Positions 1 through 64,000 of a stretch of 64,000 nucleotides of DNA are shown here, piece by piece. The notes beneath the pieces are model-generated. The model was given only the letters and a program-made list of their open reading frames with translations. It was not told the origin of the DNA and searched no databases. Where the stretch lies: positions 124,001 through 188,000 of the forward strand of contig JAJDAD010000092.1 in NCBI GenBank assembly GCA_029262055.1, written 5' to 3'. Source of the stretch: Candidatus Zhuqueibacterota bacterium (GTDB taxonomy: Bacteria; Zhuqueibacterota; Zhuqueibacteria; Oceanimicrobiales; Oceanimicrobiaceae). Position 1 is the first letter of the stretch, and each line of letters starts with the position of its first letter. Made by a program: the position numbers and the translations under genes.

Positions 1-1
1 T

Positions 2-901
2 GAAGTAACCGGAACGCTCCTGAATCCGTCTGTCACAGATTCCAGCAGAGACGGAGCCTCCTTTCATTTCTTGCAAGCGATGCAGGAGTTGCGCTTTTCG
101 GTGATTCAAAAGCCGCTCATCCGTGCCTGTGGGCGCTTCATGGTGAATTTCCCCTCATCCGAAAACACCGATAAGGTACTGTTCTGGCGTGCCGAGTTGT
201 CGCGCGATAAGAAGCCACATAACGCAATGGCTGATTATCTCAAACTAATCAACCTGCACGACCGTAGCTTGTACGTCACCGCGAGCATGTTGGAATTAGC
301 CGAACTGTACAGTTCGGAACTGAAAGACCATGACCAGGCCATAGTGACACTGCATACTTTTCTGCAGAACTTTCCAGATGATCCGCAAGCACCGCAGGCA
401 CAGGTACGTATCGCTGAGATAGAAGAGGGCAAGAAAAAACAGTACCGCAAAGCCATAACCGAGTATCTGCAAGTCGTGGCGAAGTATCCGAAAAGCCTGG
501 AAGCCGCACCAGCTTTATTTGCGGCGGCCAAGCTACACGAAAACAAATTCAGGGAATATGAGGAGGCGATCAAAATCTACCTGCGGGTGGTGGAAGAATT
601 CCCGGGTGATCTAAAAGCCCCCTATGCATTTGCCGAGGCTGCGGAAATCTATGAAAAGCGCTTGAAGGACTATGGCAACGCAGCCAGCGTCTATTTCAAG
701 ATTTACGGCAATTATCCGGAAAGCTCCATTGCTGCGGAATCACTCTTTGCCGCCGCGGAAATCAATGAAAAACGCCTGGAGGACTTCGACAAAGCGGTTA
801 TGTACTACCGGTTCGTGGTGGACAAGTACCCCGACAGCAGGCTTGCCCTGAAAGCAAACAGACGGCTGGAAAAGCTAACGCGACAGGCGGTTAAGGAGTA
901 G
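2..901 (+). CDS. TPR-repeat protein, 5' end outside the window
   Basis: The reading frame is open from the left edge, so this is the C-terminal part (about 299 residues) of a longer protein; internal TTG/ATG codons at 71 and 80 need not be the start. From about residue 60 it consists of repeated helical units with the pattern D-x-A-I-x-x-Y-x-x-V-x-x-x-Y-P and A-A-x-I/L-x-E, each near 36-40 residues. These are tetratricopeptide repeats of the kind found in BamD/YbgF/Tol-associated proteins. TPRs are protein-interaction scaffolds; no catalytic residues are visible. It converges with dsbD, and the 92 bp between them is mostly a large imperfect palindrome. The specific partner or pathway cannot be read from this fragment. 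Confidence 0.8.
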   Translation, partial: EVTGTLLNPSVTDSSRDGASFHFLQAMQELRFSVIQKPLIRACGRFMVNFPSSENTDKVLFWRAELSRDKKPHNAMADYLKLINLHDRSLYVTASMLELAELYSSELKDHDQAIVTLHTFLQNFPDDPQAPQAQVRIAEIEEGKKKQYRKAITEYLQVVAKYPKSLEAAPALFAAAKLHENKFREYEEAIKIYLRVVEEFPGDLKAPYAFAEAAEIYEKRLKDYGNAASVYFKIYGNYPESSIAAESLFAAAEINEKRLEDFDKAVMYYRFVVDKYPDSRLALKANRRLEKLTRQAVKE

Positions 902-920
902 GTGGTAGGCCAGGTTTTCT

Positions 921-1001
921 CTCGCAAAGCCGCAAAGATCGCAGAGAAGAACACAATCCCAAGGCCTTTGTTTTTCTTAGCGTTCTTTGCGTCTTAGCGA
1001 G
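921..1001. repeat. Imperfect palindromic element (31-bp arms, CGCAAAG-rich)
   Basis: The left arm (921-951) and right arm (971-1001) are inverted copies differing at about six positions, separated by a 19-bp loop. Each arm has the internal pattern CGCAAAG repeated. The right arm carries the stop codon and last two codons of dsbD (994-1001). It could form a long hairpin in either transcript, but neither side has a proper T-tract, so a simple intrinsic terminator is not convincing. It looks like a dispersed palindromic repeat (MITE/REP-like); no second copy was noticed in this window. Confidence 0.6.
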
Positions 1002-2787
1002 CGACTTCAGCCATGATTTCTACAAATTCCCCCGGCTCAAAACCAACCAATTCATCCGTAAACCTGCGGGACTCTTTCCCATCCGGTCCCAGCAAAATGA
1101 TCGTAGGTACGCCGTGCACGCCGTAGCGTTTGCGCAATAGCTCCACTTCCTCGCTCTTTTCCACAGTCAAATCAGCCTTCAGTGCGACAAAACGTTCTGC
1201 TGCGTCGACAACGGGTGTTGCTCTGAAAAGGTTGGCGTCAATCTGTTTACACGGAATACACCAATCCGCGTAGAAATCGATCAGGATGGGCTTACCTGCG
1301 GCATGGGCGTCCGTCACCAGTTGCTCGTCGTAATGCTGCCAGGCAATTTGCGGGGCATTTGCCGTCTGCCAGGCGGAAACCGAGGTCCACGCACCAAACA
1401 AAATGAAAGCCGCTCCGGCCAGATATTTGAGCGGCCTGAACCAGTCAAAATTTGCGCTGGACTTATCCAGAAAACCGATCAGTACCCCGCCGCCGACCAG
1501 GGTCAAGGTCATCAATGCAACGTACACCGGCTCCGGAATCAGGGTGTTGATGAAGTAAATTGCCACCGCCACCATGATGACGCCGAACACTTTCTTAACC
1601 CAGATCATCCAGACTCCCGACTGTGGCAGGCGTTCCAAAGAACCGGAGAACGTACCCAGGACAAAATAGGGCAGACCCAAACCAAGCGAGAGGACAAAAA
1701 ACATCAGGAATCCCAGCACGGGATCGCCTTGCGCCGCCACGTAAGTCAGCAGGCTCAAGACAAAAGGCCCGATGCAGGGCGCTGCCACGATGCCGACCGT
1801 TAAGCCCATGAACAGCGCTCCGGCATATCCCTGCCGGGAACCGCCGGCGAGCTGGTTCAGGAAAGTCGGGACCCGGATTTCAAACCCGCCGAACATGCTG
1901 AACGCGAAGATCAGGAAGACGCAGGCAATGCCGACAAGTACCAGTGGATTTTGCAGGGAAGAGCCGAGAATGCCGCCGGTCATGGCTGCTGCCACGCCAA
2001 GCGCCGAGTAGGTGATGGACATGCCTAGCACATAAAACAGCGCCAATGAAACAGATTTGCTGAGTTTGCCGGAAGATTGTCCGACAAAGAAACTGATAGT
2101 GATCGGAATGATCGGGTAGACGCATGGGGTTAAATTCAGAGCCAGGCCACCCACGAAGATTACCGCGAGCGTCAAAACCAGTCCCTGGCTGGCGATGAGG
2201 TTGGTTATTTCATTCTGGCCCTGACTGCGTTCTCCCTGCAGCGTTTGCAGGGGGGCGGGTTCGATGGAAAATTTCTCCTGATTTATCGCATTCACCGCGG
2301 CTTTTTCGTCGTGTACCGGAACAGTGATTTCTATCGGCTCATTTGTCGGGATCAAGCAGGACATATCATTGCAAGCTTGATAGCGGAATGTACCGTTGAT
2401 CGTCATCTTGCCGAATTCTATCTCCTCCGTTGTGCGCGCGGCTATCAGGAAGAGCGTAGCGCCGTCGTAGACTGATAGTGGCGTTTCCGAGAAAGATAAG
2501 GTGAGGTCATGACCATTCGGGTAGTGGATTTTTCCAAATTCAACCCCGGGCACATCCTCAAAAGAAATCTCGGTCGGTATGAGGAATTCTTCATTTGGCG
2601 TATGTGAGTTGATGTGCCAGTCGCCGTGCAATGTGGCAAGGACGCCTATCTTGAATTGGTCGCCGGGTCTGACGGCGTCGACCGATAGAAAATACTCCAC
2701 GGTTATGACATCTGAATTGTCAACCTGTGCGGACACAGCTATCGCGTTGGCTAAGATCAGCAGCCCGGAGAATAGTACTCTTTTCAT
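994..2787 (-). CDS. dsbD: Thiol:disulfide interchange protein DsbD
   Basis: A 597-residue inner-membrane protein that passes electrons from cytoplasmic thioredoxin to periplasmic thiols. An N-terminal signal peptide (about 1-20) is followed by an immunoglobulin-like DsbD-alpha domain with the cysteine pair in CNDMSC. An eight-helix CcdA-type membrane domain follows (about 195-475), with its cysteines in LTPCVYP and APCIGP. The C-terminal thioredoxin-like domain carries WCIPCK. All three cysteine pairs of the relay are present and the length matches the family (about 570-600). Reduced periplasmic thiols are needed for cytochrome c maturation, which fits the many heme proteins in this window, although this gene is unlinked to them. 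It is divergent from the acylase gene. Confidence 0.95.
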   Translation of the reverse strand: MKRVLFSGLLILANAIAVSAQVDNSDVITVEYFLSVDAVRPGDQFKIGVLATLHGDWHINSHTPNEEFLIPTEISFEDVPGVEFGKIHYPNGHDLTLSFSETPLSVYDGATLFLIAARTTEEIEFGKMTINGTFRYQACNDMSCLIPTNEPIEITVPVHDEKAAVNAINQEKFSIEPAPLQTLQGERSQGQNEITNLIASQGLVLTLAVIFVGGLALNLTPCVYPIIPITISFFVGQSSGKLSKSVSLALFYVLGMSITYSALGVAAAMTGGILGSSLQNPLVLVGIACVFLIFAFSMFGGFEIRVPTFLNQLAGGSRQGYAGALFMGLTVGIVAAPCIGPFVLSLLTYVAAQGDPVLGFLMFFVLSLGLGLPYFVLGTFSGSLERLPQSGVWMIWVKKVFGVIMVAVAIYFINTLIPEPVYVALMTLTLVGGGVLIGFLDKSSANFDWFRPLKYLAGAAFILFGAWTSVSAWQTANAPQIAWQHYDEQLVTDAHAAGKPILIDFYADWCIPCKQIDANLFRATPVVDAAERFVALKADLTVEKSEEVELLRKRYGVHGVPTIILLGPDGKESRRFTDELVGFEPGEFVEIMAEVAR

Positions 2788-2991
2788 AGAATGCCAGCTT
2801 TGTGGTTTGTGATAGTTACAGTTTCACGTTGGTAAACAAAAGCTTGTCCGTTTTTGTTTCCGCCGGTTGCAGGCGTCCCGCGGCAAGTAACTTGAAAAAG
2901 TTGTCTGGGTGTCGTAAGTTCCGCCTGTTGCCAGGGCAAGATAGCGACATCGCTTGAAATCTTGCAACAGATATTTCCATTTATCAAGTTC
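2788..2991. promoter_or_regulatory. Divergent intergenic region between dsbD and the acylase gene
   Basis: About 200 bp separate the divergent starts of dsbD and the acylase-family gene, so promoters for both should lie here. No clean sigma-70 or sigma-54 hexamer pair with correct spacing could be assigned on either strand. Confidence 0.4.
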
Positions 2992-5433
2992 ATGTTACGG
3001 GCAAAAGCCATGATACGATGGGTCAAATTCCTGTCAATGACCGTCGCCGCCATCGCTGCGATTATTGCGTTGAACACTTCCTGGGGAGTTGTTCCGCCAT
3101 TGGGAAAGCTTTTGGACCCATTTCACGGTTTTTGGCAAAACGCGGAGACAAACGCCACACCCGTTGACGAGACGCTCTCATTTCCGGAACTGCACGACCA
3201 GGTGACCATCAAGTATGACGACCGCGGGGTGCCGCATATTTTTGCCGGGAGCGACTATGACCTCTACTTTGCTCAGGGATTTGTGGTGGCGCGTGACCGT
3301 CTTTGGCAAATGGAGTTTCTGACCCACCTCGCTGCCGGGCGCTTGTCGGAAATTTTCGGTGAAAGGACATTTGAGCTCGACAAATATCAACGCCGGATCG
3401 GACTAACGTACGGGGCGCAAAATACGCTCAAAGAAATGCAGAGCGATTCTGTTCAAACCCTGCTCACAAGTGCCTATACAGCGGGCGTTAACAGCTACAT
3501 CGCGACCCTCACGCCCGACGACTACCCGTTGGAGTACAAGATTCTGGATTATGCTCCCGAACCATGGAGCCCGCTGAAATGTGCCCTTCTGCTCAAGTAC
3601 ATGTCCTGGAACCTCAGCGGATATAACAGCGATCTGCGCATGTCGAACACGCTTGCAAAGTTTGGTAAAGAAGTCGTCACCGATCTCTTTCCTAACTCTC
3701 CCGGAAGGATGGATCCAGTCATCCCAAACGGGACGCGCTGGCCGTTCAAGCCGGTGCCGGTAAAAGCGCCGGAGAAAGAATTCCAGCCCAGTGTCTCGCG
3801 ACCCCTGTTGCCACGCCAACCAAATCCCGCCAACGGCAGCAATAATTGGGCGGTCTCCGGCTCGAAAACAACGAGCGGTTTTCCACTGCTGGCCAACGAT
3901 CCGCACCTGGAGCTGAATCTCCCGTCGATCTGGTACGAGATTCAAATGACTGCGCCGGGCGTCAACGTCTACGGCGTTACGCTGCCCGGGTCTCCCAGCG
4001 TCATCATCGGGTTCAATGAGGCCGTCGCGTGGGGTGTGACCAACTCCGGCGCGGACGTCATTGACTGGTACGAAATCAAGTTCAAAGATGACAGCTACAG
4101 CCAATATTGGTACGACGGTGCCTGGAAAGCAAGCACCAGAGTCATAGAGAAGATAGAAATCCGCGGCCAAGCAGCGGTAAACGACACGATTGTTTTCACA
4201 CACCACGGGCCGGTCTCACAATTGCCGGGGGAAAGTGCTTTGCGTGCGAACGTTCCCGCCGGACACGCCCTGCGCTGGCTCGGCCATGATGCGACACCCG
4301 AAGCACGCTGCTACTACTACCTCAACCGCGCTCAGAATTACGACGAGTATGTGAACGCCATTGCCAGCTACCACTGTCCGGCGCAAAACTTCGTCTTTGC
4401 TGCAGGAGACGGAGATATAGCGATCTGGCACAACGGCAAGTTCCCTGCCAGGTGGAGGGAGCAAGGCAAATATGTTCTGGACGGCAGTGATCCACTACAC
4501 GACTGGCAAGCCTGGTTGCCCCATGAGCACAATCCGCACATGAAAAACCCACAGCGCGGCTTTGTCAGTTCCGCCAATCAGAATCCGGCGGCGCCGGATT
4601 ATCCTTATTATCTCGGATGGAATTTTGAGCCATACTACCGCGGCGCTCGTATCAATGAATGGCTCGCTTCGTCGAGCCGGATGGACCCCAATGATTTTCG
4701 CATCTTGCAGTTGGACACAAAGAATCTGCACGCCGAATCTGTGCTGCCCGCTTTGCTCCGCCTGCTGGAACCGGATAAGCTAACGAGCGCACAAAATGCG
4801 ATTTTGCAGAGACTTACAAAGTGGGATTACTTCAACGATGCGGACAAAGCCGGACCTACTATTTTCACCAGGTGGTGGGCGCTCCTCTATCATGCCATCT
4901 GGGACGATGAATTTAGCGGCTACCTGCGCGTCCCTCACAAAGACCGTACCGTACAGTTGATTTTGGAAGACCCGCAGTCGCAATGGTTTGACCAAAAACA
5001 GAGCGAGACCACTGAGTCGTTGGCAGACCTGGCAAAGAGCACATTTGCAGGCGCCTGTTCTGAACTGGAAACAGAGCTCGGCCTGTTGGGTGATGACTGG
5101 CATTGGGGCTCGTACCGGGGGACCGATATTGTTCACCTGGGGAGAATCCCCGGCATGGGGATTCTCAATTTGGACTTGGGTGGCGACTTGGGCATTGTCA
5201 ACGCCACCGGAAAAACCCACGGCCCATCCTGGCGCATGGTGGTTGCGCTCGGCCCCGAAGTCGAGGCCTGGGGTATTTACCCGGGCGGACAGTCCGGCAA
5301 TCCGGGCAGCCCGCGCTATGACGAGTTCGTCGAACAGTGGGCGGCAGGCGAGTTGGCTGAGCTGCTTTTTCTAAAATCCGCAGATGACGAACGGGCCCAG
5401 GCTGCGTCGCGGCTGACGCTGAGCCCACGCTGA
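2992..5433 (+). CDS. Penicillin acylase family (Ntn-hydrolase) amidohydrolase
   Basis: An 813-residue member of the penicillin amidase/acyl-homoserine-lactone acylase family, which cleaves amide bonds of acylated substrates after autoproteolytic maturation in the periplasm. The N-terminus has a hydrophobic anchor or signal. The alpha-chain part has WQMEFL and AGRLSEIFG. The hallmark beta-chain start GSNNWAVSG places the nucleophilic N-terminal serine at about residue 283, followed by LLANDPHLEL. Later motifs (GVTNSGAD, GSPRYDEF near the C-terminus) also fit the family. The start is uncertain: TTG 2962, ATG 2992 and ATG 3010 are all in frame and none has a strong ribosome site. The natural substrate cannot be deduced; penicillin G is only the family name. 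The methyltransferase follows after 7 bp. Confidence 0.88.
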   Translation: MLRAKAMIRWVKFLSMTVAAIAAIIALNTSWGVVPPLGKLLDPFHGFWQNAETNATPVDETLSFPELHDQVTIKYDDRGVPHIFAGSDYDLYFAQGFVVARDRLWQMEFLTHLAAGRLSEIFGERTFELDKYQRRIGLTYGAQNTLKEMQSDSVQTLLTSAYTAGVNSYIATLTPDDYPLEYKILDYAPEPWSPLKCALLLKYMSWNLSGYNSDLRMSNTLAKFGKEVVTDLFPNSPGRMDPVIPNGTRWPFKPVPVKAPEKEFQPSVSRPLLPRQPNPANGSNNWAVSGSKTTSGFPLLANDPHLELNLPSIWYEIQMTAPGVNVYGVTLPGSPSVIIGFNEAVAWGVTNSGADVIDWYEIKFKDDSYSQYWYDGAWKASTRVIEKIEIRGQAAVNDTIVFTHHGPVSQLPGESALRANVPAGHALRWLGHDATPEARCYYYLNRAQNYDEYVNAIASYHCPAQNFVFAAGDGDIAIWHNGKFPARWREQGKYVLDGSDPLHDWQAWLPHEHNPHMKNPQRGFVSSANQNPAAPDYPYYLGWNFEPYYRGARINEWLASSSRMDPNDFRILQLDTKNLHAESVLPALLRLLEPDKLTSAQNAILQRLTKWDYFNDADKAGPTIFTRWWALLYHAIWDDEFSGYLRVPHKDRTVQLILEDPQSQWFDQKQSETTESLADLAKSTFAGACSELETELGLLGDDWHWGSYRGTDIVHLGRIPGMGILNLDLGGDLGIVNATGKTHGPSWRMVVALGPEVEAWGIYPGGQSGNPGSPRYDEFVEQWAAGELAELLFLKSADDERAQAASRLTLSPR

Positions 5434-5440
5434 GAATGTC

Positions 5441-6511
5441 ATGATTACCACACACCAGATAGTATGGGAATCTTCAACCAATCTCGCTCAGATTCCTGAC
5501 GGCTCCATTCACTTAACTGTGACGTCGCCGCCGTATCCCATGATTTCTATGTGGGATGAGGTATTCATAAAACAGAATCACATGGTTGCGGAGGCCCTGG
5601 CCAGTGGGGAGGGCGACACAGCGTTCCAGTACATGCACGAAGAACTGGACAAAGTGTGGCGCGAAGTTTACAGAGTTACTGCGCCCGGCGGAATCATTTG
5701 TATAAACATCGGCGATGCCACCCGAACGCTCAACCAGGTTTTCAAGCTCTATTCGAATCACTCGCGAATTCTGAGTAGTTGTTTAAAGCTTGGGTTGAGC
5801 AACCTGCCAAATGTACTTTGGAGAAAACCAACCAACGCCCCGACCAAATTCATGGGCTCAGGCATGATGCCGCCCGGGGCTTACGTCACATTGGAACACG
5901 AGCACATCCTGATCTTCAGGAAAGGTCGAAAGCGAGTATTTGACTCCGAGGCGTCCCAAAAATTGCGGCGGGAAAGCGCCTTCTTTTGGGAGGAAAGAAA
6001 CAAGTGGTTTTCGGACATATGGGATCTAAAGGGCACATCGCAAAATATGCCGGCAGCGAGTGGCCGAAGCAGAAGCGGGGCATTCCCCTTCGAGATTGCG
6101 TACAGATTGATCAACATGTTTTCGGTTAAGCGCGATACGGTGTTGGACCCGTTTCTGGGCACGGGAACGACCGCCGTTGCTGCCGCCGCATCCGGTAGAA
6201 ATAGCATCGGCTATGAACTGGATGGCAGCTTGTCCGACACAATCTCCAGGAATCTATCGACCGGGGTTGTTGAGTTTGCCAATGACAGGATAAGGCAACG
6301 CTTTGGCGCGCATCTCCGTTTCGTGGAGAAAAAGGAGAGTGAAGGCGGTGTCGAGGCCATTAAATACAAAAGTCAACAATACGACTTCCCGGTACTGACT
6401 AAGCAGGAGGTCGCTATCCAAATTGACTATTTACGTTCCATCGAGCAAACAGGTGATTTCATCTACAAGGTTGAATATTTTGCCGAGCCTACCGTAAATC
6501 ATCGCGAGTGA
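5441..6511 (+). CDS. Site-specific DNA methyltransferase, beta class (N4-cytosine or N6-adenine)
   Basis: A 356-residue S-adenosylmethionine-dependent DNA modification enzyme. The catalytic motif IV is TSPPYP near residue 27, and the SAM-binding motif I DPFLGTGTTAVAA lies toward the C-terminus (about 228). This IV-before-I order is the beta arrangement of amino-methyltransferases. The SPPY form is commonest in N4-cytosine enzymes but does not exclude N6-adenine. The region between (about 90-220) would hold the target recognition domain. No restriction endonuclease or specificity gene is next to it, so it appears solitary, although a short or divergent nuclease outside the window cannot be excluded. 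It begins 7 bp after the acylase stop. Confidence 0.88.
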   Translation: MITTHQIVWESSTNLAQIPDGSIHLTVTSPPYPMISMWDEVFIKQNHMVAEALASGEGDTAFQYMHEELDKVWREVYRVTAPGGIICINIGDATRTLNQVFKLYSNHSRILSSCLKLGLSNLPNVLWRKPTNAPTKFMGSGMMPPGAYVTLEHEHILIFRKGRKRVFDSEASQKLRRESAFFWEERNKWFSDIWDLKGTSQNMPAASGRSRSGAFPFEIAYRLINMFSVKRDTVLDPFLGTGTTAVAAAASGRNSIGYELDGSLSDTISRNLSTGVVEFANDRIRQRFGAHLRFVEKKESEGGVEAIKYKSQQYDFPVLTKQEVAIQIDYLRSIEQTGDFIYKVEYFAEPTVNHRE

Positions 6512-6642
6512 AGACGTAGAAGTTGACAAACACTTTTTTCGAAGTTCGCTCTTTTCAGCCATCCACATTCATTTCTCCAACAGTCTCCATTCGTAGTGCA
6601 GAGGCAGACGGCGCCTGAAGTGGCAGCGTAGTCTGTCGTAAC

Positions 6643-7992
6643 CTATTTCCCGATTGCAAACAGGTGATCCTTACCGCGTACGTACAGCATGCCTTCGGAC
6701 AAGGCGGGCGTGGCCATCAGCAACTCCTGCATGTCATTCACGGCCAGCACCTCAAAAGCGGGGCCTGTTTTCACGACGTAGATTTCGCCGTCTTCTCCCG
6801 GCAAGTAGAGCTTGTCATCCGCCGCCACCGGAGATGCGCTGAAACCACCGCCGCTGTGGGGAATACGTTCACGATAGACCTCTTCGCCGCTGGCCAGCAG
6901 ATAGCAACCCAGGATTCCCTGGTTCAGCAGAACGTACAGGTGTTTGTCATAAATGAGCGGCGTCGGCATGTACGGCCCGACCCGGGTTTTGCTCCACAGG
7001 ACGAACTCGCTTGTGCTTTCCCCGTCAGCGGGTGAAATGTCGCCGGCGCCGCCGGGCCGGATCGCGAAGATAGGCTTCTCGGGGCGACGGCCACTCGCGA
7101 CAATGATCACGCTATCCTTGAATACCGGTGTTGGCGCCGTGATTTTAGAGCTACCCCCCAGGCGCCAGAGTTCTTTGCCGGTCAGAGGTTCGTAGCCATA
7201 AATAAAGTTTGATGAATTGGTGATCAGTTCCACGCGACTTTTGCCCGGATAGATGGTCGGTGTGCCCCAGGAGGGGAGTTCGTCGCGCGACGTCCGCCAT
7301 TTGGTTTCACCCGTTTTGATATCGCAGGCGATGAGAAAAGACTCGTTCTGCGTGTCGCATTGCAGGATGACCAGATCCCGATAGATGAGCGGCGAGCTCG
7401 CCGGGCCCCATTCATAGGTGGGAGCATCGTACGCGCCAACATCTAGCCTGCCCAGGTCTTTTTGCCACAGTAAGTTGCCGTTCAGGTCAAATGCAAAAAC
7501 ACCTTGCGATCCGAAAAACGCCACCACGTAACGCCCGTCGGTGACAGGCGTTGAGTTAGCATAAGTACTCTTGATGTGCCGCTTGTCTTTTGGCACGGAT
7601 TCATCTGCTGTTTCTTGCCAGATCAATTCTCCCGAGTTTTTGTTCAAACAAAGGACTTCCCACTTGTGTACCGATTGATCTTTGGAGGCATCGCCGGAGC
7701 CGTACAGCCCGTGCTTGAAGGTTGCATCCCCCTGGCTACTGACGGCCGTGGTGACATAAATCCTGTCGCCCCAGACAATGGGACTGGAATGCGCCAGTCC
7801 CGGAATGCGGGTCTTCCATTTGATGTTTTCCATGGTTTCGCCGCCCCAGGAGTCGGGCAGGTCCTGGCCGTCGGCGACACCGGCTGCATGCGGCCCGCGA
7901 AACGACGGCCAATTTGAACTTGCGCCTGGCTCATGTGCCTCCTGAGCCCACAGCAGAGATGCGCTGATTAGCAGGTAGAGAAAAATGTGCAT
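6643..7992 (-). CDS. Exported PQQ-type beta-propeller repeat protein
   Basis: A 449-residue protein with a signal peptide (about 1-16, ending LLWAQ), followed by [15 protein letters not shown], the usual opening of planctomycete-type PQQ-like propellers. Blade repeats have the form G-x-L-x-W and T-P-V, for example [19 protein letters not shown] and [10 protein letters not shown]. This fold is shared by BamB and quinoprotein dehydrogenases, but no dehydrogenase catalytic calcium or cysteine motif was seen, so a scaffold or binding role is more likely. Its start has a good ribosome site (GGAGG). It is the last gene of a minus-strand operon, 19 bp after the small membrane protein. Confidence 0.82.
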
Positions 7993-8011
7993 CGTGGCCT
8001 CCGTTTTGTTC

Positions 8012-8278
8012 TTATGAAGATGGCGTGATTCGTCTCAGTTTTTTAAGCGCGTCCTGCCCGGCCACAAATAGCAAGACCAGCCACGGTGCACCGTGGAACA
8101 GGGCGTCCCACCAGTCGACCACTGACATGCCCTTTGCGCCACCGACAATCCAGCGCAGTTTTCCGGCAATGTGTGGCTCAGGTTGGAAGGGCGCCAGTCC
8201 GAGTGTCAGGCAGGCCAGGATGATGATTGCGTACTTGTTCAGTTTGTTCACCGTCACAGTTTGAGAAGCAGTGTCCAC
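8012..8278 (-). CDS. Small membrane protein, unknown function
   Basis: Up to 88 residues with two hydrophobic stretches: [14 protein letters not shown] near the N-terminus and [11 protein letters not shown] near the C-terminus. A basic tail (KKLRR) follows. All plausible starts are GTG: 8278 (overlapping the GNAT gene by 25 bp), 8257 (a GTGA stop-start overlap) and 8251. The coding sense is supported by its tight placement between two clear genes and by the membrane pattern. It is not recognised as a named family; a cytoplasmic-membrane location is inferred. Confidence 0.55.
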
Positions 8279-8733
8279 GACGTTCCGGACTCGCCGACTT
8301 TCACAAAACCTTCCGATTCGTAGAGTTGTCGTGCGAAATTTTCCGGGGTTACGCTCAAGCTTAGCGCCTCTATCTTTGCCCTGCGCGCAACATTGATAAG
8401 CTCGCGCAGCAACGCCCGGCCAATTCCGCGTGACCGGTATTTTGCCGTGACTCCGATGCCGAGCTCGGGCGTCGAGCTGTCCACAAAACCGTAGGAATGG
8501 TCAGCCTCCGTCCCGAACCGGAACCAGGCCGCGCCGCCTGGTGCGCTGCCGACTTCCGCGATCACGGCTCTGTCTCCGGGGCGTCCCCAATCGGCCAACA
8601 ATTTGGCGAATTCAGGCTTTTTGAAGAATTCAGTCATTTCCGGCCTGGGTTGTTCCGGGTGCCAGAAGAAGGCCTCGAACAACATTTGTTCCAGGAAAGG
8701 CAGGTCTGTCGGTTTGCTTGCGCGGAGTTTCAC
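8254..8733 (-). CDS. GNAT family N-acetyltransferase
   Basis: A 159-residue acetyl-CoA-dependent acyltransferase. The acetyl-CoA-binding motif A reads YRSRGIGRALL at about 100-110, matching the Q/R-x-x-G-x-G/A signature. Motif B, SVTPENFARQLYESEGF, follows, as in GNATs that acetylate small amines or protein N-termini. It starts with GTG at 8733, and its GTGA overlaps the stop of the glycosyltransferase gene (8730-8732), implying translational coupling. The substrate is unknown; linkage to a glycosyltransferase makes an amino-sugar or sugar-linked acceptor possible, but that is inference. Confidence 0.85.
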   Translation of the reverse strand: MKLRASKPTDLPFLEQMLFEAFFWHPEQPRPEMTEFFKKPEFAKLLADWGRPGDRAVIAEVGSAPGGAAWFRFGTEADHSYGFVDSSTPELGIGVTAKYRSRGIGRALLRELINVARRAKIEALSLSVTPENFARQLYESEGFVKVGESGTSWTLLLKL

Positions 8734-9593
8734 GACGGATTTCCTTGCTCCCGGCGTGCAGCTTCGCCAAACTCACTCAGAACCTGGCTTTGGATTTTCT
8801 GGAAGTAATCGACTTCCTCAGTTTTGCCTCGCTTGCCAAATCCGATTAGCAAAACACGGGTTTTCTCAATAATTGTCTGTGCGACCGTGTGACGATATTT
8901 GACCGGCAGATCCGGATTGTCCAGGAGTTTCAGGAGGGACTGTACCCGGTAGCGGTCAAGGCCCCACTGTGCTGACAACTGGTCATCGTGTCCACCGCGC
9001 TTGACGATCAACTGCTCAGGGATAAAGTGAAAAGGGTAGAGGAGAGACGCGCGCAACCACAAGTCGTAATCTTCGCAGGCCGGCAAGGCTTCAGCGAAAA
9101 GCCCGATTTTTTCAAAAAAAACCCGCCGCATCAAAACGGAAGAGGGGCTGACGATGCACAGGGGCAGACACTTCTCGAAAATCCAACCGGAGTGTTTTTG
9201 ATGCTTGCGCCGTGGGTTTACCCGTACGCCGCGCCGGATCCAGGTCTCGTCGGTGTAGCAGACGCCTGCTTCCGGATTCGCCTGCATGAACTCCAATTGA
9301 TGCTTGAGTTTGTCTCTGGTCCACAAATCATCCGAGTCCAAAAAAGTCAGGAACTCACCCGTTGCTGCCCGGATGCCGCGATTGCGTGCCGCACTCGGGC
9401 CCTGGTTCTCCTGATAAATGTGGCGCACCCGGTCGCCGAACTGTGTGAGCATTTCCCTTGTGTCGTCGTCAGAACCGTCGTCCACCACGATTAACTCGAA
9501 CGCCTGGTACGATTGCTCGAGCACCGAGTATAGCGCCTCCCGCAGGAAAGCCGCGCGATTGTAAGTCGGGATAATGACACTTGTTTCGGGCAT
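8730..9593 (-). CDS. Family 2 glycosyltransferase
   Basis: A 287-residue inverting GT-A glycosyltransferase. The N-terminus SVIIPTYNRAAFLREAL and LIVVDDGSDDDT bind the nucleotide sugar. GPSAARNRGI and the DxD-type FLDSDDLW (about residue 88) coordinate the metal and diphosphate. No membrane segments are visible, so it acts in the cytoplasm, probably on lipid-linked surface glycans. It is the first gene of a four-gene minus-strand operon with GNAT, a small membrane protein and the PQQ-type propeller. The ATG at 9593 lacks a clear ribosome site. Donor and acceptor cannot be told from sequence. Confidence 0.9.
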   Translation of the reverse strand: MPETSVIIPTYNRAAFLREALYSVLEQSYQAFELIVVDDGSDDDTREMLTQFGDRVRHIYQENQGPSAARNRGIRAATGEFLTFLDSDDLWTRDKLKHQLEFMQANPEAGVCYTDETWIRRGVRVNPRRKHQKHSGWIFEKCLPLCIVSPSSVLMRRVFFEKIGLFAEALPACEDYDLWLRASLLYPFHFIPEQLIVKRGGHDDQLSAQWGLDRYRVQSLLKLLDNPDLPVKYRHTVAQTIIEKTRVLLIGFGKRGKTEEVDYFQKIQSQVLSEFGEAARREQGNPS

Positions 9594-9732
9594 ACTAAGA
9601 TGGTATTGAAAACGCGGGAGGAAAGCAAGGGGTCGGGTTTGAGGATTTTTCTTGTGTAAAGCGAACTCACTCTTTATCTTAGGTAAATTCCTGCTTGAAT
9701 AATGTGTGAGGCTGATGATGACCCCCCTGCAA

Positions 9733-9895
9733 CTGGACCATCTCCCGTCTGTCCAATTGGAAGGTATTTATCATTATGCCCAATCATGTACAGGGCATTA
9801 TTGTGATTCCGATTAAACCGGCCAATTTCATGGGTAGAGACGTTGCATGCAACGTCTCTACCCCGACCGCACGTCAAATCATAGGTCCAAAATGA
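9733..9895 (+). pseudogene. Decayed REP-associated transposase (RAYT) remnant
   Basis: This stretch encodes LDHLPSVQLE and then, after a one-base insertion near 9763, FIIMPNHVQGIIVI, which aligns with PDHFPFVQLD and FVIMPNHVHGIVVI of the intact transposase just downstream. The second histidine of the HUH motif is replaced by glutamine. The frame ends at a TGA (9893-9895) overlapping the start of the intact gene. It also contains the palindrome at the same codon position as in the intact copy. It is a truncated, frameshifted relic of a neighbouring RAYT copy. Confidence 0.72.
9832..9863. repeat. REP palindrome, copy 1 (perfect, 32 bp)
   Basis: The half-site GGGTAGAGACGTTGCA is followed immediately by its exact reverse complement. 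It lies within the decayed RAYT, upstream of the intact gene, and shares its core with two further copies at 10183-10218 and 10519-10550. It is likely a target or recognition hairpin of the linked transposase. Confidence 0.85.
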
Positions 9896-10524
9896 CCGAC
9901 GAATTATTCAAGAAGAAATACCGTGTAAGGTCCACCAGATTACCGGGGTGGGATTATTCCAGGAGCGGCTATTATTTTGTAACGATTTGTACCAATGACC
10001 GTGCATGCACATTTGGTGAAATTGAAAACGGTCGTATGACATTGACCGATATTGGCAAAGTGGCCGACCAGTGCTGGCGTGACATACCGGACCATTTTCC
10101 ATTCGTGCAATTGGACGCATTTGTGATCATGCCAAATCACGTGCACGGAATTGTCGTGATTGTCGATGCACCGGCTAATTCCGATCGTAGAGACGTTGCA
10201 TGCAACGCCTCTACGATCAGGAACGCGAACACGGCACAATTTTCCCGCATATCCCCAAAACAGGGATCATTGTCTAGCGTCATCAGGTCGTACAAATCCG
10301 CCGTAACCAGATTTGCACATCGGGCACATCCCAACCAGGCCTTTCGTTGGCAAGCCAGGTTCCATGACAGGATTATCCGAAATGAAAAGGAATTGTGGCG
10401 CGTCCGACGTTATATTCAAAACAATGTTCTTAAATGGGCAGAGGACCAAGAGAACCAGGACATGAAAAGGGAGGCGAAACACCATAGGCCGAAATCATCC
10501 ACAAAATCCAGCAGAACCGGGTAG
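9892..10524 (+). CDS. REP-associated tyrosine transposase (RAYT, IS200-like Y1 family)
   Basis: A 210-residue single-strand transposase of the Y1/HUH superfamily. YYFVTICTNDR begins the fold, MPNHVHG is the metal-binding HUH motif (about residue 83), and RVRRYIQNNVLKW supplies the nucleophilic tyrosine. RAYTs are domesticated relatives of IS200/IS605 that cut and mobilise REP palindromes in the host genome. This gene has palindromes before it, inside it (in frame, encoding DRRDVACNASTI) and at its stop codon, which the third palindrome supplies. The ATG at 9892 starts just at the end of an older, broken copy. The basic C-terminal tail (after about 185) is probably disordered. Confidence 0.9.
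   Translation: MTDELFKKKYRVRSTRLPGWDYSRSGYYFVTICTNDRACTFGEIENGRMTLTDIGKVADQCWRDIPDHFPFVQLDAFVIMPNHVHGIVVIVDAPANSDRRDVACNASTIRNANTAQFSRISPKQGSLSSVIRSYKSAVTRFAHRAHPNQAFRWQARFHDRIIRNEKELWRVRRYIQNNVLKWAEDQENQDMKREAKHHRPKSSTKSSRTG
10183..10218. repeat. REP palindrome, copy 2 (inside the transposase gene)
   Basis: A 36-bp palindrome with one mismatched pair, half-site GATCGTAGAGACGTTGCA. Its length is a multiple of three, so the reading frame is kept and 12 residues (about 98-109) of the transposase derive from it. The core GTAGAGACGTTGCA is shared with copy 1. Confidence 0.85.
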
Positions 10525-10550
10525 GGACGTTGCATGCAATGTCCCTACCC
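10519..10550. repeat. REP palindrome, copy 3 (at the transposase stop codon)
   Basis: Half-site GGGTAGGGACGTTGCA followed by its reverse complement with one mismatched pair; a further C:G pair extends the stem by one base each side. The TAG stop of the transposase (10522-10524) lies inside the left arm. With copy 1 it brackets the gene. Confidence 0.82.
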
Positions 10551-10598
10551 GCGGACGATTTCTGAATTTAGAGGGAAAGAGAGGAGGGCCGAACTATC

Positions 10599-10629
10599 AA
10601 AAAAAAGCCCCGGCCAAGGCCAGGGCTTT
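10599..10629 (-). terminator. Rho-independent terminator of hsp20
   Basis: Read on the minus strand, AAAGCCCTGGCC, a two-base loop and GGCCGGGGCTTT form a stem of about 12 bp with one mismatch. It is followed by a run of eight T residues, 20 bp beyond the hsp20 stop codon. Geometry and T-tract are textbook for intrinsic termination of the minus-strand transcript. Confidence 0.88.
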
Positions 10630-10648
10630 GAGGAAGGGAAGGAAGGCT

Positions 10649-11071
10649 TTACTTGACGCTGATTGCGATTTCTTTGGGTTTTGCCTTTTCGGCCTTGGGA
10701 ATCGTGATGACGAGCACACCTTTGTCGTAGTCTGCCGAAATCTTCTTGGCGTCGACGCTGTCGGTGAGCCGGAAGGACCGGCTAAAGCTGCCGTAGCTGC
10801 GTCCGATCTGGTAAGAGCTGTCTTCTTCCTGCTTGCGCTCGCTTTTCTTCTCTCCGGCCAGGGTTAGGACATTGTCTTCTATTTTCAGTGAAAAATCCTT
10901 CTTGTCCAAACCGGGGAGTTCCGCATGGATCACGAATTCCTTCTCGTTTTCTTCAACATCAATCTTCGGCACAAAGGTGTTGTGCGCGGGAGATAAATTG
11001 CCCGTGAAGCAGTCGTCGAAAAAGCGGTCACGTTCAACCAGGGAACCAAAGGGATTGAATTTGACTAACAT
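10649..11071 (-). CDS. Small heat shock protein Hsp20 / alpha-crystallin family
   Basis: A 140-residue ATP-independent holdase chaperone that keeps unfolding cytoplasmic proteins soluble. The alpha-crystallin domain spans about 33-130: it opens with FVPKIDVEENEKEFVIHAELPG and has SYGSFSRSFRL and the beta-9 signature ADYDKGVLVITIPK. A short C-terminal tail (KPKEIAISVK) contains the I-x-I/V docking motif. A ribosome site AGGAG precedes the ATG by eight bases. Upstream is a perfect sigma-54 core promoter, and downstream a strong terminator, so it is a single-gene transcript. Length and motifs are standard for the family. Confidence 0.93.
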   Translation of the reverse strand: MLVKFNPFGSLVERDRFFDDCFTGNLSPAHNTFVPKIDVEENEKEFVIHAELPGLDKKDFSLKIEDNVLTLAGEKKSERKQEEDSSYQIGRSYGSFSRSFRLTDSVDAKKISADYDKGVLVITIPKAEKAKPKEIAISVK

Positions 11072-11134
11072 GATATGTCTCCTATGTATTTGTTAATGAG
11101 AATGTTACCTGTTTTCAAATTTCACTATGATTTA

Positions 11135-11150
11135 AGCAAAGCCCGTGCCA
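11135..11150 (-). promoter_or_regulatory. Sigma-54 (-24/-12) promoter of hsp20
   Basis: On the minus strand TGGCACGGGCTTTGCT matches the RpoN consensus TGGCACG-N4-TTGCW at every defined position, and the preceding base is C as preferred. The predicted transcript start is near 11122, giving about 50 nt of leader before the hsp20 ATG. E. coli ibpB is a known sigma-54-dependent small heat shock gene, so the arrangement has precedent. Confidence 0.75.
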
Positions 11151-11305
11151 GAGGCAAAAACGAGGCAAATTGGCTGATACCTCCGCAATTTTAACAAACT
11201 GCGCCGATCAAGCATGCCAGGATGTAACCCAAAGATGATCTTTTGCCGCACAGCATGACGAATTGGCTGTCACCAACCAGTTAACATATCTTAAGAATTA
11301 ACCAT

Positions 11306-11334
11306 TTGACGCTGTTTGCCCGGATGTCTATATT
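11306..11334 (+). promoter_or_regulatory. Sigma-70-type promoter of the response regulator gene
   Basis: TTGACG (11306-11311) and TATATT (11329-11334) are separated by 17 bp, each with five of six consensus bases. They lie 28 bp upstream of the ATG at 11362. A housekeeping-type promoter for the two-component pair is well supported. Confidence 0.72.
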
Positions 11335-11361
11335 CTTGCTTGTTGATTCGGAGAATCCTGA

Positions 11362-12054
11362 ATGGTCAAGAACAAAATTCTTGTGGTAGAGGATGAGGAG
11401 GACATTTGCCAGCTTGTTAGCTATCACCTCGAACAGGAAGGCTTTGAGGTTGAGGTTTGTGGCAATGGGTTGGATGCAGTTGATTTGGCGGAATCAGAGA
11501 ATCCTGGGCTGGTCATTTTAGACATAATGCTGCCAGGCATGGTTGGCACTGAAGTATGCAAAACCCTGAAGCAAAATGAGGAAACCCGGCATATCCCGAT
11601 CGTGATGCTCACAGCAAAAGGGGAAGAGATCGACCGGGTCGTGGGATTCGAACTCGGCGCCGATGATTATGTCACCAAACCGTTTAGCCCACGCGAACTC
11701 ATCCTGCGCGTCAAGGCGATTCTCAAACGCATTCAGTCCGCGGATGACAAGGCAGATGTCATCCAGCTTAATGCGATTAGTGTAAATATTCCCAAGCACG
11801 AAGTCAGGATAAACGGTGAAGCCGTAGACCTGACCGCCACGGAGTTCAAGCTGCTCCTGATTCTGGCTGAACGTAAGGGTCGGGTGCAGACCCGCGACAT
11901 GTTGTTGGAGTCCGTTTGGGGTTACGAGTATGTTGGATTCACCAGAACGGTCGACACACACATGCGCCGCTTGCGAGCCAAGTTGGGCGAATGCGGCGAA
12001 TATATCGAGACAGTACGGGGTGTTGGATATCGAATCCGGGCGGCCGCGAAATGA
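11362..12054 (+). CDS. OmpR/PhoB family response regulator
   Basis: A 230-residue two-component transcription factor. The receiver domain (about 4-118) has the acidic pair VVEDEED, the phospho-acceptor aspartate at residue 54 in LVILDIMLPG, and the conserved MLTAKG and DDYVTKPFSPREL segments. The C-terminal winged-helix DNA-binding domain (about 130-228) has LTATEFKLLL and a recognition region TRTVDTHMRRLRAKLG, ending in the VRGVGYR motif. It overlaps the kinase gene by ATGA, so the pair is translationally coupled. It resembles PhoB most, but the lack of a pst/pho neighbourhood leaves phosphate sensing unproven. Confidence 0.92.
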   Translation: MVKNKILVVEDEEDICQLVSYHLEQEGFEVEVCGNGLDAVDLAESENPGLVILDIMLPGMVGTEVCKTLKQNEETRHIPIVMLTAKGEEIDRVVGFELGADDYVTKPFSPRELILRVKAILKRIQSADDKADVIQLNAISVNIPKHEVRINGEAVDLTATEFKLLLILAERKGRVQTRDMLLESVWGYEYVGFTRTVDTHMRRLRAKLGECGEYIETVRGVGYRIRAAAK

Positions 12055-13847
12055 AGTTGAGCTTACAGTGGAAATGGATGATGGCCATCTTCACGGCTGG
12101 GGCTCTGGTCCTGCTGTTAATGGCCTTCTATCTCGGTTCGCGTCTGACCGGTTACTTTGAAGCGAGCTTCGAGAATCGCTGGCGCCGGGAATTAAGACTC
12201 GCCGGCCAACAGCTCGCCGCAACTCAAATTGACTCCCTGACTCTTGCAGACGCTGACCACTGGAGTGACACCACCGGCGAAATTCTCGGAATGCGGGTGA
12301 CACTAGTCGACCTCGATGGCTTCGTGCAGGGTGATTCCGAGATCAGCCTGGCAGACCTGCCCGAAATTGAAAACCATGGCAACCGCCCGGAAATCAGGCA
12401 AGCCATTGCCACCGGCTTTGGTAAGAGTCGTCGTTTCAGTACTACCATTGACAGAGATTTGTATTATCTTGCCATTCCCTTTGGCCAGCCACCGGACTAT
12501 TCCGGCGTTCTCCGCATTGCGGTGCAGGCAAGCGAAATTGAGGACTCTCTATCGCAGATTCGGCAATTGGTTTGGGTAGCCGGGGGCATGGGGTTCACGC
12601 TCCTGCTTATCATAGGGTTCACAATGTCACGTTCTTTTGCCGCTCAACTTTTGCAGATGGTGGCCGCAGCGAAACAGATGGCGCGGCGTGATTTTTCAAC
12701 CAAGATTAACGTGACGACTAATGATGAGCTCGCGGTGCTCGGAACAGCCCTGAACCAAATGGGTGAAGACCTGCAGCACCACGTTTGGGAAATAACGCGG
12801 GAACGGGATCAGTTACAGACGATTCTGAACAGCATGGTGGAGGGTGTGATGGTGACAGATTCCGAGGGCATGATCCTGCTGACCAACAACGCGTTCGAGA
12901 AAATCATGAGCATCCAGAAGGATGTCATCGGCAAGTCAGCCATCGATGTTGTGCGTAGCCCGGAACTGCAGGAAGCACGTGAGTCCGCGATCCGGCAAAG
13001 GCAGGATTCATTTGTTGCGATGGAAGTTACGCAATCCGTTCGGAGACAGTTGGAAGCGTATGTGGCTGTTTTAGGCTCGAAGAGGGAGCCGGTGGGAGTT
13101 GTAACGGTTTTTCACGACGTTACAAGGGTGGCGCATCTCGAAAAGGTCAGGCGTGACTTTGTCGCAAATGTCTCACATGAGCTACGCACGCCGTTGACCG
13201 CAATCAAAGGATATGTCGAGACGTTGTTAGACGGGGAGAATATCGAACGCGCCAAAGTGCGAGATTTTTTGGGAACCGTTCTGAGACATTCCGACCGTAT
13301 GTCCAAGCTGGTCGAAGATCTGCTACACTTATCACGTCTGGAATCGGTCGAACAGAATGAAGGTCTGCAAAATATTGATCTGTGCAGAACCGTCGAAGGA
13401 GTCGCGGACTCCTTTGCAAAAGCAAATGGCCACAAAGGCTCGCAAGTAGAACTTGATTTGCCGCACACGCTTTCGCCGGTCATGGCTGTGGCAAATGACA
13501 TCGAGTCGGCATTAGAGAACCTGGTGGACAATGCCACCAAGTACGGAGCCGAGGGAGGGCCGATAACGATTCGAGTCAGGGAGTTTGATTCTGAGATTCA
13601 GGTGTCAGTGATCGACCGGGGGGACGGCATCCCGACCGAGGAGCAGGGCAGGATTTTTGAGAGATTCTACCGGGTGGACAAAGCGCGTTCGCGCTCACTT
13701 GGCGGAACAGGTTTAGGTCTGTCCATCGTCAAGCACACCATTCAGAGTCACAATGGCCGGGTTTGGGTCACGAGCCAGGTAGGGGTCGGATCGACCTTTA
13801 CCTTTGCGCTTCCAAAAGCGGCGGTGCCGGCTGCCGGTCAAAACTGA
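12051..13847 (+). CDS. PhoR-like sensor histidine kinase
   Basis: A 598-residue membrane sensor kinase. One transmembrane helix near 10-32 and another near 180-202 flank an extracytoplasmic sensor. They are followed by a HAMP linker, a PAS domain (about 255-360, TILNSMVEGVMVTDSEG) and the HisKA domain with phospho-histidine H376 in VSHELRTPL. The HATPase domain has N-box NLVDNATKYG, G1 DRGDGIP, F-box FERFYRVDK and G2 GGTGLGLS. The order TM-HAMP-PAS-HisKA-HATPase is that of PhoR/WalK kinases. The start at 12051 uses the ATGA overlap with the regulator. Its last 50 bp overlap the 3' end of convergent trmB, which is unusual. Confidence 0.92.
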   Translation: MKLSLQWKWMMAIFTAGALVLLLMAFYLGSRLTGYFEASFENRWRRELRLAGQQLAATQIDSLTLADADHWSDTTGEILGMRVTLVDLDGFVQGDSEISLADLPEIENHGNRPEIRQAIATGFGKSRRFSTTIDRDLYYLAIPFGQPPDYSGVLRIAVQASEIEDSLSQIRQLVWVAGGMGFTLLLIIGFTMSRSFAAQLLQMVAAAKQMARRDFSTKINVTTNDELAVLGTALNQMGEDLQHHVWEITRERDQLQTILNSMVEGVMVTDSEGMILLTNNAFEKIMSIQKDVIGKSAIDVVRSPELQEARESAIRQRQDSFVAMEVTQSVRRQLEAYVAVLGSKREPVGVVTVFHDVTRVAHLEKVRRDFVANVSHELRTPLTAIKGYVETLLDGENIERAKVRDFLGTVLRHSDRMSKLVEDLLHLSRLESVEQNEGLQNIDLCRTVEGVADSFAKANGHKGSQVELDLPHTLSPVMAVANDIESALENLVDNATKYGAEGGPITIRVREFDSEIQVSVIDRGDGIPTEEQGRIFERFYRVDKARSRSLGGTGLGLSIVKHTIQSHNGRVWVTSQVGVGSTFTFALPKAAVPAAGQN

Positions 13848-14493
13848 AGACCAGGTATCTTATGAGCCTGCCCCTGGCCAGGTGCTCTCTTTCGTATTTT
13901 GTTTGAATCTCCGTTGCATGCCAGTCCTGGGGGAGTGCGCCCAAATCTTCCGCAAGCACGTCGGGTACGATGCCTGCGGTCGCAAGTGTCGTGAGCGTGG
14001 AATCCCAAAAACCCGCATCATCTGTTTTGAGGTGGACTTTGCCGCCCTGCTTCAGGATGGAGCGGTAGATTGCCAGAAAGCCAGGGCCAGTCAGGCGTTT
14101 CCCGATGCCTTTTTTCTTAGGATGAGGGTCCGGAAATGGAATCCAAATCTCCTCTACCTCACCGGGTTTGAAATAACAAGCCAGATCCTCTGCGCGTCCC
14201 CGCAAGAACACTACATTGGCGACACCGGCATTGAGAGCGGCTTTGGCTCCGGTGCACAGCCGCGCGCCCTTCGTGTCTAAACCGACAAAATTTCGTTCCG
14301 GAAAGCGCAATGCCAGGCTCAGTGAATAATCCCCACGGCCACAGCCAACTTCCAAGGTAAGCGGCTGCTTTCTGTCAAAGAAACCTGTGACAGCAGAATC
14401 GCCAGCGGCATCCGGGTTGTTTCTCACGTCGAAGTGCAGCACGTTCGGCAGGGAGTCCACTTCAGTTATGTTCTTGAGTTTCTTTCTTGGCAT
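13798..14493 (-). CDS. trmB: tRNA (guanine-N7-)-methyltransferase TrmB
   Basis: A 231-residue SAM-dependent enzyme that methylates G46 in the tRNA variable loop. SAM-binding LEVGCGRGDYSL is at about 49-60, followed by FVGLDTKGARL. The TrmB signature is IPFPDPHPKKKGIGKRL, with LKTDD and a late TKYEREHLARG segment that matches the usual T-K-Y-E. The ATG at 14493 is preferred over GTG 14505 because family members begin with a lysine-rich MPRKKL-like start. It overlaps the histidine kinase 3' end by 50 bp in convergent orientation. Confidence 0.93.
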   Translation of the reverse strand: MPRKKLKNITEVDSLPNVLHFDVRNNPDAAGDSAVTGFFDRKQPLTLEVGCGRGDYSLSLALRFPERNFVGLDTKGARLCTGAKAALNAGVANVVFLRGRAEDLACYFKPGEVEEIWIPFPDPHPKKKGIGKRLTGPGFLAIYRSILKQGGKVHLKTDDAGFWDSTLTTLATAGIVPDVLAEDLGALPQDWHATEIQTKYEREHLARGRLIRYLVFSFDRQPAPPLLEAQR

Positions 14494-14505
14494 CGACAGT
14501 CTCAC

Positions 14506-14836
14506 TTTTTGGAGCAGTTCTGTTCATTCACATTGCCAGGTGGCATACGATTCGTCAAGTATTCTCTCTGATTTGCCGGATTCAGAATGCGTTTTTACAC
14601 CTCCACGGGGTGAGAAGAGTTTCATCGCGGAAGAAAGTTTTCCTTGTGCTGAATTCAAAAGATCAATACTATACCCAAACGCGAACGCTGTAAGCGAAGC
14701 GAGTTCGTCCATTTCTGTCTTATCGAAGGCCCCGAAACACTTACATAGACTAGTTGTTAAACGCTCATTGATTTGAGGTGCCCGGCACGGAGCCCTCAAG
14801 TGTTTGGCAGCTTTGAACAGATTGAAGGAGGAAAAG
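14506..14836. other. Intergenic region, no convincing gene
   Basis: The 331 bp between trmB and the GlsB-like gene must contain both upstream regions. Short open frames exist on both strands but none has a ribosome site or recognisable motif. No clear promoter hexamers were assigned. Confidence 0.4.
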
Positions 14837-15079
14837 ATGAATCTACTGTATTTTCTGTTGATAGGTCTTGTCGCGGGCTGGCTTGCCGGTCAGGTAATGA
14901 AAGGAAGTGGATTCGGTCTCGTCGGCAACTTAATTGTAGGTGTAATTGGTGCGTTTGTAGGTGGCTTTTTGTTTGGTGTGCTGGGTATCTCTAGTTATGG
15001 ACTCATTGGCTCGATTATCGCGGCCTTTGTCGGTGCCTGTGTTTTACTCTGGATTGTTGGACTTGTAAAGAAGGCTTGA
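14837..15079 (+). CDS. GlsB/YeaQ/YmgE family small membrane protein
   Basis: An 80-residue, glycine-rich, three-helix membrane protein of the transglycosylase-associated (YeaQ/YmgE/GlsB) family. Recognisable elements are LLIGLVAGWLAGQVMKGSG, a central GNLIVGVIGAFVGG and a final ILLW-like helix, VGACVLLWIVGLVKK. The start at 14837 follows a strong GGAGG site at seven bases. Members are stress-induced in several bacteria, but their molecular activity is not established. It stands alone here. Confidence 0.88.
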   Translation: MNLLYFLLIGLVAGWLAGQVMKGSGFGLVGNLIVGVIGAFVGGFLFGVLGISSYGLIGSIIAAFVGACVLLWIVGLVKKA

Positions 15080-15653
15080 CGTTTCGGACTGACCGCTTCC
15101 GAGTTACTTGCTAACCCGGCGGCGGTTATCCGGAAGAAGCTTGACATTATTTGTGTTTTCGGGGCCTTTTTGTATTGTCTTTTGTCTGTTTACCCATCGT
15201 TATCCTGAGCTTTGCGGGAACGCTCCCGCAGGAACCGCTTTATGTCACTCAATGACAAACCCCGTTTCGCTTCGTGGTAACCCAGGTTTAGCCCAAGCAT
15301 TAACAAAATCATACCCGCTACATATTCAATTCCGGTCATCGTTAGCGCCTCTTTTGGACAGATGAGCGTTGGCTACAAATCGCAACGCCAGTGCAACATC
15401 TGATCCTTCTTCGGTACATATGTCGCTAATAACCAGTGTGTGCACAAAAATTCATAAATGCCGCGCGCTGGTGGCAGAGATCTTATTCCGAGATTATGCA
15501 GATCTGAAGAAATGGGTAGGCTGTGGCCTGGCTAGGAAGATTGCTTTTGGTTTTAGGGTTGTTCCGTAGTACTAGGAGCCTAAATCTGTCACCTATGCAA
15601 TAGCGAAATAAGGGAATCGACAACCTGAGGACATAAGGCGGGTTTTTCAATTC
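15080..15653. other. 574-bp region without a supported gene; one perfect stem-loop
   Basis: No open frame here has a credible ribosome site or family motif. A perfect 7-bp stem with a 4-base loop lies at 15213-15230 (TGCGGGA and TCCCGCA), without a T-tract. A TTGACA at 15140 has no matching -10 at normal spacing. The base composition is lower in GC than the neighbouring genes. Decayed sequence is possible. Confidence 0.35.
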
Positions 15654-16028
15654 TTATTGCACGATAATTTCGCCAGTGTCACCATGAGTTCCACAGTAAT
15701 AAGGAAAAGTTCCCGTCGTATTGAAGGTATGTTGGGCAGTTTGATCTTTCTCAGTAAACAAGAAGTTGAAGATAGGGGGTGAACCCGCGTTTTCGATACC
15801 GCTATCAACCGTGTGAGATTCACGTTCTGTCGCGAACTCATCTTCATTCGTCCAGCGTACGGTCGTGCCTACCGCCACAGTCCGTGAGGCCGGCACAAAC
15901 AAATTATTCGATATCCTGATATCGACCACATCGGCGCCTGCCCCCACAGGATTGTCCGCACTGCTGCAGTGCCAGGATGAGAGAGCCAGAAGGGCGACGA
16001 GCAGGGTACTTGACCTTTTCAACTTCAT
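15654..16028 (-). CDS. Cupredoxin-domain lipoprotein (plastocyanin-like)
   Basis: A 124-residue exported protein. The signal peptide ends in a lipobox-like LSSWHC (cysteine near residue 22), suggesting lipid attachment. The plastocyanin/azurin-like domain has VGTTVRWTNED, the first histidine ligand in ESHTVDSG, and the C-terminal pair FPYYCGTHG supplying cysteine and histidine. The usual axial methionine after this histidine is absent (GTHGDTGEI), so a type-1 site would be three-coordinate or use another ligand. The start at 16028 is chosen because GGAG precedes it by seven bases; the longer frame upstream has no such site. It would act as a periplasmic electron carrier, by inference. Confidence 0.82.
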   Translation of the reverse strand: MKLKRSSTLLVALLALSSWHCSSADNPVGAGADVVDIRISNNLFVPASRTVAVGTTVRWTNEDEFATERESHTVDSGIENAGSPPIFNFLFTEKDQTAQHTFNTTGTFPYYCGTHGDTGEIIVQ

Positions 16029-16932
16029 CGAAATCTCCGTTTTAGAAATAATTTTCATTGTCTTACCGTACCATTCCTCTGATGTTCCAATTGATGTTAA
16101 TGCTTGTACTGGTGCTTTGCCGCAAAGTTTGCCAATTGCCACCCGCACTGTCCAGAAACCAGTCTCCGTCCTGTTTGGCCGGCCCCGGGTCACAGCCGAA
16201 GACGTTTTTTCTGGCCGAGCACTGTACTCAATGCTCAGCCAGATGTCAGCGCAGGTATCGTGACCGAATTCTACAGCACATGGGTATTCCAGTCGTTCGA
16301 GCTAACACTGCTGCTGACAGCGGCAGTGTAAATGAAGATTTCTCTTACTGTGTATTTGAAGAAATGGGAAAATCTGCAGGGAAAGGCCAGTTTTAGCGAA
16401 ACTGGTTCCTCAGAATATATATATTGATATTTGGGCAATGAAAATAGAGCCCATGTTGATTTGTCAGGTCAATATTTTGAGAAGGTGTGAAGAGGTTTCG
16501 CATCAGCGTATTGGTTTGGGACTCCTCGCCTAATAATGATTCTGCTTGCTATTAGAAAATAAAGGAGTAAATTTATACAATTATCCAGTTAGTTTAGTCG
16601 ATGAAGAAACTGTATGTCCAAATTGTTTGTTCGGGCAGATCGCGATCTTGTTTGCATCCGTGCGGAGACAGGTCACTTTCTTTAATAGGATTTCGCCTTG
16701 ACTTACGTGGTTAGGTTTCGTACATTTTCTTCCAACCCGTTATTTAACTCTTTTCTCTTTTTAGATAATCCCCGATTCAGGTCTGGCTTCATATTGCCAT
16801 GGGGAATTCGTACAGATCGTATTTCATGTCAGCCGTATTCATAATGCCGAAATGGAGGTGATATTTGCCAGTGAATTGAGGTTGTTTTCGTGAGCGAGGA
16901 GTATGTAATCTAGAATCAATCTTGGAGGAAAA
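16029..16932. other. 904-bp AT-richer gap upstream of the TonB receptor
   Basis: No gene can be supported here. The stretch from about 16380 to 16900 is clearly richer in A/T than the flanking coding DNA. It contains a plausible sigma-70 promoter for the receptor (16698-16726) and so a leader of roughly 200 nt. I looked for a cobalamin-type leader and did not find the conserved boxes. Confidence 0.4.
16698..16726 (+). promoter_or_regulatory. Possible sigma-70 promoter of the TonB receptor gene
   Basis: TTGACT (16698-16703) and TACATT (16721-16726) are spaced by exactly 17 bp in an AT-rich context. The start codon is 207 bp further on, which would mean a long untranslated leader. Only moderately supported, since the -10 has four of six consensus bases. 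Confidence 0.4.
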
Positions 16933-19575
16933 ATGTTTAAGCGAACGTTGAAACATCTGCGTTGGGTGCTCATCCCAGTGTCCATGCTGTTATTGTTGGT
17001 TTCTCTGGCGACTGCCCAAAATAAAGGCACAATTACGGGGACTGTGATGGCCACAGACTCAGAGACCCCTCTTCTTGGTGCTAATGTCTCAATTGTAGGA
17101 ACCCTTCGCGGATCGAGTGTAAATGTGGATGGGATCTATAGTTTGAGTATTCCAGCAGGAACCTACCAGATTCAGGCGTCTTTCATCGGGTACACTGCTC
17201 TGGAGAAAAGCGTCCAGGTTGTAGCCGGCGAGACAGTCACCGTTGACTTCCAGTTGGCGGAAGATGTATTGTCCATGAGCGAGATATTAGTAACAGGCTC
17301 ACGCGGTACAAGAGGCCGTACTGCAATGAAGTCTCCGGTCCCGATCGATAGTTTCAAGGGCCCAGTTCTTGAACGTCAGGGCAATGGCGATATGACTGAA
17401 ACCTTGAAGAACGTCGTACCGTCCTTCACAGCGACCCCGCTGACCGGTGACGGAGCTGCTTTCGTACGTCCGACATCTCTGCGTGGTCTGCCGCCAGACG
17501 ATGTTCTGATTCTGATGAACTCCAAGCGTCGCCATCGTTCTGCACTGATCTCGCATTTTGGTGCGGCGATGAATGTTGGCGCTCATGCTGCCGACGTTGG
17601 CATGATTCCGAGCCTTGCTCTAAAGAACCTTGAAGTGTTGCGGGATGGTGCATCGGCTCAGTATGGTTCCGATGCTATTGCCGGTGTCATGAACTTCATG
17701 TTAAAAGACGCAAACGAGGGCATTGAGTTCCAGGCCCAGAGTGGACAATGGTTTGAAGGCGAAACAGACATTAAGATTGCCGGAAATATTGGACTACCCC
17801 TTACTGAGAACGGTTTTCTCAATCTTACTGGTGAGTATACCCGTAGTCCAGAACTTTCGCGCGGCGTTCAGCATGCTGCTGCTGCTGCTGCCACCGCTTC
17901 GGGTATTCCCAATGTAAAAGATCCTGCCATGAATTGGGGTCGTCCCAAAAGCAGCGGTTTTCGTAGCGTCTGGAATGCCGGTCTCGACCTAAACCAGAAC
18001 GCGCAACTTTATTCCTTTGGTAATTTTGCAGATACCTACGGTCGTTACAGCTTTTTCTATCGTGCTCCTGGCAGGGCCGGAGCCTTGGAACCATTGCCGC
18101 TTGACCCAAGTGATCCATCAAAGGGCAACTTCTGTTGGTGTGACGAATTCCCCGCAGGTTTTACGCCGCGCCTGGAAGGATTTCAAACGGATTTCAGCGC
18201 AGTCGCCGGCCTGAAGGGCAATTTTGACAATGGCGTGGTTTATGACGTGAGTGCTACCTATGGCGCGAACCGGCTCGAATATAAGCTCAACGGTTCATTA
18301 AACGCCTCCTTTGGCCCCGAATCGCAATTTGACTTTGAGGTGGGCGACCTAAAGAATGAAGGTCTCAACTTCAACGTTGATCTATCTTATGCCCTCAATG
18401 AGGATGTCAATGTGGCTGGTGGGTTGGAATGGCGCCGCGAAACTTACACGATATTTGAAGGCGACGAACAATCCTGGAAAGCTGGTCCATGGGGCAGTGT
18501 ATCTCAATTGATCGACCCGACTACCGGTGCCAACTATGCTGCTCCAGGTGTTGGAGCTAATGGCATGGCCGGCAATAGTCCTGATATCTCGGGTGAATTT
18601 GATAGCGAGAACTGGGCCGCCTATGCTGATGCGGAGTGGGAGGCCACCGATGCCCTGCTGCTGCAGGTAGCGCTCCGGCATGAGGACTACACTGAGTTTG
18701 GCACTACTGACGATTTTAAACTAGCGGGCCGCCTTACTGTGTCGGAGAATTTTGTTGTGCGTGGCGCAGTATCTACGGGCTTCAGGGTGCCAACCCCTGG
18801 TCAAGCCAATGTTTCAACCATCGTTACTTCCTTCGACGGCGTAACCGGCACCCAAGTGCAAGAAGGCACGGTAAGTCCGACTTCCGCGCTTGCTCTTGCA
18901 TTTGGTGGCAAGGCACTTACCCCGGAAAACGCAACGAATTTTAGCTTTGGTATAGCTTCAAACCCAGCTCCATCTCTGAGATTTACGGCTGACGTTTACC
19001 GTATCGAAGTAGATGATCGCCTCATCAAGTCCAGAAGTCTTCCTGTGGTCGATCCTAGCTTTTCAGAGATCGCTTTCTATACCAATTCGCTTGAAACCAG
19101 GACGCAGGGCTTGGACATAGTAGCTACCTGGAGTGATGCCAGAAAAACAGACGTTACCGTTGCCTTTAACTACAATGACACCGAGGTCCTTAGCCAAACG
19201 CAGGTCAATGGCGTCGACCCGGTGACTGAGCAAGGTGTTTTCAATCTCGAAAACAATCTGCCTAACTACCGTGCCACTGTAACGCTCAATCGAAAGTTTG
19301 GCAAGCTCGGTACGATGGTTCGCGCAAACTACTATGGCGAAACTCAAGACGAACGCGGCGCGCGCGAAGATGTTGGCGCTGAAACGCTCGTTGATTTAGA
19401 GCTAAGCTATCCGGTTGCCCACAATATCACAATTATAGGCGGCGCGAACAACATTTTCGATAATTTTCCGGACGAAATCGCGACCCGTTTATCGCAGGGT
19501 ATGCCTTACCCACGCCGTACTCCCATCGGCTATCTTGGTGGCATGGTTTACCTGCGTGGTGTTTACAACTTCTAG
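16933..19575 (+). CDS. TonB-dependent receptor with CarboxypepD-reg-like N-terminal domain
   Basis: An 880-residue outer-membrane gated channel for energised uptake of a large substrate. A signal peptide (about 1-28) precedes a carboxypeptidase-regulatory-like beta-sandwich (about 32-115, GTITGTVMATDSETPLLGANV). The plug domain follows (about 130-260), with VLILMNSKRRHRSAL, the D-G-A-S-A-Q-Y-G-S-D-A-I-A-G segment and LEVLRDGASAQYG. A 22-strand-type barrel ends in GVYNF with a terminal aromatic. No SusD partner lies next to it, so a glycan role is not implied. The start has a strong ribosome site (TTGGAGGAAAA). A good terminator follows. The ligand is unknown. Confidence 0.93.
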   Translation: MFKRTLKHLRWVLIPVSMLLLLVSLATAQNKGTITGTVMATDSETPLLGANVSIVGTLRGSSVNVDGIYSLSIPAGTYQIQASFIGYTALEKSVQVVAGETVTVDFQLAEDVLSMSEILVTGSRGTRGRTAMKSPVPIDSFKGPVLERQGNGDMTETLKNVVPSFTATPLTGDGAAFVRPTSLRGLPPDDVLILMNSKRRHRSALISHFGAAMNVGAHAADVGMIPSLALKNLEVLRDGASAQYGSDAIAGVMNFMLKDANEGIEFQAQSGQWFEGETDIKIAGNIGLPLTENGFLNLTGEYTRSPELSRGVQHAAAAAATASGIPNVKDPAMNWGRPKSSGFRSVWNAGLDLNQNAQLYSFGNFADTYGRYSFFYRAPGRAGALEPLPLDPSDPSKGNFCWCDEFPAGFTPRLEGFQTDFSAVAGLKGNFDNGVVYDVSATYGANRLEYKLNGSLNASFGPESQFDFEVGDLKNEGLNFNVDLSYALNEDVNVAGGLEWRRETYTIFEGDEQSWKAGPWGSVSQLIDPTTGANYAAPGVGANGMAGNSPDISGEFDSENWAAYADAEWEATDALLLQVALRHEDYTEFGTTDDFKLAGRLTVSENFVVRGAVSTGFRVPTPGQANVSTIVTSFDGVTGTQVQEGTVSPTSALALAFGGKALTPENATNFSFGIASNPAPSLRFTADVYRIEVDDRLIKSRSLPVVDPSFSEIAFYTNSLETRTQGLDIVATWSDARKTDVTVAFNYNDTEVLSQTQVNGVDPVTEQGVFNLENNLPNYRATVTLNRKFGKLGTMVRANYYGETQDERGAREDVGAETLVDLELSYPVAHNITIIGGANNIFDNFPDEIATRLSQGMPYPRRTPIGYLGGMVYLRGVYNF

Positions 19576-19605
19576 TCGCTTTAACCGAAAGCGCAGTTTT
19601 GCTTA

Positions 19606-19648
19606 AAAGAACCCCTATCCGAAGTTTTTCGGGTAGGGGTTCTCTTTT
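19606..19648 (+). terminator. Rho-independent terminator after the TonB receptor
   Basis: AGAACCCCTATCC pairs with GGGTAGGGGTTCT across a 10-base loop and is followed by CTTTT. It lies 31 bp after the receptor stop codon. Confidence 0.85.
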
Positions 19649-19814
19649 GGTGCCTTTCGGCGACGCCCCGACACTGACTTATAGGTAGGCGGGCCTGCCG
19701 TCCAGCCGAATTGAATTGCGTGAATTATCACCTTCGTGCCGGTAAGAAAATAGGGAAATCTCGACAGTGTGGCGGTGCAGACAAAACGAGGAGAGCACTC
19801 GAAGAGGAATAGTT

Positions 19815-20513
19815 ATGCCAAAAACAGCAGGTATTTTGGGTGGTATGGGACCTAAGTCTACAGTAGAGTTGATGCGCAAGATAATCAATCGCACGCCAGC
19901 AGGAAAAGATCAGGACCATATCCGGATACTGGTAGATAATCGACCCCAAATTCCCGACCGCACTAGCGCTATTCTCGAAAACGGACCGTCGCCTGTTTCC
20001 ATGATGCAGGAGTCCGCCGAAATGCTGGAAAAGTGGGGAGCGGAGATGGTCGCTATTGCGTGCAACACCGCTCATTACTTTGTTGAGGATATTCAGAAGG
20101 TTGCCACAATCCCCGTGATTAACATGATCGAACTGCTCTCGAATCATCTCAACGCAAACCATACGCAGGGCCAGCCAGTTTTGCTGCTTGCCACCACCGG
20201 ATCGCTTAAGATCAATCTGTTTCAGAAATATATAGGGAATTTTCGATTGGTCATTCCTCCTGAGGAAGTTCAAAGGGACTTAATCATGGAAGCCATTTAT
20301 GGCGAGCAGGGGATAAAAGCCATCGGGAATAATGCCTCGAGTCGGAAAAAAGTATTAGAAGCAGTCGACAGCGTTGCTGCGCAGAAGCCCGCTTGTGTTA
20401 TTGCTGGTTGTACCGAAATCGGCATTGCCCTAGACGGAGTAGCATTGAAAATACCCGTCATTGACCCAGTCGATCTTCTTGCTAATGAAATTGTGGAGAG
20501 AGCGTTTGGCTAA
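19815..20513 (+). CDS. Aspartate/glutamate racemase family protein
   Basis: A 232-residue cofactor-independent amino-acid racemase. The N-terminal GILGGMGPKSTVE, the first catalytic cysteine in VAIACNTAHYF (about residue 82) and the second in VIAGCTEIG (about 195) match the Asp/Glu racemase fold with its two-cysteine acid-base pair. This subgroup (YgeA/RacX-like) includes broad-specificity racemases, so the substrate is open. The ATG at 19815 begins the conserved motif region directly. A PLP-dependent lyase follows 85 bp later on the same strand, and the two may act on related amino acids. Confidence 0.9.
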   Translation: MPKTAGILGGMGPKSTVELMRKIINRTPAGKDQDHIRILVDNRPQIPDRTSAILENGPSPVSMMQESAEMLEKWGAEMVAIACNTAHYFVEDIQKVATIPVINMIELLSNHLNANHTQGQPVLLLATTGSLKINLFQKYIGNFRLVIPPEEVQRDLIMEAIYGEQGIKAIGNNASSRKKVLEAVDSVAAQKPACVIAGCTEIGIALDGVALKIPVIDPVDLLANEIVERAFG

Positions 20514-20598
20514 TGCAGTGAGAATTGAGGTGATTTCTTTTATCCAGCTACAGCAAACCCAGACCTCAAAAAACGGATGACGGTCAAGGAGAATTAAT

Positions 20599-21738
20599 TT
20601 GAAAGAATACTCGATTAGTACGATTCTTGCTCAGGCAGGACATTTCGTTGATAGTGGGACCGGCGCGGTTACGCCGCCGATCCATCCCTCGACAACGTTT
20701 GTACGAGGGGATGATTATGAGCTCATTGGCGAATACATCTACAGCCGCGATCAAAATCCTACTTACGATCAAGTTGAGCACCTGACTGCCGAGCTTGATG
20801 GTGGCGCCGAGGCCAAATTGTTCTCGTCTGGTATGGCAGCCATCACGGCCGTCTTCGAGACGGTCAACATGGGGCAACACATTGTGGCACCAACGATTAT
20901 GTATCACGGTGCACAGGATTGGCTGAGGCGCATCGCAAAGAAAAGAGGCATCGGTCTAACGCTGTTTGATACAACCGATCAGAACGCTGTGCGACATGCA
21001 ATCAAGCCGGGCAAAACCGCTCTTGTTTGGATTGAGACACCGGTCAACCCCACATGGGACGTGATTGATATCGCTGTGGCGGCGGAGGCTGCCCACGATG
21101 CCGGCGCTATTCTCGGCGTCGACTGCACCGTCTCCACGCCAATCACCACAAGGGCTCTAGATTTTGGGGCAGATCTGGTGTTTCATTCCGCAACAAAATA
21201 TCTTAACGGGCACAGCGACGTCACCGCCGGCATCCTGGTCACACGAACGACTGATAAGCGCTGGGAAGAGATCAAGTTCATTCGTAAGCACGTTGGCGGA
21301 GTCCTGGGGGCCTTCGAGTCGTGGTTACTACTCCGTGGCCTGCGTACGCTATCAATCAGATTTGAGCGCGCGTCATACAACGCGCTGAAGCTCGCTCAAC
21401 ATTTTGAGGGCCACCCCAATGTAGAAACGGTATTGTATCCGGGCCTTGAGAGTCACCCGGGACATATGATCGCCAAGCGCCAGATGTCGAATGGTTTTGG
21501 GGGTATGCTATCGCTCTGTGTGAAGGGGGGTGCAACAGAAGCAAAAACAATAGCCACAAGGCTAAAGTTATTCGCGTCTGCAACCTCCCTTGGAGGCGTT
21601 GAAAGCCTGGTTGAGCATAGGGCATCTGTGGAGGGCCCGATGAGTCAGGTCCCGCCCAATCTGTTACGATTATCAGTAGGCATTGAGGATGTTAACGATC
21701 TGATCGCTGATCTTGAGCTGGCGTTAGAAATACACTGA
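20599..21738 (+). CDS. Cys/Met-metabolism PLP-dependent enzyme (cystathionine synthase/lyase type)
   Basis: A 379-residue fold-type I PLP enzyme of the trans-sulfuration family (cystathionine gamma-synthase, beta- and gamma-lyases, methionine gamma-lyase). Key segments are YSRDQNPTYDQVE, SSGMAAITAVF, IETPVNPTWDVIDI, DCTVSTPI, the PLP lysine in HSATKYLNGHSD, and SLGGVESLVEHRAS near the C-terminus. The start is TTG at 20599 with AAGGAG eight bases upstream. The exact reaction cannot be assigned; active-site residues that distinguish synthase from lyase were not resolvable. It follows the racemase. Confidence 0.9.
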   Translation: MKEYSISTILAQAGHFVDSGTGAVTPPIHPSTTFVRGDDYELIGEYIYSRDQNPTYDQVEHLTAELDGGAEAKLFSSGMAAITAVFETVNMGQHIVAPTIMYHGAQDWLRRIAKKRGIGLTLFDTTDQNAVRHAIKPGKTALVWIETPVNPTWDVIDIAVAAEAAHDAGAILGVDCTVSTPITTRALDFGADLVFHSATKYLNGHSDVTAGILVTRTTDKRWEEIKFIRKHVGGVLGAFESWLLLRGLRTLSIRFERASYNALKLAQHFEGHPNVETVLYPGLESHPGHMIAKRQMSNGFGGMLSLCVKGGATEAKTIATRLKLFASATSLGGVESLVEHRASVEGPMSQVPPNLLRLSVGIEDVNDLIADLELALEIH

Positions 21739-21814
21739 CCTATCTGAAATCAATCTTCGTTTTTGGGATTCCTCGGATTCCGGCAGTCAAGGTTCGAACT
21801 ACAGGTACGATATA

Positions 21815-21842
21815 GCTGAAGCCCCCACCGGCAAGCTTCAGC
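21815..21842. terminator. Perfect stem-loop between convergent genes
   Basis: GCTGAAGC pairs exactly with GCTTCAGC across a 12-base loop, between the convergent PLP-lyase and acetoacetyl-CoA synthetase genes. There is no T-tract, so it may protect or end transcripts without being a classical intrinsic terminator. Confidence 0.4.
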
Positions 21843-21934
21843 GCGAGCTTGACCTGGATCCGTTGGCATGCCCCGTCACCAGCCGAACTCACCCTAGTGT
21901 AAACATCTTCGAGCAAAGGTCTACTACCGTCTCT

Positions 21935-23971
21935 CTAAGAATACAGCAGATGCAGATCGCGCCGCACTTGTTCGATAGCTTCGAGTATCTGTGGATTGGC
22001 CAAAGCATTTCGATTGGAAATCGCGTTCCCAGCCAGAATTGCTTTCACGCTCAATTCAACCGTTTTGCCGCTTCTGGTTACCGGTACTTCACTGATTTGA
22101 AAAATATGTTTGGGAACGTGGCGCGGAGAGTACTTGGTGCGAATGGTCTGCCGAATCGTATTTCTAAAGGCAGTGTCTAACTTCTGTTGCTCAGCAAGAA
22201 CCACAAGCAAAACGATCACCTCGTCCGATTCGTTTGGCGGAACCCAACCGACGACCACCGAGCCTGTAATCTCTTTAATTGAATCCAGGGCCGAGTAGAT
22301 TTCAGCGCTGCCGATGCGAACCCCTCCCGGATTGAGGGTCGTGTCGCTTCTGCCGTAGACTACTGCCCCGCCGGATTCGGTGAATTCAACAAAATCGCCG
22401 TGCCGCCAAATACCTGGATAAACATCAAAATAGGCGTCATGGTACTTTTTGCCGCCTGGATCGTTTAAAAATCCTATGGGCATCGAAGGAATTGATTGCC
22501 GGCAAACCAATTCACCGGGCTTGCCTTGAAGAATCTCGGCACGCTCACCGAAGGCTACCACATCAACTGCAAGTCCTTTGCACTGAATTTCTCCTGCTCT
22601 AACCGGTAGATTGGGATTTCCCAGGATGAAGCACGATACGATGTCGGTGCCACCGGATATACCTGCCAGGTGCACGTCTTTCTTGACCTGTTCGTAAACC
22701 CACCGGAACCCTTCTGCGGAGAGTGGAGAACCAGTATAAAGCAGTGTGCCCAGCGATTCGAAGGAGCAGGCGTTCGTTAGGGATAGTTCAGGCTGGCTTT
22801 TCATGCAGGCTTCCAGGAAGCGGCCGCTCGTTCCGAAGTGAGAAATCTGCTGCTCGTCCACAAGGTGCCAGATAGCCGAGAGATCGGGGTAACCGGGATT
22901 GCCATCAAAAAGACAGAGAGTAGCGCCCAATGAAAGGGCGGAGAGCTGCCAGTTCCACATCATCCAGCCGCAGGTCGTGAAGTAGAGCAACGAGTCACCG
23001 GGATTTAAGTTGCAATGCAGCTGCAGTTCTTTGCGGTGCTGCAGGAGCGTCCCGCCAGTGCCGTGAACGATACATTTTGGCGCCCCTGTGGTTCCCGAAG
23101 AAAAAAGAATGAGGAGGGGATGGTCGAAAGAGACTTGTTCAAATTCCAAATCAGGATCATCATCCGGTCCGAGAAATTCGTCCCAAACCAGGTCGCCCGG
23201 AATTCTGCACTCACCCACTGGAAAAGGTATGGAAATTATCTTTTCCAGGGAGCCAATTCTGTTCTTAAGCTGGCTTACGACATCGGTCGTAGGAAAGGTC
23301 TTGTTGCCATAAACATAATGCGTGCTCGCAAAGAGAAGCTTAGGCTCGACCTGTACGAAGCGTTCGCAAAGTGCTGCAAGTCCAAAATCTGGTGAGGCGC
23401 TACACCAGGTAGCACCGATACTCGCACACGCCAGGCAAGCGATTACCGCCTCCGGTACGTTGGCGACATAGCCGGCAACTCGGTCTCCTCGTCTTACGCC
23501 AGCCTGACGGAGACTTCGAGCGCATCTGGCCGTGAGGATAGTCAGTTCTTCAAATGTATGCTCTCCAGCATGCCTGGCCTCCGGCTCCCCATCTGGCCCA
23601 CTTTCCGTAATGTACTTAACAGCCGTTCCGTGATAATTTCTGCCAAGAACGTTCTCTGCATAATTTAATTTCATTTGTGGAAACCACTGTGCCCCCGGCA
23701 TTTCGGCAGACTCCAGGATCGGCTCACTGGAGCCGGTATAGATGAGGCCGGAAAATTCGACAAGGCTGTGCCAGAAGGACTCGAGGTCCTCGATGCTCCA
23801 TCGGTGCAGAGAATTGTAGTCGGGAAAGCTTCTGCCGGACTTGCTTGCTAAGTACTCCGTGAAGCGCGTCATATTTGACTGCGCGATTTGAGTCTGTGAT
23901 GGGCTCCAAAGAATATTCGACACGGGCAGTTTCCGGCTATTCCTTTTTCTCAAGCCAAGCGCAGATTTCAT
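21935..23971 (-). CDS. Acetoacetyl-CoA synthetase (acetoacetate-CoA ligase)
   Basis: About 678 residues of the ANL superfamily, which activates acetoacetate to acetoacetyl-CoA using ATP. LWSPSQTQIAQSN near the N-terminus and WFPQMKLNYAENVL are typical of the acetoacetate subgroup. The AMP-binding P-loop is LILFSSGTTGAPKCIVHG. Later motifs are GDFVEFTESGG, YGRSDTTLNPGG and the adenylation lysine in RSGKTVELSVK. The ATG 23971 overlaps the aminotransferase gene by 35 bp; a GTG at 23923, just after that stop, would also fit. It is probably co-transcribed with the aminotransferase. A role in ketone-body or leucine-type catabolism is inferred from the family. Confidence 0.9.
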   Translation of the reverse strand: MKSALGLRKRNSRKLPVSNILWSPSQTQIAQSNMTRFTEYLASKSGRSFPDYNSLHRWSIEDLESFWHSLVEFSGLIYTGSSEPILESAEMPGAQWFPQMKLNYAENVLGRNYHGTAVKYITESGPDGEPEARHAGEHTFEELTILTARCARSLRQAGVRRGDRVAGYVANVPEAVIACLACASIGATWCSASPDFGLAALCERFVQVEPKLLFASTHYVYGNKTFPTTDVVSQLKNRIGSLEKIISIPFPVGECRIPGDLVWDEFLGPDDDPDLEFEQVSFDHPLLILFSSGTTGAPKCIVHGTGGTLLQHRKELQLHCNLNPGDSLLYFTTCGWMMWNWQLSALSLGATLCLFDGNPGYPDLSAIWHLVDEQQISHFGTSGRFLEACMKSQPELSLTNACSFESLGTLLYTGSPLSAEGFRWVYEQVKKDVHLAGISGGTDIVSCFILGNPNLPVRAGEIQCKGLAVDVVAFGERAEILQGKPGELVCRQSIPSMPIGFLNDPGGKKYHDAYFDVYPGIWRHGDFVEFTESGGAVVYGRSDTTLNPGGVRIGSAEIYSALDSIKEITGSVVVGWVPPNESDEVIVLLVVLAEQQKLDTAFRNTIRQTIRTKYSPRHVPKHIFQISEVPVTRSGKTVELSVKAILAGNAISNRNALANPQILEAIEQVRRDLHLLYS

Positions 23972-25241
23972 CGACCGCTGGCACCAGAGCGCCAGAATTC
24001 TCTTTGATAAATTCCCATGCATTGCCCTTGTTAGGGGGCACGTTTTCGAGAGCTTTCAGTGCCTTGCCACCGTCAAAATCAACATAAGCCAAACGCGCCG
24101 AAAGTTCCTCCGGCTTTGCGCCAAAAAAAGATCCAGGCAAAATTGCGACGCCGGTCTCTGCCAGCAGTCGTTCACACAACTGATAGCTGGTAGTGATGCC
24201 CCTCTGGCGCAATCGGTCTGCAAAGGGTTTGAAATCAGGGTAAAGATAAAAACCGCCTTTAGGCTCTGGTAACAGCAAGCCGGTGTCCATCAGGCGCTTA
24301 GACATATAGCGACCGAAGACCCGGAGAACGCGTCTCGACCGCATCAGGTAATCTTCAATGACCGGTCCTCCCTCGAACGCACGCACCGCAGCATGTTGAA
24401 TCGGCGCGCTGGTCGCCGTGTAGGTTTCACTTGCCACCACTGCCATGGCCTCGAGTAGCCAGCGCAATGACTCCGGGAAGGTGAAGGTGCCAAGCCGCCA
24501 TCCGCCGGCACCGCACCACTTGCTCAGGCCACTGCTGATGATTGTGCCCTCCGGGTAAAAGCGAGCGATCGACACATGCTGCCCGGTATGGTGCAATTCA
24601 CCGTAAATTTCATCTGATAGTAGAATTACCCGGTATTTTTTCGCTACAGCGGCAATACCTTTGAGTTCCTCCAGACGGTAGGTGCTGCCGCTTGGATTAT
24701 TGGGATAATTGAGGATCACTATCCGCGGGCGGGTCGGATCGTCTCGGCAAATGTTCTCCAGTTCCTCGGGCGTGAGCCGCCAGCGGTCTCGCGGGTAGGT
24801 AGGCACCCAGCGAATGTGGCGTCCAATGATGCTTGCTTGTGGCGCGTATGAAACCCAACTCGGATATGGAATGACCAAATCTCCATAGTAAACGAGCTGC
24901 AAGATAAACATCAGCTCTTTGGAGCCCGGCCCGATGAAAACATCCTCGCCGGAACAGTGAAGTCCTTCGCGGCGGCAATGGTAGTTTGCAACGGCATCCC
25001 TCAACTCCGGTAGACCTTTGACGGGCAAGTACGCCTTTTCATGTGCATGCTCCTTCAGTCTCTCTACCACCGGGTCGGGCACCGGGAACGGCGACTGGCC
25101 GAGCCCCAGCATGTAGACTTTTCGACCTTCACTAATCAGACGCTTGCTGCGTTCATTGATTAGGAGGGTGGCCGATTGTTCCAAACCGCGAACGTTTAAG
25201 TTCAAGTTCACATTCGGCTCATTGTTCTTGCTTGGTCTCAT
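23937..25241 (-). CDS. Aminotransferase class I/II (PLP fold-type I)
   Basis: A 434-residue PLP-dependent aminotransferase. LGLGQSPFPVPDPV at the N-terminus, YLPVKGLPELRDAVA, GPGSKELMF, ILNYPNNPSGSTY, SDEIYGELHHTG, and the PLP lysine in SSGLSKWCGAGGWRLG identify the aspartate-aminotransferase superfamily. A C-terminal GSFFGAKPEELSARLAYVDFDG carries the substrate carboxylate arginine. No signal peptide is seen; the enzyme is cytoplasmic. It precedes and probably co-operates with acetoacetyl-CoA synthetase, and lies near a racemase and a trans-sulfuration-type enzyme, so amino-acid breakdown is the likely theme. The donor is unknown. Confidence 0.92.
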   Translation of the reverse strand: MRPSKNNEPNVNLNLNVRGLEQSATLLINERSKRLISEGRKVYMLGLGQSPFPVPDPVVERLKEHAHEKAYLPVKGLPELRDAVANYHCRREGLHCSGEDVFIGPGSKELMFILQLVYYGDLVIPYPSWVSYAPQASIIGRHIRWVPTYPRDRWRLTPEELENICRDDPTRPRIVILNYPNNPSGSTYRLEELKGIAAVAKKYRVILLSDEIYGELHHTGQHVSIARFYPEGTIISSGLSKWCGAGGWRLGTFTFPESLRWLLEAMAVVASETYTATSAPIQHAAVRAFEGGPVIEDYLMRSRRVLRVFGRYMSKRLMDTGLLLPEPKGGFYLYPDFKPFADRLRQRGITTSYQLCERLLAETGVAILPGSFFGAKPEELSARLAYVDFDGGKALKALENVPPNKGNAWEFIKENSGALVPAVDEICAWLEKKE

Positions 25242-25546
25242 TACCCGTGTCCTTTAGTAGAGTGTCTTCTCGTGGTCGTGAATGGATTCGGTCCTGCTTC
25301 CCTATAACCTGTCATTCGCCAACATGATTTCGCTAATGGTAGCACTTTGGGTCTGAGAAAGTCAAGGCCAATTCTCATAAAAAATTGCTCTTCCAGACAT
25401 GCCTATTCTTGTTCTGTCGGCTCTTGCTCTTTTACTCGCAAACAGTTCAATGCAGGCCAAATAATCCTTGACCTGAGCGAATGTAACTGTTATGTTAGTC
25501 GATTGAATTCAAAGGCAACCAAAACAGATCAGAGGCGTCCAACACA
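25242..25546. other. Divergent intergenic region upstream of glnS
   Basis: The 305 bp between the aminotransferase and glnS starts contains the glnS promoter described separately. A short open frame on the plus strand near 25347 has no ribosome site or motif and is not called. Confidence 0.5.
25468..25496 (+). promoter_or_regulatory. Sigma-70-type promoter of glnS
   Basis: TTGACC (25468-25473) and TATGTT (25491-25496) are spaced by 17 bp, 51 bp before the glnS ATG. Confidence 0.6.
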
Positions 25547-27250
25547 ATGAGTACGGAAGCTCCGAAAGCATCAAACTTCATCCGCAACATCATCAATGCC
25601 GAATTGGAGAACCGACAGTCCGGCAAGAAAACCGTAACGCGATTCCCACCTGAGCCAAATGGTTACTTACACATTGGGCATGCCAAATCGATCTGCCTGA
25701 ACTTCGGCGTGGCACAGGAGTTCGGTGGGCATTGCAACCTTCGATTTGACGATACCAATCCAGCCAAAGAAGAAGATCAGTTCGTTCAGTCGATTAAGGA
25801 AGACGTCAAGTGGCTCGGCTTTGATTGGGGTGAAAGCGAACTGTATGCCTCCGATTATTTTGAACAACTCTACGACTTCGCGGTACATTTGATTGAGAAA
25901 GGAAAAGCGTTCGTCGACGACTTAACCGCGGGTGAAATCCGGGAGCATCGTGGTACACTGACCGAGCCAGGTCGTGAGAGTCCCTACCGGAACCGCACCG
26001 TTGAAGAGAACCTTGACCTATTTGAGCGAATGCGCGCAGGAGAATATCCTGATGGAGCAAAAGTTTTGCGCGCCAAAATCGACATGGCCTCTCCCAATCT
26101 TAACATGCGCGACCCCGTGCTGTACCGTATTTTGCATACCGAGCATCACCGGACAGGAAACAGCTGGTGCATTTACCCGATGTACGATTGGGCGCATGGC
26201 CAGTCAGATTCCATTGAGGGCATTACCCATTCTCTTTGCACGCTGGAATTTGAGGATCACCGGCCCCTCTATGACTGGTTCCTGCAGGAACTCGAGATCT
26301 ACCAACCGAGGCAGATTGAATTTGCGCGAATGAATTTGACTTATACCGTAGTTAGTAAGCGTAAGTTGATGTTGCTTGTAGCCGAAGGCCACGTAAGCGG
26401 ATGGGATGACCCACGCATGCCCACTATTGCCGGTCTGCGCAGGCGCGGGTTTACCCCGAAATCAATTAGGCGCTTCTGTGAGCTGATCGGTGTGGCCAAG
26501 CGCGAGAGCATCGTCGGAGTCGCCCTCCTGGAACATAGTGTGCGCGAGCATCTCAATGAGATTGCGCAACGCCGCATGGCCGTCCTCAAGCCCCTGAAAT
26601 TGGTCCTGGAGAATTACCCGGAAGACAAGGTCGAAGAGCTCGAAGCAGTGAACAATCCCGAAGATCCCGCGGCCGGCAAACGCAAGGTACCTTTCTCGCG
26701 TGTGCTTTACATTGAGCAGGATGATTTTAGAGAAGATCCTCCCAGGAAGTTCTTCCGCCTCGCGCCCGGCAAAGAAGTGCGGTTGCGTTATGCCTACATC
26801 ATCAAATGCGAAGAGGTCATCAAAAACCCGGAAACCGGGGAAGTCATTGAACTCCGCTGCACTTACGACCCCGAGACCCGGAGTGGGGCAGGCAGCAGCG
26901 ACCGCAAAGTGAAAGGAACCATTCATTGGGTGTCCGCGGAACACGCCATTTCTGCGGAAGTGCGTCTGTACGACCGATTGTTCAGCTCTGCCAATCCTGC
27001 CGGTGAAGAGGATCTTCGGCAGGCTTTGAATCCTGACTCCCTGCAAAGGCTGGAAGGATGTAAGCTGGAGCCTTGCCTGGAGGAGGTCGTGCCCGGTGCC
27101 GGTGTCCAATTCGAACGGTTGGGTTATTTCTGCGTCGATTCTGTCGATTACAGGCCTGACCGACTGGTCTTCAATCGCACCGTGCCGCTGCGCGACGGCT
27201 GGGCCAAGATTGAAAAAGCACAACAGAGCAGCGCCGGCCCCAAGAAATGA
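25547..27250 (+). CDS. glnS: Glutaminyl-tRNA synthetase
   Basis: A 567-residue class I aminoacyl-tRNA synthetase charging tRNA(Gln). [16 protein letters not shown] holds the HIGH signature (about 41-44), followed by [18 protein letters not shown]-like VVSKRKL is at about 268, with the GlnRS-specific [12 protein letters not shown], and the C-terminal anticodon-binding barrels begin near residue 340. Length matches bacterial GlnRS (about 555). GlnRS is patchily distributed in bacteria and often acquired horizontally; many lineages use the amidotransferase route instead. Its stop overlaps the exporter start by ATGA. Confidence 0.95.
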
Positions 27251-28152
27251 CCGGCTCGCGGGCCACCGAATATCTGCCGGCAGTCTCTGCCGGCATTTTG
27301 TTTTCCGGTAGCTTTGTGGCCGCAAAGGTTTCGACGCTCGAGCTTCTGCCATTGACCACCACATTTTTCAGGTACCTGGTGGCGTTTTCTTTTCTAAATC
27401 TGCTCATACCATATTTTGGGCTTGCTGCCCTGCGCTTGCCCGTGTCCGCTCTGGTTGCAACGTCGCTGCTGGCGCTCAGCGGGATTGTGGGGTATCACTA
27501 TCTCTTCTTTCTTAGCCTGAATTTTACCGAGGTCGCCAACACGGCCATCATCAACGCTATGAGCCCGGTTGTCACCGCAGGCTGTGCGGCGTTGGTGCTG
27601 CGGGAAAAGCTGACCGCGCGAAATTATCTTGGCGTTCTCCTGGCCTTCTCCGGTGTGCTGCTCTTGCTGACCAGAGGCGATGCTTCGACACTCTTAAGAT
27701 TGAAATTCGGCCGGGGTGATCTTCTCATGCTGGGCGCCGTCCTGTGCTGGGTCGGCTACTCGCTTTATTTCCGCCATTTACTGAAACGCTGTCATAGTTT
27801 TGCGCTGACGTATTACTCAGCCCTCGTCGCGGTCTTGCTGTTGGCCTTTCCTGCGGCTCGGGAAAATGCCGGCGCGCAGTTGCGGCAGGCTTCGCTCAAT
27901 GCTTTCTTTGCACTGCTTTACATGGGCGTGTTTGCTTCCGGTCTCGGTTACCTTTGTTATAATTTCAGTATCAAGACCATCGGGCCGACCCTGACGGCGA
28001 GCGTGGTTTACAGTGTGGTGCCGTTGCTGGTGGTGCTGTTGGGCTATTGCTTTTTCGATGAACCTGTAACCCCGGCAATGGCTCTGAGTGCAATTCTGGT
28101 TGTCGGTGGCATCTACGTCACTTTGGACAGCCGACTAAGTCATAGTTGTTGA
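27247..28152 (+). CDS. EamA/DMT superfamily transporter
   Basis: A 301-residue inner-membrane protein with about ten hydrophobic helices in two EamA repeats. The repeats show the usual patterns [49 protein letters not shown] and [18 protein letters not shown], with the terminal [11 protein letters not shown] members export amino acids, metabolites or drugs; no substrate clue is present. It begins with an ATGA overlap with glnS, so it is translated from the same transcript. Confidence 0.9.
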
Positions 28153-28183
28153 TTTCTTTTGATCGAAGACAAAGAGGCAAAAA

Positions 28184-29236
28184 ATGAAACCCACGTTCCT
28201 GCTGTTTGTTGCTGCGCTTATGCTGGCAGGCAGCGTCGTTGCGCGCGAGGAGAAGCAAGCTGTGTCCGTCAGGTTCCTGCCGCAAAAGAGCGGTGTAACG
28301 GCTTCCCTGCGTGGAGCAAGCGCTGTTGATGCCGGCCAGGCCTGGGTCACGGGTACGGGCGGTACGGTGCTGCACACAATTGACGGCGGCGACAATTGGC
28401 TTTTGCAAACGGTCCCGGGCGCGGACTCTCTGGATTTTCGCGACGTTGAAGCACTGAATAGTCGAACGGTGTTTTTGATGAGTGCAGGAGCCGGGAACAA
28501 GTCGCGCATCTTCAAAAGCGAAGATGCCGGACGGACGTGGGCGCTGCAGTTCATCAATTTACATCCGGAAGGATTCCTCGACGGGTTCGCCTTTCGCGAT
28601 GATACAACCGGAATAGCTTATGGCGATCCGGTGGACGGTCGTGCATTTATCATCAGGACTTACAACGGTGGTGAGACCTGGACACGAGTCTCGCCGGACG
28701 AACTGCCGCCTCTAAATGATGGCGAGTATGGCTTTGCTGCCAGCGGTACTGGTATCTTTGTCCACGGTGAAGCCATCTGGATTTGTACCGGAGGCGCTGC
28801 CGCACGTGTGATGAGCTCCGGCGTTGCCGGCCAGGGCTGGCGAATCTTTACCACGCCGATCTTGCACGGAACGCCGTCCGCGGGCATCTTCTCGATCGTT
28901 TTTGCAGATGACTTGAAGGGCGTCGCGGTTGGTGGTGATTACGCAAAGCCAACCAAAGCCGGAGGGACCATAGCGCGGACACGAGATGGCGGCAAGACCT
29001 GGCACCTTCCGGAAGATGCTGAAGTTACCGGCTTTCGGTCGTGTGTGGCGCATGTCCCAGGGACCGACATTTGGGTTGCGGTTGGTTCACACGGTGCGGG
29101 TTTCTCGGCAGACGGTGGTGAGAGCTGGCAGGACCTCGGCCATGCCGGCTACCACACCCTGAGTTTTTCGCGCTCAGGCGATGCAGGCTGGGCAGCCGGC
29201 GCCGATGGCAACGTGGCTAAAGTTGTGTTTGAGTAG
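28184..29236 (+). CDS. Exported Ycf48-like / BNR-repeat beta-propeller protein
   Basis: A 350-residue protein with a signal peptide (about 1-20) and repeated aspartate-box motifs, S/T-x-D-G-G-x-x-W: TIDGGDNWLL, SEDAGRTWAL, TYNGGETWTRV, TRDGGKTWHL and SADGGESWQDL. These define a seven-bladed BNR/Ycf48-type propeller, known from photosystem II assembly factor Ycf48 and from many unrelated exported proteins. No photosynthetic genes are here, so that role is not implied. It has a ribosome site (AAGAGG) and lies 31 bp after the exporter gene, probably in the same operon. Confidence 0.85.
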   Translation: MKPTFLLFVAALMLAGSVVAREEKQAVSVRFLPQKSGVTASLRGASAVDAGQAWVTGTGGTVLHTIDGGDNWLLQTVPGADSLDFRDVEALNSRTVFLMSAGAGNKSRIFKSEDAGRTWALQFINLHPEGFLDGFAFRDDTTGIAYGDPVDGRAFIIRTYNGGETWTRVSPDELPPLNDGEYGFAASGTGIFVHGEAIWICTGGAAARVMSSGVAGQGWRIFTTPILHGTPSAGIFSIVFADDLKGVAVGGDYAKPTKAGGTIARTRDGGKTWHLPEDAEVTGFRSCVAHVPGTDIWVAVGSHGAGFSADGGESWQDLGHAGYHTLSFSRSGDAGWAAGADGNVAKVVFE

Positions 29237-29260
29237 CGGCCCTGTTCTTATGGCTTAAAA

Positions 29261-29974
29261 TCAGTCATCATCACTGTCATCATCTTCGCCATCGTCGTCC
29301 TTGTCCTCAAAGACATCGATGGAGTTCTTTATGTTGCCCTCGATGGCGCTCCGGTTTTGTATCAGACGCGGGTCGAGGAAGGTGCCATCCCGATCCACGA
29401 ACCAGCTATTCATGTTGACGCTCAACACGACATTGGTAGCTGGGGTATCTTCATCTATTGTGATCGCCGGTTCGAATTCCTGCTCCTGTTCTTCATCCAG
29501 GTCGCTTGCAAACTGAAAAGTGTTGGTGGGATCGTCGTTCAAGAAGCCTTTCACCAAAATGCTGAGATCCTGCAGGTCGGGATTGTTGGTATACACAATA
29601 CCATCACGCGGGTGTAGGTCGTCGATTTCGATTTCAAGCTTTTTGTAAGTGCCGGGCGGCACTGAGACCGTTTTGATCTCCTGTACCGTAGGACCTACCA
29701 CCAAATCCCTGACAAATGGTTCTTCAAGGTCAAAATCCAGGGTATCTCCTATATCACTCTCAAACTCGATTTCATCGATCACGAGCCGAACGCTGGTAAG
29801 CGTAACGGTGGTGTCGCTTGGCTGAGTCGCCTTTTGCACAGTCGAGCTCGTACTGGCGCTCCGAATACTTATTTTTATGGCATTGTTACCATTTGATGAA
29901 CTTGGGTTACTGCTACAAGCTGCAAATAAGACGGGCGCAAGCAGGCAGTGAATCCAGTACTTTTTGAATGACAT
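29261..29974 (-). CDS. DUF4382-like lipoprotein with acidic tail
   Basis: A 237-residue predicted lipoprotein: the signal ends in LFAACSS, with the lipobox cysteine near residue 20. Its core, TVTLTSVRLVIDEIEF followed by VSVPPGTYKKLEIEIDDL, is typical of DUF4382-type beta-sandwich domains that are found on bacterial surfaces with unknown function. The last 15 residues are almost all aspartate and glutamate (EDKDDDGEDDDSDDD), which could bind calcium. The ATG at 29974 has GGAGG ten bases upstream. A sigma-54-type promoter lies 66-81 bp upstream, divergent from the one of the cytochrome cluster. Confidence 0.75.
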   Translation of the reverse strand: MSFKKYWIHCLLAPVLFAACSSNPSSSNGNNAIKISIRSASTSSTVQKATQPSDTTVTLTSVRLVIDEIEFESDIGDTLDFDLEEPFVRDLVVGPTVQEIKTVSVPPGTYKKLEIEIDDLHPRDGIVYTNNPDLQDLSILVKGFLNDDPTNTFQFASDLDEEQEQEFEPAITIDEDTPATNVVLSVNMNSWFVDRDGTFLDPRLIQNRSAIEGNIKNSIDVFEDKDDDGEDDDSDDD

Positions 29975-30039
29975 AGTCAAGATACCTCCATGAAAGTGAA
30001 ATCAGGTGTTGCCGCACGATGATAGTTTGAGGCGTTACT

Positions 30040-30055
30040 TGCAAACGGGGTGCCA
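30040..30055 (-). promoter_or_regulatory. Sigma-54-type promoter of the DUF4382-like lipoprotein gene
   Basis: On the minus strand TGGCACCCCGTTTGCA matches the RpoN consensus (TGGCAC-N5-TTGCW) with T preceding; only the G after TGGCAC is replaced by C. The predicted transcript start is near 30028, about 54 nt before the ATG at 29974. Confidence 0.65.
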
Positions 30056-30189
30056 AGAACCGTGGACCTTATCTATGATCGGATGTTCCGTTGTTATGTT
30101 TAGTCATTACTAATATTTCTCACTTGGCTTCCTCCTTCGGAGGAAACTCTTTTTGGTATCTAAATCCTCTCCAAACGCATAACGCGCGC

Positions 30190-30307
30190 GGAGGGGCAGG
30201 TTCAAATCGCGTTCAGCGTTTTGAACCGGGGTGGGTACGCCTGCCTGCCGCTGGTCACGCACCCACCCCTGATTCAAACTCTCTACGAGTTTGAATCTGT
30301 CCCCTCC
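30190..30307. repeat. Complex inverted-repeat element between divergent promoters
   Basis: Outer arms GGAGGGGCAGGTTCAAA (30190-30206) and TTTGAATCTGTCCCCTCC (30290-30307) are near-perfect inverted copies. Inside are GGGGTGGGT (30228-30236) with ACCCACCCC (30261-30269), and a perfect 11-bp hairpin GATTCAAACTC (30271-30281) with GAGTTTGAATC (30287-30297). The right-hand TTTGAATC can pair with either partner, so alternative folds exist. It may be a mobile palindromic repeat or an activator-binding region. Confidence 0.6.
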
Positions 30308-30790
30308 CGGGAGTGGAGATTTGCTTAACTTCTGTAGAATCTTGCAATTAAATGCTATTCATGAAGTGAGAAATGTTAGCTGTCATTCTTAAACTTGCAC
30401 AGGGAACCGTATCGTGTCCCAGCTTGCCGCAAGTGTCGCCTGCCCACGCGAGGACACAAATGTCGGCATCCGCGGGTAGTCTTCGGCCCCGTTTGGCCGT
30501 GAGCCGTCATCTGCCACGGTCGCTGTGCAGACAGATCGCGCACAGTGCTGCCTCAGTTCGACCGGGTGACTGCGGTATGTTTTCGGCCTGAGGCGTACGC
30601 CTGCCCGTGACAGAAAGCCCTGCTCGCCCATCTGCAACCCAGCCCTCTCTTTTCATTCGCAAACATACCAAAGTTGTAATTCCGCTTACATTGTCGAAAC
30701 CATCATCTCTGCACCTGGCGTATGGTCACCGCGAAATGCAGCAGTTAATTTGAGTTCGAATTTTTTGAGTGCGCGCAAGGGTTTGCAAAA

Positions 30791-30806
30791 TGGCACGCCA
30801 GTTGCC
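30791..30806 (+). promoter_or_regulatory. Sigma-54-type promoter of the cytochrome cluster
   Basis: TGGCACGCCAGTTGCC matches TGGCACG-N4-TTGC exactly, differing only in the last base (C for A/T). It lies in non-coding DNA with correct orientation, and the predicted transcript start near 30817 gives a leader of about 130 nt before the first gene at 30946. Confidence 0.65.
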
Positions 30807-30945
30807 GGAAGCGAGGGCCAAGTTGCGAAAATCACTTTCAGACAAGTCTGCGCGACCAGTGTCCTGCAGAGAGCAGAGTACAACCCACTTTGAAGAAATC
30901 GGCTCCGTTGCAACCGCCGGTTTGGACGAAAAAGGAGTTTCGGAA

Positions 30946-31386
30946 ATGACTTATTCAAAGCTAACTTTGGTGACCTTAGTAGCCCTGGTCAGTTTTACCG
31001 CCTGCGAACGACCGCAGCAGAACAGCGTCCTGAATCCTCCACCGCCACCGGGGCTGAATGGACAACCCACACTCAGCAGCATTCAGGCCACGACGCTTAC
31101 GCCGAGTTGCGGGATAGCACCTTGCCACGTAGCTGGCGGACTGGCGCCGTTTCGCCTCGACGGGACTGCCCAGTCGTTTGCAAATCTGGTCGGCATTCAA
31201 TCCTTGCACAATCCGAACAAGAATCGTGTCACCGCCGGTGACCTTACGTTGAGTTATTTGCTCGACATTACTCAGGGCAATGGCGTCAACGGCGCGGTTA
31301 TGCCTCCGGGGGGAAACAACTTATTATCGGCGGCCCAGATTCAGCAAATCAGCGACTGGATCACTGCCGGTGCGCTTAACAATTAG
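30946..31386 (+). CDS. Monoheme CX4CH cytochrome-like lipoprotein
   Basis: A 146-residue predicted lipoprotein: signal peptide ending in SFTAC (cysteine near residue 20), then a proline-rich linker and a small c-type heme domain. The heme motif is CGIAPCH (C55-H61, spacing CX4CH), and a candidate axial methionine lies in VMPPGG (residue 119). The C-terminal helix QIQQISDWITAGA is typical of such domains (…I.DWI..GA). The same domain, with heme cysteine and methionine at nearly identical positions, forms the N-terminus of the barrel fusion at the end of the cluster. A GGAG site stands eight bases before the start. It is the first gene of the cluster and probably an outer-membrane- or periplasm-facing electron carrier, by inference. 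Confidence 0.8.
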   Translation: MTYSKLTLVTLVALVSFTACERPQQNSVLNPPPPPGLNGQPTLSSIQATTLTPSCGIAPCHVAGGLAPFRLDGTAQSFANLVGIQSLHNPNKNRVTAGDLTLSYLLDITQGNGVNGAVMPPGGNNLLSAAQIQQISDWITAGALNN

Positions 31387-31396
31387 GGGTAGGACA

Positions 31397-32977
31397 ATGG
31401 CGCAAAAAGAGAAAAGAGCGATCTGTCAGGGAGTGCTGCTTGTGGGGCTAGCGGCTCTGCTGCAAAGCTGTGCTTCCGGCACCTCACCCGCGGTGCCCGA
31501 TCCCGGCGTTACACCAGGTTTATCCCAGGACGACGTGCAAGTTCTGATCGCGCAGGCGGTTGAGCAGGCGGAGCGGCAGAACCAAAGCGTGGTTGTTTCA
31601 GTCTGTGACCGGGCCGGCAACATTCTGGGGATTTTCAGCATGTCCGGGACGCGCGGGTCGGTGTGGGATGTTAACGTCGGCGCCGTGGCGAAAGCGCGCA
31701 CTGCCGCCTATCTGAGCAGCAATCAACACGGTTTCAGTACACTGACCGCCTGCTACATCACGCGTTCCCACTTTCCACCGACGGCTGCAAATACGACTGG
31801 TGGGCCACTTTACGGTGTACCTTTTTCGAGTCTGGGCGGCAGTGATGTCCAGCCAAACAACAGCACCCCGCCGGGGCAGAATGGTAGCGGGCAACAGGGT
31901 CTTACAGGCGTGCCAGGCGGGGTGCCGGTTTACAAGAGCGGTCTGCTGGCCGGTGGATTGGGCGTCAGCAGTTTTGGTACGGTGGGGCTCTTGCCAGGCA
32001 ATTTTCTCGTGGACTGCGGCGGTTCTATACCTGATGAAAGCATCGCGCTTGGCGCAGTCGCCGGCTATGAAGTGCCACCGGACAAACGCGGTGACAACGT
32101 CTTTCTGGACGGAGTGCGGCTGCTTTATGCCAACTCCCAGGCACCGGCAGGGGGCTTTAATCTTACTTTTGCGGATTTGGCCTCTCGCGGTAGCCTCGAC
32201 CCGACGTACCCGCTGCCCAATCCGGTAAACTTTCCGCCACAAGGAGCCGTCGACCTGGGGGATGGCATCCACAATTACGCTGCAAGACCGGGACAATTCC
32301 TGAGCGATGCCGACGTACAACAGATCCTCGACCAGGCGGTTGCCCAGGCCGGACGAACCCGGGCTGCCATCAGGCGGCCGATCGGTTCCGCGGCACGTGT
32401 TTTCGTAGCGGTGGTGGACGTCGATGGCACGGTTCTCGGCGTTTGGCGCACGCCGGATGCCACTTTGTTCAGTTACGATGTCGCAGTGCAGAAAGCGCGT
32501 ACCGTGGTGGCGTTTAGCGATTCATCCACCACTTATGGTGCCCAAATCCGGCAGGCGTTGGGTTTGCCCGCAAACCAGCAATTGGCGGTCACCACCAGGG
32601 TGGTGGGTTTTCTGGGTCAGCGGTTTTTCCCGCCGGGCATCGACCAGGCCACATTGGGTCGGCCTGTACAGCCAGGCCCATTGTTTGTCCCGGATCCGAT
32701 TCTGCCGGTCAACGACTATCGCTGGCAGCAGAACCTGGGCCTGGCACCTTATGGCAACGGCATCACCATTTTTCCCGGCGGTATCCCGCTCTACCGAAAT
32801 GGCCAACTGGTCGGCGGCATCGGTGTCAGTGGCGATGGTGTGGATCAGGATGACTTCATCGCCGCGGCAGGGGCAGGCGGTCTTGACGCGCCTGCGCCGA
32901 TCCGGTCGGACCAGTTTTTCTACGACGGTGTGCGGCTGCCCTACTTGAAGTTTCCGCGTCAACCATTCACCAACTAA
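31397..32977 (+). CDS. Tandem HbpS/GlcG-type (DUF336) heme-binding-like lipoprotein
   Basis: A 526-residue protein with a lipoprotein signal (LLQSCASG). It carries two GlcG/HbpS-type domains: one near 45-135 (VLIAQAVEQAERQNQSVVVSV, DRAGNILGIF, AVAKARTAAY), and one near 310-400 (ILDQAVAQAGRTR, VVDVDGTVLGVWR, AVQKARTVVAF). Each is followed by an extended region with a GGxPxYxxGxLxGGxGVS motif. HbpS-type proteins bind heme in Streptomyces, and GlcG sits in glycolate loci, but many homologues are uncharacterised. It begins 10 bp after the cytochrome lipoprotein and precedes an outer-membrane barrel. A heme-handling role in the cluster is an inference. Confidence 0.78.
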   Translation: MAQKEKRAICQGVLLVGLAALLQSCASGTSPAVPDPGVTPGLSQDDVQVLIAQAVEQAERQNQSVVVSVCDRAGNILGIFSMSGTRGSVWDVNVGAVAKARTAAYLSSNQHGFSTLTACYITRSHFPPTAANTTGGPLYGVPFSSLGGSDVQPNNSTPPGQNGSGQQGLTGVPGGVPVYKSGLLAGGLGVSSFGTVGLLPGNFLVDCGGSIPDESIALGAVAGYEVPPDKRGDNVFLDGVRLLYANSQAPAGGFNLTFADLASRGSLDPTYPLPNPVNFPPQGAVDLGDGIHNYAARPGQFLSDADVQQILDQAVAQAGRTRAAIRRPIGSAARVFVAVVDVDGTVLGVWRTPDATLFSYDVAVQKARTVVAFSDSSTTYGAQIRQALGLPANQQLAVTTRVVGFLGQRFFPPGIDQATLGRPVQPGPLFVPDPILPVNDYRWQQNLGLAPYGNGITIFPGGIPLYRNGQLVGGIGVSGDGVDQDDFIAAAGAGGLDAPAPIRSDQFFYDGVRLPYLKFPRQPFTN

Positions 32978-32995
32978 AGAAAATCAGAGAATCGA

Positions 32996-34666
32996 ATGTA
33001 CCGGCAAGTTTTTCTAACAACCTATCTCGTGTGCTTTGCGCTACTCTTGGTTTTGTTGAATCCGATATGGGCCCAGGAACGGCCACCGGCACGACCGGCG
33101 GCAGATACAACCCGACACTTTCAACCGGTTGTCGACCGCTGGCAAGGTGTGCAACCGCCACCTTATCAACTCAATGTCAAAGGCGCGTATATCGACCCGT
33201 ACAATCAGAATATTCTGAAGGGAGATTTTCCCATCGCCGGACAGAACCTCTTTCTGATTCTGTCGGCATCTATCGAGAATTTTGCCGAAGCTTTTGCCGT
33301 TCCGACGCCAAGCGCGATCAGCGGCGCCCGTGGCCAAAACCAGCGCTTCTTCGGTAGCCAGAGCCGCCTGCTATTGAATGAAACCATCAAGTTTTCATTC
33401 GAGCTTTATAAAGGAAACACGGCCTACAAGCCGCGGGATTTTGAGATAAAAATCACGCCGGTGGTGAACCTGAACTACATTACGACCCGGGAGAACAACG
33501 ACGTCAGTATCAACGTTCGCCAGGGCACAAATCGCTATGACAGCCATCTGGCGTTCCAGGACTTGTTCATCGAAAAGCACCTCTTCAACCTGAGCAAGGC
33601 GTACGACTTCATTTCCGTAAAAGCCGGAATCCAGCCGTTTATCAGCGATTTTCGCGGATTTGTTTTTGAGGATGCAAATCTGGGCGCTCGCTTGTTTGGC
33701 AGCGCGGCTTCAAATCGCTTGCAGTACAATTTTGCTTACTTCAAAATGCTGGAAAAAGACACCAACAGCAAACTCAACACGGTCTTTGAGAACAGGGACC
33801 AGGATGTTTTTGTGGCCAATCTTTACAAACAGGATTTCCTGAAACTCGGGTACACCGGCCAGCTCAGTTTTCATTATAATCATGACAAACCGAGCGTCTA
33901 TGTTGACGAAAACGGTGTGCCGGTCCGGCCTTCTATTTTGGGAAGCAGCGTACCGCACGATATCAAGGCCTTCTATTTCGGTTGGAACGGCGACGGACAC
34001 TTTGGCCGCTTGAACATCACGCACGCTTTTTACCAGGTGTTTGGCAAAGACAGCTTCAACTCTCTGGCCGGGCAAGCCATTACGCTGAACGCGCAAATGG
34101 CAGCGCTCGAACTGTCGCTGGACAAAGACTGGATGCGGGTAAGCCTGTCCGCATTCTACGCGTCCGGCGACAGCAAGCCTTTGGATGGAGTAGGGCGGGG
34201 CTTTGACACGATCCTGGACTTGCCGTTTTTCGCCGGCGGGCCGGTCAGTTACTGGAACAGTCAGGGGATTCGATTGTTGGGGGTTAACCTGGTCAGCAGG
34301 AGCAGTCTGGTGCCAAACCTGCGCGGCAACAAGACCGAGGGGCAGGCGAACTTCGTCAATCCCGGCCTCCTCCTGCTGAACCTTGGGTACCTCGCTAGCC
34401 TAACCCCGAAGCTAAGCCTGTCTCTGAACGGCAACTACATCAGATTCATAAACACGGCCGCTCTCTCGCAATTTGTCAATCAAAATGTCCGGCGCGCCAT
34501 CGGGCTGGACTACGGCATCGGCATGACCTACCGGCCTTTTTTGAACAACAACGCAATTGTCAGTTTTGCGCTGAACGCATTGACGCCCCTGTCAGGATTC
34601 AATGACCTTTACGAGTCTCCGGGGACACAGTTTTCCCTCTCGACCTCCCTGATTTTTACCTACTAA
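32996..34666 (+). CDS. Predicted outer-membrane beta-barrel protein
   Basis: A 556-residue protein with a signal peptide (about 1-26, ending NPIWAQ). It has alternating polar/hydrophobic segments and many aromatic girdle residues, such as FEIKITPVVNLNYI, LQYNFAYFKML, VSLSAFYASGD and LSLSLNGNYIRFI. It ends in FSLSTSLIFTY, a final strand with a C-terminal aromatic as used by the BAM complex. No known porin family is recognised, and no heme motif is present. Its place between lipoproteins and a large decaheme protein suggests an outer-membrane conduit sheath comparable in principle to MtrB-type porins, but no MtrB signature was seen; the role is inferred. Confidence 0.75.
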   Translation: MYRQVFLTTYLVCFALLLVLLNPIWAQERPPARPAADTTRHFQPVVDRWQGVQPPPYQLNVKGAYIDPYNQNILKGDFPIAGQNLFLILSASIENFAEAFAVPTPSAISGARGQNQRFFGSQSRLLLNETIKFSFELYKGNTAYKPRDFEIKITPVVNLNYITTRENNDVSINVRQGTNRYDSHLAFQDLFIEKHLFNLSKAYDFISVKAGIQPFISDFRGFVFEDANLGARLFGSAASNRLQYNFAYFKMLEKDTNSKLNTVFENRDQDVFVANLYKQDFLKLGYTGQLSFHYNHDKPSVYVDENGVPVRPSILGSSVPHDIKAFYFGWNGDGHFGRLNITHAFYQVFGKDSFNSLAGQAITLNAQMAALELSLDKDWMRVSLSAFYASGDSKPLDGVGRGFDTILDLPFFAGGPVSYWNSQGIRLLGVNLVSRSSLVPNLRGNKTEGQANFVNPGLLLLNLGYLASLTPKLSLSLNGNYIRFINTAALSQFVNQNVRRAIGLDYGIGMTYRPFLNNNAIVSFALNALTPLSGFNDLYESPGTQFSLSTSLIFTY

Positions 34667-34688
34667 TTCAGGTCGAAAAGGAGGCAGA

Positions 34689-34736
34689 ATGCGAGGAAAA
34701 GAAATTAGTTCATTCAAAAACGGAAAGCATTTATAA
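34689..34736 (+). CDS. Possible 15-codon leader peptide upstream of the decaheme gene
   Basis: An ATG at 34689 stands five bases after AAGGAGG, the strongest ribosome site in the vicinity. It opens a 15-codon frame, MRGKEISSFKNGKHL, that stops one base before the ATG of the decaheme-LVIVD gene (34738). That ATG itself has no good ribosome site, so translation could be coupled through this leader. A sequencing frameshift that merges the two frames is the alternative. Confidence 0.4.
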   Translation: MRGKEISSFKNGKHL

Positions 34737-34737
34737 G

Positions 34738-37700
34738 ATGGCGCTGTCAAACATCTACAAATCTCTGATTGCGTTGGTCCCGCAGGCGTACGTCTTTCAG
34801 ACCGGGAACTCCGGCAAAAGTAGACCCGGCTTTCCCGGGAAATCTGCGTACTTAGCCTGGCTTTTTGCCTGTCTGGCAGTTCTTGCCGGCGATGGGTTTT
34901 CGCAGTCAAGCGAGGACGCCAGGCCGAAGGGCCGGCGGCGTATCCGGCAGAGCTTCGAAAATGTGCTGGAAAAGAGCGCCGGTTGCTTGGTCTGCCACAA
35001 CGGTATCGAGAAGATGCACGTGTCCGAGGCCGTGAAATTGGGCTGCACAGACTGCCACGGCGGCAACCCGCGAGCACGGACGCTCACGGCGGCCCATGTT
35101 CAGCCCAGATTCCCGGAGCGCTGGCAGTCGTCGGCGAACCCGGTGCGTTCTTTCACACTTTTGAACGAGGAGAGGCCCGAGTTTGTCAGATTTGTCAATC
35201 CCGGCGACTTGCGCATCGCAGATGAGACTTGCGGGTCTTGTCATCCGCAGGAAGTCCTGCGTGTCAAGAAAAGCATGATGACGACTTCCACCTTATTATG
35301 GGGCGGAGCGGCCTACAACAATGGCATCGTTTCAAACAAAGTCTATAATTTTGGCGAAAGCTACGGCCGCGACGGCACACCTTTGCGCATCAACACGGTG
35401 CCGGTACCGACGCCGGAAGAGATCCGCAACAAGGGCATTTTGCCGTTCGTTTTGCCCCTGCCTCGTTGGGAAATCGCTCAGGTCGGGAACATCTTCCGGA
35501 CGTTTGAACGGGGCGGAAAGGTCTCGCGCATCAATCCTTCCAACATCGGCGTTCCTGTTCCGCTGGAACTGCCCGGGAAGCCGGATATGAAGCTCGGCGA
35601 TCGCGGGCTCGGGACACAACTGCGGATCAGCTCACCTGTGCTCAACATCCATAAAACCCGGCTGAACGATCCCCATCTGTCTTTTTTGGGAACGAACGAT
35701 CACCCGGGCGACTACCGATCGAGTGGGTGTACTGCCTGTCACGTGGTCTATGCCAACGACCGCTCACCGGAGCATTCCGGCCCGTTTGCCAAATATGGAC
35801 ATCTCGGCCGAGGCGCATCCGCGGACCGCGCCATTCGGAAAGGGCAGGAGGGGCATCCGATTCAACACCGCCTCACCACGAGCATTCCTTCCAGTCAGTG
35901 CATGGTCTGCCACATGCACCAGCCGAACGGATTTATGAATACTTTTTACGGCTTTCAAATGTGGGACTACGAAACCGACGGCCGCGTGATGTACCCCAAA
36001 AAGCAAAAATATCCGTCGCCGGAAGAGGCCTTCGCTCTCATCGATGCGAATCCGGAAGAGGCTGTGCTGCGCGGCAAGTGGGGAGATAAGCGTTTTCTGG
36101 CGAATGTCAGCAAGCTCAACCCGAAGCTAAAAAAGACGCAATTCGCGGATTACAACGGGCATGGCTGGGTTTTCAGAGCTGTCTTCAAGAAAGATCGTAA
36201 AGGCAATCTGCTCGACAAGGACAACAAATCCATCCCATGGCAGTCTGAGCACAAGTTCCACGGCGTGGTTGAGCTTGAGGGCGAGTCATCCTTTTGTGAT
36301 GAGTCCTGCCGCCGGTCGCCGAAGGCGGTCCACCTCAAAGACATTCACATGGAAAAAGGCATGCATTGCATCGACTGCCATTTTGACCGGGATTCGCACG
36401 GCACCGGCAAGTTGCACGGCGAGTTCCACAACGCGATCGAAATCCAATGTGTGGATTGTCACGGCAATGTGGCCGCGTTTGCTGCCCTGCGCACTTCCGG
36501 GGTTGCGGCTCCCGCAAACGGGACCGAGTTGACGGCATTGCGGACACCGTTCGGCGACGCAAGGTTCGAACGTGATGGCGACCGCCGCATTCAGCGGTCG
36601 ATGCTGGTAGACACGCTGGCATGGGAAATAAGCCAGGTCAAGACGTCCATTAACCCCGCGTCTGCTTCCTTCAATCCAAAAGCGATGGCAGCCAAGCTCG
36701 TGTCGAAAGGCGGCCACGTGCAGGACCCGGAAACTCTCGACCCCGGACAATTGGCACACATTTATGAAAAAATGGAGTGCCAGGCTTGCCATACTTCGTG
36801 GATTACCAACTGTTTCGGATGCCACTTGCCACAGCAGGCCAATTGGAAGAAAGAGATGAACCATTTTGAAGGCGGCACCACCCGCAATTGGACAACTTAC
36901 AACCCGCAGGTCATTCGCGACGACGGCTTCATGCTGTGTGTCAACGGTAGCACCAAAGGCAACAAGGTAACCACCGCGCGTTCGAGCAGCGCTTTGATTC
37001 TCAGCTCGCGTAATGCCAACCGCGAGCAGGTTTACCTGCAGCAACCGCCAATTTCTGCACCCGGATACAGTAGTCAGGCCTTTAATCCGCATTTTGCGCA
37101 TACTGTCCGCAAGACCGAAACCCGAACCTGTTCCGACTGCCATCTTTCAGAAAGAAACGACAACAATGCCTGGATGGCTCAGATGCTTTTGCACGGCACC
37201 AATTTTGTCAATTTTATGGGTAAGTTTCTCTATGTTGCTGAGGGCAAGGCCGGCTTCGAAGCGGTGGAGGTTACCGAAACAGATGAGCCGCAGGCAGTCA
37301 TCGGCAGTTACCTGCACAAGCTGGCCTACCCGGACTATTACCGGGAGCACCTGGGCCGGCAGCGCAAACTGGCTTCAAGCCACGGTCACGGCGGCGACGG
37401 AGTGCTCGGTCTGCAACTGCGCGGCGAGTATCTTTACACGGCCGGCGGAAAGGCGGGGTTTCGTGTTTATGATGTCGCCAATATTGACAACAAGGGTTAT
37501 TCGCAGCGGATTGTTTCATCTCCGGTTTCGGCGTGGGGGCAGGACACTCACGTTGCGACCAGGTTCGCTACGGCCGTGGCTTTGCCAACCAATATGCCGG
37601 TAGATACCCGCCGACAGTCAGTGGTCGCCAACCCGGACAATCAGGAGAAGCCGCTGCATCCTCTGTACAGTTATGCGTACATCACTGACAAATACGAAGG

Positions 37701-38592
37701 GCTCATTCTGGTGGATGTGATGAACCTGGTCGATGGCGATCCGCGCAACAATTTTCTCAAGCGCGCCGTGACTTTCAATCCAGGCGGAGTTCTGAACGGC
37801 GCCATAAACTTGAGCGTGGCGGGCAATTACGTTTACGTCCTGTGTGATGCCGGATTGGTGGTGGTGAGTATCGAGAAGCCGCTTTCTCCGAACATCGTGG
37901 CAATGGTGTCTTCTCCGGAATTGCTCAGGCCGAAGGCGATCGCGATCCAGTTCCGCTACGCATTTATTTGCGATGAAACAGGCGTCAATGTGGTGGATAT
38001 CACTGACCCGGCCCGGCCCGCGCTGGTGCCGGAAAGCTATGTCGCGCTGCCGCAGGCAAATGATATCTACTGTGCCCGCACCTACGCTTATGTGGCCGGC
38101 GGCCCGGCCGGCCTGGTAATCATCGATATCGAAAAGCCGGAATCGATTCGAGTCGACCAGGTATTCACCGCGAAAGGTAAACTGAACGACGTCCGCGGCG
38201 TCAAGGTTGCCTCCACCAATGCCAGTCTTTTTGCTTATGTAGCTGACGGGAGAAATGGTTTACGCGTCGTGCAACTCACTTCCCCCCTGACGCCGGGCCA
38301 TCTGGGTTTTAGCCCAAGGCCTGCGCCGCTTCTTATCGCTTCACGGAAAACCCGTGGTGCTGCTCTGGCCGTTTCAAAAGGGCTTGACCGCGACCGCGCC
38401 GTCGACGAGAGCGGCAACCAGGTGAGCATCTTTGGCCGGCTTGGGTCGAGGCCCTTCACACTGACCGAGCAACAGTCATTCTATCGCGATGATACCGGAG
38501 AGATCTACACGGTCGAGGATGAGCTTTGGAAGAAGCTGATAAGGTTCGGCAAGATTTCTTTGACGGAATTCCCGGGTGACAAATCAGATTAG
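34738..38592 (+). CDS. Decaheme c-type cytochrome fused to an LVIVD-repeat beta-propeller
   Basis: A 1284-residue exported protein. After a positively charged lead, a hydrophobic signal segment (about 37-55, AYLAWLFACLAVLAGDG) precedes ten CXXCH heme-attachment motifs with cysteines starting at 83, 103, 165, 331, 388, 544, 571, 681, 692 and 798. A further CDESCRR at 520 looks like a lost heme site. From about 830 to 1215 come LVIVD-type repeats, for example GFRVYDVANI, GLILVDVMNL, GLVVVSIEKP, GVNVVDITDP, GLVIIDIEKP and GLRVVQLTSP, which form a surface beta-propeller. The heme array would conduct electrons in the periplasm or at the outer membrane, while the propeller may dock a partner. Its stop overlaps the next cytochrome gene by 17 bp. 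Confidence 0.9.
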   Translation: MALSNIYKSLIALVPQAYVFQTGNSGKSRPGFPGKSAYLAWLFACLAVLAGDGFSQSSEDARPKGRRRIRQSFENVLEKSAGCLVCHNGIEKMHVSEAVKLGCTDCHGGNPRARTLTAAHVQPRFPERWQSSANPVRSFTLLNEERPEFVRFVNPGDLRIADETCGSCHPQEVLRVKKSMMTTSTLLWGGAAYNNGIVSNKVYNFGESYGRDGTPLRINTVPVPTPEEIRNKGILPFVLPLPRWEIAQVGNIFRTFERGGKVSRINPSNIGVPVPLELPGKPDMKLGDRGLGTQLRISSPVLNIHKTRLNDPHLSFLGTNDHPGDYRSSGCTACHVVYANDRSPEHSGPFAKYGHLGRGASADRAIRKGQEGHPIQHRLTTSIPSSQCMVCHMHQPNGFMNTFYGFQMWDYETDGRVMYPKKQKYPSPEEAFALIDANPEEAVLRGKWGDKRFLANVSKLNPKLKKTQFADYNGHGWVFRAVFKKDRKGNLLDKDNKSIPWQSEHKFHGVVELEGESSFCDESCRRSPKAVHLKDIHMEKGMHCIDCHFDRDSHGTGKLHGEFHNAIEIQCVDCHGNVAAFAALRTSGVAAPANGTELTALRTPFGDARFERDGDRRIQRSMLVDTLAWEISQVKTSINPASASFNPKAMAAKLVSKGGHVQDPETLDPGQLAHIYEKMECQACHTSWITNCFGCHLPQQANWKKEMNHFEGGTTRNWTTYNPQVIRDDGFMLCVNGSTKGNKVTTARSSSALILSSRNANREQVYLQQPPISAPGYSSQAFNPHFAHTVRKTETRTCSDCHLSERNDNNAWMAQMLLHGTNFVNFMGKFLYVAEGKAGFEAVEVTETDEPQAVIGSYLHKLAYPDYYREHLGRQRKLASSHGHGGDGVLGLQLRGEYLYTAGGKAGFRVYDVANIDNKGYSQRIVSSPVSAWGQDTHVATRFATAVALPTNMPVDTRRQSVVANPDNQEKPLHPLYSYAYITDKYEGLILVDVMNLVDGDPRNNFLKRAVTFNPGGVLNGAINLSVAGNYVYVLCDAGLVVVSIEKPLSPNIVAMVSSPELLRPKAIAIQFRYAFICDETGVNVVDITDPARPALVPESYVALPQANDIYCARTYAYVAGGPAGLVIIDIEKPESIRVDQVFTAKGKLNDVRGVKVASTNASLFAYVADGRNGLRVVQLTSPLTPGHLGFSPRPAPLLIASRKTRGAALAVSKGLDRDRAVDESGNQVSIFGRLGSRPFTLTEQQSFYRDDTGEIYTVEDELWKKLIRFGKISLTEFPGDKSD

Positions 38593-39571
38593 CGCCTCTG
38601 CCCGAACGGGGCTTGGCGGTTTGACCGTTGCCCGGCAACCGTGGATTTGTCGGACGGCTCTTCTATTGCTATTTCTTCTGATGGCCGTCAGTTTTGATTC
38701 CCCGGCCCTGGCGCAGAGGGGAAAGTACAAGACGCTGGGTTATCGTTCCTGCGGCACGGAGCAGGGGGCATGTCACCAGTCCGATGGAGTCTGGTGGAAA
38801 GGCGACCCGCATTTCGGAACCGTGCAGAGCCTGAAACGCAAGAAACAGAGATCTGTGCGCATCGCTACTGCCTACGGCCTGGCGCCCGGCAGCTATCTGA
38901 AAGGAAACTCCAAGTGCGCGGAGTGCCACGGCGAGGTCGTCGGCGGACGCGAGGGCAAGAATATTAACACCGGCGTTAGTTGTGAGAATTGCCACGGGCC
39001 GGCCGGCCCTAAAGGCGTCGGCTACTATGAAGTTCATCAGGAGGGCAGCGTCCCCAAAGATCCGCTGAGTACCGCTCGACCCGGCTATCAAAAGGCGCTG
39101 CAGGTAGGAATGCTACAGTTGCGCGATACCGGCATTCGGGCCAAAACATGCGTGCAGTGCCACCAGATCAACGACAAGAAGTTGTTGGAGGCAGATCATC
39201 CCACGGGAGAAGGATTCGACTATGTTAGAGCCATTCGGAATCAGATTTCGAAACACTGGGACTATGCGGTCAGGCCAGTGGACGTCGATGCAGGAATTTT
39301 CGCGTCAGCGGTTGCCGCGCGACCGATCCCGAGTTTTACCGTCAAGGTGGCCGCACCGGCACAAGTCGTCGCTGCTGCCGGCGTGGCCCGAACGGACACC
39401 GTATTTATTTATGTCGACCCGGAAGTCCCGCCATGGCTCAACCCGGGTACAAATATCTCAATCAGCCCCTTTGCGCCGGGACTCAGCAACGACGCGCCTG
39501 TCGATTCCATCCTCATCGCTGTGAAGAACTACATTGAATACGTCCATGAGCAGCTCCGCCGTGGGAAATAA
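38576..39571 (+). CDS. Cytochrome c554-like multiheme protein (four heme sites, one atypical)
   Basis: A 331-residue periplasmic protein with a signal peptide (about 24-46). Three CXXCH motifs (CAECH, CENCH and CVQCH) follow an atypical CGTEQGACH (CX6CH) in a context, ACHQSDGVWWKGDPHFGTV, that resembles the heme-1 region of cytochrome c554 (C-H-x6-W-x4-H). Cytochrome c554-type domains shuttle electrons in several respiratory systems. The C-terminal third has no hemes and may be a binding domain. It starts with GTG inside the preceding gene (overlap 17 bp), and its last 26 bp overlap the next gene, so all are co-transcribed. Confidence 0.82.
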   Translation: MTNQISASARTGLGGLTVARQPWICRTALLLLFLLMAVSFDSPALAQRGKYKTLGYRSCGTEQGACHQSDGVWWKGDPHFGTVQSLKRKKQRSVRIATAYGLAPGSYLKGNSKCAECHGEVVGGREGKNINTGVSCENCHGPAGPKGVGYYEVHQEGSVPKDPLSTARPGYQKALQVGMLQLRDTGIRAKTCVQCHQINDKKLLEADHPTGEGFDYVRAIRNQISKHWDYAVRPVDVDAGIFASAVAARPIPSFTVKVAAPAQVVAAAGVARTDTVFIYVDPEVPPWLNPGTNISISPFAPGLSNDAPVDSILIAVKNYIEYVHEQLRRGK

Positions 39572-42017
39572 TCGGGACCTCTCAGCCTCGATTTATCGGG
39601 AGGAATTGTACAAAGACCGCTGGACCGGTTTCGAAAGGCAAAACGGTATCCTGAAGGTGTCCCGCCGGTTGCCTGCGGCCGAACTCAGGAAGTTCGAGAT
39701 ATTCCGCAAGTTCGACGACTCCTTTTTGTCCGAGCTGAGTCCCGATATTTCCGTGGCGGTTTGGGAGGACGGCAAGGTCTTGTTTGAGGAAGGCTCATAC
39801 CTCGACCTGGCGTTTTACGTCGTGAAAGGGCATGTAAATATTTTTATAGGAAAACAGCAAGGCGGCAATGGCGGGCACAGCGGCAACGGGAGCATGGCGG
39901 GTCCCGACAGCAATGGCCCGCGCGAAAGTGCGGGGGCCTACTTCCTTTCCGATACCGTCTTTCAGACACAAGTTCAGCAGGTCCGGCGTGGTGGTGAGTT
40001 GACCTTTCTGTCATCGATGGATATCGACTTGCCGTGGGGCAGTACGCTTGACCTTGGACCTGGTGAGATTTTTGGCGAAACCGGGGCTTCAATCGGCTGG
40101 CCCCAGTCAGCTACTGCACAAACCGCCAGCCAATGCCTGTTGCTGCAGATCAGGATTCCCGCGCTGCAAAAAATGAAACGCAAGTCCGGAACGCTCAAAC
40201 AACACCTTGACCAGGTCTATGTTGATCGCGCTCTGGCCGCACAGTTGAAGAATACCGCTATCTTCCAGAAATGCTCAGAGTCATTTGTGGAAGAGATTAA
40301 GCAAAGAATCGAGCTAAAGTCTTTTCGGCGCAATGAAGTCATCGCCCGGGAAGGGGAGTTCGCCACAGCGACTTACCTCATCCGTTCCGGCTTTGTCAAG
40401 CTTTCGCAGCAGATGGAACAGGGACACATCGTGGTCAACTATCTGTCCAAGGGCATGACCCTGGGCGATGCCGAGTACTTCGGCGGTCAGGGCAAGTGGC
40501 TATTCACGGCCACCTCGGTCGAGAGCACGGAACTGGTCATGGTGCCGGCCGAAGATTTCGCCAGGCTGATTCTCGAATATCCGGATGTTGAGAAACTTGT
40601 GTGGAACAGCTCGGTCGCGCGGCTAAAGGAATCCGGGTTGAGCAAGAAGTACATCGCCCGTTCCGAGTTCCTCCAGCAGGCATTGCAAAACGGACTTGTG
40701 GAAGGTACCAGCGTCCTGGTTATCGACCTGGAGACGTGTACCCGCTGCGATGACTGCGTCCGCGGCTGTGCGGAAACACACGGCGGCGCTCCGAAATTCA
40801 TACGCGAGGGCGAAAAGTACGACGACTTCCTGATTACCCGTGCCTGTTACCATTGTACGGATCCGGTTTGCCTGATCGGATGTCCGACCGGTGCGATTCG
40901 GCGGACGGGTTTCAGAACGGCCGTGGCTATCGAAGAGGAGCTTTGTATCGGCTGCAAGTCGTGCTTTTACAGATGCCCGTACGACGCCATCACCATGGTG
41001 GAAGCAGCCGGAGATGGTGGTGCCCATGCCATTATCGAGAAGGGTGAAGATCTGCTGGCGACGAAGTGCGACTTGTGTCATGACTCCGGGCACACTGAGG
41101 CCTGCGTCTACAATTGCCCGCACGGATGCGCCTCCCGTATCGAGACGGTAGAGGATTTCAACCGGTTGCTCGAAAAAAAATCCGATTTTCCCAGGTCATG
41201 GAGCCTGGTGAAATCACGAAAATGGTTGATGCTTTTTCTTGTCTGCCTCACGGTCCTCCTGGTCACATTTGGGTTGAATATAACAGTGTCGGAGATGAAT
41301 TCGGGAAACGGCTTTGGACTAGTCTTTGGCACTGTCGCGTTTGTATTCCTGGCTGGTGCAGGCTTGCTCGGTCTGCGGCGACGAACCATAAGGACCAGCA
41401 CGGCGCGCGCGTTAGGCAGTACGGCTGCCTGGGTTCAGTTTCACCTCTACGGCGGTACGCTGTTTTTGGTGGCTTTCTTGATGCACACTGGCTTTCGGCT
41501 ACCGCTGGGCTCGTTTTACACCTGGTTATGGGGACTATCCGTTTGGGTCGTAGCAGGTGGTTTTGTCGGCGTCTTCTTGCAAAAGTTCATTCCGAAAGTG
41601 CTTGCGTCCGGACTGTCGTTGGAAGTGATCTATGAGCGTATCCCCGAACTGGTGGCAGATCTCAAGCGTGAAGCTGACGAAATCGTCTCCGCGTGCTCCG
41701 CTCTTGTGGTGAATTTTTATGAGGAGCACGTCGCCGGATTTATGAGTGCTCCTGCCATCAGTGTTATCTACCTGATTGACATCACGGGTGGTATCCGCAA
41801 GCAGGAGAGACGGTTTGCCTACCTGCAAACCACTCTTTCGAAGGAAGATAATGAACGCCTGGCCCGCTTGCGAATCTTGCTGAAAACGAAGACTGAACTC
41901 GACGCACATTTCACGCTGCAGAAAGTGCTCCGGTGGTGGTTGTTCATCCATTTGCCCGCGTCGATAGTCTTGGTTCTGCTGGTAGCAATCCACCTGGCCG
42001 CGGTGCTCTACTATTGA
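39546..42017 (+). CDS. Fusion of two cyclic-nucleotide-binding domains, four [4Fe-4S] clusters and a diheme-b membrane domain
   Basis: An 823-residue protein. Two CNB domains come first (about 50-220, with an insert, and about 230-350, FRRNEVIAREGEFATATYLIRSG). A HybA/DMSO-reductase-B-like ferredoxin segment (cysteines 398 to about 528) has motifs CTRCDDCVRGC, CYHCTDPVCLIGC, CIGCKSCFYRC and CDLC. The C-terminal part has about five membrane helices. Two helices carry histidine pairs spaced HX13H (H633/H647 and H802/H816), the spacing of bis-histidyl b hemes in bc1-type cytochromes. It would link soluble or cytoplasmic electrons to quinone or to periplasmic hemes, perhaps gated by a nucleotide. 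Starts GTG/TTG/ATG nearby; ATG 39546 chosen. CNB orientation and ligand are unknown. Confidence 0.85.
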   Translation: MSSSAVGNNRDLSASIYREELYKDRWTGFERQNGILKVSRRLPAAELRKFEIFRKFDDSFLSELSPDISVAVWEDGKVLFEEGSYLDLAFYVVKGHVNIFIGKQQGGNGGHSGNGSMAGPDSNGPRESAGAYFLSDTVFQTQVQQVRRGGELTFLSSMDIDLPWGSTLDLGPGEIFGETGASIGWPQSATAQTASQCLLLQIRIPALQKMKRKSGTLKQHLDQVYVDRALAAQLKNTAIFQKCSESFVEEIKQRIELKSFRRNEVIAREGEFATATYLIRSGFVKLSQQMEQGHIVVNYLSKGMTLGDAEYFGGQGKWLFTATSVESTELVMVPAEDFARLILEYPDVEKLVWNSSVARLKESGLSKKYIARSEFLQQALQNGLVEGTSVLVIDLETCTRCDDCVRGCAETHGGAPKFIREGEKYDDFLITRACYHCTDPVCLIGCPTGAIRRTGFRTAVAIEEELCIGCKSCFYRCPYDAITMVEAAGDGGAHAIIEKGEDLLATKCDLCHDSGHTEACVYNCPHGCASRIETVEDFNRLLEKKSDFPRSWSLVKSRKWLMLFLVCLTVLLVTFGLNITVSEMNSGNGFGLVFGTVAFVFLAGAGLLGLRRRTIRTSTARALGSTAAWVQFHLYGGTLFLVAFLMHTGFRLPLGSFYTWLWGLSVWVVAGGFVGVFLQKFIPKVLASGLSLEVIYERIPELVADLKREADEIVSACSALVVNFYEEHVAGFMSAPAISVIYLIDITGGIRKQERRFAYLQTTLSKEDNERLARLRILLKTKTELDAHFTLQKVLRWWLFIHLPASIVLVLLVAIHLAAVLYY

Positions 42018-42112
42018 ATAGTATCTCTGTACAAAAAACCTGTGAACCCAATGCGTTCGTTTCCGGGGAACGCTCAAACCGGTTTAACCACACCGCACAC
42101 TGGTGCGATTAA

Positions 42113-43828
42113 ATGGAATCAAACGGAAAAAAGAAGGCCGCTGCGAGCATTCCTGCTATACCGGTCAGTCCGGGCTACATTCAGCCGGCCCGTCGCGCCG
42201 GCATGATTGCGGCGGGTTGCATTCTCAGCTTCTTGTTCATGAGCTACATGTATCAGAACAGCAGTTTTGAGGACGGTAGTTTTGTTTCGACCGGAGCGAT
42301 CTCTTCTCCTCATGCAGATGTTGAAACGCGATGTTTGGTTTGCCATGTGGAGACCACTGGTTTTATGGATATTCGCTGCCGGGATTGTCATGAAAAGTCC
42401 AGCCAGTTCGCGATTTACGACTTCGCGACCCATTATCTCTACAACTCCAACGACCAGGAGCGGGTAACCGCCGCCGTGCAGGCTCAGGCCGGGCACGAGA
42501 TGGCCTGCGGTACTTGCCACGAGGAGCACCTGGGGCGGAAGAACGACCTGGCTGACGTTTCCGACCAGAGATGCACGGGTTGTCATGGCTTTGATTCATT
42601 TGATGCCGGCCACCCTGAGTTCGAGTTTGTAAGAGAAGACAGCCGCGATGATTCCACGCTCTTGATGACACATCTGCGGCATACGGTTTTTGTCTTGCGG
42701 CAGAAGACCGGGATAGATGAGATCGAGTCACTTTTCGCTGTTCTGCGGGAGCAAACCGGATCGCCGGACCACTTCTTTATGGAAGCATGCTTGGAATGCC
42801 ATGTCCCGGCCCCGGACGGCAAAGCGTTTCTTCCTCCCAACTTTGAGAAGCATTGCCAAAAATGCCACATCAAGTCTGATGCGGCTGTCATGGCATTGCC
42901 GAGCTTCAATCCCGATGAGCCGGATCGTCCGGGTGTGGAGACCATCACCCAGATGCAGCAGCGGGGTGGACCAGGCCTGTCCTGGACTTTCACGGTTGCA
43001 CCGGATATTGTGTCAGATGAGGATGGTGAGGTCTCGAAAAACCGGATCATCCACAAGGATCCCTGGATTTTGGAGAATCTAAAGCGGATTCGAAAACAGT
43101 GGCTACAGGACTCCAGCCTGGCCGAAGTCCTGCCCACAACCGGCGATTCTGCCGGCCTCTCCAGCGGTGCCTTCTATGGCCGGGTGATTGCGGTCTTGCG
43201 CGAACACACCCGCGAGTTTCAGAGCAGGAGTGACTTGAGCGCCGAGGCCGCGAGACTGAACCTCTGGCTCGACCGAGCTGCACTCGCGTTGCATCAACCG
43301 GCGAGCGCGGTGGGTGGGAAGCCAGTCCCGCACCCGACGCGGAGGCAGGATGAAGTGCCGGGCGCTCCCCGGTCCGGCGAGTATCTACAACTGGTGGCAG
43401 ATCTGACATCAGCAAACGGACCAGAATGCGGGAAGTGCCATGAGGTTAAGCATGCCGGCTTGCTGCCCGTGCAGGCCGAGCAGCAAGTACTGCACAGAGC
43501 AAGGTTCGACCATAGCGCGCACGTGATCCGGAGGCGCTGCACAGATTGCCATGACCGGATTCCTCTCAATGCAGAGTTGCTCAAACGGTCGGTCGCCAGT
43601 TACTCGACTTTCAAAAGCGAGTTCAAACGGGAGTTCGAGCAAGACCGGGCCGCCACGCAAAACATTCCGGGCGTAGCAGTGTGTCAGGAGTGCCACAGCG
43701 GGCAGCGGGTGCGTGCCAGTTGTGTTACTTGTCACAACTTTCATCCCAACAAGTCGCAGCGCGTGACGCTCGATTTGTTCTTTTCAAATCAGGGTAAAAA
43801 AAGTCAAACAAACCAAAGCAGAAGTTAA
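42113..43828 (+). CDS. Membrane-anchored decaheme c-type cytochrome
   Basis: A 571-residue protein with an N-terminal transmembrane anchor (about 30-47, GMIAAGCILSFLFMSYMY) and a large periplasmic part. Ten CXXCH motifs are present: CLVCH, CRDCH, CGTCH, CTGCH, CLECH, CQKCH, CGKCH, CTDCH, CQECH and CVTCH. They cluster into an N-terminal group of six and a C-terminal group of four, with a heme-free helical region (about 265-440) between. This arrangement suits a quinol-linked periplasmic relay partner for the upstream cytochrome-b fusion. The overall sequence is not recognised as NrfB, OmcA or MtrC. Confidence 0.88.
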   Translation: MESNGKKKAAASIPAIPVSPGYIQPARRAGMIAAGCILSFLFMSYMYQNSSFEDGSFVSTGAISSPHADVETRCLVCHVETTGFMDIRCRDCHEKSSQFAIYDFATHYLYNSNDQERVTAAVQAQAGHEMACGTCHEEHLGRKNDLADVSDQRCTGCHGFDSFDAGHPEFEFVREDSRDDSTLLMTHLRHTVFVLRQKTGIDEIESLFAVLREQTGSPDHFFMEACLECHVPAPDGKAFLPPNFEKHCQKCHIKSDAAVMALPSFNPDEPDRPGVETITQMQQRGGPGLSWTFTVAPDIVSDEDGEVSKNRIIHKDPWILENLKRIRKQWLQDSSLAEVLPTTGDSAGLSSGAFYGRVIAVLREHTREFQSRSDLSAEAARLNLWLDRAALALHQPASAVGGKPVPHPTRRQDEVPGAPRSGEYLQLVADLTSANGPECGKCHEVKHAGLLPVQAEQQVLHRARFDHSAHVIRRRCTDCHDRIPLNAELLKRSVASYSTFKSEFKREFEQDRAATQNIPGVAVCQECHSGQRVRASCVTCHNFHPNKSQRVTLDLFFSNQGKKSQTNQSRS

Positions 43829-43847
43829 TCAAACAAAAGGACGTGTC

Positions 43848-45128
43848 ATGCAGACAGAAACAGATGCTCGCCGGTCGCTGAGAGTGCCTGCACCGCATTC
43901 GTTTAAACTGAGTATTGTGCTGGTGGGTGTCTTATTGCTTTTCAGCAACGAAGCTGTGCTCGCAAGCGACGCCATTCCGGACGAGATTTTGCGGGTTTTT
44001 GAAAACAAGTGCGCCTACGCAGGGTGTCATGTCGGGTCGGCACCGGCAGCGGATCTTAGTTTGTCGGAGGAGTCGGCCTTCGACGCTCTGGTCAACCAAC
44101 CCAGCCTGGATTTTCCCAATATCCCGCTCGTAAAGCCTGGTGCGCCGCTCAAGAGCTACTTGATGATGAAAATGGTTGGCACATCAGGGATCAAGGGTCG
44201 CCGCATGCCCATAGAAGAGCCTCTGCAAAAAACCGAGCTGCGTGCTATCGCGGCCTGGATAAAATCCCTCGGGAGCAACGGGAGCCAAACTCCGGCGCCG
44301 AGACAGAAATACGCCGCCACTTTTCCGGGGTTTTCTTCAGCGACCCTGCAAACAACCGAGACTCTGGCGCGTGGGTCGTTTCTCTACCGTATCGCGCACC
44401 GCTGGCTGGGCAAAGTAGATTCAGGGTTTGACCAGTTTTTTGGTCTCGATGCCGGGGCGCACCTCCTGACGCAATTTGCCTTTCCATTAAGAGATAACCT
44501 TACACTGTCCGTGGGTCGGTCGGGTACGAACGCGACGTTCGGGTTTGAAACGAAGTGGCGCCTGTTCCGTGAGAAAACCGACGGCTCCGTGCCTTTTTCC
44601 GCTACCCTGTTTGGCGGGGTCGACTGGTTGACCCTTAAGGCGCTCCCCGACCCGCAGAATCCGGGACAAAATCTGTCAAGGTCTTCCGGCGAGCGCTTTC
44701 AATGGTACGGCCAGTTCATTCTGGCCAAAAAATTGTCACAGCGGTTCGCAGTACAGTTGAGCCCTGGCTTTCTGGTAAACGGCAACGTGACGGTGGTGAA
44801 TGAAGAGCCGATCATCACATTGGGTTTAATCGGACGAATGGCGCTGTCAAAAAAACTAGCCGTCTTCGTGGAGGGTGCGCCAATACTGTCCGGGAGCAGT
44901 GGTGCGCTACCGGTGGGCGGTAGTACCAATGTCAATGGCCGACCCGTGGTCTATGATTCGTTTACGCTCGGACTCGAGCACCACCTGGGTGGTCATGTTT
45001 TCCACCTTTACATAACCAATTCCCTTGGACTGACAACGGCTCAGGTCATGAGCGGTGGGAACCTCAGTTTTTCTGATGGCGATTTTCGTTTGGGGTTTAA
45101 TATTTATCGCTCTCTGGGGCTGCCTTAG
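43848..45128 (+). CDS. Monoheme CX4CH domain fused to a beta-barrel (Cyc2-like architecture)
   Basis: A 426-residue protein. A signal peptide (about 18-40) is followed by a small heme domain with CAYAGCH (C55-H61) and a candidate axial methionine at M120 in RRMPIEE. The C-terminal 260 residues form an outer-membrane barrel (FFGLDAGAHLLTQFAFPL, FRLGFNIYRSLG) resembling DUF5777-type barrels. The order heme domain-barrel in one chain is the arrangement of the Cyc2 iron oxidase, although the sequences do not obviously match Cyc2. It is the last gene of the cluster (19 bp after the decaheme gene) and probably carries electrons across the outer membrane. Confidence 0.8.
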   Translation: MQTETDARRSLRVPAPHSFKLSIVLVGVLLLFSNEAVLASDAIPDEILRVFENKCAYAGCHVGSAPAADLSLSEESAFDALVNQPSLDFPNIPLVKPGAPLKSYLMMKMVGTSGIKGRRMPIEEPLQKTELRAIAAWIKSLGSNGSQTPAPRQKYAATFPGFSSATLQTTETLARGSFLYRIAHRWLGKVDSGFDQFFGLDAGAHLLTQFAFPLRDNLTLSVGRSGTNATFGFETKWRLFREKTDGSVPFSATLFGGVDWLTLKALPDPQNPGQNLSRSSGERFQWYGQFILAKKLSQRFAVQLSPGFLVNGNVTVVNEEPIITLGLIGRMALSKKLAVFVEGAPILSGSSGALPVGGSTNVNGRPVVYDSFTLGLEHHLGGHVFHLYITNSLGLTTAQVMSGGNLSFSDGDFRLGFNIYRSLGLP

Positions 45129-45596
45129 CTCACCTGGATAACAGAGCGAATCTGTCAGCTCTGCGCGTGCTCCCGAGACCATTTGCTCTGGCATGCGGCC
45201 AAGATGCGGAGTGGTGCGTAGCCCATATAGAGCGACCCTGAATATCTGGCCATAGATTGTGCGTGCTCCCAACTATGAGGCATTTCTGACAACTGGAGCG
45301 GCGTGCACGTAATCTATGGCTAATAAAGGGAATACGGCTTCTACGGGTGCCGAGTTGGAGCGACGAAGCAATGTGCTCCGGCGTAGCGGGGCCAGTCAGT
45401 ATTGCATTGATTCGTATGGCACGGGAGCACTACGAGTTCTTTGTCTTGCCGAACGATTCTGGCATTCGACGGGAGCTCCGAAAACTACTTGCGTTTGTTG
45501 TCTGGCTGACTATATTGGATTTAAGAAAGAGTGATTGCAGGATCAGACCGCACTGTGATGTAAAACTGGTGCCTTTTGCCATTGAAGGAGATTCAG
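45129..45596. other. 468-bp gap between the cytochrome cluster and fumC
   Basis: No gene is supported. Two copies of the string TGCGTGCTCCC occur at about 45161 and 45261. Open frames near 45347 read through the fumC start and lack ribosome sites. The fumC ribosome site (GAAGGAGA) lies at the end of the region. The promoter was not located. Confidence 0.35.
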
Positions 45597-46991
45597 ATGA
45601 GTTATCGAATCGAAAAAGATAGTCTCGGTGAAGTCAAGGTTCCCGCCGACAAATATTGGGGAGCACAAACCCAGCGTTCGAAAGAGAACTTTCTTATTGG
45701 CGGCCAGACGATGCCGACGGAGATCATCCATGCTTTTGCTGTGTTGAAGAAGGCCGCGGCCCAGACCAACGCGGACTGTGGTGTTTTACCCTCTGACAAA
45801 GCCGAGGTCATCGGCACGGTCTGCGATGAGATTCTGGCAGGCAAGCACGAGGAGCATTTCCCGCTGGTCGTTTGGCAAACCGGCTCCGGCACCCAATCGA
45901 ACATGAACGTCAACGAAGTCGTCGCAAATCGCGCCATCGAAATCCTCGGCGGTGAACTGGGCTCCAAAACACCGATTCACCCGAACGACGATGTGAACAA
46001 GTCACAGTCATCCAACGACACTTTCCCGACCGCGATGCACATCGCAGCCTATACCATGCTTACGGAAAAGACGCTGCCCGCAATACAGTCCTTACAGGAA
46101 ACACTGGCTGGCAAGGCTGATAATTTTATGCATGTTGTCAAAATCGGCCGAACGCACCTCATGGATGCGACGCCGCTGACCCTGGGACAAGAATTTTCAG
46201 GTTATGCCTCGCAGCTCGCACACGGCGTCAGGGCGATTGAACACACATTGCCGCATTTGACCGAGCTTGCCCTGGGTGGTACGGCGGTCGGCACCGGAAT
46301 TAACACGCCTCCGGGCTTTGCGGAGAAAGTAGCCGCCCGGATTGCTGAGGCCACAGGCCTGCCCTTTGTCTCCGCGGAGAATAAATTTGAGTCGCTGGCC
46401 GCACATGACGCCATCGTAGAAACCTCCGGCGCGCTCAAAACAGTGGCCGCCAGTTTAATGAAGATCGCCAACGATATCAGACTGCTCGCTTCCGGGCCAC
46501 GCAGCGGCATCGGCGAAATCAATATTCCGGCCAACGAGCCCGGCTCGTCCATCATGCCGGGCAAGGTCAATCCCACGCAATCTGAAGCGCTGGCAATGGT
46601 TTGCGCGCAGGTGGCAGGCAATGATGTCGCGATTAACATCGGCGGAATGACCGGCCACTTCGAGTTGAATGTCTTTAAACCGGTGATGATTTATGATCTG
46701 CTCATGTCCGCACGCCTAATTGCGGATGCCTGCAATTCTTTCAACAAAAACTGTGTTGCCGGCATCACGCCGAACGAGGCGAATATCGAGCGGAATCTTA
46801 CCAATTCCCTCATGCTTGTAACGGCTTTGAACCCATACATAGGATATGACAAAGCAGCGCAGGCAGCTAAGAGGGCCCATAGCGAGGGGACGACCTTGAA
46901 AGAAGCGGTTGTGAGTCTTGGCTTCCTGACCGATGCTGAATTTGACGAATACGTAGTTCCCGCGAAAATGGTGGGAGAGCTGCCAAAATAG
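45597..46991 (+). CDS. fumC: Class II fumarate hydratase
   Basis: A 464-residue iron-independent fumarase of the TCA cycle (fumarate to L-malate). The conserved [14 protein letters not shown] starts the family, with [18 protein letters not shown], the active-site [14 protein letters not shown] segment, [17 protein letters not shown], and the family signature [12 protein letters not shown] carrying the catalytic serine loop. Length matches FumC (about 460-467). The start is at 45597 with GAAGGAGA ahead. It stands alone between the cytochrome cluster and the surface-protein operon. Confidence 0.96.
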
Positions 46992-47534
46992 AAACCTGTT
47001 ATTCAAGTAGTAGCGTGCTCACCCAACACCGTCCAGGCAATGACCGCAGCACAGTTCTCCAGGAGGATGCGCAGGGTTTGTGCTTGCCTTGCACTGCAGT
47101 GTCTCCGTCCAGGTTTCGCAGGTTGCGTCCGCAAAACCCACTCCTGACACGTATTCCATGATCTAAATCCGGCTGGACTAGTTTGGGAAATCGTAGACAA
47201 GATCGTACCTGAGTTGCGACAAAGTACTTGCTTTTGTTTGTACGATGTTGTATTTCGTTAACAATTCGAGCAATACTCAAAGCCAATTGCGATGAATCCA
47301 CTGCAATTGCACCGCACCGGGAGCCAGATCCCATACGATTTTTCGTCTGATATACCCGTTCCACTACATCCTCGTCCAGCAGATACCTCCGATTGTGCAT
47401 GAAGTTAGCTATGATAGGTGTTAATTCGGTCTTTTGAGGCTTCTTCATAGTTTTGAGTTTAACTTTCAAGAGATTTTCTTTTATCCCTTACCAACCGTCG
47501 GTCTAATCACCAGGTACACGATGTGCTTAGCTTT
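46992..47534. other. 543-bp gap, with a weak minus-strand open frame
   Basis: A minus-strand frame (46999 to 47448 or 47469) could encode about 150 residues rich in basic and polar residues, but there is no good ribosome site and no recognisable domain. It could equally be a relic. No promoter for the following surface-protein operon was located. Confidence 0.3.
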
Positions 47535-50500
47535 ATGCTGAACAGACAAACGGGCATCCTCCGACATCTCTCGTTTCTTCTCCTGTCGACACTTCTCTTG
47601 ATCGGCGCCAGGACTGCGTCCGCCCAGGTCGAATGCGGCAATCCGGATCTCAGCGATGGCTGTGGCCGTCTGGTTCAGGTTTCTCCCGACAGCTTTGTCA
47701 TGGATTTTTCCCAATGCGTTGATGAAAAGGGCAGAAATCGCGGCCTGGTGGTTCGGCTTGACCTCAAGCCGGGAAAGGGGAGGTTTAAGTGTCAACAGGT
47801 GACGCACATCACAAACGGACCGGACGTCAATTTTGAACCCGGATTCTACCGCATTCTCGCGGACATTGAGTACAACCGGCCTGATGATATAACCCAAACC
47901 AACGAAAGCTTCTACCTTGAGGTTGTTGGCGAAGATACTACCGGGCCGTGTGGCGAGGTGAATGTCAAAAACCGGTTTGTTGTGGTCCCTGATACCGCCG
48001 GGTTCTCTGCCGCTGTGGGGGACTCCATCAGGGTCGTACAAAACACCGGCCTATTTCACCTTTCCCCAGGCCAAAGAGTCTTTTTTAAACATTATCAAAT
48101 CCTCGTTGATCCGGAGCTGACGCCGAATCCGACTCACCAGGATAGCCTGCTGATCAACAAGAATGCTGATGGCATAAGAGCGTTCGGGGATATCGAGAGT
48201 GTACATCTTTTTAGAATGACCTTTCAGCGAGTCGACCAGGATAGCGTATTTGCCCTGACAAAGACGGCCAACCGCGACAAGGTCACGCCCGGCGGGAGGA
48301 TCGATTATGCGCTCCGCATCCAGAATACCAGTCCGGACGAAACCGTGCGGACACTCAGGCTGCGCGACGTCCTGCCGCCGCAGGTGACTCTGGACAGTGT
48401 CACACCTGCACCGGTTGCAATCATCGGTGACACTCTGATTTGGACATTTCCCGTGCTTGGGCCGGCAGAGACGATCGAAATCGACTACTCCGTGACCGTC
48501 GCAGATACATTCCAGTTACAGAGTTTGCCCCACGCGCTTAACAATGTCAGCAGCGTTACGTCTTCCTGCGGGCCGGACACTGCCGCGGCTCAGGTCCTGG
48601 TGATCCCTGCCTGCGACCTGGGTTTAACGAAGGTTGCGCTTTCCGATTCGGTGGTTGTGGGCAAGCGTGTCTCCTATACTTTAACTGTCGTCAACAACGG
48701 CCCATTCGCTGCTTTCGATGTAAGCCTGCTCGACATTCTGCCGGACTCGGTGACTTTTCTGAGCTCGTCGCGCCCGGCGCTATTGTCGGCTGGCGGGGAT
48801 AGCGTTTTCTGGAGCTTCGATTCCCTGGCGCCGGGTGTCCCCGAAACCATCACCTATGCAGTGCAATTGCCGGCTCATTTTCCGGCCCTGCCGTTCGCCC
48901 TGCAAAATACAAGCATTCTGACTGCCGATTGTGGCTCCGCCGGCAGCAGCGCCACAGTGACAGTCGTACCGCCTCCGCCGTGCGAGCTTGGGTTGGTGAG
49001 TTTGGCCGGCATCGATTCCGTGGTGGTTGGTGAGGATTTTGGCGTCAGTTTGGTTTTGTCTAATCTGGGCCCGGCAGTCGCGCCGAATCCTGAAGTGTCA
49101 GCCATCCTGCCTGATTCGGTTGAATTCGTCAGCAGCATCCCGGTTGCGACAGTGCGCGGCGATACCCTTTTCTGGACGTTTGATTCGTTGGGAGTTGGCG
49201 CGCGCGATACGGTAAGCTACACGCTGCGTACGTCCGCGAGCCTCTCCGCGCTCCCGAAGTCGCTGGAGACCGTCAACATTATCGCGGCAGCGTGCGGCGT
49301 CGACACGACTGTGAGTTCATTCACCGTTCTGCCACCGCCGCCATGTGATTTGGTGTTTGACAGCGCTGCAAGTGCAGATTCGATTGTCGTCGGGGAGGAG
49401 CACACTTTCAGTTTGTCTTTTGCCAATCTGGGCCCGGCGGTCGCGCCGAATCCTGAAGTGTCAACCATCCTGCCTGATTCGGTTGCATTCGTCAGCAGCT
49501 TCCCGGTTGCGACGGTACGCGGCGATACCCTTTTCTGGACGTTTGATTCATTGGGAGTTGGCGCGCGCGACACGGTAAGCTACACGCTGCGTCCGTCTGC
49601 GAACCTTTCCGCGCTGCCGAAGTCGCTGGAGATAGTCAACATCATCACGGCAGCGTGCGGGGCCGACACGGCCATTCGTTCAATTGCCATTCTGCCACCG
49701 CCGCCATGCGATTTGGTGTTTGACAGCGCTGTAAGTTCGGATTCGATTGTGGTCGGGGAAGAAGTTACTTTTTCTCTGGCGTTCATCAACCTGGGCCCGG
49801 GAGTCCCATCAAGTTTCGAGGTCATTTCGGCTTTGCCCGACTCGGTTGAATTTCTCGGAGCTTCTGTCAGCCCGTCTATTTCGGTGGGTGGCGATTCTCT
49901 TTTTTGGAATTTTGATTCTCTTGCTGTCGGTGCGGGCGATACGATAAGCTACACCGTCAGACCATTGCCAGCGCTTGCTTTGTTGCCGGATGTTTTTGAA
50001 GCGAGAAGCATCATCCGATCCTCATGCGGCTCAGATTCGTCAAGGGCGTCGGTTGTTGTCACGCCGCCACCGCCATGCGATCTCACATTACAAAGCGTGG
50101 CCGGAGCTGATTCTGTTGTGGTCGGTGACGAAGTCAGCTTCACATTGGTTTTCGCGAACAACGGGCCTGCTGTGGCGCCGGCCGTGGAAATACTGTCTCT
50201 GCTGCCCGACTCCGTAGAATTCGTAAGTGCGTCTATCAAGCCCCTGATTTCTATCGAGCGGGACAAGCTGTTTTGGAAATTTCCTTCCCTGGCAGTCGGT
50301 GCCCGCGACACTATTACCTACATAGTAAGAGTCAACGAAACCTTGACAGCGCTGCCGCTGGTTTTAGAAACCAGCACTTTCATCACTTCGTCCTGCGGAG
50401 CGGACTCCGCAATTGCTTCAATCGTGGCGGTTCCACCTCCACCGTGTAATCTGGATTTGGCTCTGGCGGCCGATGTTGATTCCGTTGTTGTGGGTGAGAC

Positions 50501-53336
50501 ATTGCGCTATTCGATAGTCACCCGGAATTCCGGGCCGGCCGTGGCAGTCGGACTGCAAATCAGCGTTGCTTTATCAGAATTCCTGAGCTTTGGATTTGCC
50601 TCCTCACCGCCGACAGAAGTTGCGGCTGACACGCTGGTTTGGACCGTCGATTCGCTCGGTGTCGGTCAGGCTGATAGCATCACCTTTGCGGCAACATTAT
50701 CCCCCGCCGTCACGCCACTACCGGCAGTGGTGGAAGTGTCTGCAACGGTGAGTTCCGTATGTGGCGCCGACAGCGCTGCCCTGAGTATTGTTGCCATTCC
50801 GCCACCACCGTGCCGGATTGCTTTGACAAATACGGCAAGCCGCGATTCGGTCATTACAGGTGAAGTCGTTTCATTTACGCACGCCATTAAGAATGACGGA
50901 CCGGCCACAGCAATAGACCTTTCATTCCAGGCTGTCTTTTCAGAACCCATTACTTTTGTTTCCGGCACTGACGGCGTAGTCGTCAACGCGAGTGGGGACA
51001 CGCTCTTTTGGTCGATAGATTCACTTGCCGTTGGCGCTGCAGAGACAATTAGCTACCAGGTACGCCCGACCGGGGGAGCCGGGCCTCTGCCGAGAACTCT
51101 GCAAAATCAGAGTTTCATCGCGGCGGACTGTGGGGCTGATACTGCCATTGCCGCGGTCGTGATCGTTCCTCCACCACCGTGCGACCTTTCCCTGGCCAAC
51201 TTTGCGAACACCGATACTGTGATTGTAGGCAATCGCATCCGCCATGCCATGATCGTAACCAACCAGGGTCCGGCGACAGCCATCCCGTTGCACATCTACA
51301 CGGTCCTGCCGGACTCTGTAGATTTTGTCGAAGCCAATCTGCAGCCGGATATTGCCGCTGGTGGCGATACGCTATTTTGGCAGTTAGATTCGTTGGCCAG
51401 CAGTCTTTCGGACACGATTTCTTACGTGGTTCAGGTGCGGGAGAAACTGTATCCGCTACCCCAGGTTTTGGAAACGGTAAGCGTTGTTTTCTCCGAATGT
51501 GGGGCCGACACCACGATCACCCGAGTCGTAGCGCGTGCACCTCTTCCTTGTATTCTTACGCTGCGCAGCCAAACCGAGGCCGATTCGGTTGTCGTCGGGA
51601 ATGAACTAAACTTCTCGTTATTTCTGGACAACGCCGGACCGGCGACCGCTTTTGAGCTTGGCGTTCATACGGTTTTACCGGAATTCTCTGTGCTGAGTGC
51701 ATCTTCGCCACAGGCCTTGCTTAGCGGGGACACGCTTTTCTGGCAGTTTGATTCTTTGCAAGCCGGCGCAAGCGTTGGGATTGATTTCAGGCTGCGGTTT
51801 AGTGAAAATTTTCCATCGCCGCCACAAGAAGTGCGCTTAGCCAGCTATGCAACCTCTGATTGTGGCGCCGACAGCGCCGTTGTAAGTTTGAGAGTTGTGC
51901 CAGCACCGCCGTGCGATCTGCAGGTTTCCAACGCGGCCACAGAAGACACTGTGTTTGCGGGCGGGAATCTGCGACACAATTTTCTGGTCGAAAATCTCGG
52001 TCCCGCCGTAGCTTATTCTCTAAATTTATTTGCGGCCTTGCCTGATTCGGTGACATTTATTGGCGCTAGCACTGAGCCCACCATTTCCGATAACGGCGAC
52101 ACGCTCTTTTGGCATTTGGACTCACTGGCAGTGGGAGAAGTCAGCAGTATCCGCTACGCCCTGGATATTGCCGGATCTCTGCGACCGTCGCCTCTCGAGT
52201 TGACGACGATCAGCGGTGTGAGCGCTGATTGCGGCGGCGACACGACGCTTACCACAGTTACGGCGATTGATACGACGGTTGAATGTGCGTTAGGCCTGAC
52301 CGTTGCCACCGAAAGCGATTCTGTCAAGCCCGGCGATGTCGTGCCGATCGAAATCTCTCTCACCAATTTTGGGCCGGACGCTGCCGGTGACGTATCGATT
52401 ACGCAAACCGTACCTGACGGACTATCTTTGCTGGCAGCCATGCCCGCACCCGAACGCAGTGGCAATACGTTTGTCTGGCGCTTTGCAACTCTGGGTGCCG
52501 GTGCGACGGAGACCATCAATTTTCAAGTTGCGACCGAACCGACGTACGATGTTTTGCCCGTCAGGTTTAACGGCGCGACTACGGTGCAGTCCGATTGTGA
52601 CACGCTGGCATCCGGCTTTTCGATCTTTGTCGCACGGTTTTCTTACGACCTGCGAGTCACGAAATCGGTGAGTCCCGGGCGAATTAATCAAGATGATGAG
52701 CTCACATACCGTCTGGTTCTGGACAACCTTGGACCCGATGCGGCCACCGAGGTAAAGCTGACCGATGTCTTGCCGGATTCGTTCGTTGTCAGGGATTTTT
52801 TGAACCTGAGATCTGACTCTGAGAGCGAGCGGGAATTGGTCTGGGATTTTCAAAATATTGGCAGCGGCCAAAGCGTCGAAGTGACGTTCACCGCCGGGTT
52901 TGATCCGCAACTGGAGTTGCCCGGCCAGGCATTTGTCGCCAGGAATACGGCCATTGTAACTGGGCGTTTTGACAGCGATCCCTCCAACGATACTTCCCAT
53001 GCTTTGGTTGAGTTCGTGCCGGATTTGCGTAACTGCGAGGAATTGTTCAGGTTTGATCGCAATGTGTTCGAGCCTGACAAGGGCAGTCCGCTGCAAATCA
53101 GCTTCGAGATCGACTCCGGCAGCGAGACGAGCATTGATCTTTACGACATCACGGGTTACCGGGTTAGCAATCTTCACCTGGGCGTATTCGGATTTGGTCC
53201 AAACGTGTTTTTGTGGGACGGCACCACCAAAGATGGGCAGCGGGTTGGCAGCGGCGTTTACCTGGTAGATTTCAGAACCCGTGACCGCGACGACAGACCC
53301 ATCGAATGCATGCACAAACTCATCATTGTCCGATGA
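47535..53336 (+). CDS. Giant DUF11-repeat surface protein with a FlgD-like C-terminal domain
   Basis: About 1933 residues with a signal peptide (to SASAQ). After an N-terminal domain (about 30-240) come 13 DUF11-type repeats of about 105-120 residues. Most begin with PPPPCDL, continue with S-V-V-V-G and N-x-G-P, then L-P-D-S-V-x-F, the LFW segment, and end with C-G-x-D. Two conserved cysteines per unit suggest a disulfide in each. The C-terminal FlgD-like Ig domain (about 1835-1933: FDRNVF, SIDLYDITGYRV, GVYLVDF) is of the kind that ends secreted proteins in FCB bacteria. It overlaps the next gene by ATGA, so the two are coupled. The role is probably an adhesin or fibre; GTG 47523 is an alternative start. 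Confidence 0.88.
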   Translation: MLNRQTGILRHLSFLLLSTLLLIGARTASAQVECGNPDLSDGCGRLVQVSPDSFVMDFSQCVDEKGRNRGLVVRLDLKPGKGRFKCQQVTHITNGPDVNFEPGFYRILADIEYNRPDDITQTNESFYLEVVGEDTTGPCGEVNVKNRFVVVPDTAGFSAAVGDSIRVVQNTGLFHLSPGQRVFFKHYQILVDPELTPNPTHQDSLLINKNADGIRAFGDIESVHLFRMTFQRVDQDSVFALTKTANRDKVTPGGRIDYALRIQNTSPDETVRTLRLRDVLPPQVTLDSVTPAPVAIIGDTLIWTFPVLGPAETIEIDYSVTVADTFQLQSLPHALNNVSSVTSSCGPDTAAAQVLVIPACDLGLTKVALSDSVVVGKRVSYTLTVVNNGPFAAFDVSLLDILPDSVTFLSSSRPALLSAGGDSVFWSFDSLAPGVPETITYAVQLPAHFPALPFALQNTSILTADCGSAGSSATVTVVPPPPCELGLVSLAGIDSVVVGEDFGVSLVLSNLGPAVAPNPEVSAILPDSVEFVSSIPVATVRGDTLFWTFDSLGVGARDTVSYTLRTSASLSALPKSLETVNIIAAACGVDTTVSSFTVLPPPPCDLVFDSAASADSIVVGEEHTFSLSFANLGPAVAPNPEVSTILPDSVAFVSSFPVATVRGDTLFWTFDSLGVGARDTVSYTLRPSANLSALPKSLEIVNIITAACGADTAIRSIAILPPPPCDLVFDSAVSSDSIVVGEEVTFSLAFINLGPGVPSSFEVISALPDSVEFLGASVSPSISVGGDSLFWNFDSLAVGAGDTISYTVRPLPALALLPDVFEARSIIRSSCGSDSSRASVVVTPPPPCDLTLQSVAGADSVVVGDEVSFTLVFANNGPAVAPAVEILSLLPDSVEFVSASIKPLISIERDKLFWKFPSLAVGARDTITYIVRVNETLTALPLVLETSTFITSSCGADSAIASIVAVPPPPCNLDLALAADVDSVVVGETLRYSIVTRNSGPAVAVGLQISVALSEFLSFGFASSPPTEVAADTLVWTVDSLGVGQADSITFAATLSPAVTPLPAVVEVSATVSSVCGADSAALSIVAIPPPPCRIALTNTASRDSVITGEVVSFTHAIKNDGPATAIDLSFQAVFSEPITFVSGTDGVVVNASGDTLFWSIDSLAVGAAETISYQVRPTGGAGPLPRTLQNQSFIAADCGADTAIAAVVIVPPPPCDLSLANFANTDTVIVGNRIRHAMIVTNQGPATAIPLHIYTVLPDSVDFVEANLQPDIAAGGDTLFWQLDSLASSLSDTISYVVQVREKLYPLPQVLETVSVVFSECGADTTITRVVARAPLPCILTLRSQTEADSVVVGNELNFSLFLDNAGPATAFELGVHTVLPEFSVLSASSPQALLSGDTLFWQFDSLQAGASVGIDFRLRFSENFPSPPQEVRLASYATSDCGADSAVVSLRVVPAPPCDLQVSNAATEDTVFAGGNLRHNFLVENLGPAVAYSLNLFAALPDSVTFIGASTEPTISDNGDTLFWHLDSLAVGEVSSIRYALDIAGSLRPSPLELTTISGVSADCGGDTTLTTVTAIDTTVECALGLTVATESDSVKPGDVVPIEISLTNFGPDAAGDVSITQTVPDGLSLLAAMPAPERSGNTFVWRFATLGAGATETINFQVATEPTYDVLPVRFNGATTVQSDCDTLASGFSIFVARFSYDLRVTKSVSPGRINQDDELTYRLVLDNLGPDAATEVKLTDVLPDSFVVRDFLNLRSDSESERELVWDFQNIGSGQSVEVTFTAGFDPQLELPGQAFVARNTAIVTGRFDSDPSNDTSHALVEFVPDLRNCEELFRFDRNVFEPDKGSPLQISFEIDSGSETSIDLYDITGYRVSNLHLGVFGFGPNVFLWDGTTKDGQRVGSGVYLVDFRTRDRDDRPIECMHKLIIVR

Positions 53337-56300
53337 AGCGCATTTGCACAAAAGAGATTCTGACGGCTGCACTGGTGCTGCTCACCTGGGCGGGAGGCAC
53401 GCAGCCCAGCTGGGCTCAGATAAGAGCGGGTTCAGCCTATCTCAAGATCTTGCCGGGCACGCGCCAGCAGACGCTGGGCAGCGGTCTGACTGGCGCGCTC
53501 GATGAGGCGTTTTCACTGTACGCCAATCCCGGCGCTACCGGTCAAATGCGCGAGTGGCATCTTTCGGGCAGTTACAACAAATGGATCGCGGACATTTACA
53601 ACATATCCCTAATTGCGGGACGGCAATTGCGCGTCGGTTTGCCTTGGGGCGACAGGGTAAACGCTGCGGTTGGCGTGAGTTATCAGGGGTTTGGCGACTT
53701 TGATGCAACAGGTGTTTCCACTGCCGCGGTATCGGCTCAGGACCTTCTGCTGACTGCAAGCTTCGGTTTTCCTCTTTCGGAAATAAGCCGGAACCTGTCC
53801 CTGGGCTTCAACGCAAAGTACTTGCGCACGGAGCTGGCGCAGTTTTCGGCCAGTGCCCTGGTTTTTGACACCGGGTTGATCTATCGCACGCCCAGGTTCC
53901 GCTTCCCATTCTTATTTGAACAGGGTATTTTTTCCATCGGTGGCGCAATAACGCAATTAGGCAATTCTCTGACCTTTGCCAATGCCGGAACGCCGTTACC
54001 CCGCACCTTCCGCATCGGCGCCGGTTTGAACGTGGGCGCACACGATGAGCTGCAACTGCAAATAGTCGGGGATTATCGCAAAGTACGCGATGAAGTCGGG
54101 CGCTTCAGTCTTGGCGCCGAAGTCATGAATTTCCTGAGCCCGCTCAGCAGAAGTCTGGGACGGGTAGTCTCGTTGCGCGGGGGGTATGTGTTCAACTCAG
54201 CGCGCGAAACCAGGTTTTTGAGCAAGTATTCGTTCAGCCTCAGTTTCCGACTCGACGACTACATGAATCCGGGGAGACACGCGCGAGCTGCTGCGGTCGT
54301 TCCGCCAAGTACCGCGTTGCGCAGCGACCTCGGTGGACTTGGCAGCAGCCAGTTTTCTAATGTGATTCAGATTAGCTCGGATTTGAGCCCAATCGGTCCA
54401 GAGGCATTTGATTTTATAGAATCTGATTACCAGTCACGCGATGTTGCACTGGCGGCAACACAGCGGTTTCGTCTCTGCTCTACCATCGATCTGCAGTGGC
54501 AAGCGACGCGCGATCCCGACCTGTACGATGATGTCGACTATTTGTTGATCGTCGGTAGGGATGATAGCCTGCTCAGCCAGGTACTGCTGAACGCAAAGAG
54601 GGCGGGGGTTCCACAATCGTTGTTGCGCGCGCGTGAACCAGCGGACTTGCAGGCGGACCTGGGCGAGGTTAGGCTCATCGATTTTTCCCGGGCGAGTGGC
54701 GGTAAACAGAAGGAGTTTGAGCTTTCAGCCGGCGACGTGGTTGCACGCGCGATGGTCGCACGGCAGGACGAGGTCGTCAATTACACGTACCTGGATTCGG
54801 ATACACCGGCCTGGTTGTATGAAACCGGTGCCTATTTCTGGACCGTCATCGCTTACGATCGCAACGGTCATTTACAGGTGATCGCGCGGCCGGGGCAGGA
54901 GATTTCACGATTTGATGTTGAACTGGATCCGACCCTGCAACTGACCCTTACCGAGACCACGCGCACCGGCGACGATTACGTTTCAAATGTGATCATCAGC
55001 AATACCGGCCAGACGACCCTTGCTGACAGTGTGCTGCTGCAGGTGGCTGGTATAGACTCGACGGCTCTGGTTTTCGAGATGCCTGAGCGATTGGCAGGGA
55101 TGGGAATTGATATTGACCGGTCTCAACGTGGCGTCCTGAGTTCGGCGCCGGTGGATTCGGTGCTGGAAACGAGGATTGCCGGCCTGGCAGCGGGGCAGAG
55201 CCGTACGATTCGACTGCGCTGGCAGAGAGATTATCCCTTCCTGCTGGCAACCATTGATCCTGAAACGCGACTACTGTGCGAGCCGGTGCGTGACACGCTT
55301 GCTCTTTACGACGTCAAAATCGAGGCAAGGACTGAGGTCCCGCCGTTGCGTCCGGGTGTTCGCTTCGCTTTTAACCGGCACACGTTGAGCTATCTGGAGC
55401 CCGGCTCCAGGGAACGGCTGGACGTCATTCGGGCGGCCTTGCTTGCGGAGGAATTTGAAAATGCATTTGTGAAGCTGGAGGGTCACACCGACCAAACAGG
55501 GTTCCGCTGGAATAACCATCTGCCGCCCGCAGAACGACTTGCCGCGGACAAGCGCGACAACCTGAATCTCTCAAAAAAACGCATCGCAACGGTGGGTGGT
55601 TATTTGGGGGCACCGGTGGAGAATCATGGCGGCAGTATCGCGCCGGATAGAATTTGCGCCGTCGGCTTCGGACAGGAGAAACCCCGGCCAAGGAGCGAGA
55701 TGCCGGGCTCGATCCTAACCGCAGTCGCGCAAGGGTTGCTCTCGAAATTGAAATTCAAGGCCCTGGCCGATTCCATGGACCGGCGTGTGGAGATCTCGCT
55801 TCTGAAGCAGCCCGTGCCTTGCGACGAGTCTGCCGTCGATGCGGAATCTGTGATTAAAACGGTCATGCTCGGCAACCAATTCAAGTACAGATTTATGGTC
55901 ACTAATGATGGACCGAACGATGCACGTGAGGTTCGTGTCTGGCAGAAATTGCCCGAGCATCTGAGCGTCGTAGCGGTCGATTCTCTCGACCACTTCGAAG
56001 CTAAAAGAGACTCCTTGCATTGGCTCATCGCCAACCTGGCCGCCGGAGATACAGCAAATATCTCGTTGACCGTCAGGGTCAATTCACTTCCCGGCGGAGC
56101 CATTGTGAATGAAATCGAAACCTCGGCCGGTGTTGTGGCACCCTTCGACCTTGAGCCGGCCAACAATCGGGTACAGAGCGGTGACGTCTTTGCAATTGGC
56201 GGACGCATCGACGAGATTCCCATCTCAAGGAACGGCCATGAACCACCGGGCGCCCTGGATACGAATGCGGAAATTCAGCATGTGGTCAGGGCCGGAGAAT

Positions 56301-57145
56301 CACTGTCACATATTGCCAGTATTTTCTCAAGAAGGCTCGGTTACACGATTTCGTGGCGGGACGTCTATCACCGCAATGCCAGGACTATCGGACGTTATCC
56401 GAATGCGATTGCAATCGGTATGAAGCTGGCAATTCCTGCGAAGGGAGAGGTTTGCAGCGCAAGCAACCACGCCGCCGAGGCCCGAAATGTAAGGATAGAT
56501 GGCACCCCGAAAGCAGGGGCGACCCTGATCGGCAGATACACTTACCATGACGGCGAAGGTGACCCGGAGGGCGATACCAGATTTCGCTGGCTGCGAGGCG
56601 GGAGACCCATTGCGGGAGCCCGGTCTCAGAACTATAAACTTGTGAGCGCAGATCTTAACGCAACCTTGACTTTCGAGGTTACGCCGGCGGCGCAGGTCAC
56701 TGACTGTCCGGTTGGTGCCGCACGTCAGGCAAGTCTCAGAATCAACCCATTTCCAGCGGTTTCTTCCGCAGGGACCATTCCAAGTCCAGTTGGCGCTCCC
56801 TCCTCGAATGGCCGCGACGGCCGCCATGAAGATCGCCCGCCCGAAGCGAGACGACTAAATGTAGACGGAGACTGCGCAGTCGGTCAAATCCTGCAAGCGC
56901 AATACGACTACTTTGACGGCGATGGCGATGACGAGGGTTTGTCATCCTACCGCTGGCTGCGCAACGACAACCAGATTCCAGGTGCGAGTGAGAGACATTA
57001 CCGCATCCAGTACGATGATGTCGGCCAAAGTCTGAGGTTTGAAGTGACGCCTATCGACCGGCTCGGCAGAAAGGGCGTCGCATCCCAAAGCGCCCACTTT
57101 AGGATCCCGAAACGCCGCCTGCCAGGCCAGAGCTGTGGCGGCTAG
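53333..57145 (+). CDS. PorV/PorQ-like barrel fused to OmpA, LysM and Ig-like domains
   Basis: A 1270-residue exported protein. The N-terminal 330 residues form an outer-membrane barrel whose opening AGSAYLKILPGTRQQTLGSG and FSLYANPGA resemble the PorV/PorQ family of type IX secretion. A middle domain (about 340-670) is unassigned. An OmpA peptidoglycan-binding domain follows (about 690-835, FAFNRHTLSYLEPGSRERLDVI with LEGHTDQTG). Then come a DUF11-like unit (about 845-950), LysM (about 1000-1055, HVVRAGESLSHIASIF) and two repeats with W-L-R, about 90 residues each. It could hold the DUF11 protein at the cell wall. The gene starts by ATGA overlap with the DUF11 gene. Confidence 0.85.
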   Translation: MKRICTKEILTAALVLLTWAGGTQPSWAQIRAGSAYLKILPGTRQQTLGSGLTGALDEAFSLYANPGATGQMREWHLSGSYNKWIADIYNISLIAGRQLRVGLPWGDRVNAAVGVSYQGFGDFDATGVSTAAVSAQDLLLTASFGFPLSEISRNLSLGFNAKYLRTELAQFSASALVFDTGLIYRTPRFRFPFLFEQGIFSIGGAITQLGNSLTFANAGTPLPRTFRIGAGLNVGAHDELQLQIVGDYRKVRDEVGRFSLGAEVMNFLSPLSRSLGRVVSLRGGYVFNSARETRFLSKYSFSLSFRLDDYMNPGRHARAAAVVPPSTALRSDLGGLGSSQFSNVIQISSDLSPIGPEAFDFIESDYQSRDVALAATQRFRLCSTIDLQWQATRDPDLYDDVDYLLIVGRDDSLLSQVLLNAKRAGVPQSLLRAREPADLQADLGEVRLIDFSRASGGKQKEFELSAGDVVARAMVARQDEVVNYTYLDSDTPAWLYETGAYFWTVIAYDRNGHLQVIARPGQEISRFDVELDPTLQLTLTETTRTGDDYVSNVIISNTGQTTLADSVLLQVAGIDSTALVFEMPERLAGMGIDIDRSQRGVLSSAPVDSVLETRIAGLAAGQSRTIRLRWQRDYPFLLATIDPETRLLCEPVRDTLALYDVKIEARTEVPPLRPGVRFAFNRHTLSYLEPGSRERLDVIRAALLAEEFENAFVKLEGHTDQTGFRWNNHLPPAERLAADKRDNLNLSKKRIATVGGYLGAPVENHGGSIAPDRICAVGFGQEKPRPRSEMPGSILTAVAQGLLSKLKFKALADSMDRRVEISLLKQPVPCDESAVDAESVIKTVMLGNQFKYRFMVTNDGPNDAREVRVWQKLPEHLSVVAVDSLDHFEAKRDSLHWLIANLAAGDTANISLTVRVNSLPGGAIVNEIETSAGVVAPFDLEPANNRVQSGDVFAIGGRIDEIPISRNGHEPPGALDTNAEIQHVVRAGESLSHIASIFSRRLGYTISWRDVYHRNARTIGRYPNAIAIGMKLAIPAKGEVCSASNHAAEARNVRIDGTPKAGATLIGRYTYHDGEGDPEGDTRFRWLRGGRPIAGARSQNYKLVSADLNATLTFEVTPAAQVTDCPVGAARQASLRINPFPAVSSAGTIPSPVGAPSSNGRDGRHEDRPPEARRLNVDGDCAVGQILQAQYDYFDGDGDDEGLSSYRWLRNDNQIPGASERHYRIQYDDVGQSLRFEVTPIDRLGRKGVASQSAHFRIPKRRLPGQSCGG

Positions 57146-57213
57146 CTTGATTTTTCAAAAGGAGAGCCGTATGTTCTAAGGCTTTGGCAGTTCACCAACG
57201 AGGAGGGAGAAAA

Positions 57214-58302
57214 ATGCCTGGAGAAAAACCCGGATCCGCAAAGTCCTGGACCAATGTCCCCACCCGAGTTAAGAAGTTCATCTATTCCATTGTGGCCATT
57301 GTTGTCGCGCTCACCGTACTGCTCACCAAATTTGACGAACTAGTCGACACCTGGAACAACCTTTGGGCCAAGTTGTTTCCGCCTGGCCTGGATTACGTCG
57401 AGTTCGTGATTGACAGTTCCACTGCAATGGACGGCGAATTTGACGACGGCCAGAACAAATGGATTTCTCTGGTTTCCGCGGTACGGACATCATTACCACT
57501 ATTTGATCCCAAACATACCGCAGTTCGGACCTACGGCGGGGCCTGTCTGGATCCGACCAGTACGCGTATGGTGGCAGACTTTGGCAACAGTTCAACGGAG
57601 GCAATTGAACAAAAAGTTGCGGAGGTAGTGGTTCAGGGGGAAGAGGCGCCGCTCTACAAAGCGCTTGCGGAAACTATCAATGACCTCCGTAAGCAAGAAC
57701 GGTTTTCGAAAACTGACCCCTCGCTGACCAATCGCATTATTGTCATATCCGGTGGAGCTGCCTGCGATTACAATGAAATGTCTTTCAGGCAACTCAAGGA
57801 ACGAATGCTTGAGTTGGGCATCAGGCTTGAATTCAGTCTCATAGGCATGAAGGCGGAGGGATTGGCTTTGCAGCAATTGTCTAATCTCGCCAAAGAACTG
57901 GACACCAGACTCTATGCCGTGGATCGAAGCCAGGAATTGCTCAACGCAGTTGAGGCTAAACAGCCGGTGGATGCTTTCACTAAGGCAAAAGAGTACTATG
58001 AAAGCGAGCAGGATAGTCGCGCCTTGCCTCTGCTCGACATGTACGAAAATAAACCCGAAGCCATGGTCATGAGCGGCAACATTCACGCGAACATGAACAA
58101 TCCCAACCGCGACGAGGCCAAAGCCGTTGCCCTCTATCGCCGGGCCGGTACCGCCGGTAACGGCGAGGCGTGGTTCCAGTTGGGAAATATCTATAGCGAG
58201 AAAGCCCTGCAAGACAGCGCGCGCGTCTACTGGGAAAAAGCGGTGGACCTTGGGTTTGACCGGGCGAAAGACCGGCTGAAAGAGCTAACGGCGGCCAAGT
58301 AA
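57214..58302 (+). CDS. Membrane-anchored VWA domain protein with TPR/Sel1-like C-terminus
   Basis: A 362-residue protein. A cytoplasmic basic stretch precedes one membrane helix (about 20-42, YSIVAIVVALTVLLTKF). A von Willebrand A-type domain follows (about 60-245), with a metal site FVIDSSTAMDG in which the fifth residue of D-x-S-x-S is alanine. Two or three Sel1/TPR-like units come at the C-terminus (AVALYRRAGTAGNGEAWFQLGNIY). The start at 57214 follows a strong GGAGG site; the longer frame upstream is not needed. It lies 68 bp after the PorV-OmpA gene and is probably in the same operon, as a possible assembly partner; the altered metal site may limit ligand binding. Confidence 0.8.
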   Translation: MPGEKPGSAKSWTNVPTRVKKFIYSIVAIVVALTVLLTKFDELVDTWNNLWAKLFPPGLDYVEFVIDSSTAMDGEFDDGQNKWISLVSAVRTSLPLFDPKHTAVRTYGGACLDPTSTRMVADFGNSSTEAIEQKVAEVVVQGEEAPLYKALAETINDLRKQERFSKTDPSLTNRIIVISGGAACDYNEMSFRQLKERMLELGIRLEFSLIGMKAEGLALQQLSNLAKELDTRLYAVDRSQELLNAVEAKQPVDAFTKAKEYYESEQDSRALPLLDMYENKPEAMVMSGNIHANMNNPNRDEAKAVALYRRAGTAGNGEAWFQLGNIYSEKALQDSARVYWEKAVDLGFDRAKDRLKELTAAK

Positions 58303-58312
58303 CGGGGCCTTT

Positions 58313-58352
58313 CCCGCCAGCAGTAGCGTGCCAATTTGCTGCTGCTGGCGGG
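58313..58352 (+). terminator. Perfect 11-bp stem-loop after the VWA gene
   Basis: CCCGCCAGCAG pairs exactly with CTGCTGGCGGG over an 18-base loop, 10 bp after the VWA stop codon. No T-tract follows, so it may stabilise or end the operon transcript in another way; a classical intrinsic terminator is not shown. Confidence 0.4.
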
Positions 58353-58449
58353 TGCCGTCAACCTGTTGGTCACTATTCTTGGTGGAGCAGTGGCAGGAAC
58401 GTTCCACACGGTGCCATAGGTGGGTGCCTCTACTTACCCGGTGCAGGCA

Positions 58450-58851
58450 TCACAAACCCGTCACCATTTCTTCTTTATCCCCGCGCAGAAAACGTACCAC
58501 ATCCACGACGTCGATGACCAGCGAGATGCTGTTGACCGCGATGACTCCTCGTAGCCACATGCCGAAGAACTCGCCCGGCGCAAAGTAGGGTAGACGTATG
58601 ATCAGGTAGGCAATAAGCGGGAACCACAGAAAGTGACCCGCACCCAGAAGCCGGCTAAAACCGGTGCGGGCGGTGATCAGGGCCATTAACATTGCGCTCG
58701 CCATGATGGTCGCCAGCACAATTTTTGCCTCTATGTGTTGGAGAAAGAAAATGGGGATAACCATATTTATCACCATCAGGAGCATAACCCATGTTTGCGC
58801 GTAGACCGGCATTTTGAGTAAGCCCCGCATGAATTTCAACATTGCGGTCAC
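58450..58851 (-). CDS. Small polytopic membrane protein, unknown function
   Basis: About 133 residues with four hydrophobic helices (TWVMLLMVINMVIPIFFL, IVLATIMASAMLMALITA, FLWFPLIAYLIIRLPYF and VIAVNSISLVIDVVDVV). A GTG start at 58851 with AAGGAGG at ideal spacing is preferred over the upstream methionine. A charged C-terminal segment ends the protein. The family is not recognised. It is divergent from ispG, which starts about 290 bp away. Role unknown; an inner-membrane location is inferred. Confidence 0.7.
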   Translation of the reverse strand: MTAMLKFMRGLLKMPVYAQTWVMLLMVINMVIPIFFLQHIEAKIVLATIMASAMLMALITARTGFSRLLGAGHFLWFPLIAYLIIRLPYFAPGEFFGMWLRGVIAVNSISLVIDVVDVVRFLRGDKEEMVTGL

Positions 58852-59144
58852 TTTAACCTCCTTTTTGAATCGAGTTTTTGTCAGCACTTCTTAAAAGCGC
58901 CTCTATCCTGTAACGTCGCCCGACGGCATTATCTTCCAGAAAATCAACAGAATCGTTTAACATGATGGGGTTGGTAATGATGATGATCTTACACACTACT
59001 GACCGCAGGGTTTCAAAATGACGATTGTGACCACTGGCTTGTCACGACTACGTAACATTTGATTGATTTATTTGATCCAAATGAATGATTTCGTATAATT
59101 AGGTCTTTGTTCCGGTCATAAACCAACTGATTGAATCCCGAATC
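58852..59144. other. Divergent intergenic region with the ispG promoter
   Basis: The 293 bp between the small membrane protein and ispG contain the promoter at 59072-59099 and no open frame of interest. Confidence 0.5.
59072..59099 (+). promoter_or_regulatory. Sigma-70-type promoter of ispG
   Basis: TTGATC (59072-59077) and a perfect TATAAT (59094-59099) are spaced by 16 bp, 45 bp before the ATG at 59145. Confidence 0.7.
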
Positions 59145-61238
59145 ATGACAAGCTCGAACTACCTCTTCTACTCCCGTCGCGTGACCCGACCGGTCATGGT
59201 CGGTAATGTTGGCATCGGCGGAAATAACCCGATTCGGGTGCAGTCTATGACAATCGCCGACACGATGGACACGCGAGCTACCGTTAGGGAAGTGGCAGAA
59301 CTTGCCGAAGCCGGCTGCGAGATCGTCAGAATCACCGCGCCCTCGTTGCGGGAAGCTGAAAACCTGGGCCGGATCAAAAGTGAGTTGATCAAACTTGGCG
59401 TAGATGTGCCGCTGGTCGCCGATATCCACTTTACTCCCAATGCCGCGCTGGTCGCTGCCGAGCACGTGGAAAAAGTCCGGATAAACCCGGGCAACTACGC
59501 TGACAAGAAGAAATTTGAGCAACGTGATTACACCGAAAACGAGTACGCCGCGGAACTGCGCCGCATCGAAGAGAAATTCCGTCCACTGGTGCTCAAATGT
59601 AAAACGCTAAAACGTGCAATGCGAATCGGCACCAATCATGGCTCACTCTCAGATCGCATTATGAATCGATTCGGGGATACGGCTGAAGGCATGGTTGAGT
59701 CCGCACTCGAGTTTGTGCACATGTGCCGCAAGTTCGATTACCACGACATCATCTTATCAATGAAATCGTCCAATCCGCTGGTGGCGATTCAAGCGTATCG
59801 CCTTCTTGCAGCACGAATGGATGAACTGGGTATGGATTATCCTTTCCACCTAGGCGTGACTGAGGCCGGTGATGGTGTTGAAGGCAGAATCAAGTCGGCG
59901 GTAGGCATCGGCGCATTGCTGGAAGATGGCATCGGCGATACCATCCGTGTGTCTTTGACGGAAGATGCGGTGGCAGAGGTGCCGGTCGCTCACAAACTTG
60001 TAGAGAAATACAACAGTCGCATCGCGGTCCGCCGGGCGGCCGACGACTGCATCGCAGTGGACTCGCCCGATCTTTCTGTCGTTAATCCGAATCCATTCGA
60101 GTATCGCCGCCGGGAGACCATCCCGGTAAATCAGGTTTATTACACTCTGGGCGCCGGCAACCTTCCGCGCGTGGAGTTGACCCTCAACAGCCCACTGCAC
60201 TCAAAAAAGAGCGCTCTTGCTGAGATTGGTAAGATGCTAGGTAGGTCCCCCGACAACCTCTTGAGCCTGGTCAAGCAGTCTAATGGGACCAAACCCGCTA
60301 CCGCGGAAACTGTTCATCTTACCGTAAAGTCTCAAGATGACCTCAATGCGTTGACGGCACTGCGACACAGCGCGGCGACCCAAAAGATGTACATCCCGTT
60401 TGCAGTCGACGTGAGTTCCGCGCCTGAGTTGGCGGAGAGAGTTGCCCGGTTCGCAGACCGGTTGGTTTTTTCCTGTACCGCAGGTTGTGAACGAACAACA
60501 TTAACGAATATGGCCAGGGCAGGCTTGATCTGCGGAAAACCGGTGGAATGGAAGATCGTAACCGGCAACGATGGCAGTCGAATGCGGTTTTGTCAAATTG
60601 ACGATGCGCTGAACACTATTCTGGAAGTTTGCGCCGAACTGGATTTCTGGGACTGCATTTTTTCACTCGGCTCGCGGGACTGCTCCTCCGCGCTTGTTCA
60701 TGACTACCACTTCCTGGCAGGCAGGCTGGATGCGCGGCAAGCCACTCTGCCGATTCTGCTCCGCTTCAAAGCAAGCGAACAGTATGAAGCCACACTCTTG
60801 CAGGCCTCGTCGCAACTTGGCGTCTTGCTGTGTGATGGCATCGGCGACTCTATTCATATCGACTCCGACTCTCTTCCTCCCGGCCAGTTGCTTGACCTGA
60901 GCTACACCCTGTTGCAGGCGACTCGTATGCGAATCACCAAAACTGACTACATTTCGTGTCCTTCCTGTGGCCGGACATTGTTTGACTTACAAACCACCAC
61001 AGAGCGAATCAAATCGAAAACCAATCACTTGACCGGTGTTAAGATCGCTATCATGGGGTGCATCGTGAATGGGCCGGGTGAGATGGCGGATGCTGATTTC
61101 GGTTATGTCGGCGCCGGGCCCGGCGTGGTCGACCTGTTTGTCGGCAAGGAACGGGTGGAGCGTAATATTGCTGAATCTGAGGCTGACGAACGATTGATTC
61201 GGCTGATTAAGCAGAATGGTAGGTGGGTAGAGCAGTAA
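59145..61238 (+). CDS. ispG: 4-hydroxy-3-methylbut-2-enyl diphosphate synthase, long form (IspG/GcpE)
   Basis: A 697-residue enzyme of the MEP isoprenoid pathway, using a [4Fe-4S] cluster to reduce MEcPP to HMBPP. The N-terminal TIM barrel (about 1-280) has GIGGNNPIRVQSMT and NHGSLSDRIM. A large insertion domain (about 285-585) separates it from the C-terminal reductase part. The cluster cysteines are in SCPSCGR and MGCIVNGPGE, followed by ADADFGYVGAGPG. The long form with an insertion is typical of plants, Chlamydiae and FCB bacteria, unlike the short (about 370) E. coli type. It stands alone with its own promoter. Confidence 0.95.
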   Translation: MTSSNYLFYSRRVTRPVMVGNVGIGGNNPIRVQSMTIADTMDTRATVREVAELAEAGCEIVRITAPSLREAENLGRIKSELIKLGVDVPLVADIHFTPNAALVAAEHVEKVRINPGNYADKKKFEQRDYTENEYAAELRRIEEKFRPLVLKCKTLKRAMRIGTNHGSLSDRIMNRFGDTAEGMVESALEFVHMCRKFDYHDIILSMKSSNPLVAIQAYRLLAARMDELGMDYPFHLGVTEAGDGVEGRIKSAVGIGALLEDGIGDTIRVSLTEDAVAEVPVAHKLVEKYNSRIAVRRAADDCIAVDSPDLSVVNPNPFEYRRRETIPVNQVYYTLGAGNLPRVELTLNSPLHSKKSALAEIGKMLGRSPDNLLSLVKQSNGTKPATAETVHLTVKSQDDLNALTALRHSAATQKMYIPFAVDVSSAPELAERVARFADRLVFSCTAGCERTTLTNMARAGLICGKPVEWKIVTGNDGSRMRFCQIDDALNTILEVCAELDFWDCIFSLGSRDCSSALVHDYHFLAGRLDARQATLPILLRFKASEQYEATLLQASSQLGVLLCDGIGDSIHIDSDSLPPGQLLDLSYTLLQATRMRITKTDYISCPSCGRTLFDLQTTTERIKSKTNHLTGVKIAIMGCIVNGPGEMADADFGYVGAGPGVVDLFVGKERVERNIAESEADERLIRLIKQNGRWVEQ

Positions 61239-61336
61239 ACACCGCCGCCGCTTGCCTCCCGGACTTTTACCAATGATCTGAAGAGATCGCTTCCCCCGGG
61301 CGTCTGGAGTGGGAAGAGTTAGCGGCCACGAATGCG

Positions 61337-61579
61337 CTACACGCCGTATTTCAGTAACAATTCTTGCCTCACCGGACATGTGCAGAAAGAGGTGTCACCA
61401 AACCGTATCATGTAAGGACACAGAACCACTGAATTCTCACACACGAAGATATCAGGAACATTGTGGTAGCTCTTGATGCTGCAGTCACGGTCACTGCCAC
61501 ACACCCCTTCCTTTGCACATTGACACTTCCAGGCACACTTTGTTGCTTTTCTGAGGGTTGACCGGTCGATCTCGTACAT
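61337..61579 (-). CDS. Cysteine-rich small protein (nine cysteines), unknown
   Basis: An 80-residue protein with cysteines at 15, 19, 21, 27, 33, 47, 54, 66 and 68. The N-terminal KCAWKCQCAKEGVC and C-terminal SFCTCPV could hold a metal or iron-sulfur site; no named domain is recognised. The start at 61579 is chosen because AAGGAGG precedes it; a longer frame upstream is not needed. A sigma-70-type promoter (61671-61698) with good spacing supports expression. It follows ispG in convergent orientation, 98 bp away. Confidence 0.72.
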   Translation of the reverse strand: MYEIDRSTLRKATKCAWKCQCAKEGVCGSDRDCSIKSYHNVPDIFVCENSVVLCPYMIRFGDTSFCTCPVRQELLLKYGV

Positions 61580-62440
61580 CTTCACGCCCCTCCTTAAGTT
61601 ACGACTAGTTGGCAGCTGGTCCACAGATTGTTCAAAGTTCTTGTTCTGCTCGTTTCTAAGGAAGAATGCTATTCTACGAATAGGAATTCGCTTGTCAAGC
61701 GTAAAACCCCACAAATAGTGCCTGGCAAGAGGTTCCGCTGTGACTTAGTTCCGTAGCGTTCGCACGGGTTTAACCCAAAAAAAGTTGTTGCAGGATGACC
61801 TTCCGGGCAATTGACGACTAATACCGGATAATCCTCAATTGGAGTCTACGAATGTACCTGGAATCCCAATGAGAAACATCCAGGTAGAAGTCACCCCTGG
61901 TGCTATCAGCAAAGACCCATCTACTTCTTTTCGGGGGCCCACAGACTCTTTCCGCACAATACTATTAGGTGGGTGAGACTTGGGTGGTGACACTTAGGTT
62001 GATCTCAAGTCTCTGTTCTGAACGAAGATACATCTCATCACATTTGGGTTCCGGCTAAATCGGATATCCCAATCTCAATATAGTCACCTCGATCCCGGGT
62101 AGCAATGAAATTGTTTCATTTATGCCATCTTTCTATGGAAGCGGACAGGGCATCGCTGGTGTTATAATTTCTTAACATCGCTTGCATGTCCCATGTCCTC
62201 CGCGTATCATGCACCATGATGTGAAGACCGGCTTCCGACTTCCGAGTGACTCCAGTTGCAGACTTATTCCTCCTATTGTACGTGTGAGAGACAGTAGCTG
62301 TATCGATGTACTGCATTCCCTCAGGCACCTGAGTAGTAGACTGAAACACTACTGAAATATACCCGGAGACCGCGAGCATCATCCCTTTAGGCGTTTGGTG
62401 GACTTCATTTGGCTTACTTTTGTTTGCGGGAGGCGCCATC
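61580..62440. other. 861-bp region, one promoter and one weak minus-strand frame
   Basis: Apart from the promoter at 61671-61698, only a doubtful minus-strand frame (62116 to 62439 or 62493, about 107-125 residues, MAPPANKSKPNEVHQ) is present. It has no clear ribosome site or motif and would abut the start of the PAS sensor, so it is not called as a gene. Confidence 0.35.
61671..61698 (-). promoter_or_regulatory. Sigma-70-type promoter of the cysteine-rich protein gene
   Basis: On the minus strand TTGACA and TAGAAT are spaced by 16 bp, about 92 bp before the start codon at 61579. Confidence 0.6.
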
Positions 62441-64000
62441 GTGCGTCTTCTTGTCACAAGCAGTCGTCTGCGGACGGACAAAGATAGGTACAAAAGATTA
62501 GTCGAAGAAAGTCTGTGTGGCCTCTATAAAGCTTCGCCCGAAGCAGGGCTCATTTTCGCAAATTCAGCTTTTTTGAACATGTTTGGTTTTGACTCGCTGC
62601 AGGAGGCCCAGCAGAGCGACCTCAAAGAATTACATCCTGATACCAAACTCTGGACCCGCCAACTGCGTCGGCAAATCAAGATCCCCGCGACAGAAATAGA
62701 ATGCTCCAGGAAGGGCGGTGAGACGTTTTGGGGACTATCCCGTGTTGTGGGGGAGTTTGACGGCCGGGGAGAACTGACTGAGATCAATGGCGCGGTCCTT
62801 GACATCAGCGCGTGCAAACAGGCAGAGTTATCGCTGTCCAGGGCTCAAGAGCGTTACCAACAAGCTGTGCTCGGGGCCAATCTTGGCGTGTGCTGCTATG
62901 ACCCAGAAACGCAGCGCTCCGTCCTGTCACCCGGCTTTATGAAGCAGTTTGGCTATGACCTGCAGGACCCCGAAGAAAGTTACAATCTTTATTGCTCACT
63001 CGTGCATGACGACGACAAGTCAGTAGTGACTGCGGTAATGCAGGCACACTTGCACGAGGGGAAGCCTTACGGTCTGGAGTATCGCGTTCGCACCCGGTCT
63101 AACGAATTGCGCTGGGTTCGGTCCTGGGGGCAAGTGTCCAATGGTCATGCCGGTCTACCGGAGGAGGTGACCGCCTTCATTCAGGATATTACCCCTACTA
63201 AGCAAACGGCGCGGGTTTTACAGGAGAGTGAGGAAAAGTTTCGCCAGCTGGTAGAAAACACGGGTGAGGTTTTCTGGATTGTCAGTCCTGACTGGGAGAG
63301 CGTCTTTTACATCAGTCCACTCTACGAGGAAATATGGGGCCGGTCGACTCAGAGCCTGCTGGCAACGCCACTATCCTGGATCGAGGCTGTGCACCCCGAT
63401 GACCGTGCGCCTGTGGCTGAGCAGATCAAAGCCCTTGGCCAAGGAGACCATGCTGCATCCGTCCTACCCGAATACCGGGTGGTTCAGCCGGACGGAACCG
63501 AACGGTGGGTCTGCGCGCGTGCATTTCCGATACGCAACAAGACCGGGGAGGTGGTCCGCATCGTGGGGACTGCCGAAGATATCACGGAGCGCAAGGAGAT
63601 AGAACACGCTTTACAGAAAGAAACGGAGCGCGCCCAGCTCTACCTCGACAATGCCGGCGAAATCCTGCTTGTAATCAACGCAGATGGGACTGTCAGCCTG
63701 ATCAATAGCCTCGGCTGCAAGTTGTTAGGCCGCCGCGAAACTGACATCGTCGGCTGTGATTGGTTCGAGCAGTTTATTCCGGAATCAAGCAGAGCGGGAG
63801 CACGAATCGCATTTGCGAAACTCGTGTCGGGCGCAACCAGGTCCGTAGAGCGTACCGAGAATCCGATTCTGACCAAGGGCGGGCAGGAGCGAGTCTTTGT
63901 TTGGCATAACCGGGTCTTGCGCGACGACGATGGCAAGGTTACCGCCGCTCTAAGCTCCGGTGTGGATGTGACCGGTAGGAAAGTCGCGGAAGCAAAGCTG
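62441..64000 (+). CDS. Multi-PAS sensor protein, 3' end outside the window
   Basis: The first 520 residues of a signalling protein that runs off the right edge without a stop. It starts at GTG 62441, with GGGAGG seven bases ahead. Four PAS domains are visible: about 12-125 (LVEESLCGLYKASPEAG), 130-250 (SHGQ-type, YQQAVLGANLGVCCYD), 260-380 (FRQLVENTGEVFWIVSP, ending DITERKEIE) and 385-515 (LDNAGEILLVINADG). Each ends in the usual D-I/V-T-x-x-K/R linker. No membrane helix is present so far, so it is likely cytoplasmic. The output domain (kinase or GGDEF) lies outside. Confidence 0.88.
   Translation, partial: MRLLVTSSRLRTDKDRYKRLVEESLCGLYKASPEAGLIFANSAFLNMFGFDSLQEAQQSDLKELHPDTKLWTRQLRRQIKIPATEIECSRKGGETFWGLSRVVGEFDGRGELTEINGAVLDISACKQAELSLSRAQERYQQAVLGANLGVCCYDPETQRSVLSPGFMKQFGYDLQDPEESYNLYCSLVHDDDKSVVTAVMQAHLHEGKPYGLEYRVRTRSNELRWVRSWGQVSNGHAGLPEEVTAFIQDITPTKQTARVLQESEEKFRQLVENTGEVFWIVSPDWESVFYISPLYEEIWGRSTQSLLATPLSWIEAVHPDDRAPVAEQIKALGQGDHAASVLPEYRVVQPDGTERWVCARAFPIRNKTGEVVRIVGTAEDITERKEIEHALQKETERAQLYLDNAGEILLVINADGTVSLINSLGCKLLGRRETDIVGCDWFEQFIPESSRAGARIAFAKLVSGATRSVERTENPILTKGGQERVFVWHNRVLRDDDGKVTAALSSGVDVTGRKVAEAKL

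Follow-up and report, generated by a model that had tools for sequence, protein, structure and literature searches.

A widespread cytochrome gene cluster of a Zhuqueibacterota bacterium as a putative NAD(P)H-fed system for trans-envelope electron export

An eight-gene cluster in a 64,000-nucleotide stretch of a Zhuqueibacterota genome (here the window) probably encodes a trans-envelope electron-export system that would draw on NAD(P)H and not on quinol, a reading to which we assign a probability of roughly 0.6. From comparison of the predicted proteins, the cluster appears to be a real, conserved and uncharacterized variant of trans-envelope electron transfer, set apart by predicted input from NAD(P)H and predicted regulation. 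The inner-membrane half of the proposed pathway is well supported; the order of electron transfer and the exit of electrons at the cell surface we infer.

Results

Organization of the cluster

The cluster occupies positions 30946–45128 of the window, itself part of contig C106 (genome size 5.7 Mb). It is flanked by a minus-strand lipoprotein-like gene (ending at 29980) and by a fumarase gene (starting at 45576). A first reading, made from the sequence alone, had described eight same-strand genes with small gaps or overlaps. Each of these ORFs was confirmed in place, with intergenic distances from A to H of 10, 18, 71, −17, −38, 95, and 19 bp (range −38 to 95 bp). The genes are as follows.

30946..31386, + strand: A, lipoprotein with one CX4CH heme site (lipobox SFTAC)
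31397..32977, + strand: B (core), tandem HbpS/GlcG-like lipoprotein (PF03928, E 2e-31, two stretches; lipobox LLQSC)
32996..34666, + strand: C (core), outer-membrane β-barrel, AlgE/OprD-like by predicted structure
34738..38592, + strand: D (core), decaheme cytochrome fused to an LVIVD β-propeller (10 CXXCH; LVIVD E 2.5e-18); heme region about 34984–37143, propeller about 37195–38529
38576..39571, + strand: E (core), c554-like cytochrome with 3 CXXCH and one atypical site (PF13435, E 3.5e-10)
39534..42017, + strand: F, two cNMP-binding-like domains, ferredoxin, and cytochrome b, fused (Pfam cNMP ×2, Fer4); four-cluster ferredoxin about 40737–41117, diheme cytochrome b about 41199–42014
42113..43828, + strand: G (core), inner-membrane-anchored periplasmic decaheme cytochrome (10 conserved CXXCH; TM 29–47; Pfam Cytochrome_C7)
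43848..45128, + strand: H, CX4CH cytochrome domain fused to a DUF5777 β-barrel (PF19089, E 2.7e-53)

Pfam calls agreed with the domain make-up first proposed for the eight proteins, with C, for which no Pfam family matched, assigned as a barrel from its model. Sites for c-type heme number 10 in D, 10 in G, 3 plus the atypical one in E, and one CX4CH in each of A and H. The resulting total of 25–26, with two b hemes and four [4Fe-4S] clusters in F, is consistent with the original motif count of up to 26, two, and four. The close spacing suggests that the eight genes are co-transcribed; a promoter scan was uninformative (8 found versus 6.4 expected), and an Rfam search returned no match.

The nearest named relatives are MAGs of candidate phylum KSB1 from the Oslofjord tunnel and CR04bin15 (titled Caldithrix sp.). 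The family CR04bin15 is home to four KSB1 tunnel MAGs, OFTM72, 153, 177, and 356, and porin–cytochrome complexes (PCCs) among the tunnel MAGs are mentioned in general terms (PMC10732223). The related loci L033, L034, and L032 come from OFTM72, OFTM177, and OFTM356, respectively.

The sequence-only reading had taken all eight genes as one unit, a view that needs narrowing, as the conserved core comprises B–G and leaves A and H outside. By tblastn of the best 80 of 298 related loci, H was confined to close KSB1 relatives, and a second A/H pair adjoins cytochrome-bc-like genes on contig C67 of the same genome. A and H are thus paired, lineage-specific accessories.

Distribution and gene order of the core

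A single scan of bacterial and archaeal genomes returned 298 stretches encoding relatives of D. The best 80 of these fall in Pseudomonadota (alpha, beta, and gamma), Myxococcota, Nitrospirota, Acidobacteriota, Planctomycetota, Marinimicrobia, Zixibacteria, Binatota, Bdellovibrionota, Ignavibacteriota, and others. Whether related genomes share the gene order, a check suggested by the sequence-only reading, could be answered in the affirmative: a core of B, C, D, E, F, a diheme cytochrome b, and G is found again, mostly with synteny retained, in about a dozen phyla. Gene order was recounted by tblastn, because ORF calls were unreliable on the GC-rich loci, and only loci on long enough contigs were eligible. 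By this count C adjoins D in 67/67 loci, and the other neighbors were B in 55/56, G in 29/29, cytochrome b and F each in 28/29, and E in 26/29. Most often the genes run F-cytb-G-B-C-D-E or cytb-G-B-C-D-E-F; in the KSB1 family of the window they run B-C-D-E-F-(cytb)-G. Because gene order and metal ligands are kept across phyla, a chance assembly can be ruled out.

Between the seven proteins, pairwise distances are correlated (r = 0.80–0.93), as expected if the set is co-inherited. The tree of D requires several changes for Pseudomonadota, Myxococcota, and Acidobacteriota, a pattern compatible with horizontal transfer that falls short of proof, as MAG bins and titles can err (e.g. the “Mycobacteriaceae” contig L083). 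Cultured carriers include Limnobacter alexandrii, Steroidobacter agaridevorans, Parahaliea mediterranea, and Chromatocurvus halotolerans. Genes for cytochrome maturation (ccm) adjoin some of the beta-proteobacterial copies, and a gene for a CHASE2-nucleotide cyclase adjoins those of Limnobacter.

At two loci (L147 and L148, from genomes G029 and G005), F, cytochrome b, G, an FHA protein, and an FAD/FHA protein are joined to other outer parts. In place of B-C-D these loci encode a barrel-like protein of 503 residues, called as a barrel by eye, and a seven-heme c554-like cytochrome. This reuse of the inner-membrane module, together with the A/H pair found elsewhere, indicates that the natural unit is a module of the inner membrane whose outer parts can be exchanged.

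Protein F and the electron-input module

Sixteen cysteines of F are conserved in 51/51 relatives, corresponding to four [4Fe-4S] clusters, and two H-X13-H pairs at its C terminus (637/651 and 806/820) are invariant in 46/46 sequences, corresponding to two b hemes. A CXXCH at residue 512 was rejected as a heme site, as it belongs to the fourth Fe-S cluster. In most relatives the diheme cytochrome b is encoded by its own gene and F, without this fusion, is a protein of 800 residues that combines an FAD/NAD(P) oxidoreductase with two cNMP domains and the ferredoxin. The proteobacterial F proteins match Pyr_redox, cNMP ×2, and Fer4, and most copies examined carry a TrxR-like NRRxEFxRxK-type motif. 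Their cNMP domains are canonical; those of the window F are degenerate, with cassettes that lack the usual arginine (GWPQSATA versus GRRRTATV in relatives), and cyclic nucleotides may therefore not act there.

In KSB1 family f13, a protein of its own, with FAD, two FHA, and [2Fe-2S] domains, takes the place of the fused reductase; its gene lies within the cluster operon, as do those for a two-FHA protein and a PP2C phosphatase. A KSB1 relative (L149) carries the complete operon, B-C-D-E-F-cytb-G-FHA-FAD/FHA/Fer2-PP2C. In the genome of the window, an orthologue of the FAD-FHA-FHA-[2Fe-2S] protein, a two-FHA protein, and a Ser/Thr kinase form one operon on contig C43 (about 22319–27003). The sequence-only reading had thus missed the likely electron input, an FAD/NAD(P) reductase, and as judged from gene content the natural unit would be the core B–G plus an NAD(P)H/FHA/kinase module that in this genome sits elsewhere.

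Across 82 genomes of the phylum, the FAD/FHA protein was found in 12/16 with F versus 0/66 without F (Fisher p 2e-11, in a test that ignores phylogeny). No orthologue of D was detected in genomes G005 and G029, yet both carry F as well as the FAD protein. Among D-bearing genomes of the phylum, 10/14 contained the FAD/FHA protein above a strict threshold, at which it was absent from G025, G026, G027, and G023 (the last 70% complete); this incomplete co-occurrence counts against the proposed export system, as does the missing arginine in the window F. The decaheme protein G shows weak matches to the multiheme cytochromes 3oue and 3ov0 in the PDB, and its relatives have an FHA-like domain at the N terminus (weak match). 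For the conserved parts, the most economical reading is that electrons would pass from NAD(P)H to FAD, to the Fe-S clusters, to the two b hemes, and on to G.

Outer-membrane barrel and periplasmic cytochromes

Of the three elements of an outer-membrane cytochrome conduit given in PMC6148476, two have candidates in the core. The integral outer-membrane barrel would be C, and the periplasmic multiheme c cytochromes would be D, E, and G, by their predicted location; each combines conserved heme sites with an export signal or an anchor at the N terminus. For a redox lipoprotein, B has a lipobox and an HbpS domain with no proven redox center, and A has a lipobox and CX4CH and is lineage-specific.

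The AlphaFold model of C (pLDDT 84.7) has 18 long strands and is closest to AlgE (Z 29.5, rmsd 3.0 over 362 residues) and to OprD-type channels. Weak NCBIfam matches were obtained with relatives of C (n = 46), with DESULF_POR1 the commonest and ExtI absent. An MtrB-type sheath was rejected for C, as 18 strands are predicted versus 26 in MtrB; that MtrB is missing from the VIA list of structural matches carries no weight on its own. By analogy with MtrAB, the modeled barrel would be too narrow to sheath a decaheme cytochrome. The sequence-only reading had proposed that the parts could join the inner membrane to the cell surface. Conserved synteny, co-divergence, and conserved ligands support transmembrane electron transfer, and the AlgE/OprD-like barrel speaks against the reach to the surface.

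At a mean identity of 59% (53–76% across phyla), D is the most conserved member, compared with 29–45% for the other parts, which is unusual for a surface wire. Besides its heme motifs it has ten invariant histidines, enough to serve as distal ligands for ten bis-His hemes, so that a wire fits better than an enzyme. In its model the propeller is confident and the heme half, built without hemes, is poor (mean pLDDT 69, many stretches below 50); the top Foldseek matches are propellers. The heme half matched ExtM in 36/36 relatives, with an E value of about 1e-28 for the window protein, yet its score against NF040943 was about 98 bits against a cut-off of 800, and nothing in the genome scored above that cut-off. 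No match remained when the CXXCH motifs were masked, and shuffling of the spacers left E 0.04 or nothing; the similarity therefore rests on the motifs plus their context. Identification of D as ExtM was rejected on this score and masking result. For E, the atypical site is conserved (CX6CH in the window, CX4CH in Limnobacter), and the score against TIGR03507 was 15.5 bits (cut-off 209).

These data also bear on whether the cluster might be a periplasmic reductase with a porin, whose electrons never reach the surface. The AlgE/OprD-like fold, which serves solute passage, the ExtM matches, and the high conservation of D would all suit such an enzyme. We nevertheless regard it as unlikely, as no open catalytic heme is evident in D, the ExtM score is low and depends on motifs plus context, no ExtH or Rieske partner accompanies it, and ExtI is absent from the weak NCBIfam matches of C relatives.

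Relation to known systems

No Mtr, Omc, or Pcc signature had been recognized in the initial reading, and in agreement no such NCBIfam model scored above its cut-off; D, E, and G came nowhere near the cut-offs of the Mtr-family models, MtrA and MtrC included. MtrCAB, PioAB, and Pcc resemble the cluster in having a periplasmic decaheme cytochrome, a barrel, and outer parts, and differ from it in that the window has an 18-strand AlgE/OprD-like barrel, other cytochromes, and a predicted input from NAD(P)H, not quinol. In the Geobacter extHIJKLMNOPQS genes, likewise, a porin is accompanied by multiheme cytochromes and by cytochrome b/Fe-S components of the inner membrane (PMC5877670, PMC6148476). 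The heme half of D is ExtM-like, yet far under the cut-off, and no match was obtained to the rhodanese ExtH, to the Rieske protein ExtO, or, among the weak NCBIfam matches of C relatives, to ExtI; FAD, cNMP, or FHA proteins are not described for ext in these two papers.

The gene combination had been called unfamiliar at first. With 298 related stretches the core is widespread, and it has apparently been listed already as “group 1” PCCs in a 2026 study of karst metagenomes (PMC13264449). As described there, group 1 comprises 11 complexes in which a 4–5 kb decaheme gene lies beside a barrel of ~20 strands, with a ferredoxin-NADP reductase nearby in 7/11; PCC carriers are reported to be mostly heterotrophs, and the dominant Limnobacter MAG carries a PCC. 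At 3.9 kb and with 10 hemes, the D gene of the window, next to the gene for the 18-strand barrel, agrees approximately, and going by this description the cluster very probably belongs to the group 1 family. The group 1 section of that paper does not mention the inner-membrane cytochrome b/G module, LVIVD, HbpS, the regulatory genes, or the breadth of the family. A literature search returned no description of a cluster combining LVIVD, FHA, cNMP, and HbpS with multiheme cytochromes, and no functional study.

Discussion

In the mechanism we propose, electrons from NAD(P)H would first enter a soluble FAD/NAD(P) protein, which most bacteria have as part of F and the genome of the window has as a separate protein, and would then reach the four [4Fe-4S] clusters of F. 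The two b hemes of F would carry them across the inner membrane to the anchored G, and E and D would relay them onward to the outer membrane; the barrel C and lipoprotein B would dock there. The cNMP and FHA domains, the Ser/Thr kinase, and the PP2C phosphatase might act as an on/off switch, regulation being deduced from the domains. Export without proton pumping, combined with regulation, points to a sink for surplus reductant that can be controlled, and not to growth respiration. NADPH oxidases (NOX) likewise use cytosolic NADPH, FAD, and two b hemes across a membrane and are tightly regulated. The analogy would be functional only, as the proteins are unrelated and the electrons in the window would pass to multiheme cytochromes.

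Export is supported by the parts, ligands, synteny, co-divergence, and co-occurrence of the FAD module, and the ten distal-type histidines of D fit a wire. Delivery to the surface is opposed by the 18-strand barrel and by the lack of a proven surface-exposed redox lipoprotein. The outward direction is deduced from the potentials and from the lack of an energy-coupling subunit. Cytochrome conduits in general can run in both directions, and operation in the reverse sense, with an extracellular donor reducing NAD(P)+, would suit carriers whose record titles place them in lithotrophic groups (Nitrosomonas, Limnobacter, Troglogloeales). Uptake nonetheless seems improbable, as reduction of NAD(P)+ by outer cytochromes would be uphill, no energy-coupling subunit is seen in the cluster, and many of the carriers are heterotrophs. 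An ordinary quinol-fed Mtr/Pcc-type conduit shares the general parts list of periplasmic multiheme cytochromes, barrel, and lipoprotein, but is strongly disfavored by the lack of MtrA, MtrB, or MtrC matches above cut-off, by the predicted 18 strands in place of 26, and by a conserved core that has FAD/NAD(P) and Fe-S input instead of a NapC/CymA/ImcH-type quinol oxidase.

For the preferred reading of NAD(P)H-fed export, a broader claim may be advanced tentatively, with a little under even confidence: that the core represents a distinct, widely shared class of extracellular electron transfer (EET), quinone-independent and NAD(P)H-driven, switched by cNMP and Ser/Thr phosphorylation, with exchangeable outer-membrane modules, serving as a reductant safety valve and present also in cultured aerobes. 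Conduits known so far mostly belong to metal respirers and depend on the oxidation of quinol. The set described here, nearly constant and with predicted NAD(P)H input and eukaryote-like regulation, occurs in about a dozen phyla, in hosts mostly not studied for EET; Limnobacter, Steroidobacter, Parahaliea, and Chromatocurvus are cultured aerobes that, to our knowledge, are not known as electroactive. These cultured carriers make the hypothesis directly testable and, if it is true, many aerobes could discharge cytosolic reductant outside the cell.

Additional genes in the same genome

The following features lie outside the cluster in the same genome (G000), on other contigs or within the window.

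L123:8320–13004 (G000:C43, about 22319–27003): one operon of a two-FHA protein, a FAD-FHA-FHA-[2Fe-2S] protein and a Ser/Thr kinase
L132:7618–11590 (G000:C45): smaller second module of a ferredoxin-FAD reductase, a diheme-type cytochrome b and a long multiheme cytochrome
L154:4396–9120 (G000:C67): additional CX4CH lipoprotein/DUF5777-type barrel pair, adjoining cytochrome b, Rieske-like and c-type genes
Window 994–2787, opposite strand to the cluster, about 28 kb upstream: DsbD-like thiol-disulfide protein
Window 47523–57145: two adjacent very large proteins, 1937 and 1279 aa long, that contain DUF11 repeats

The C43 operon probably serves as the cluster's input module. The C45 module, whose cytochrome b matched the C-terminus of F, the cNMP/4Fe-4S/cytochrome b protein, at 23%, possibly provides a parallel NAD(P)H-to-multiheme route. 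The DsbD-like protein may act in cytochrome c maturation. Both DUF11 proteins are likely surface proteins; the second also carries OmpA-like and AIR9 Ig domains.

The cluster in relatives

In Limnobacter (L086, L095, L097 and L105), the cluster is flanked on one side by ccm cytochrome-maturation genes and on the other by a CHASE2-nucleotide cyclase, which may supply the cyclic nucleotide. The cluster was also observed on a contig titled Mycobacteriaceae (L083), which is probably misbinned or mistitled, because the system requires an outer membrane. In two further loci (L147 and L148), the same inner-membrane module is combined with a different barrel-like protein of 503 aa and with a seven-heme c554-like cytochrome; these replace B–C–D (tandem HbpS lipoprotein, barrel and decaheme–LVIVD protein).
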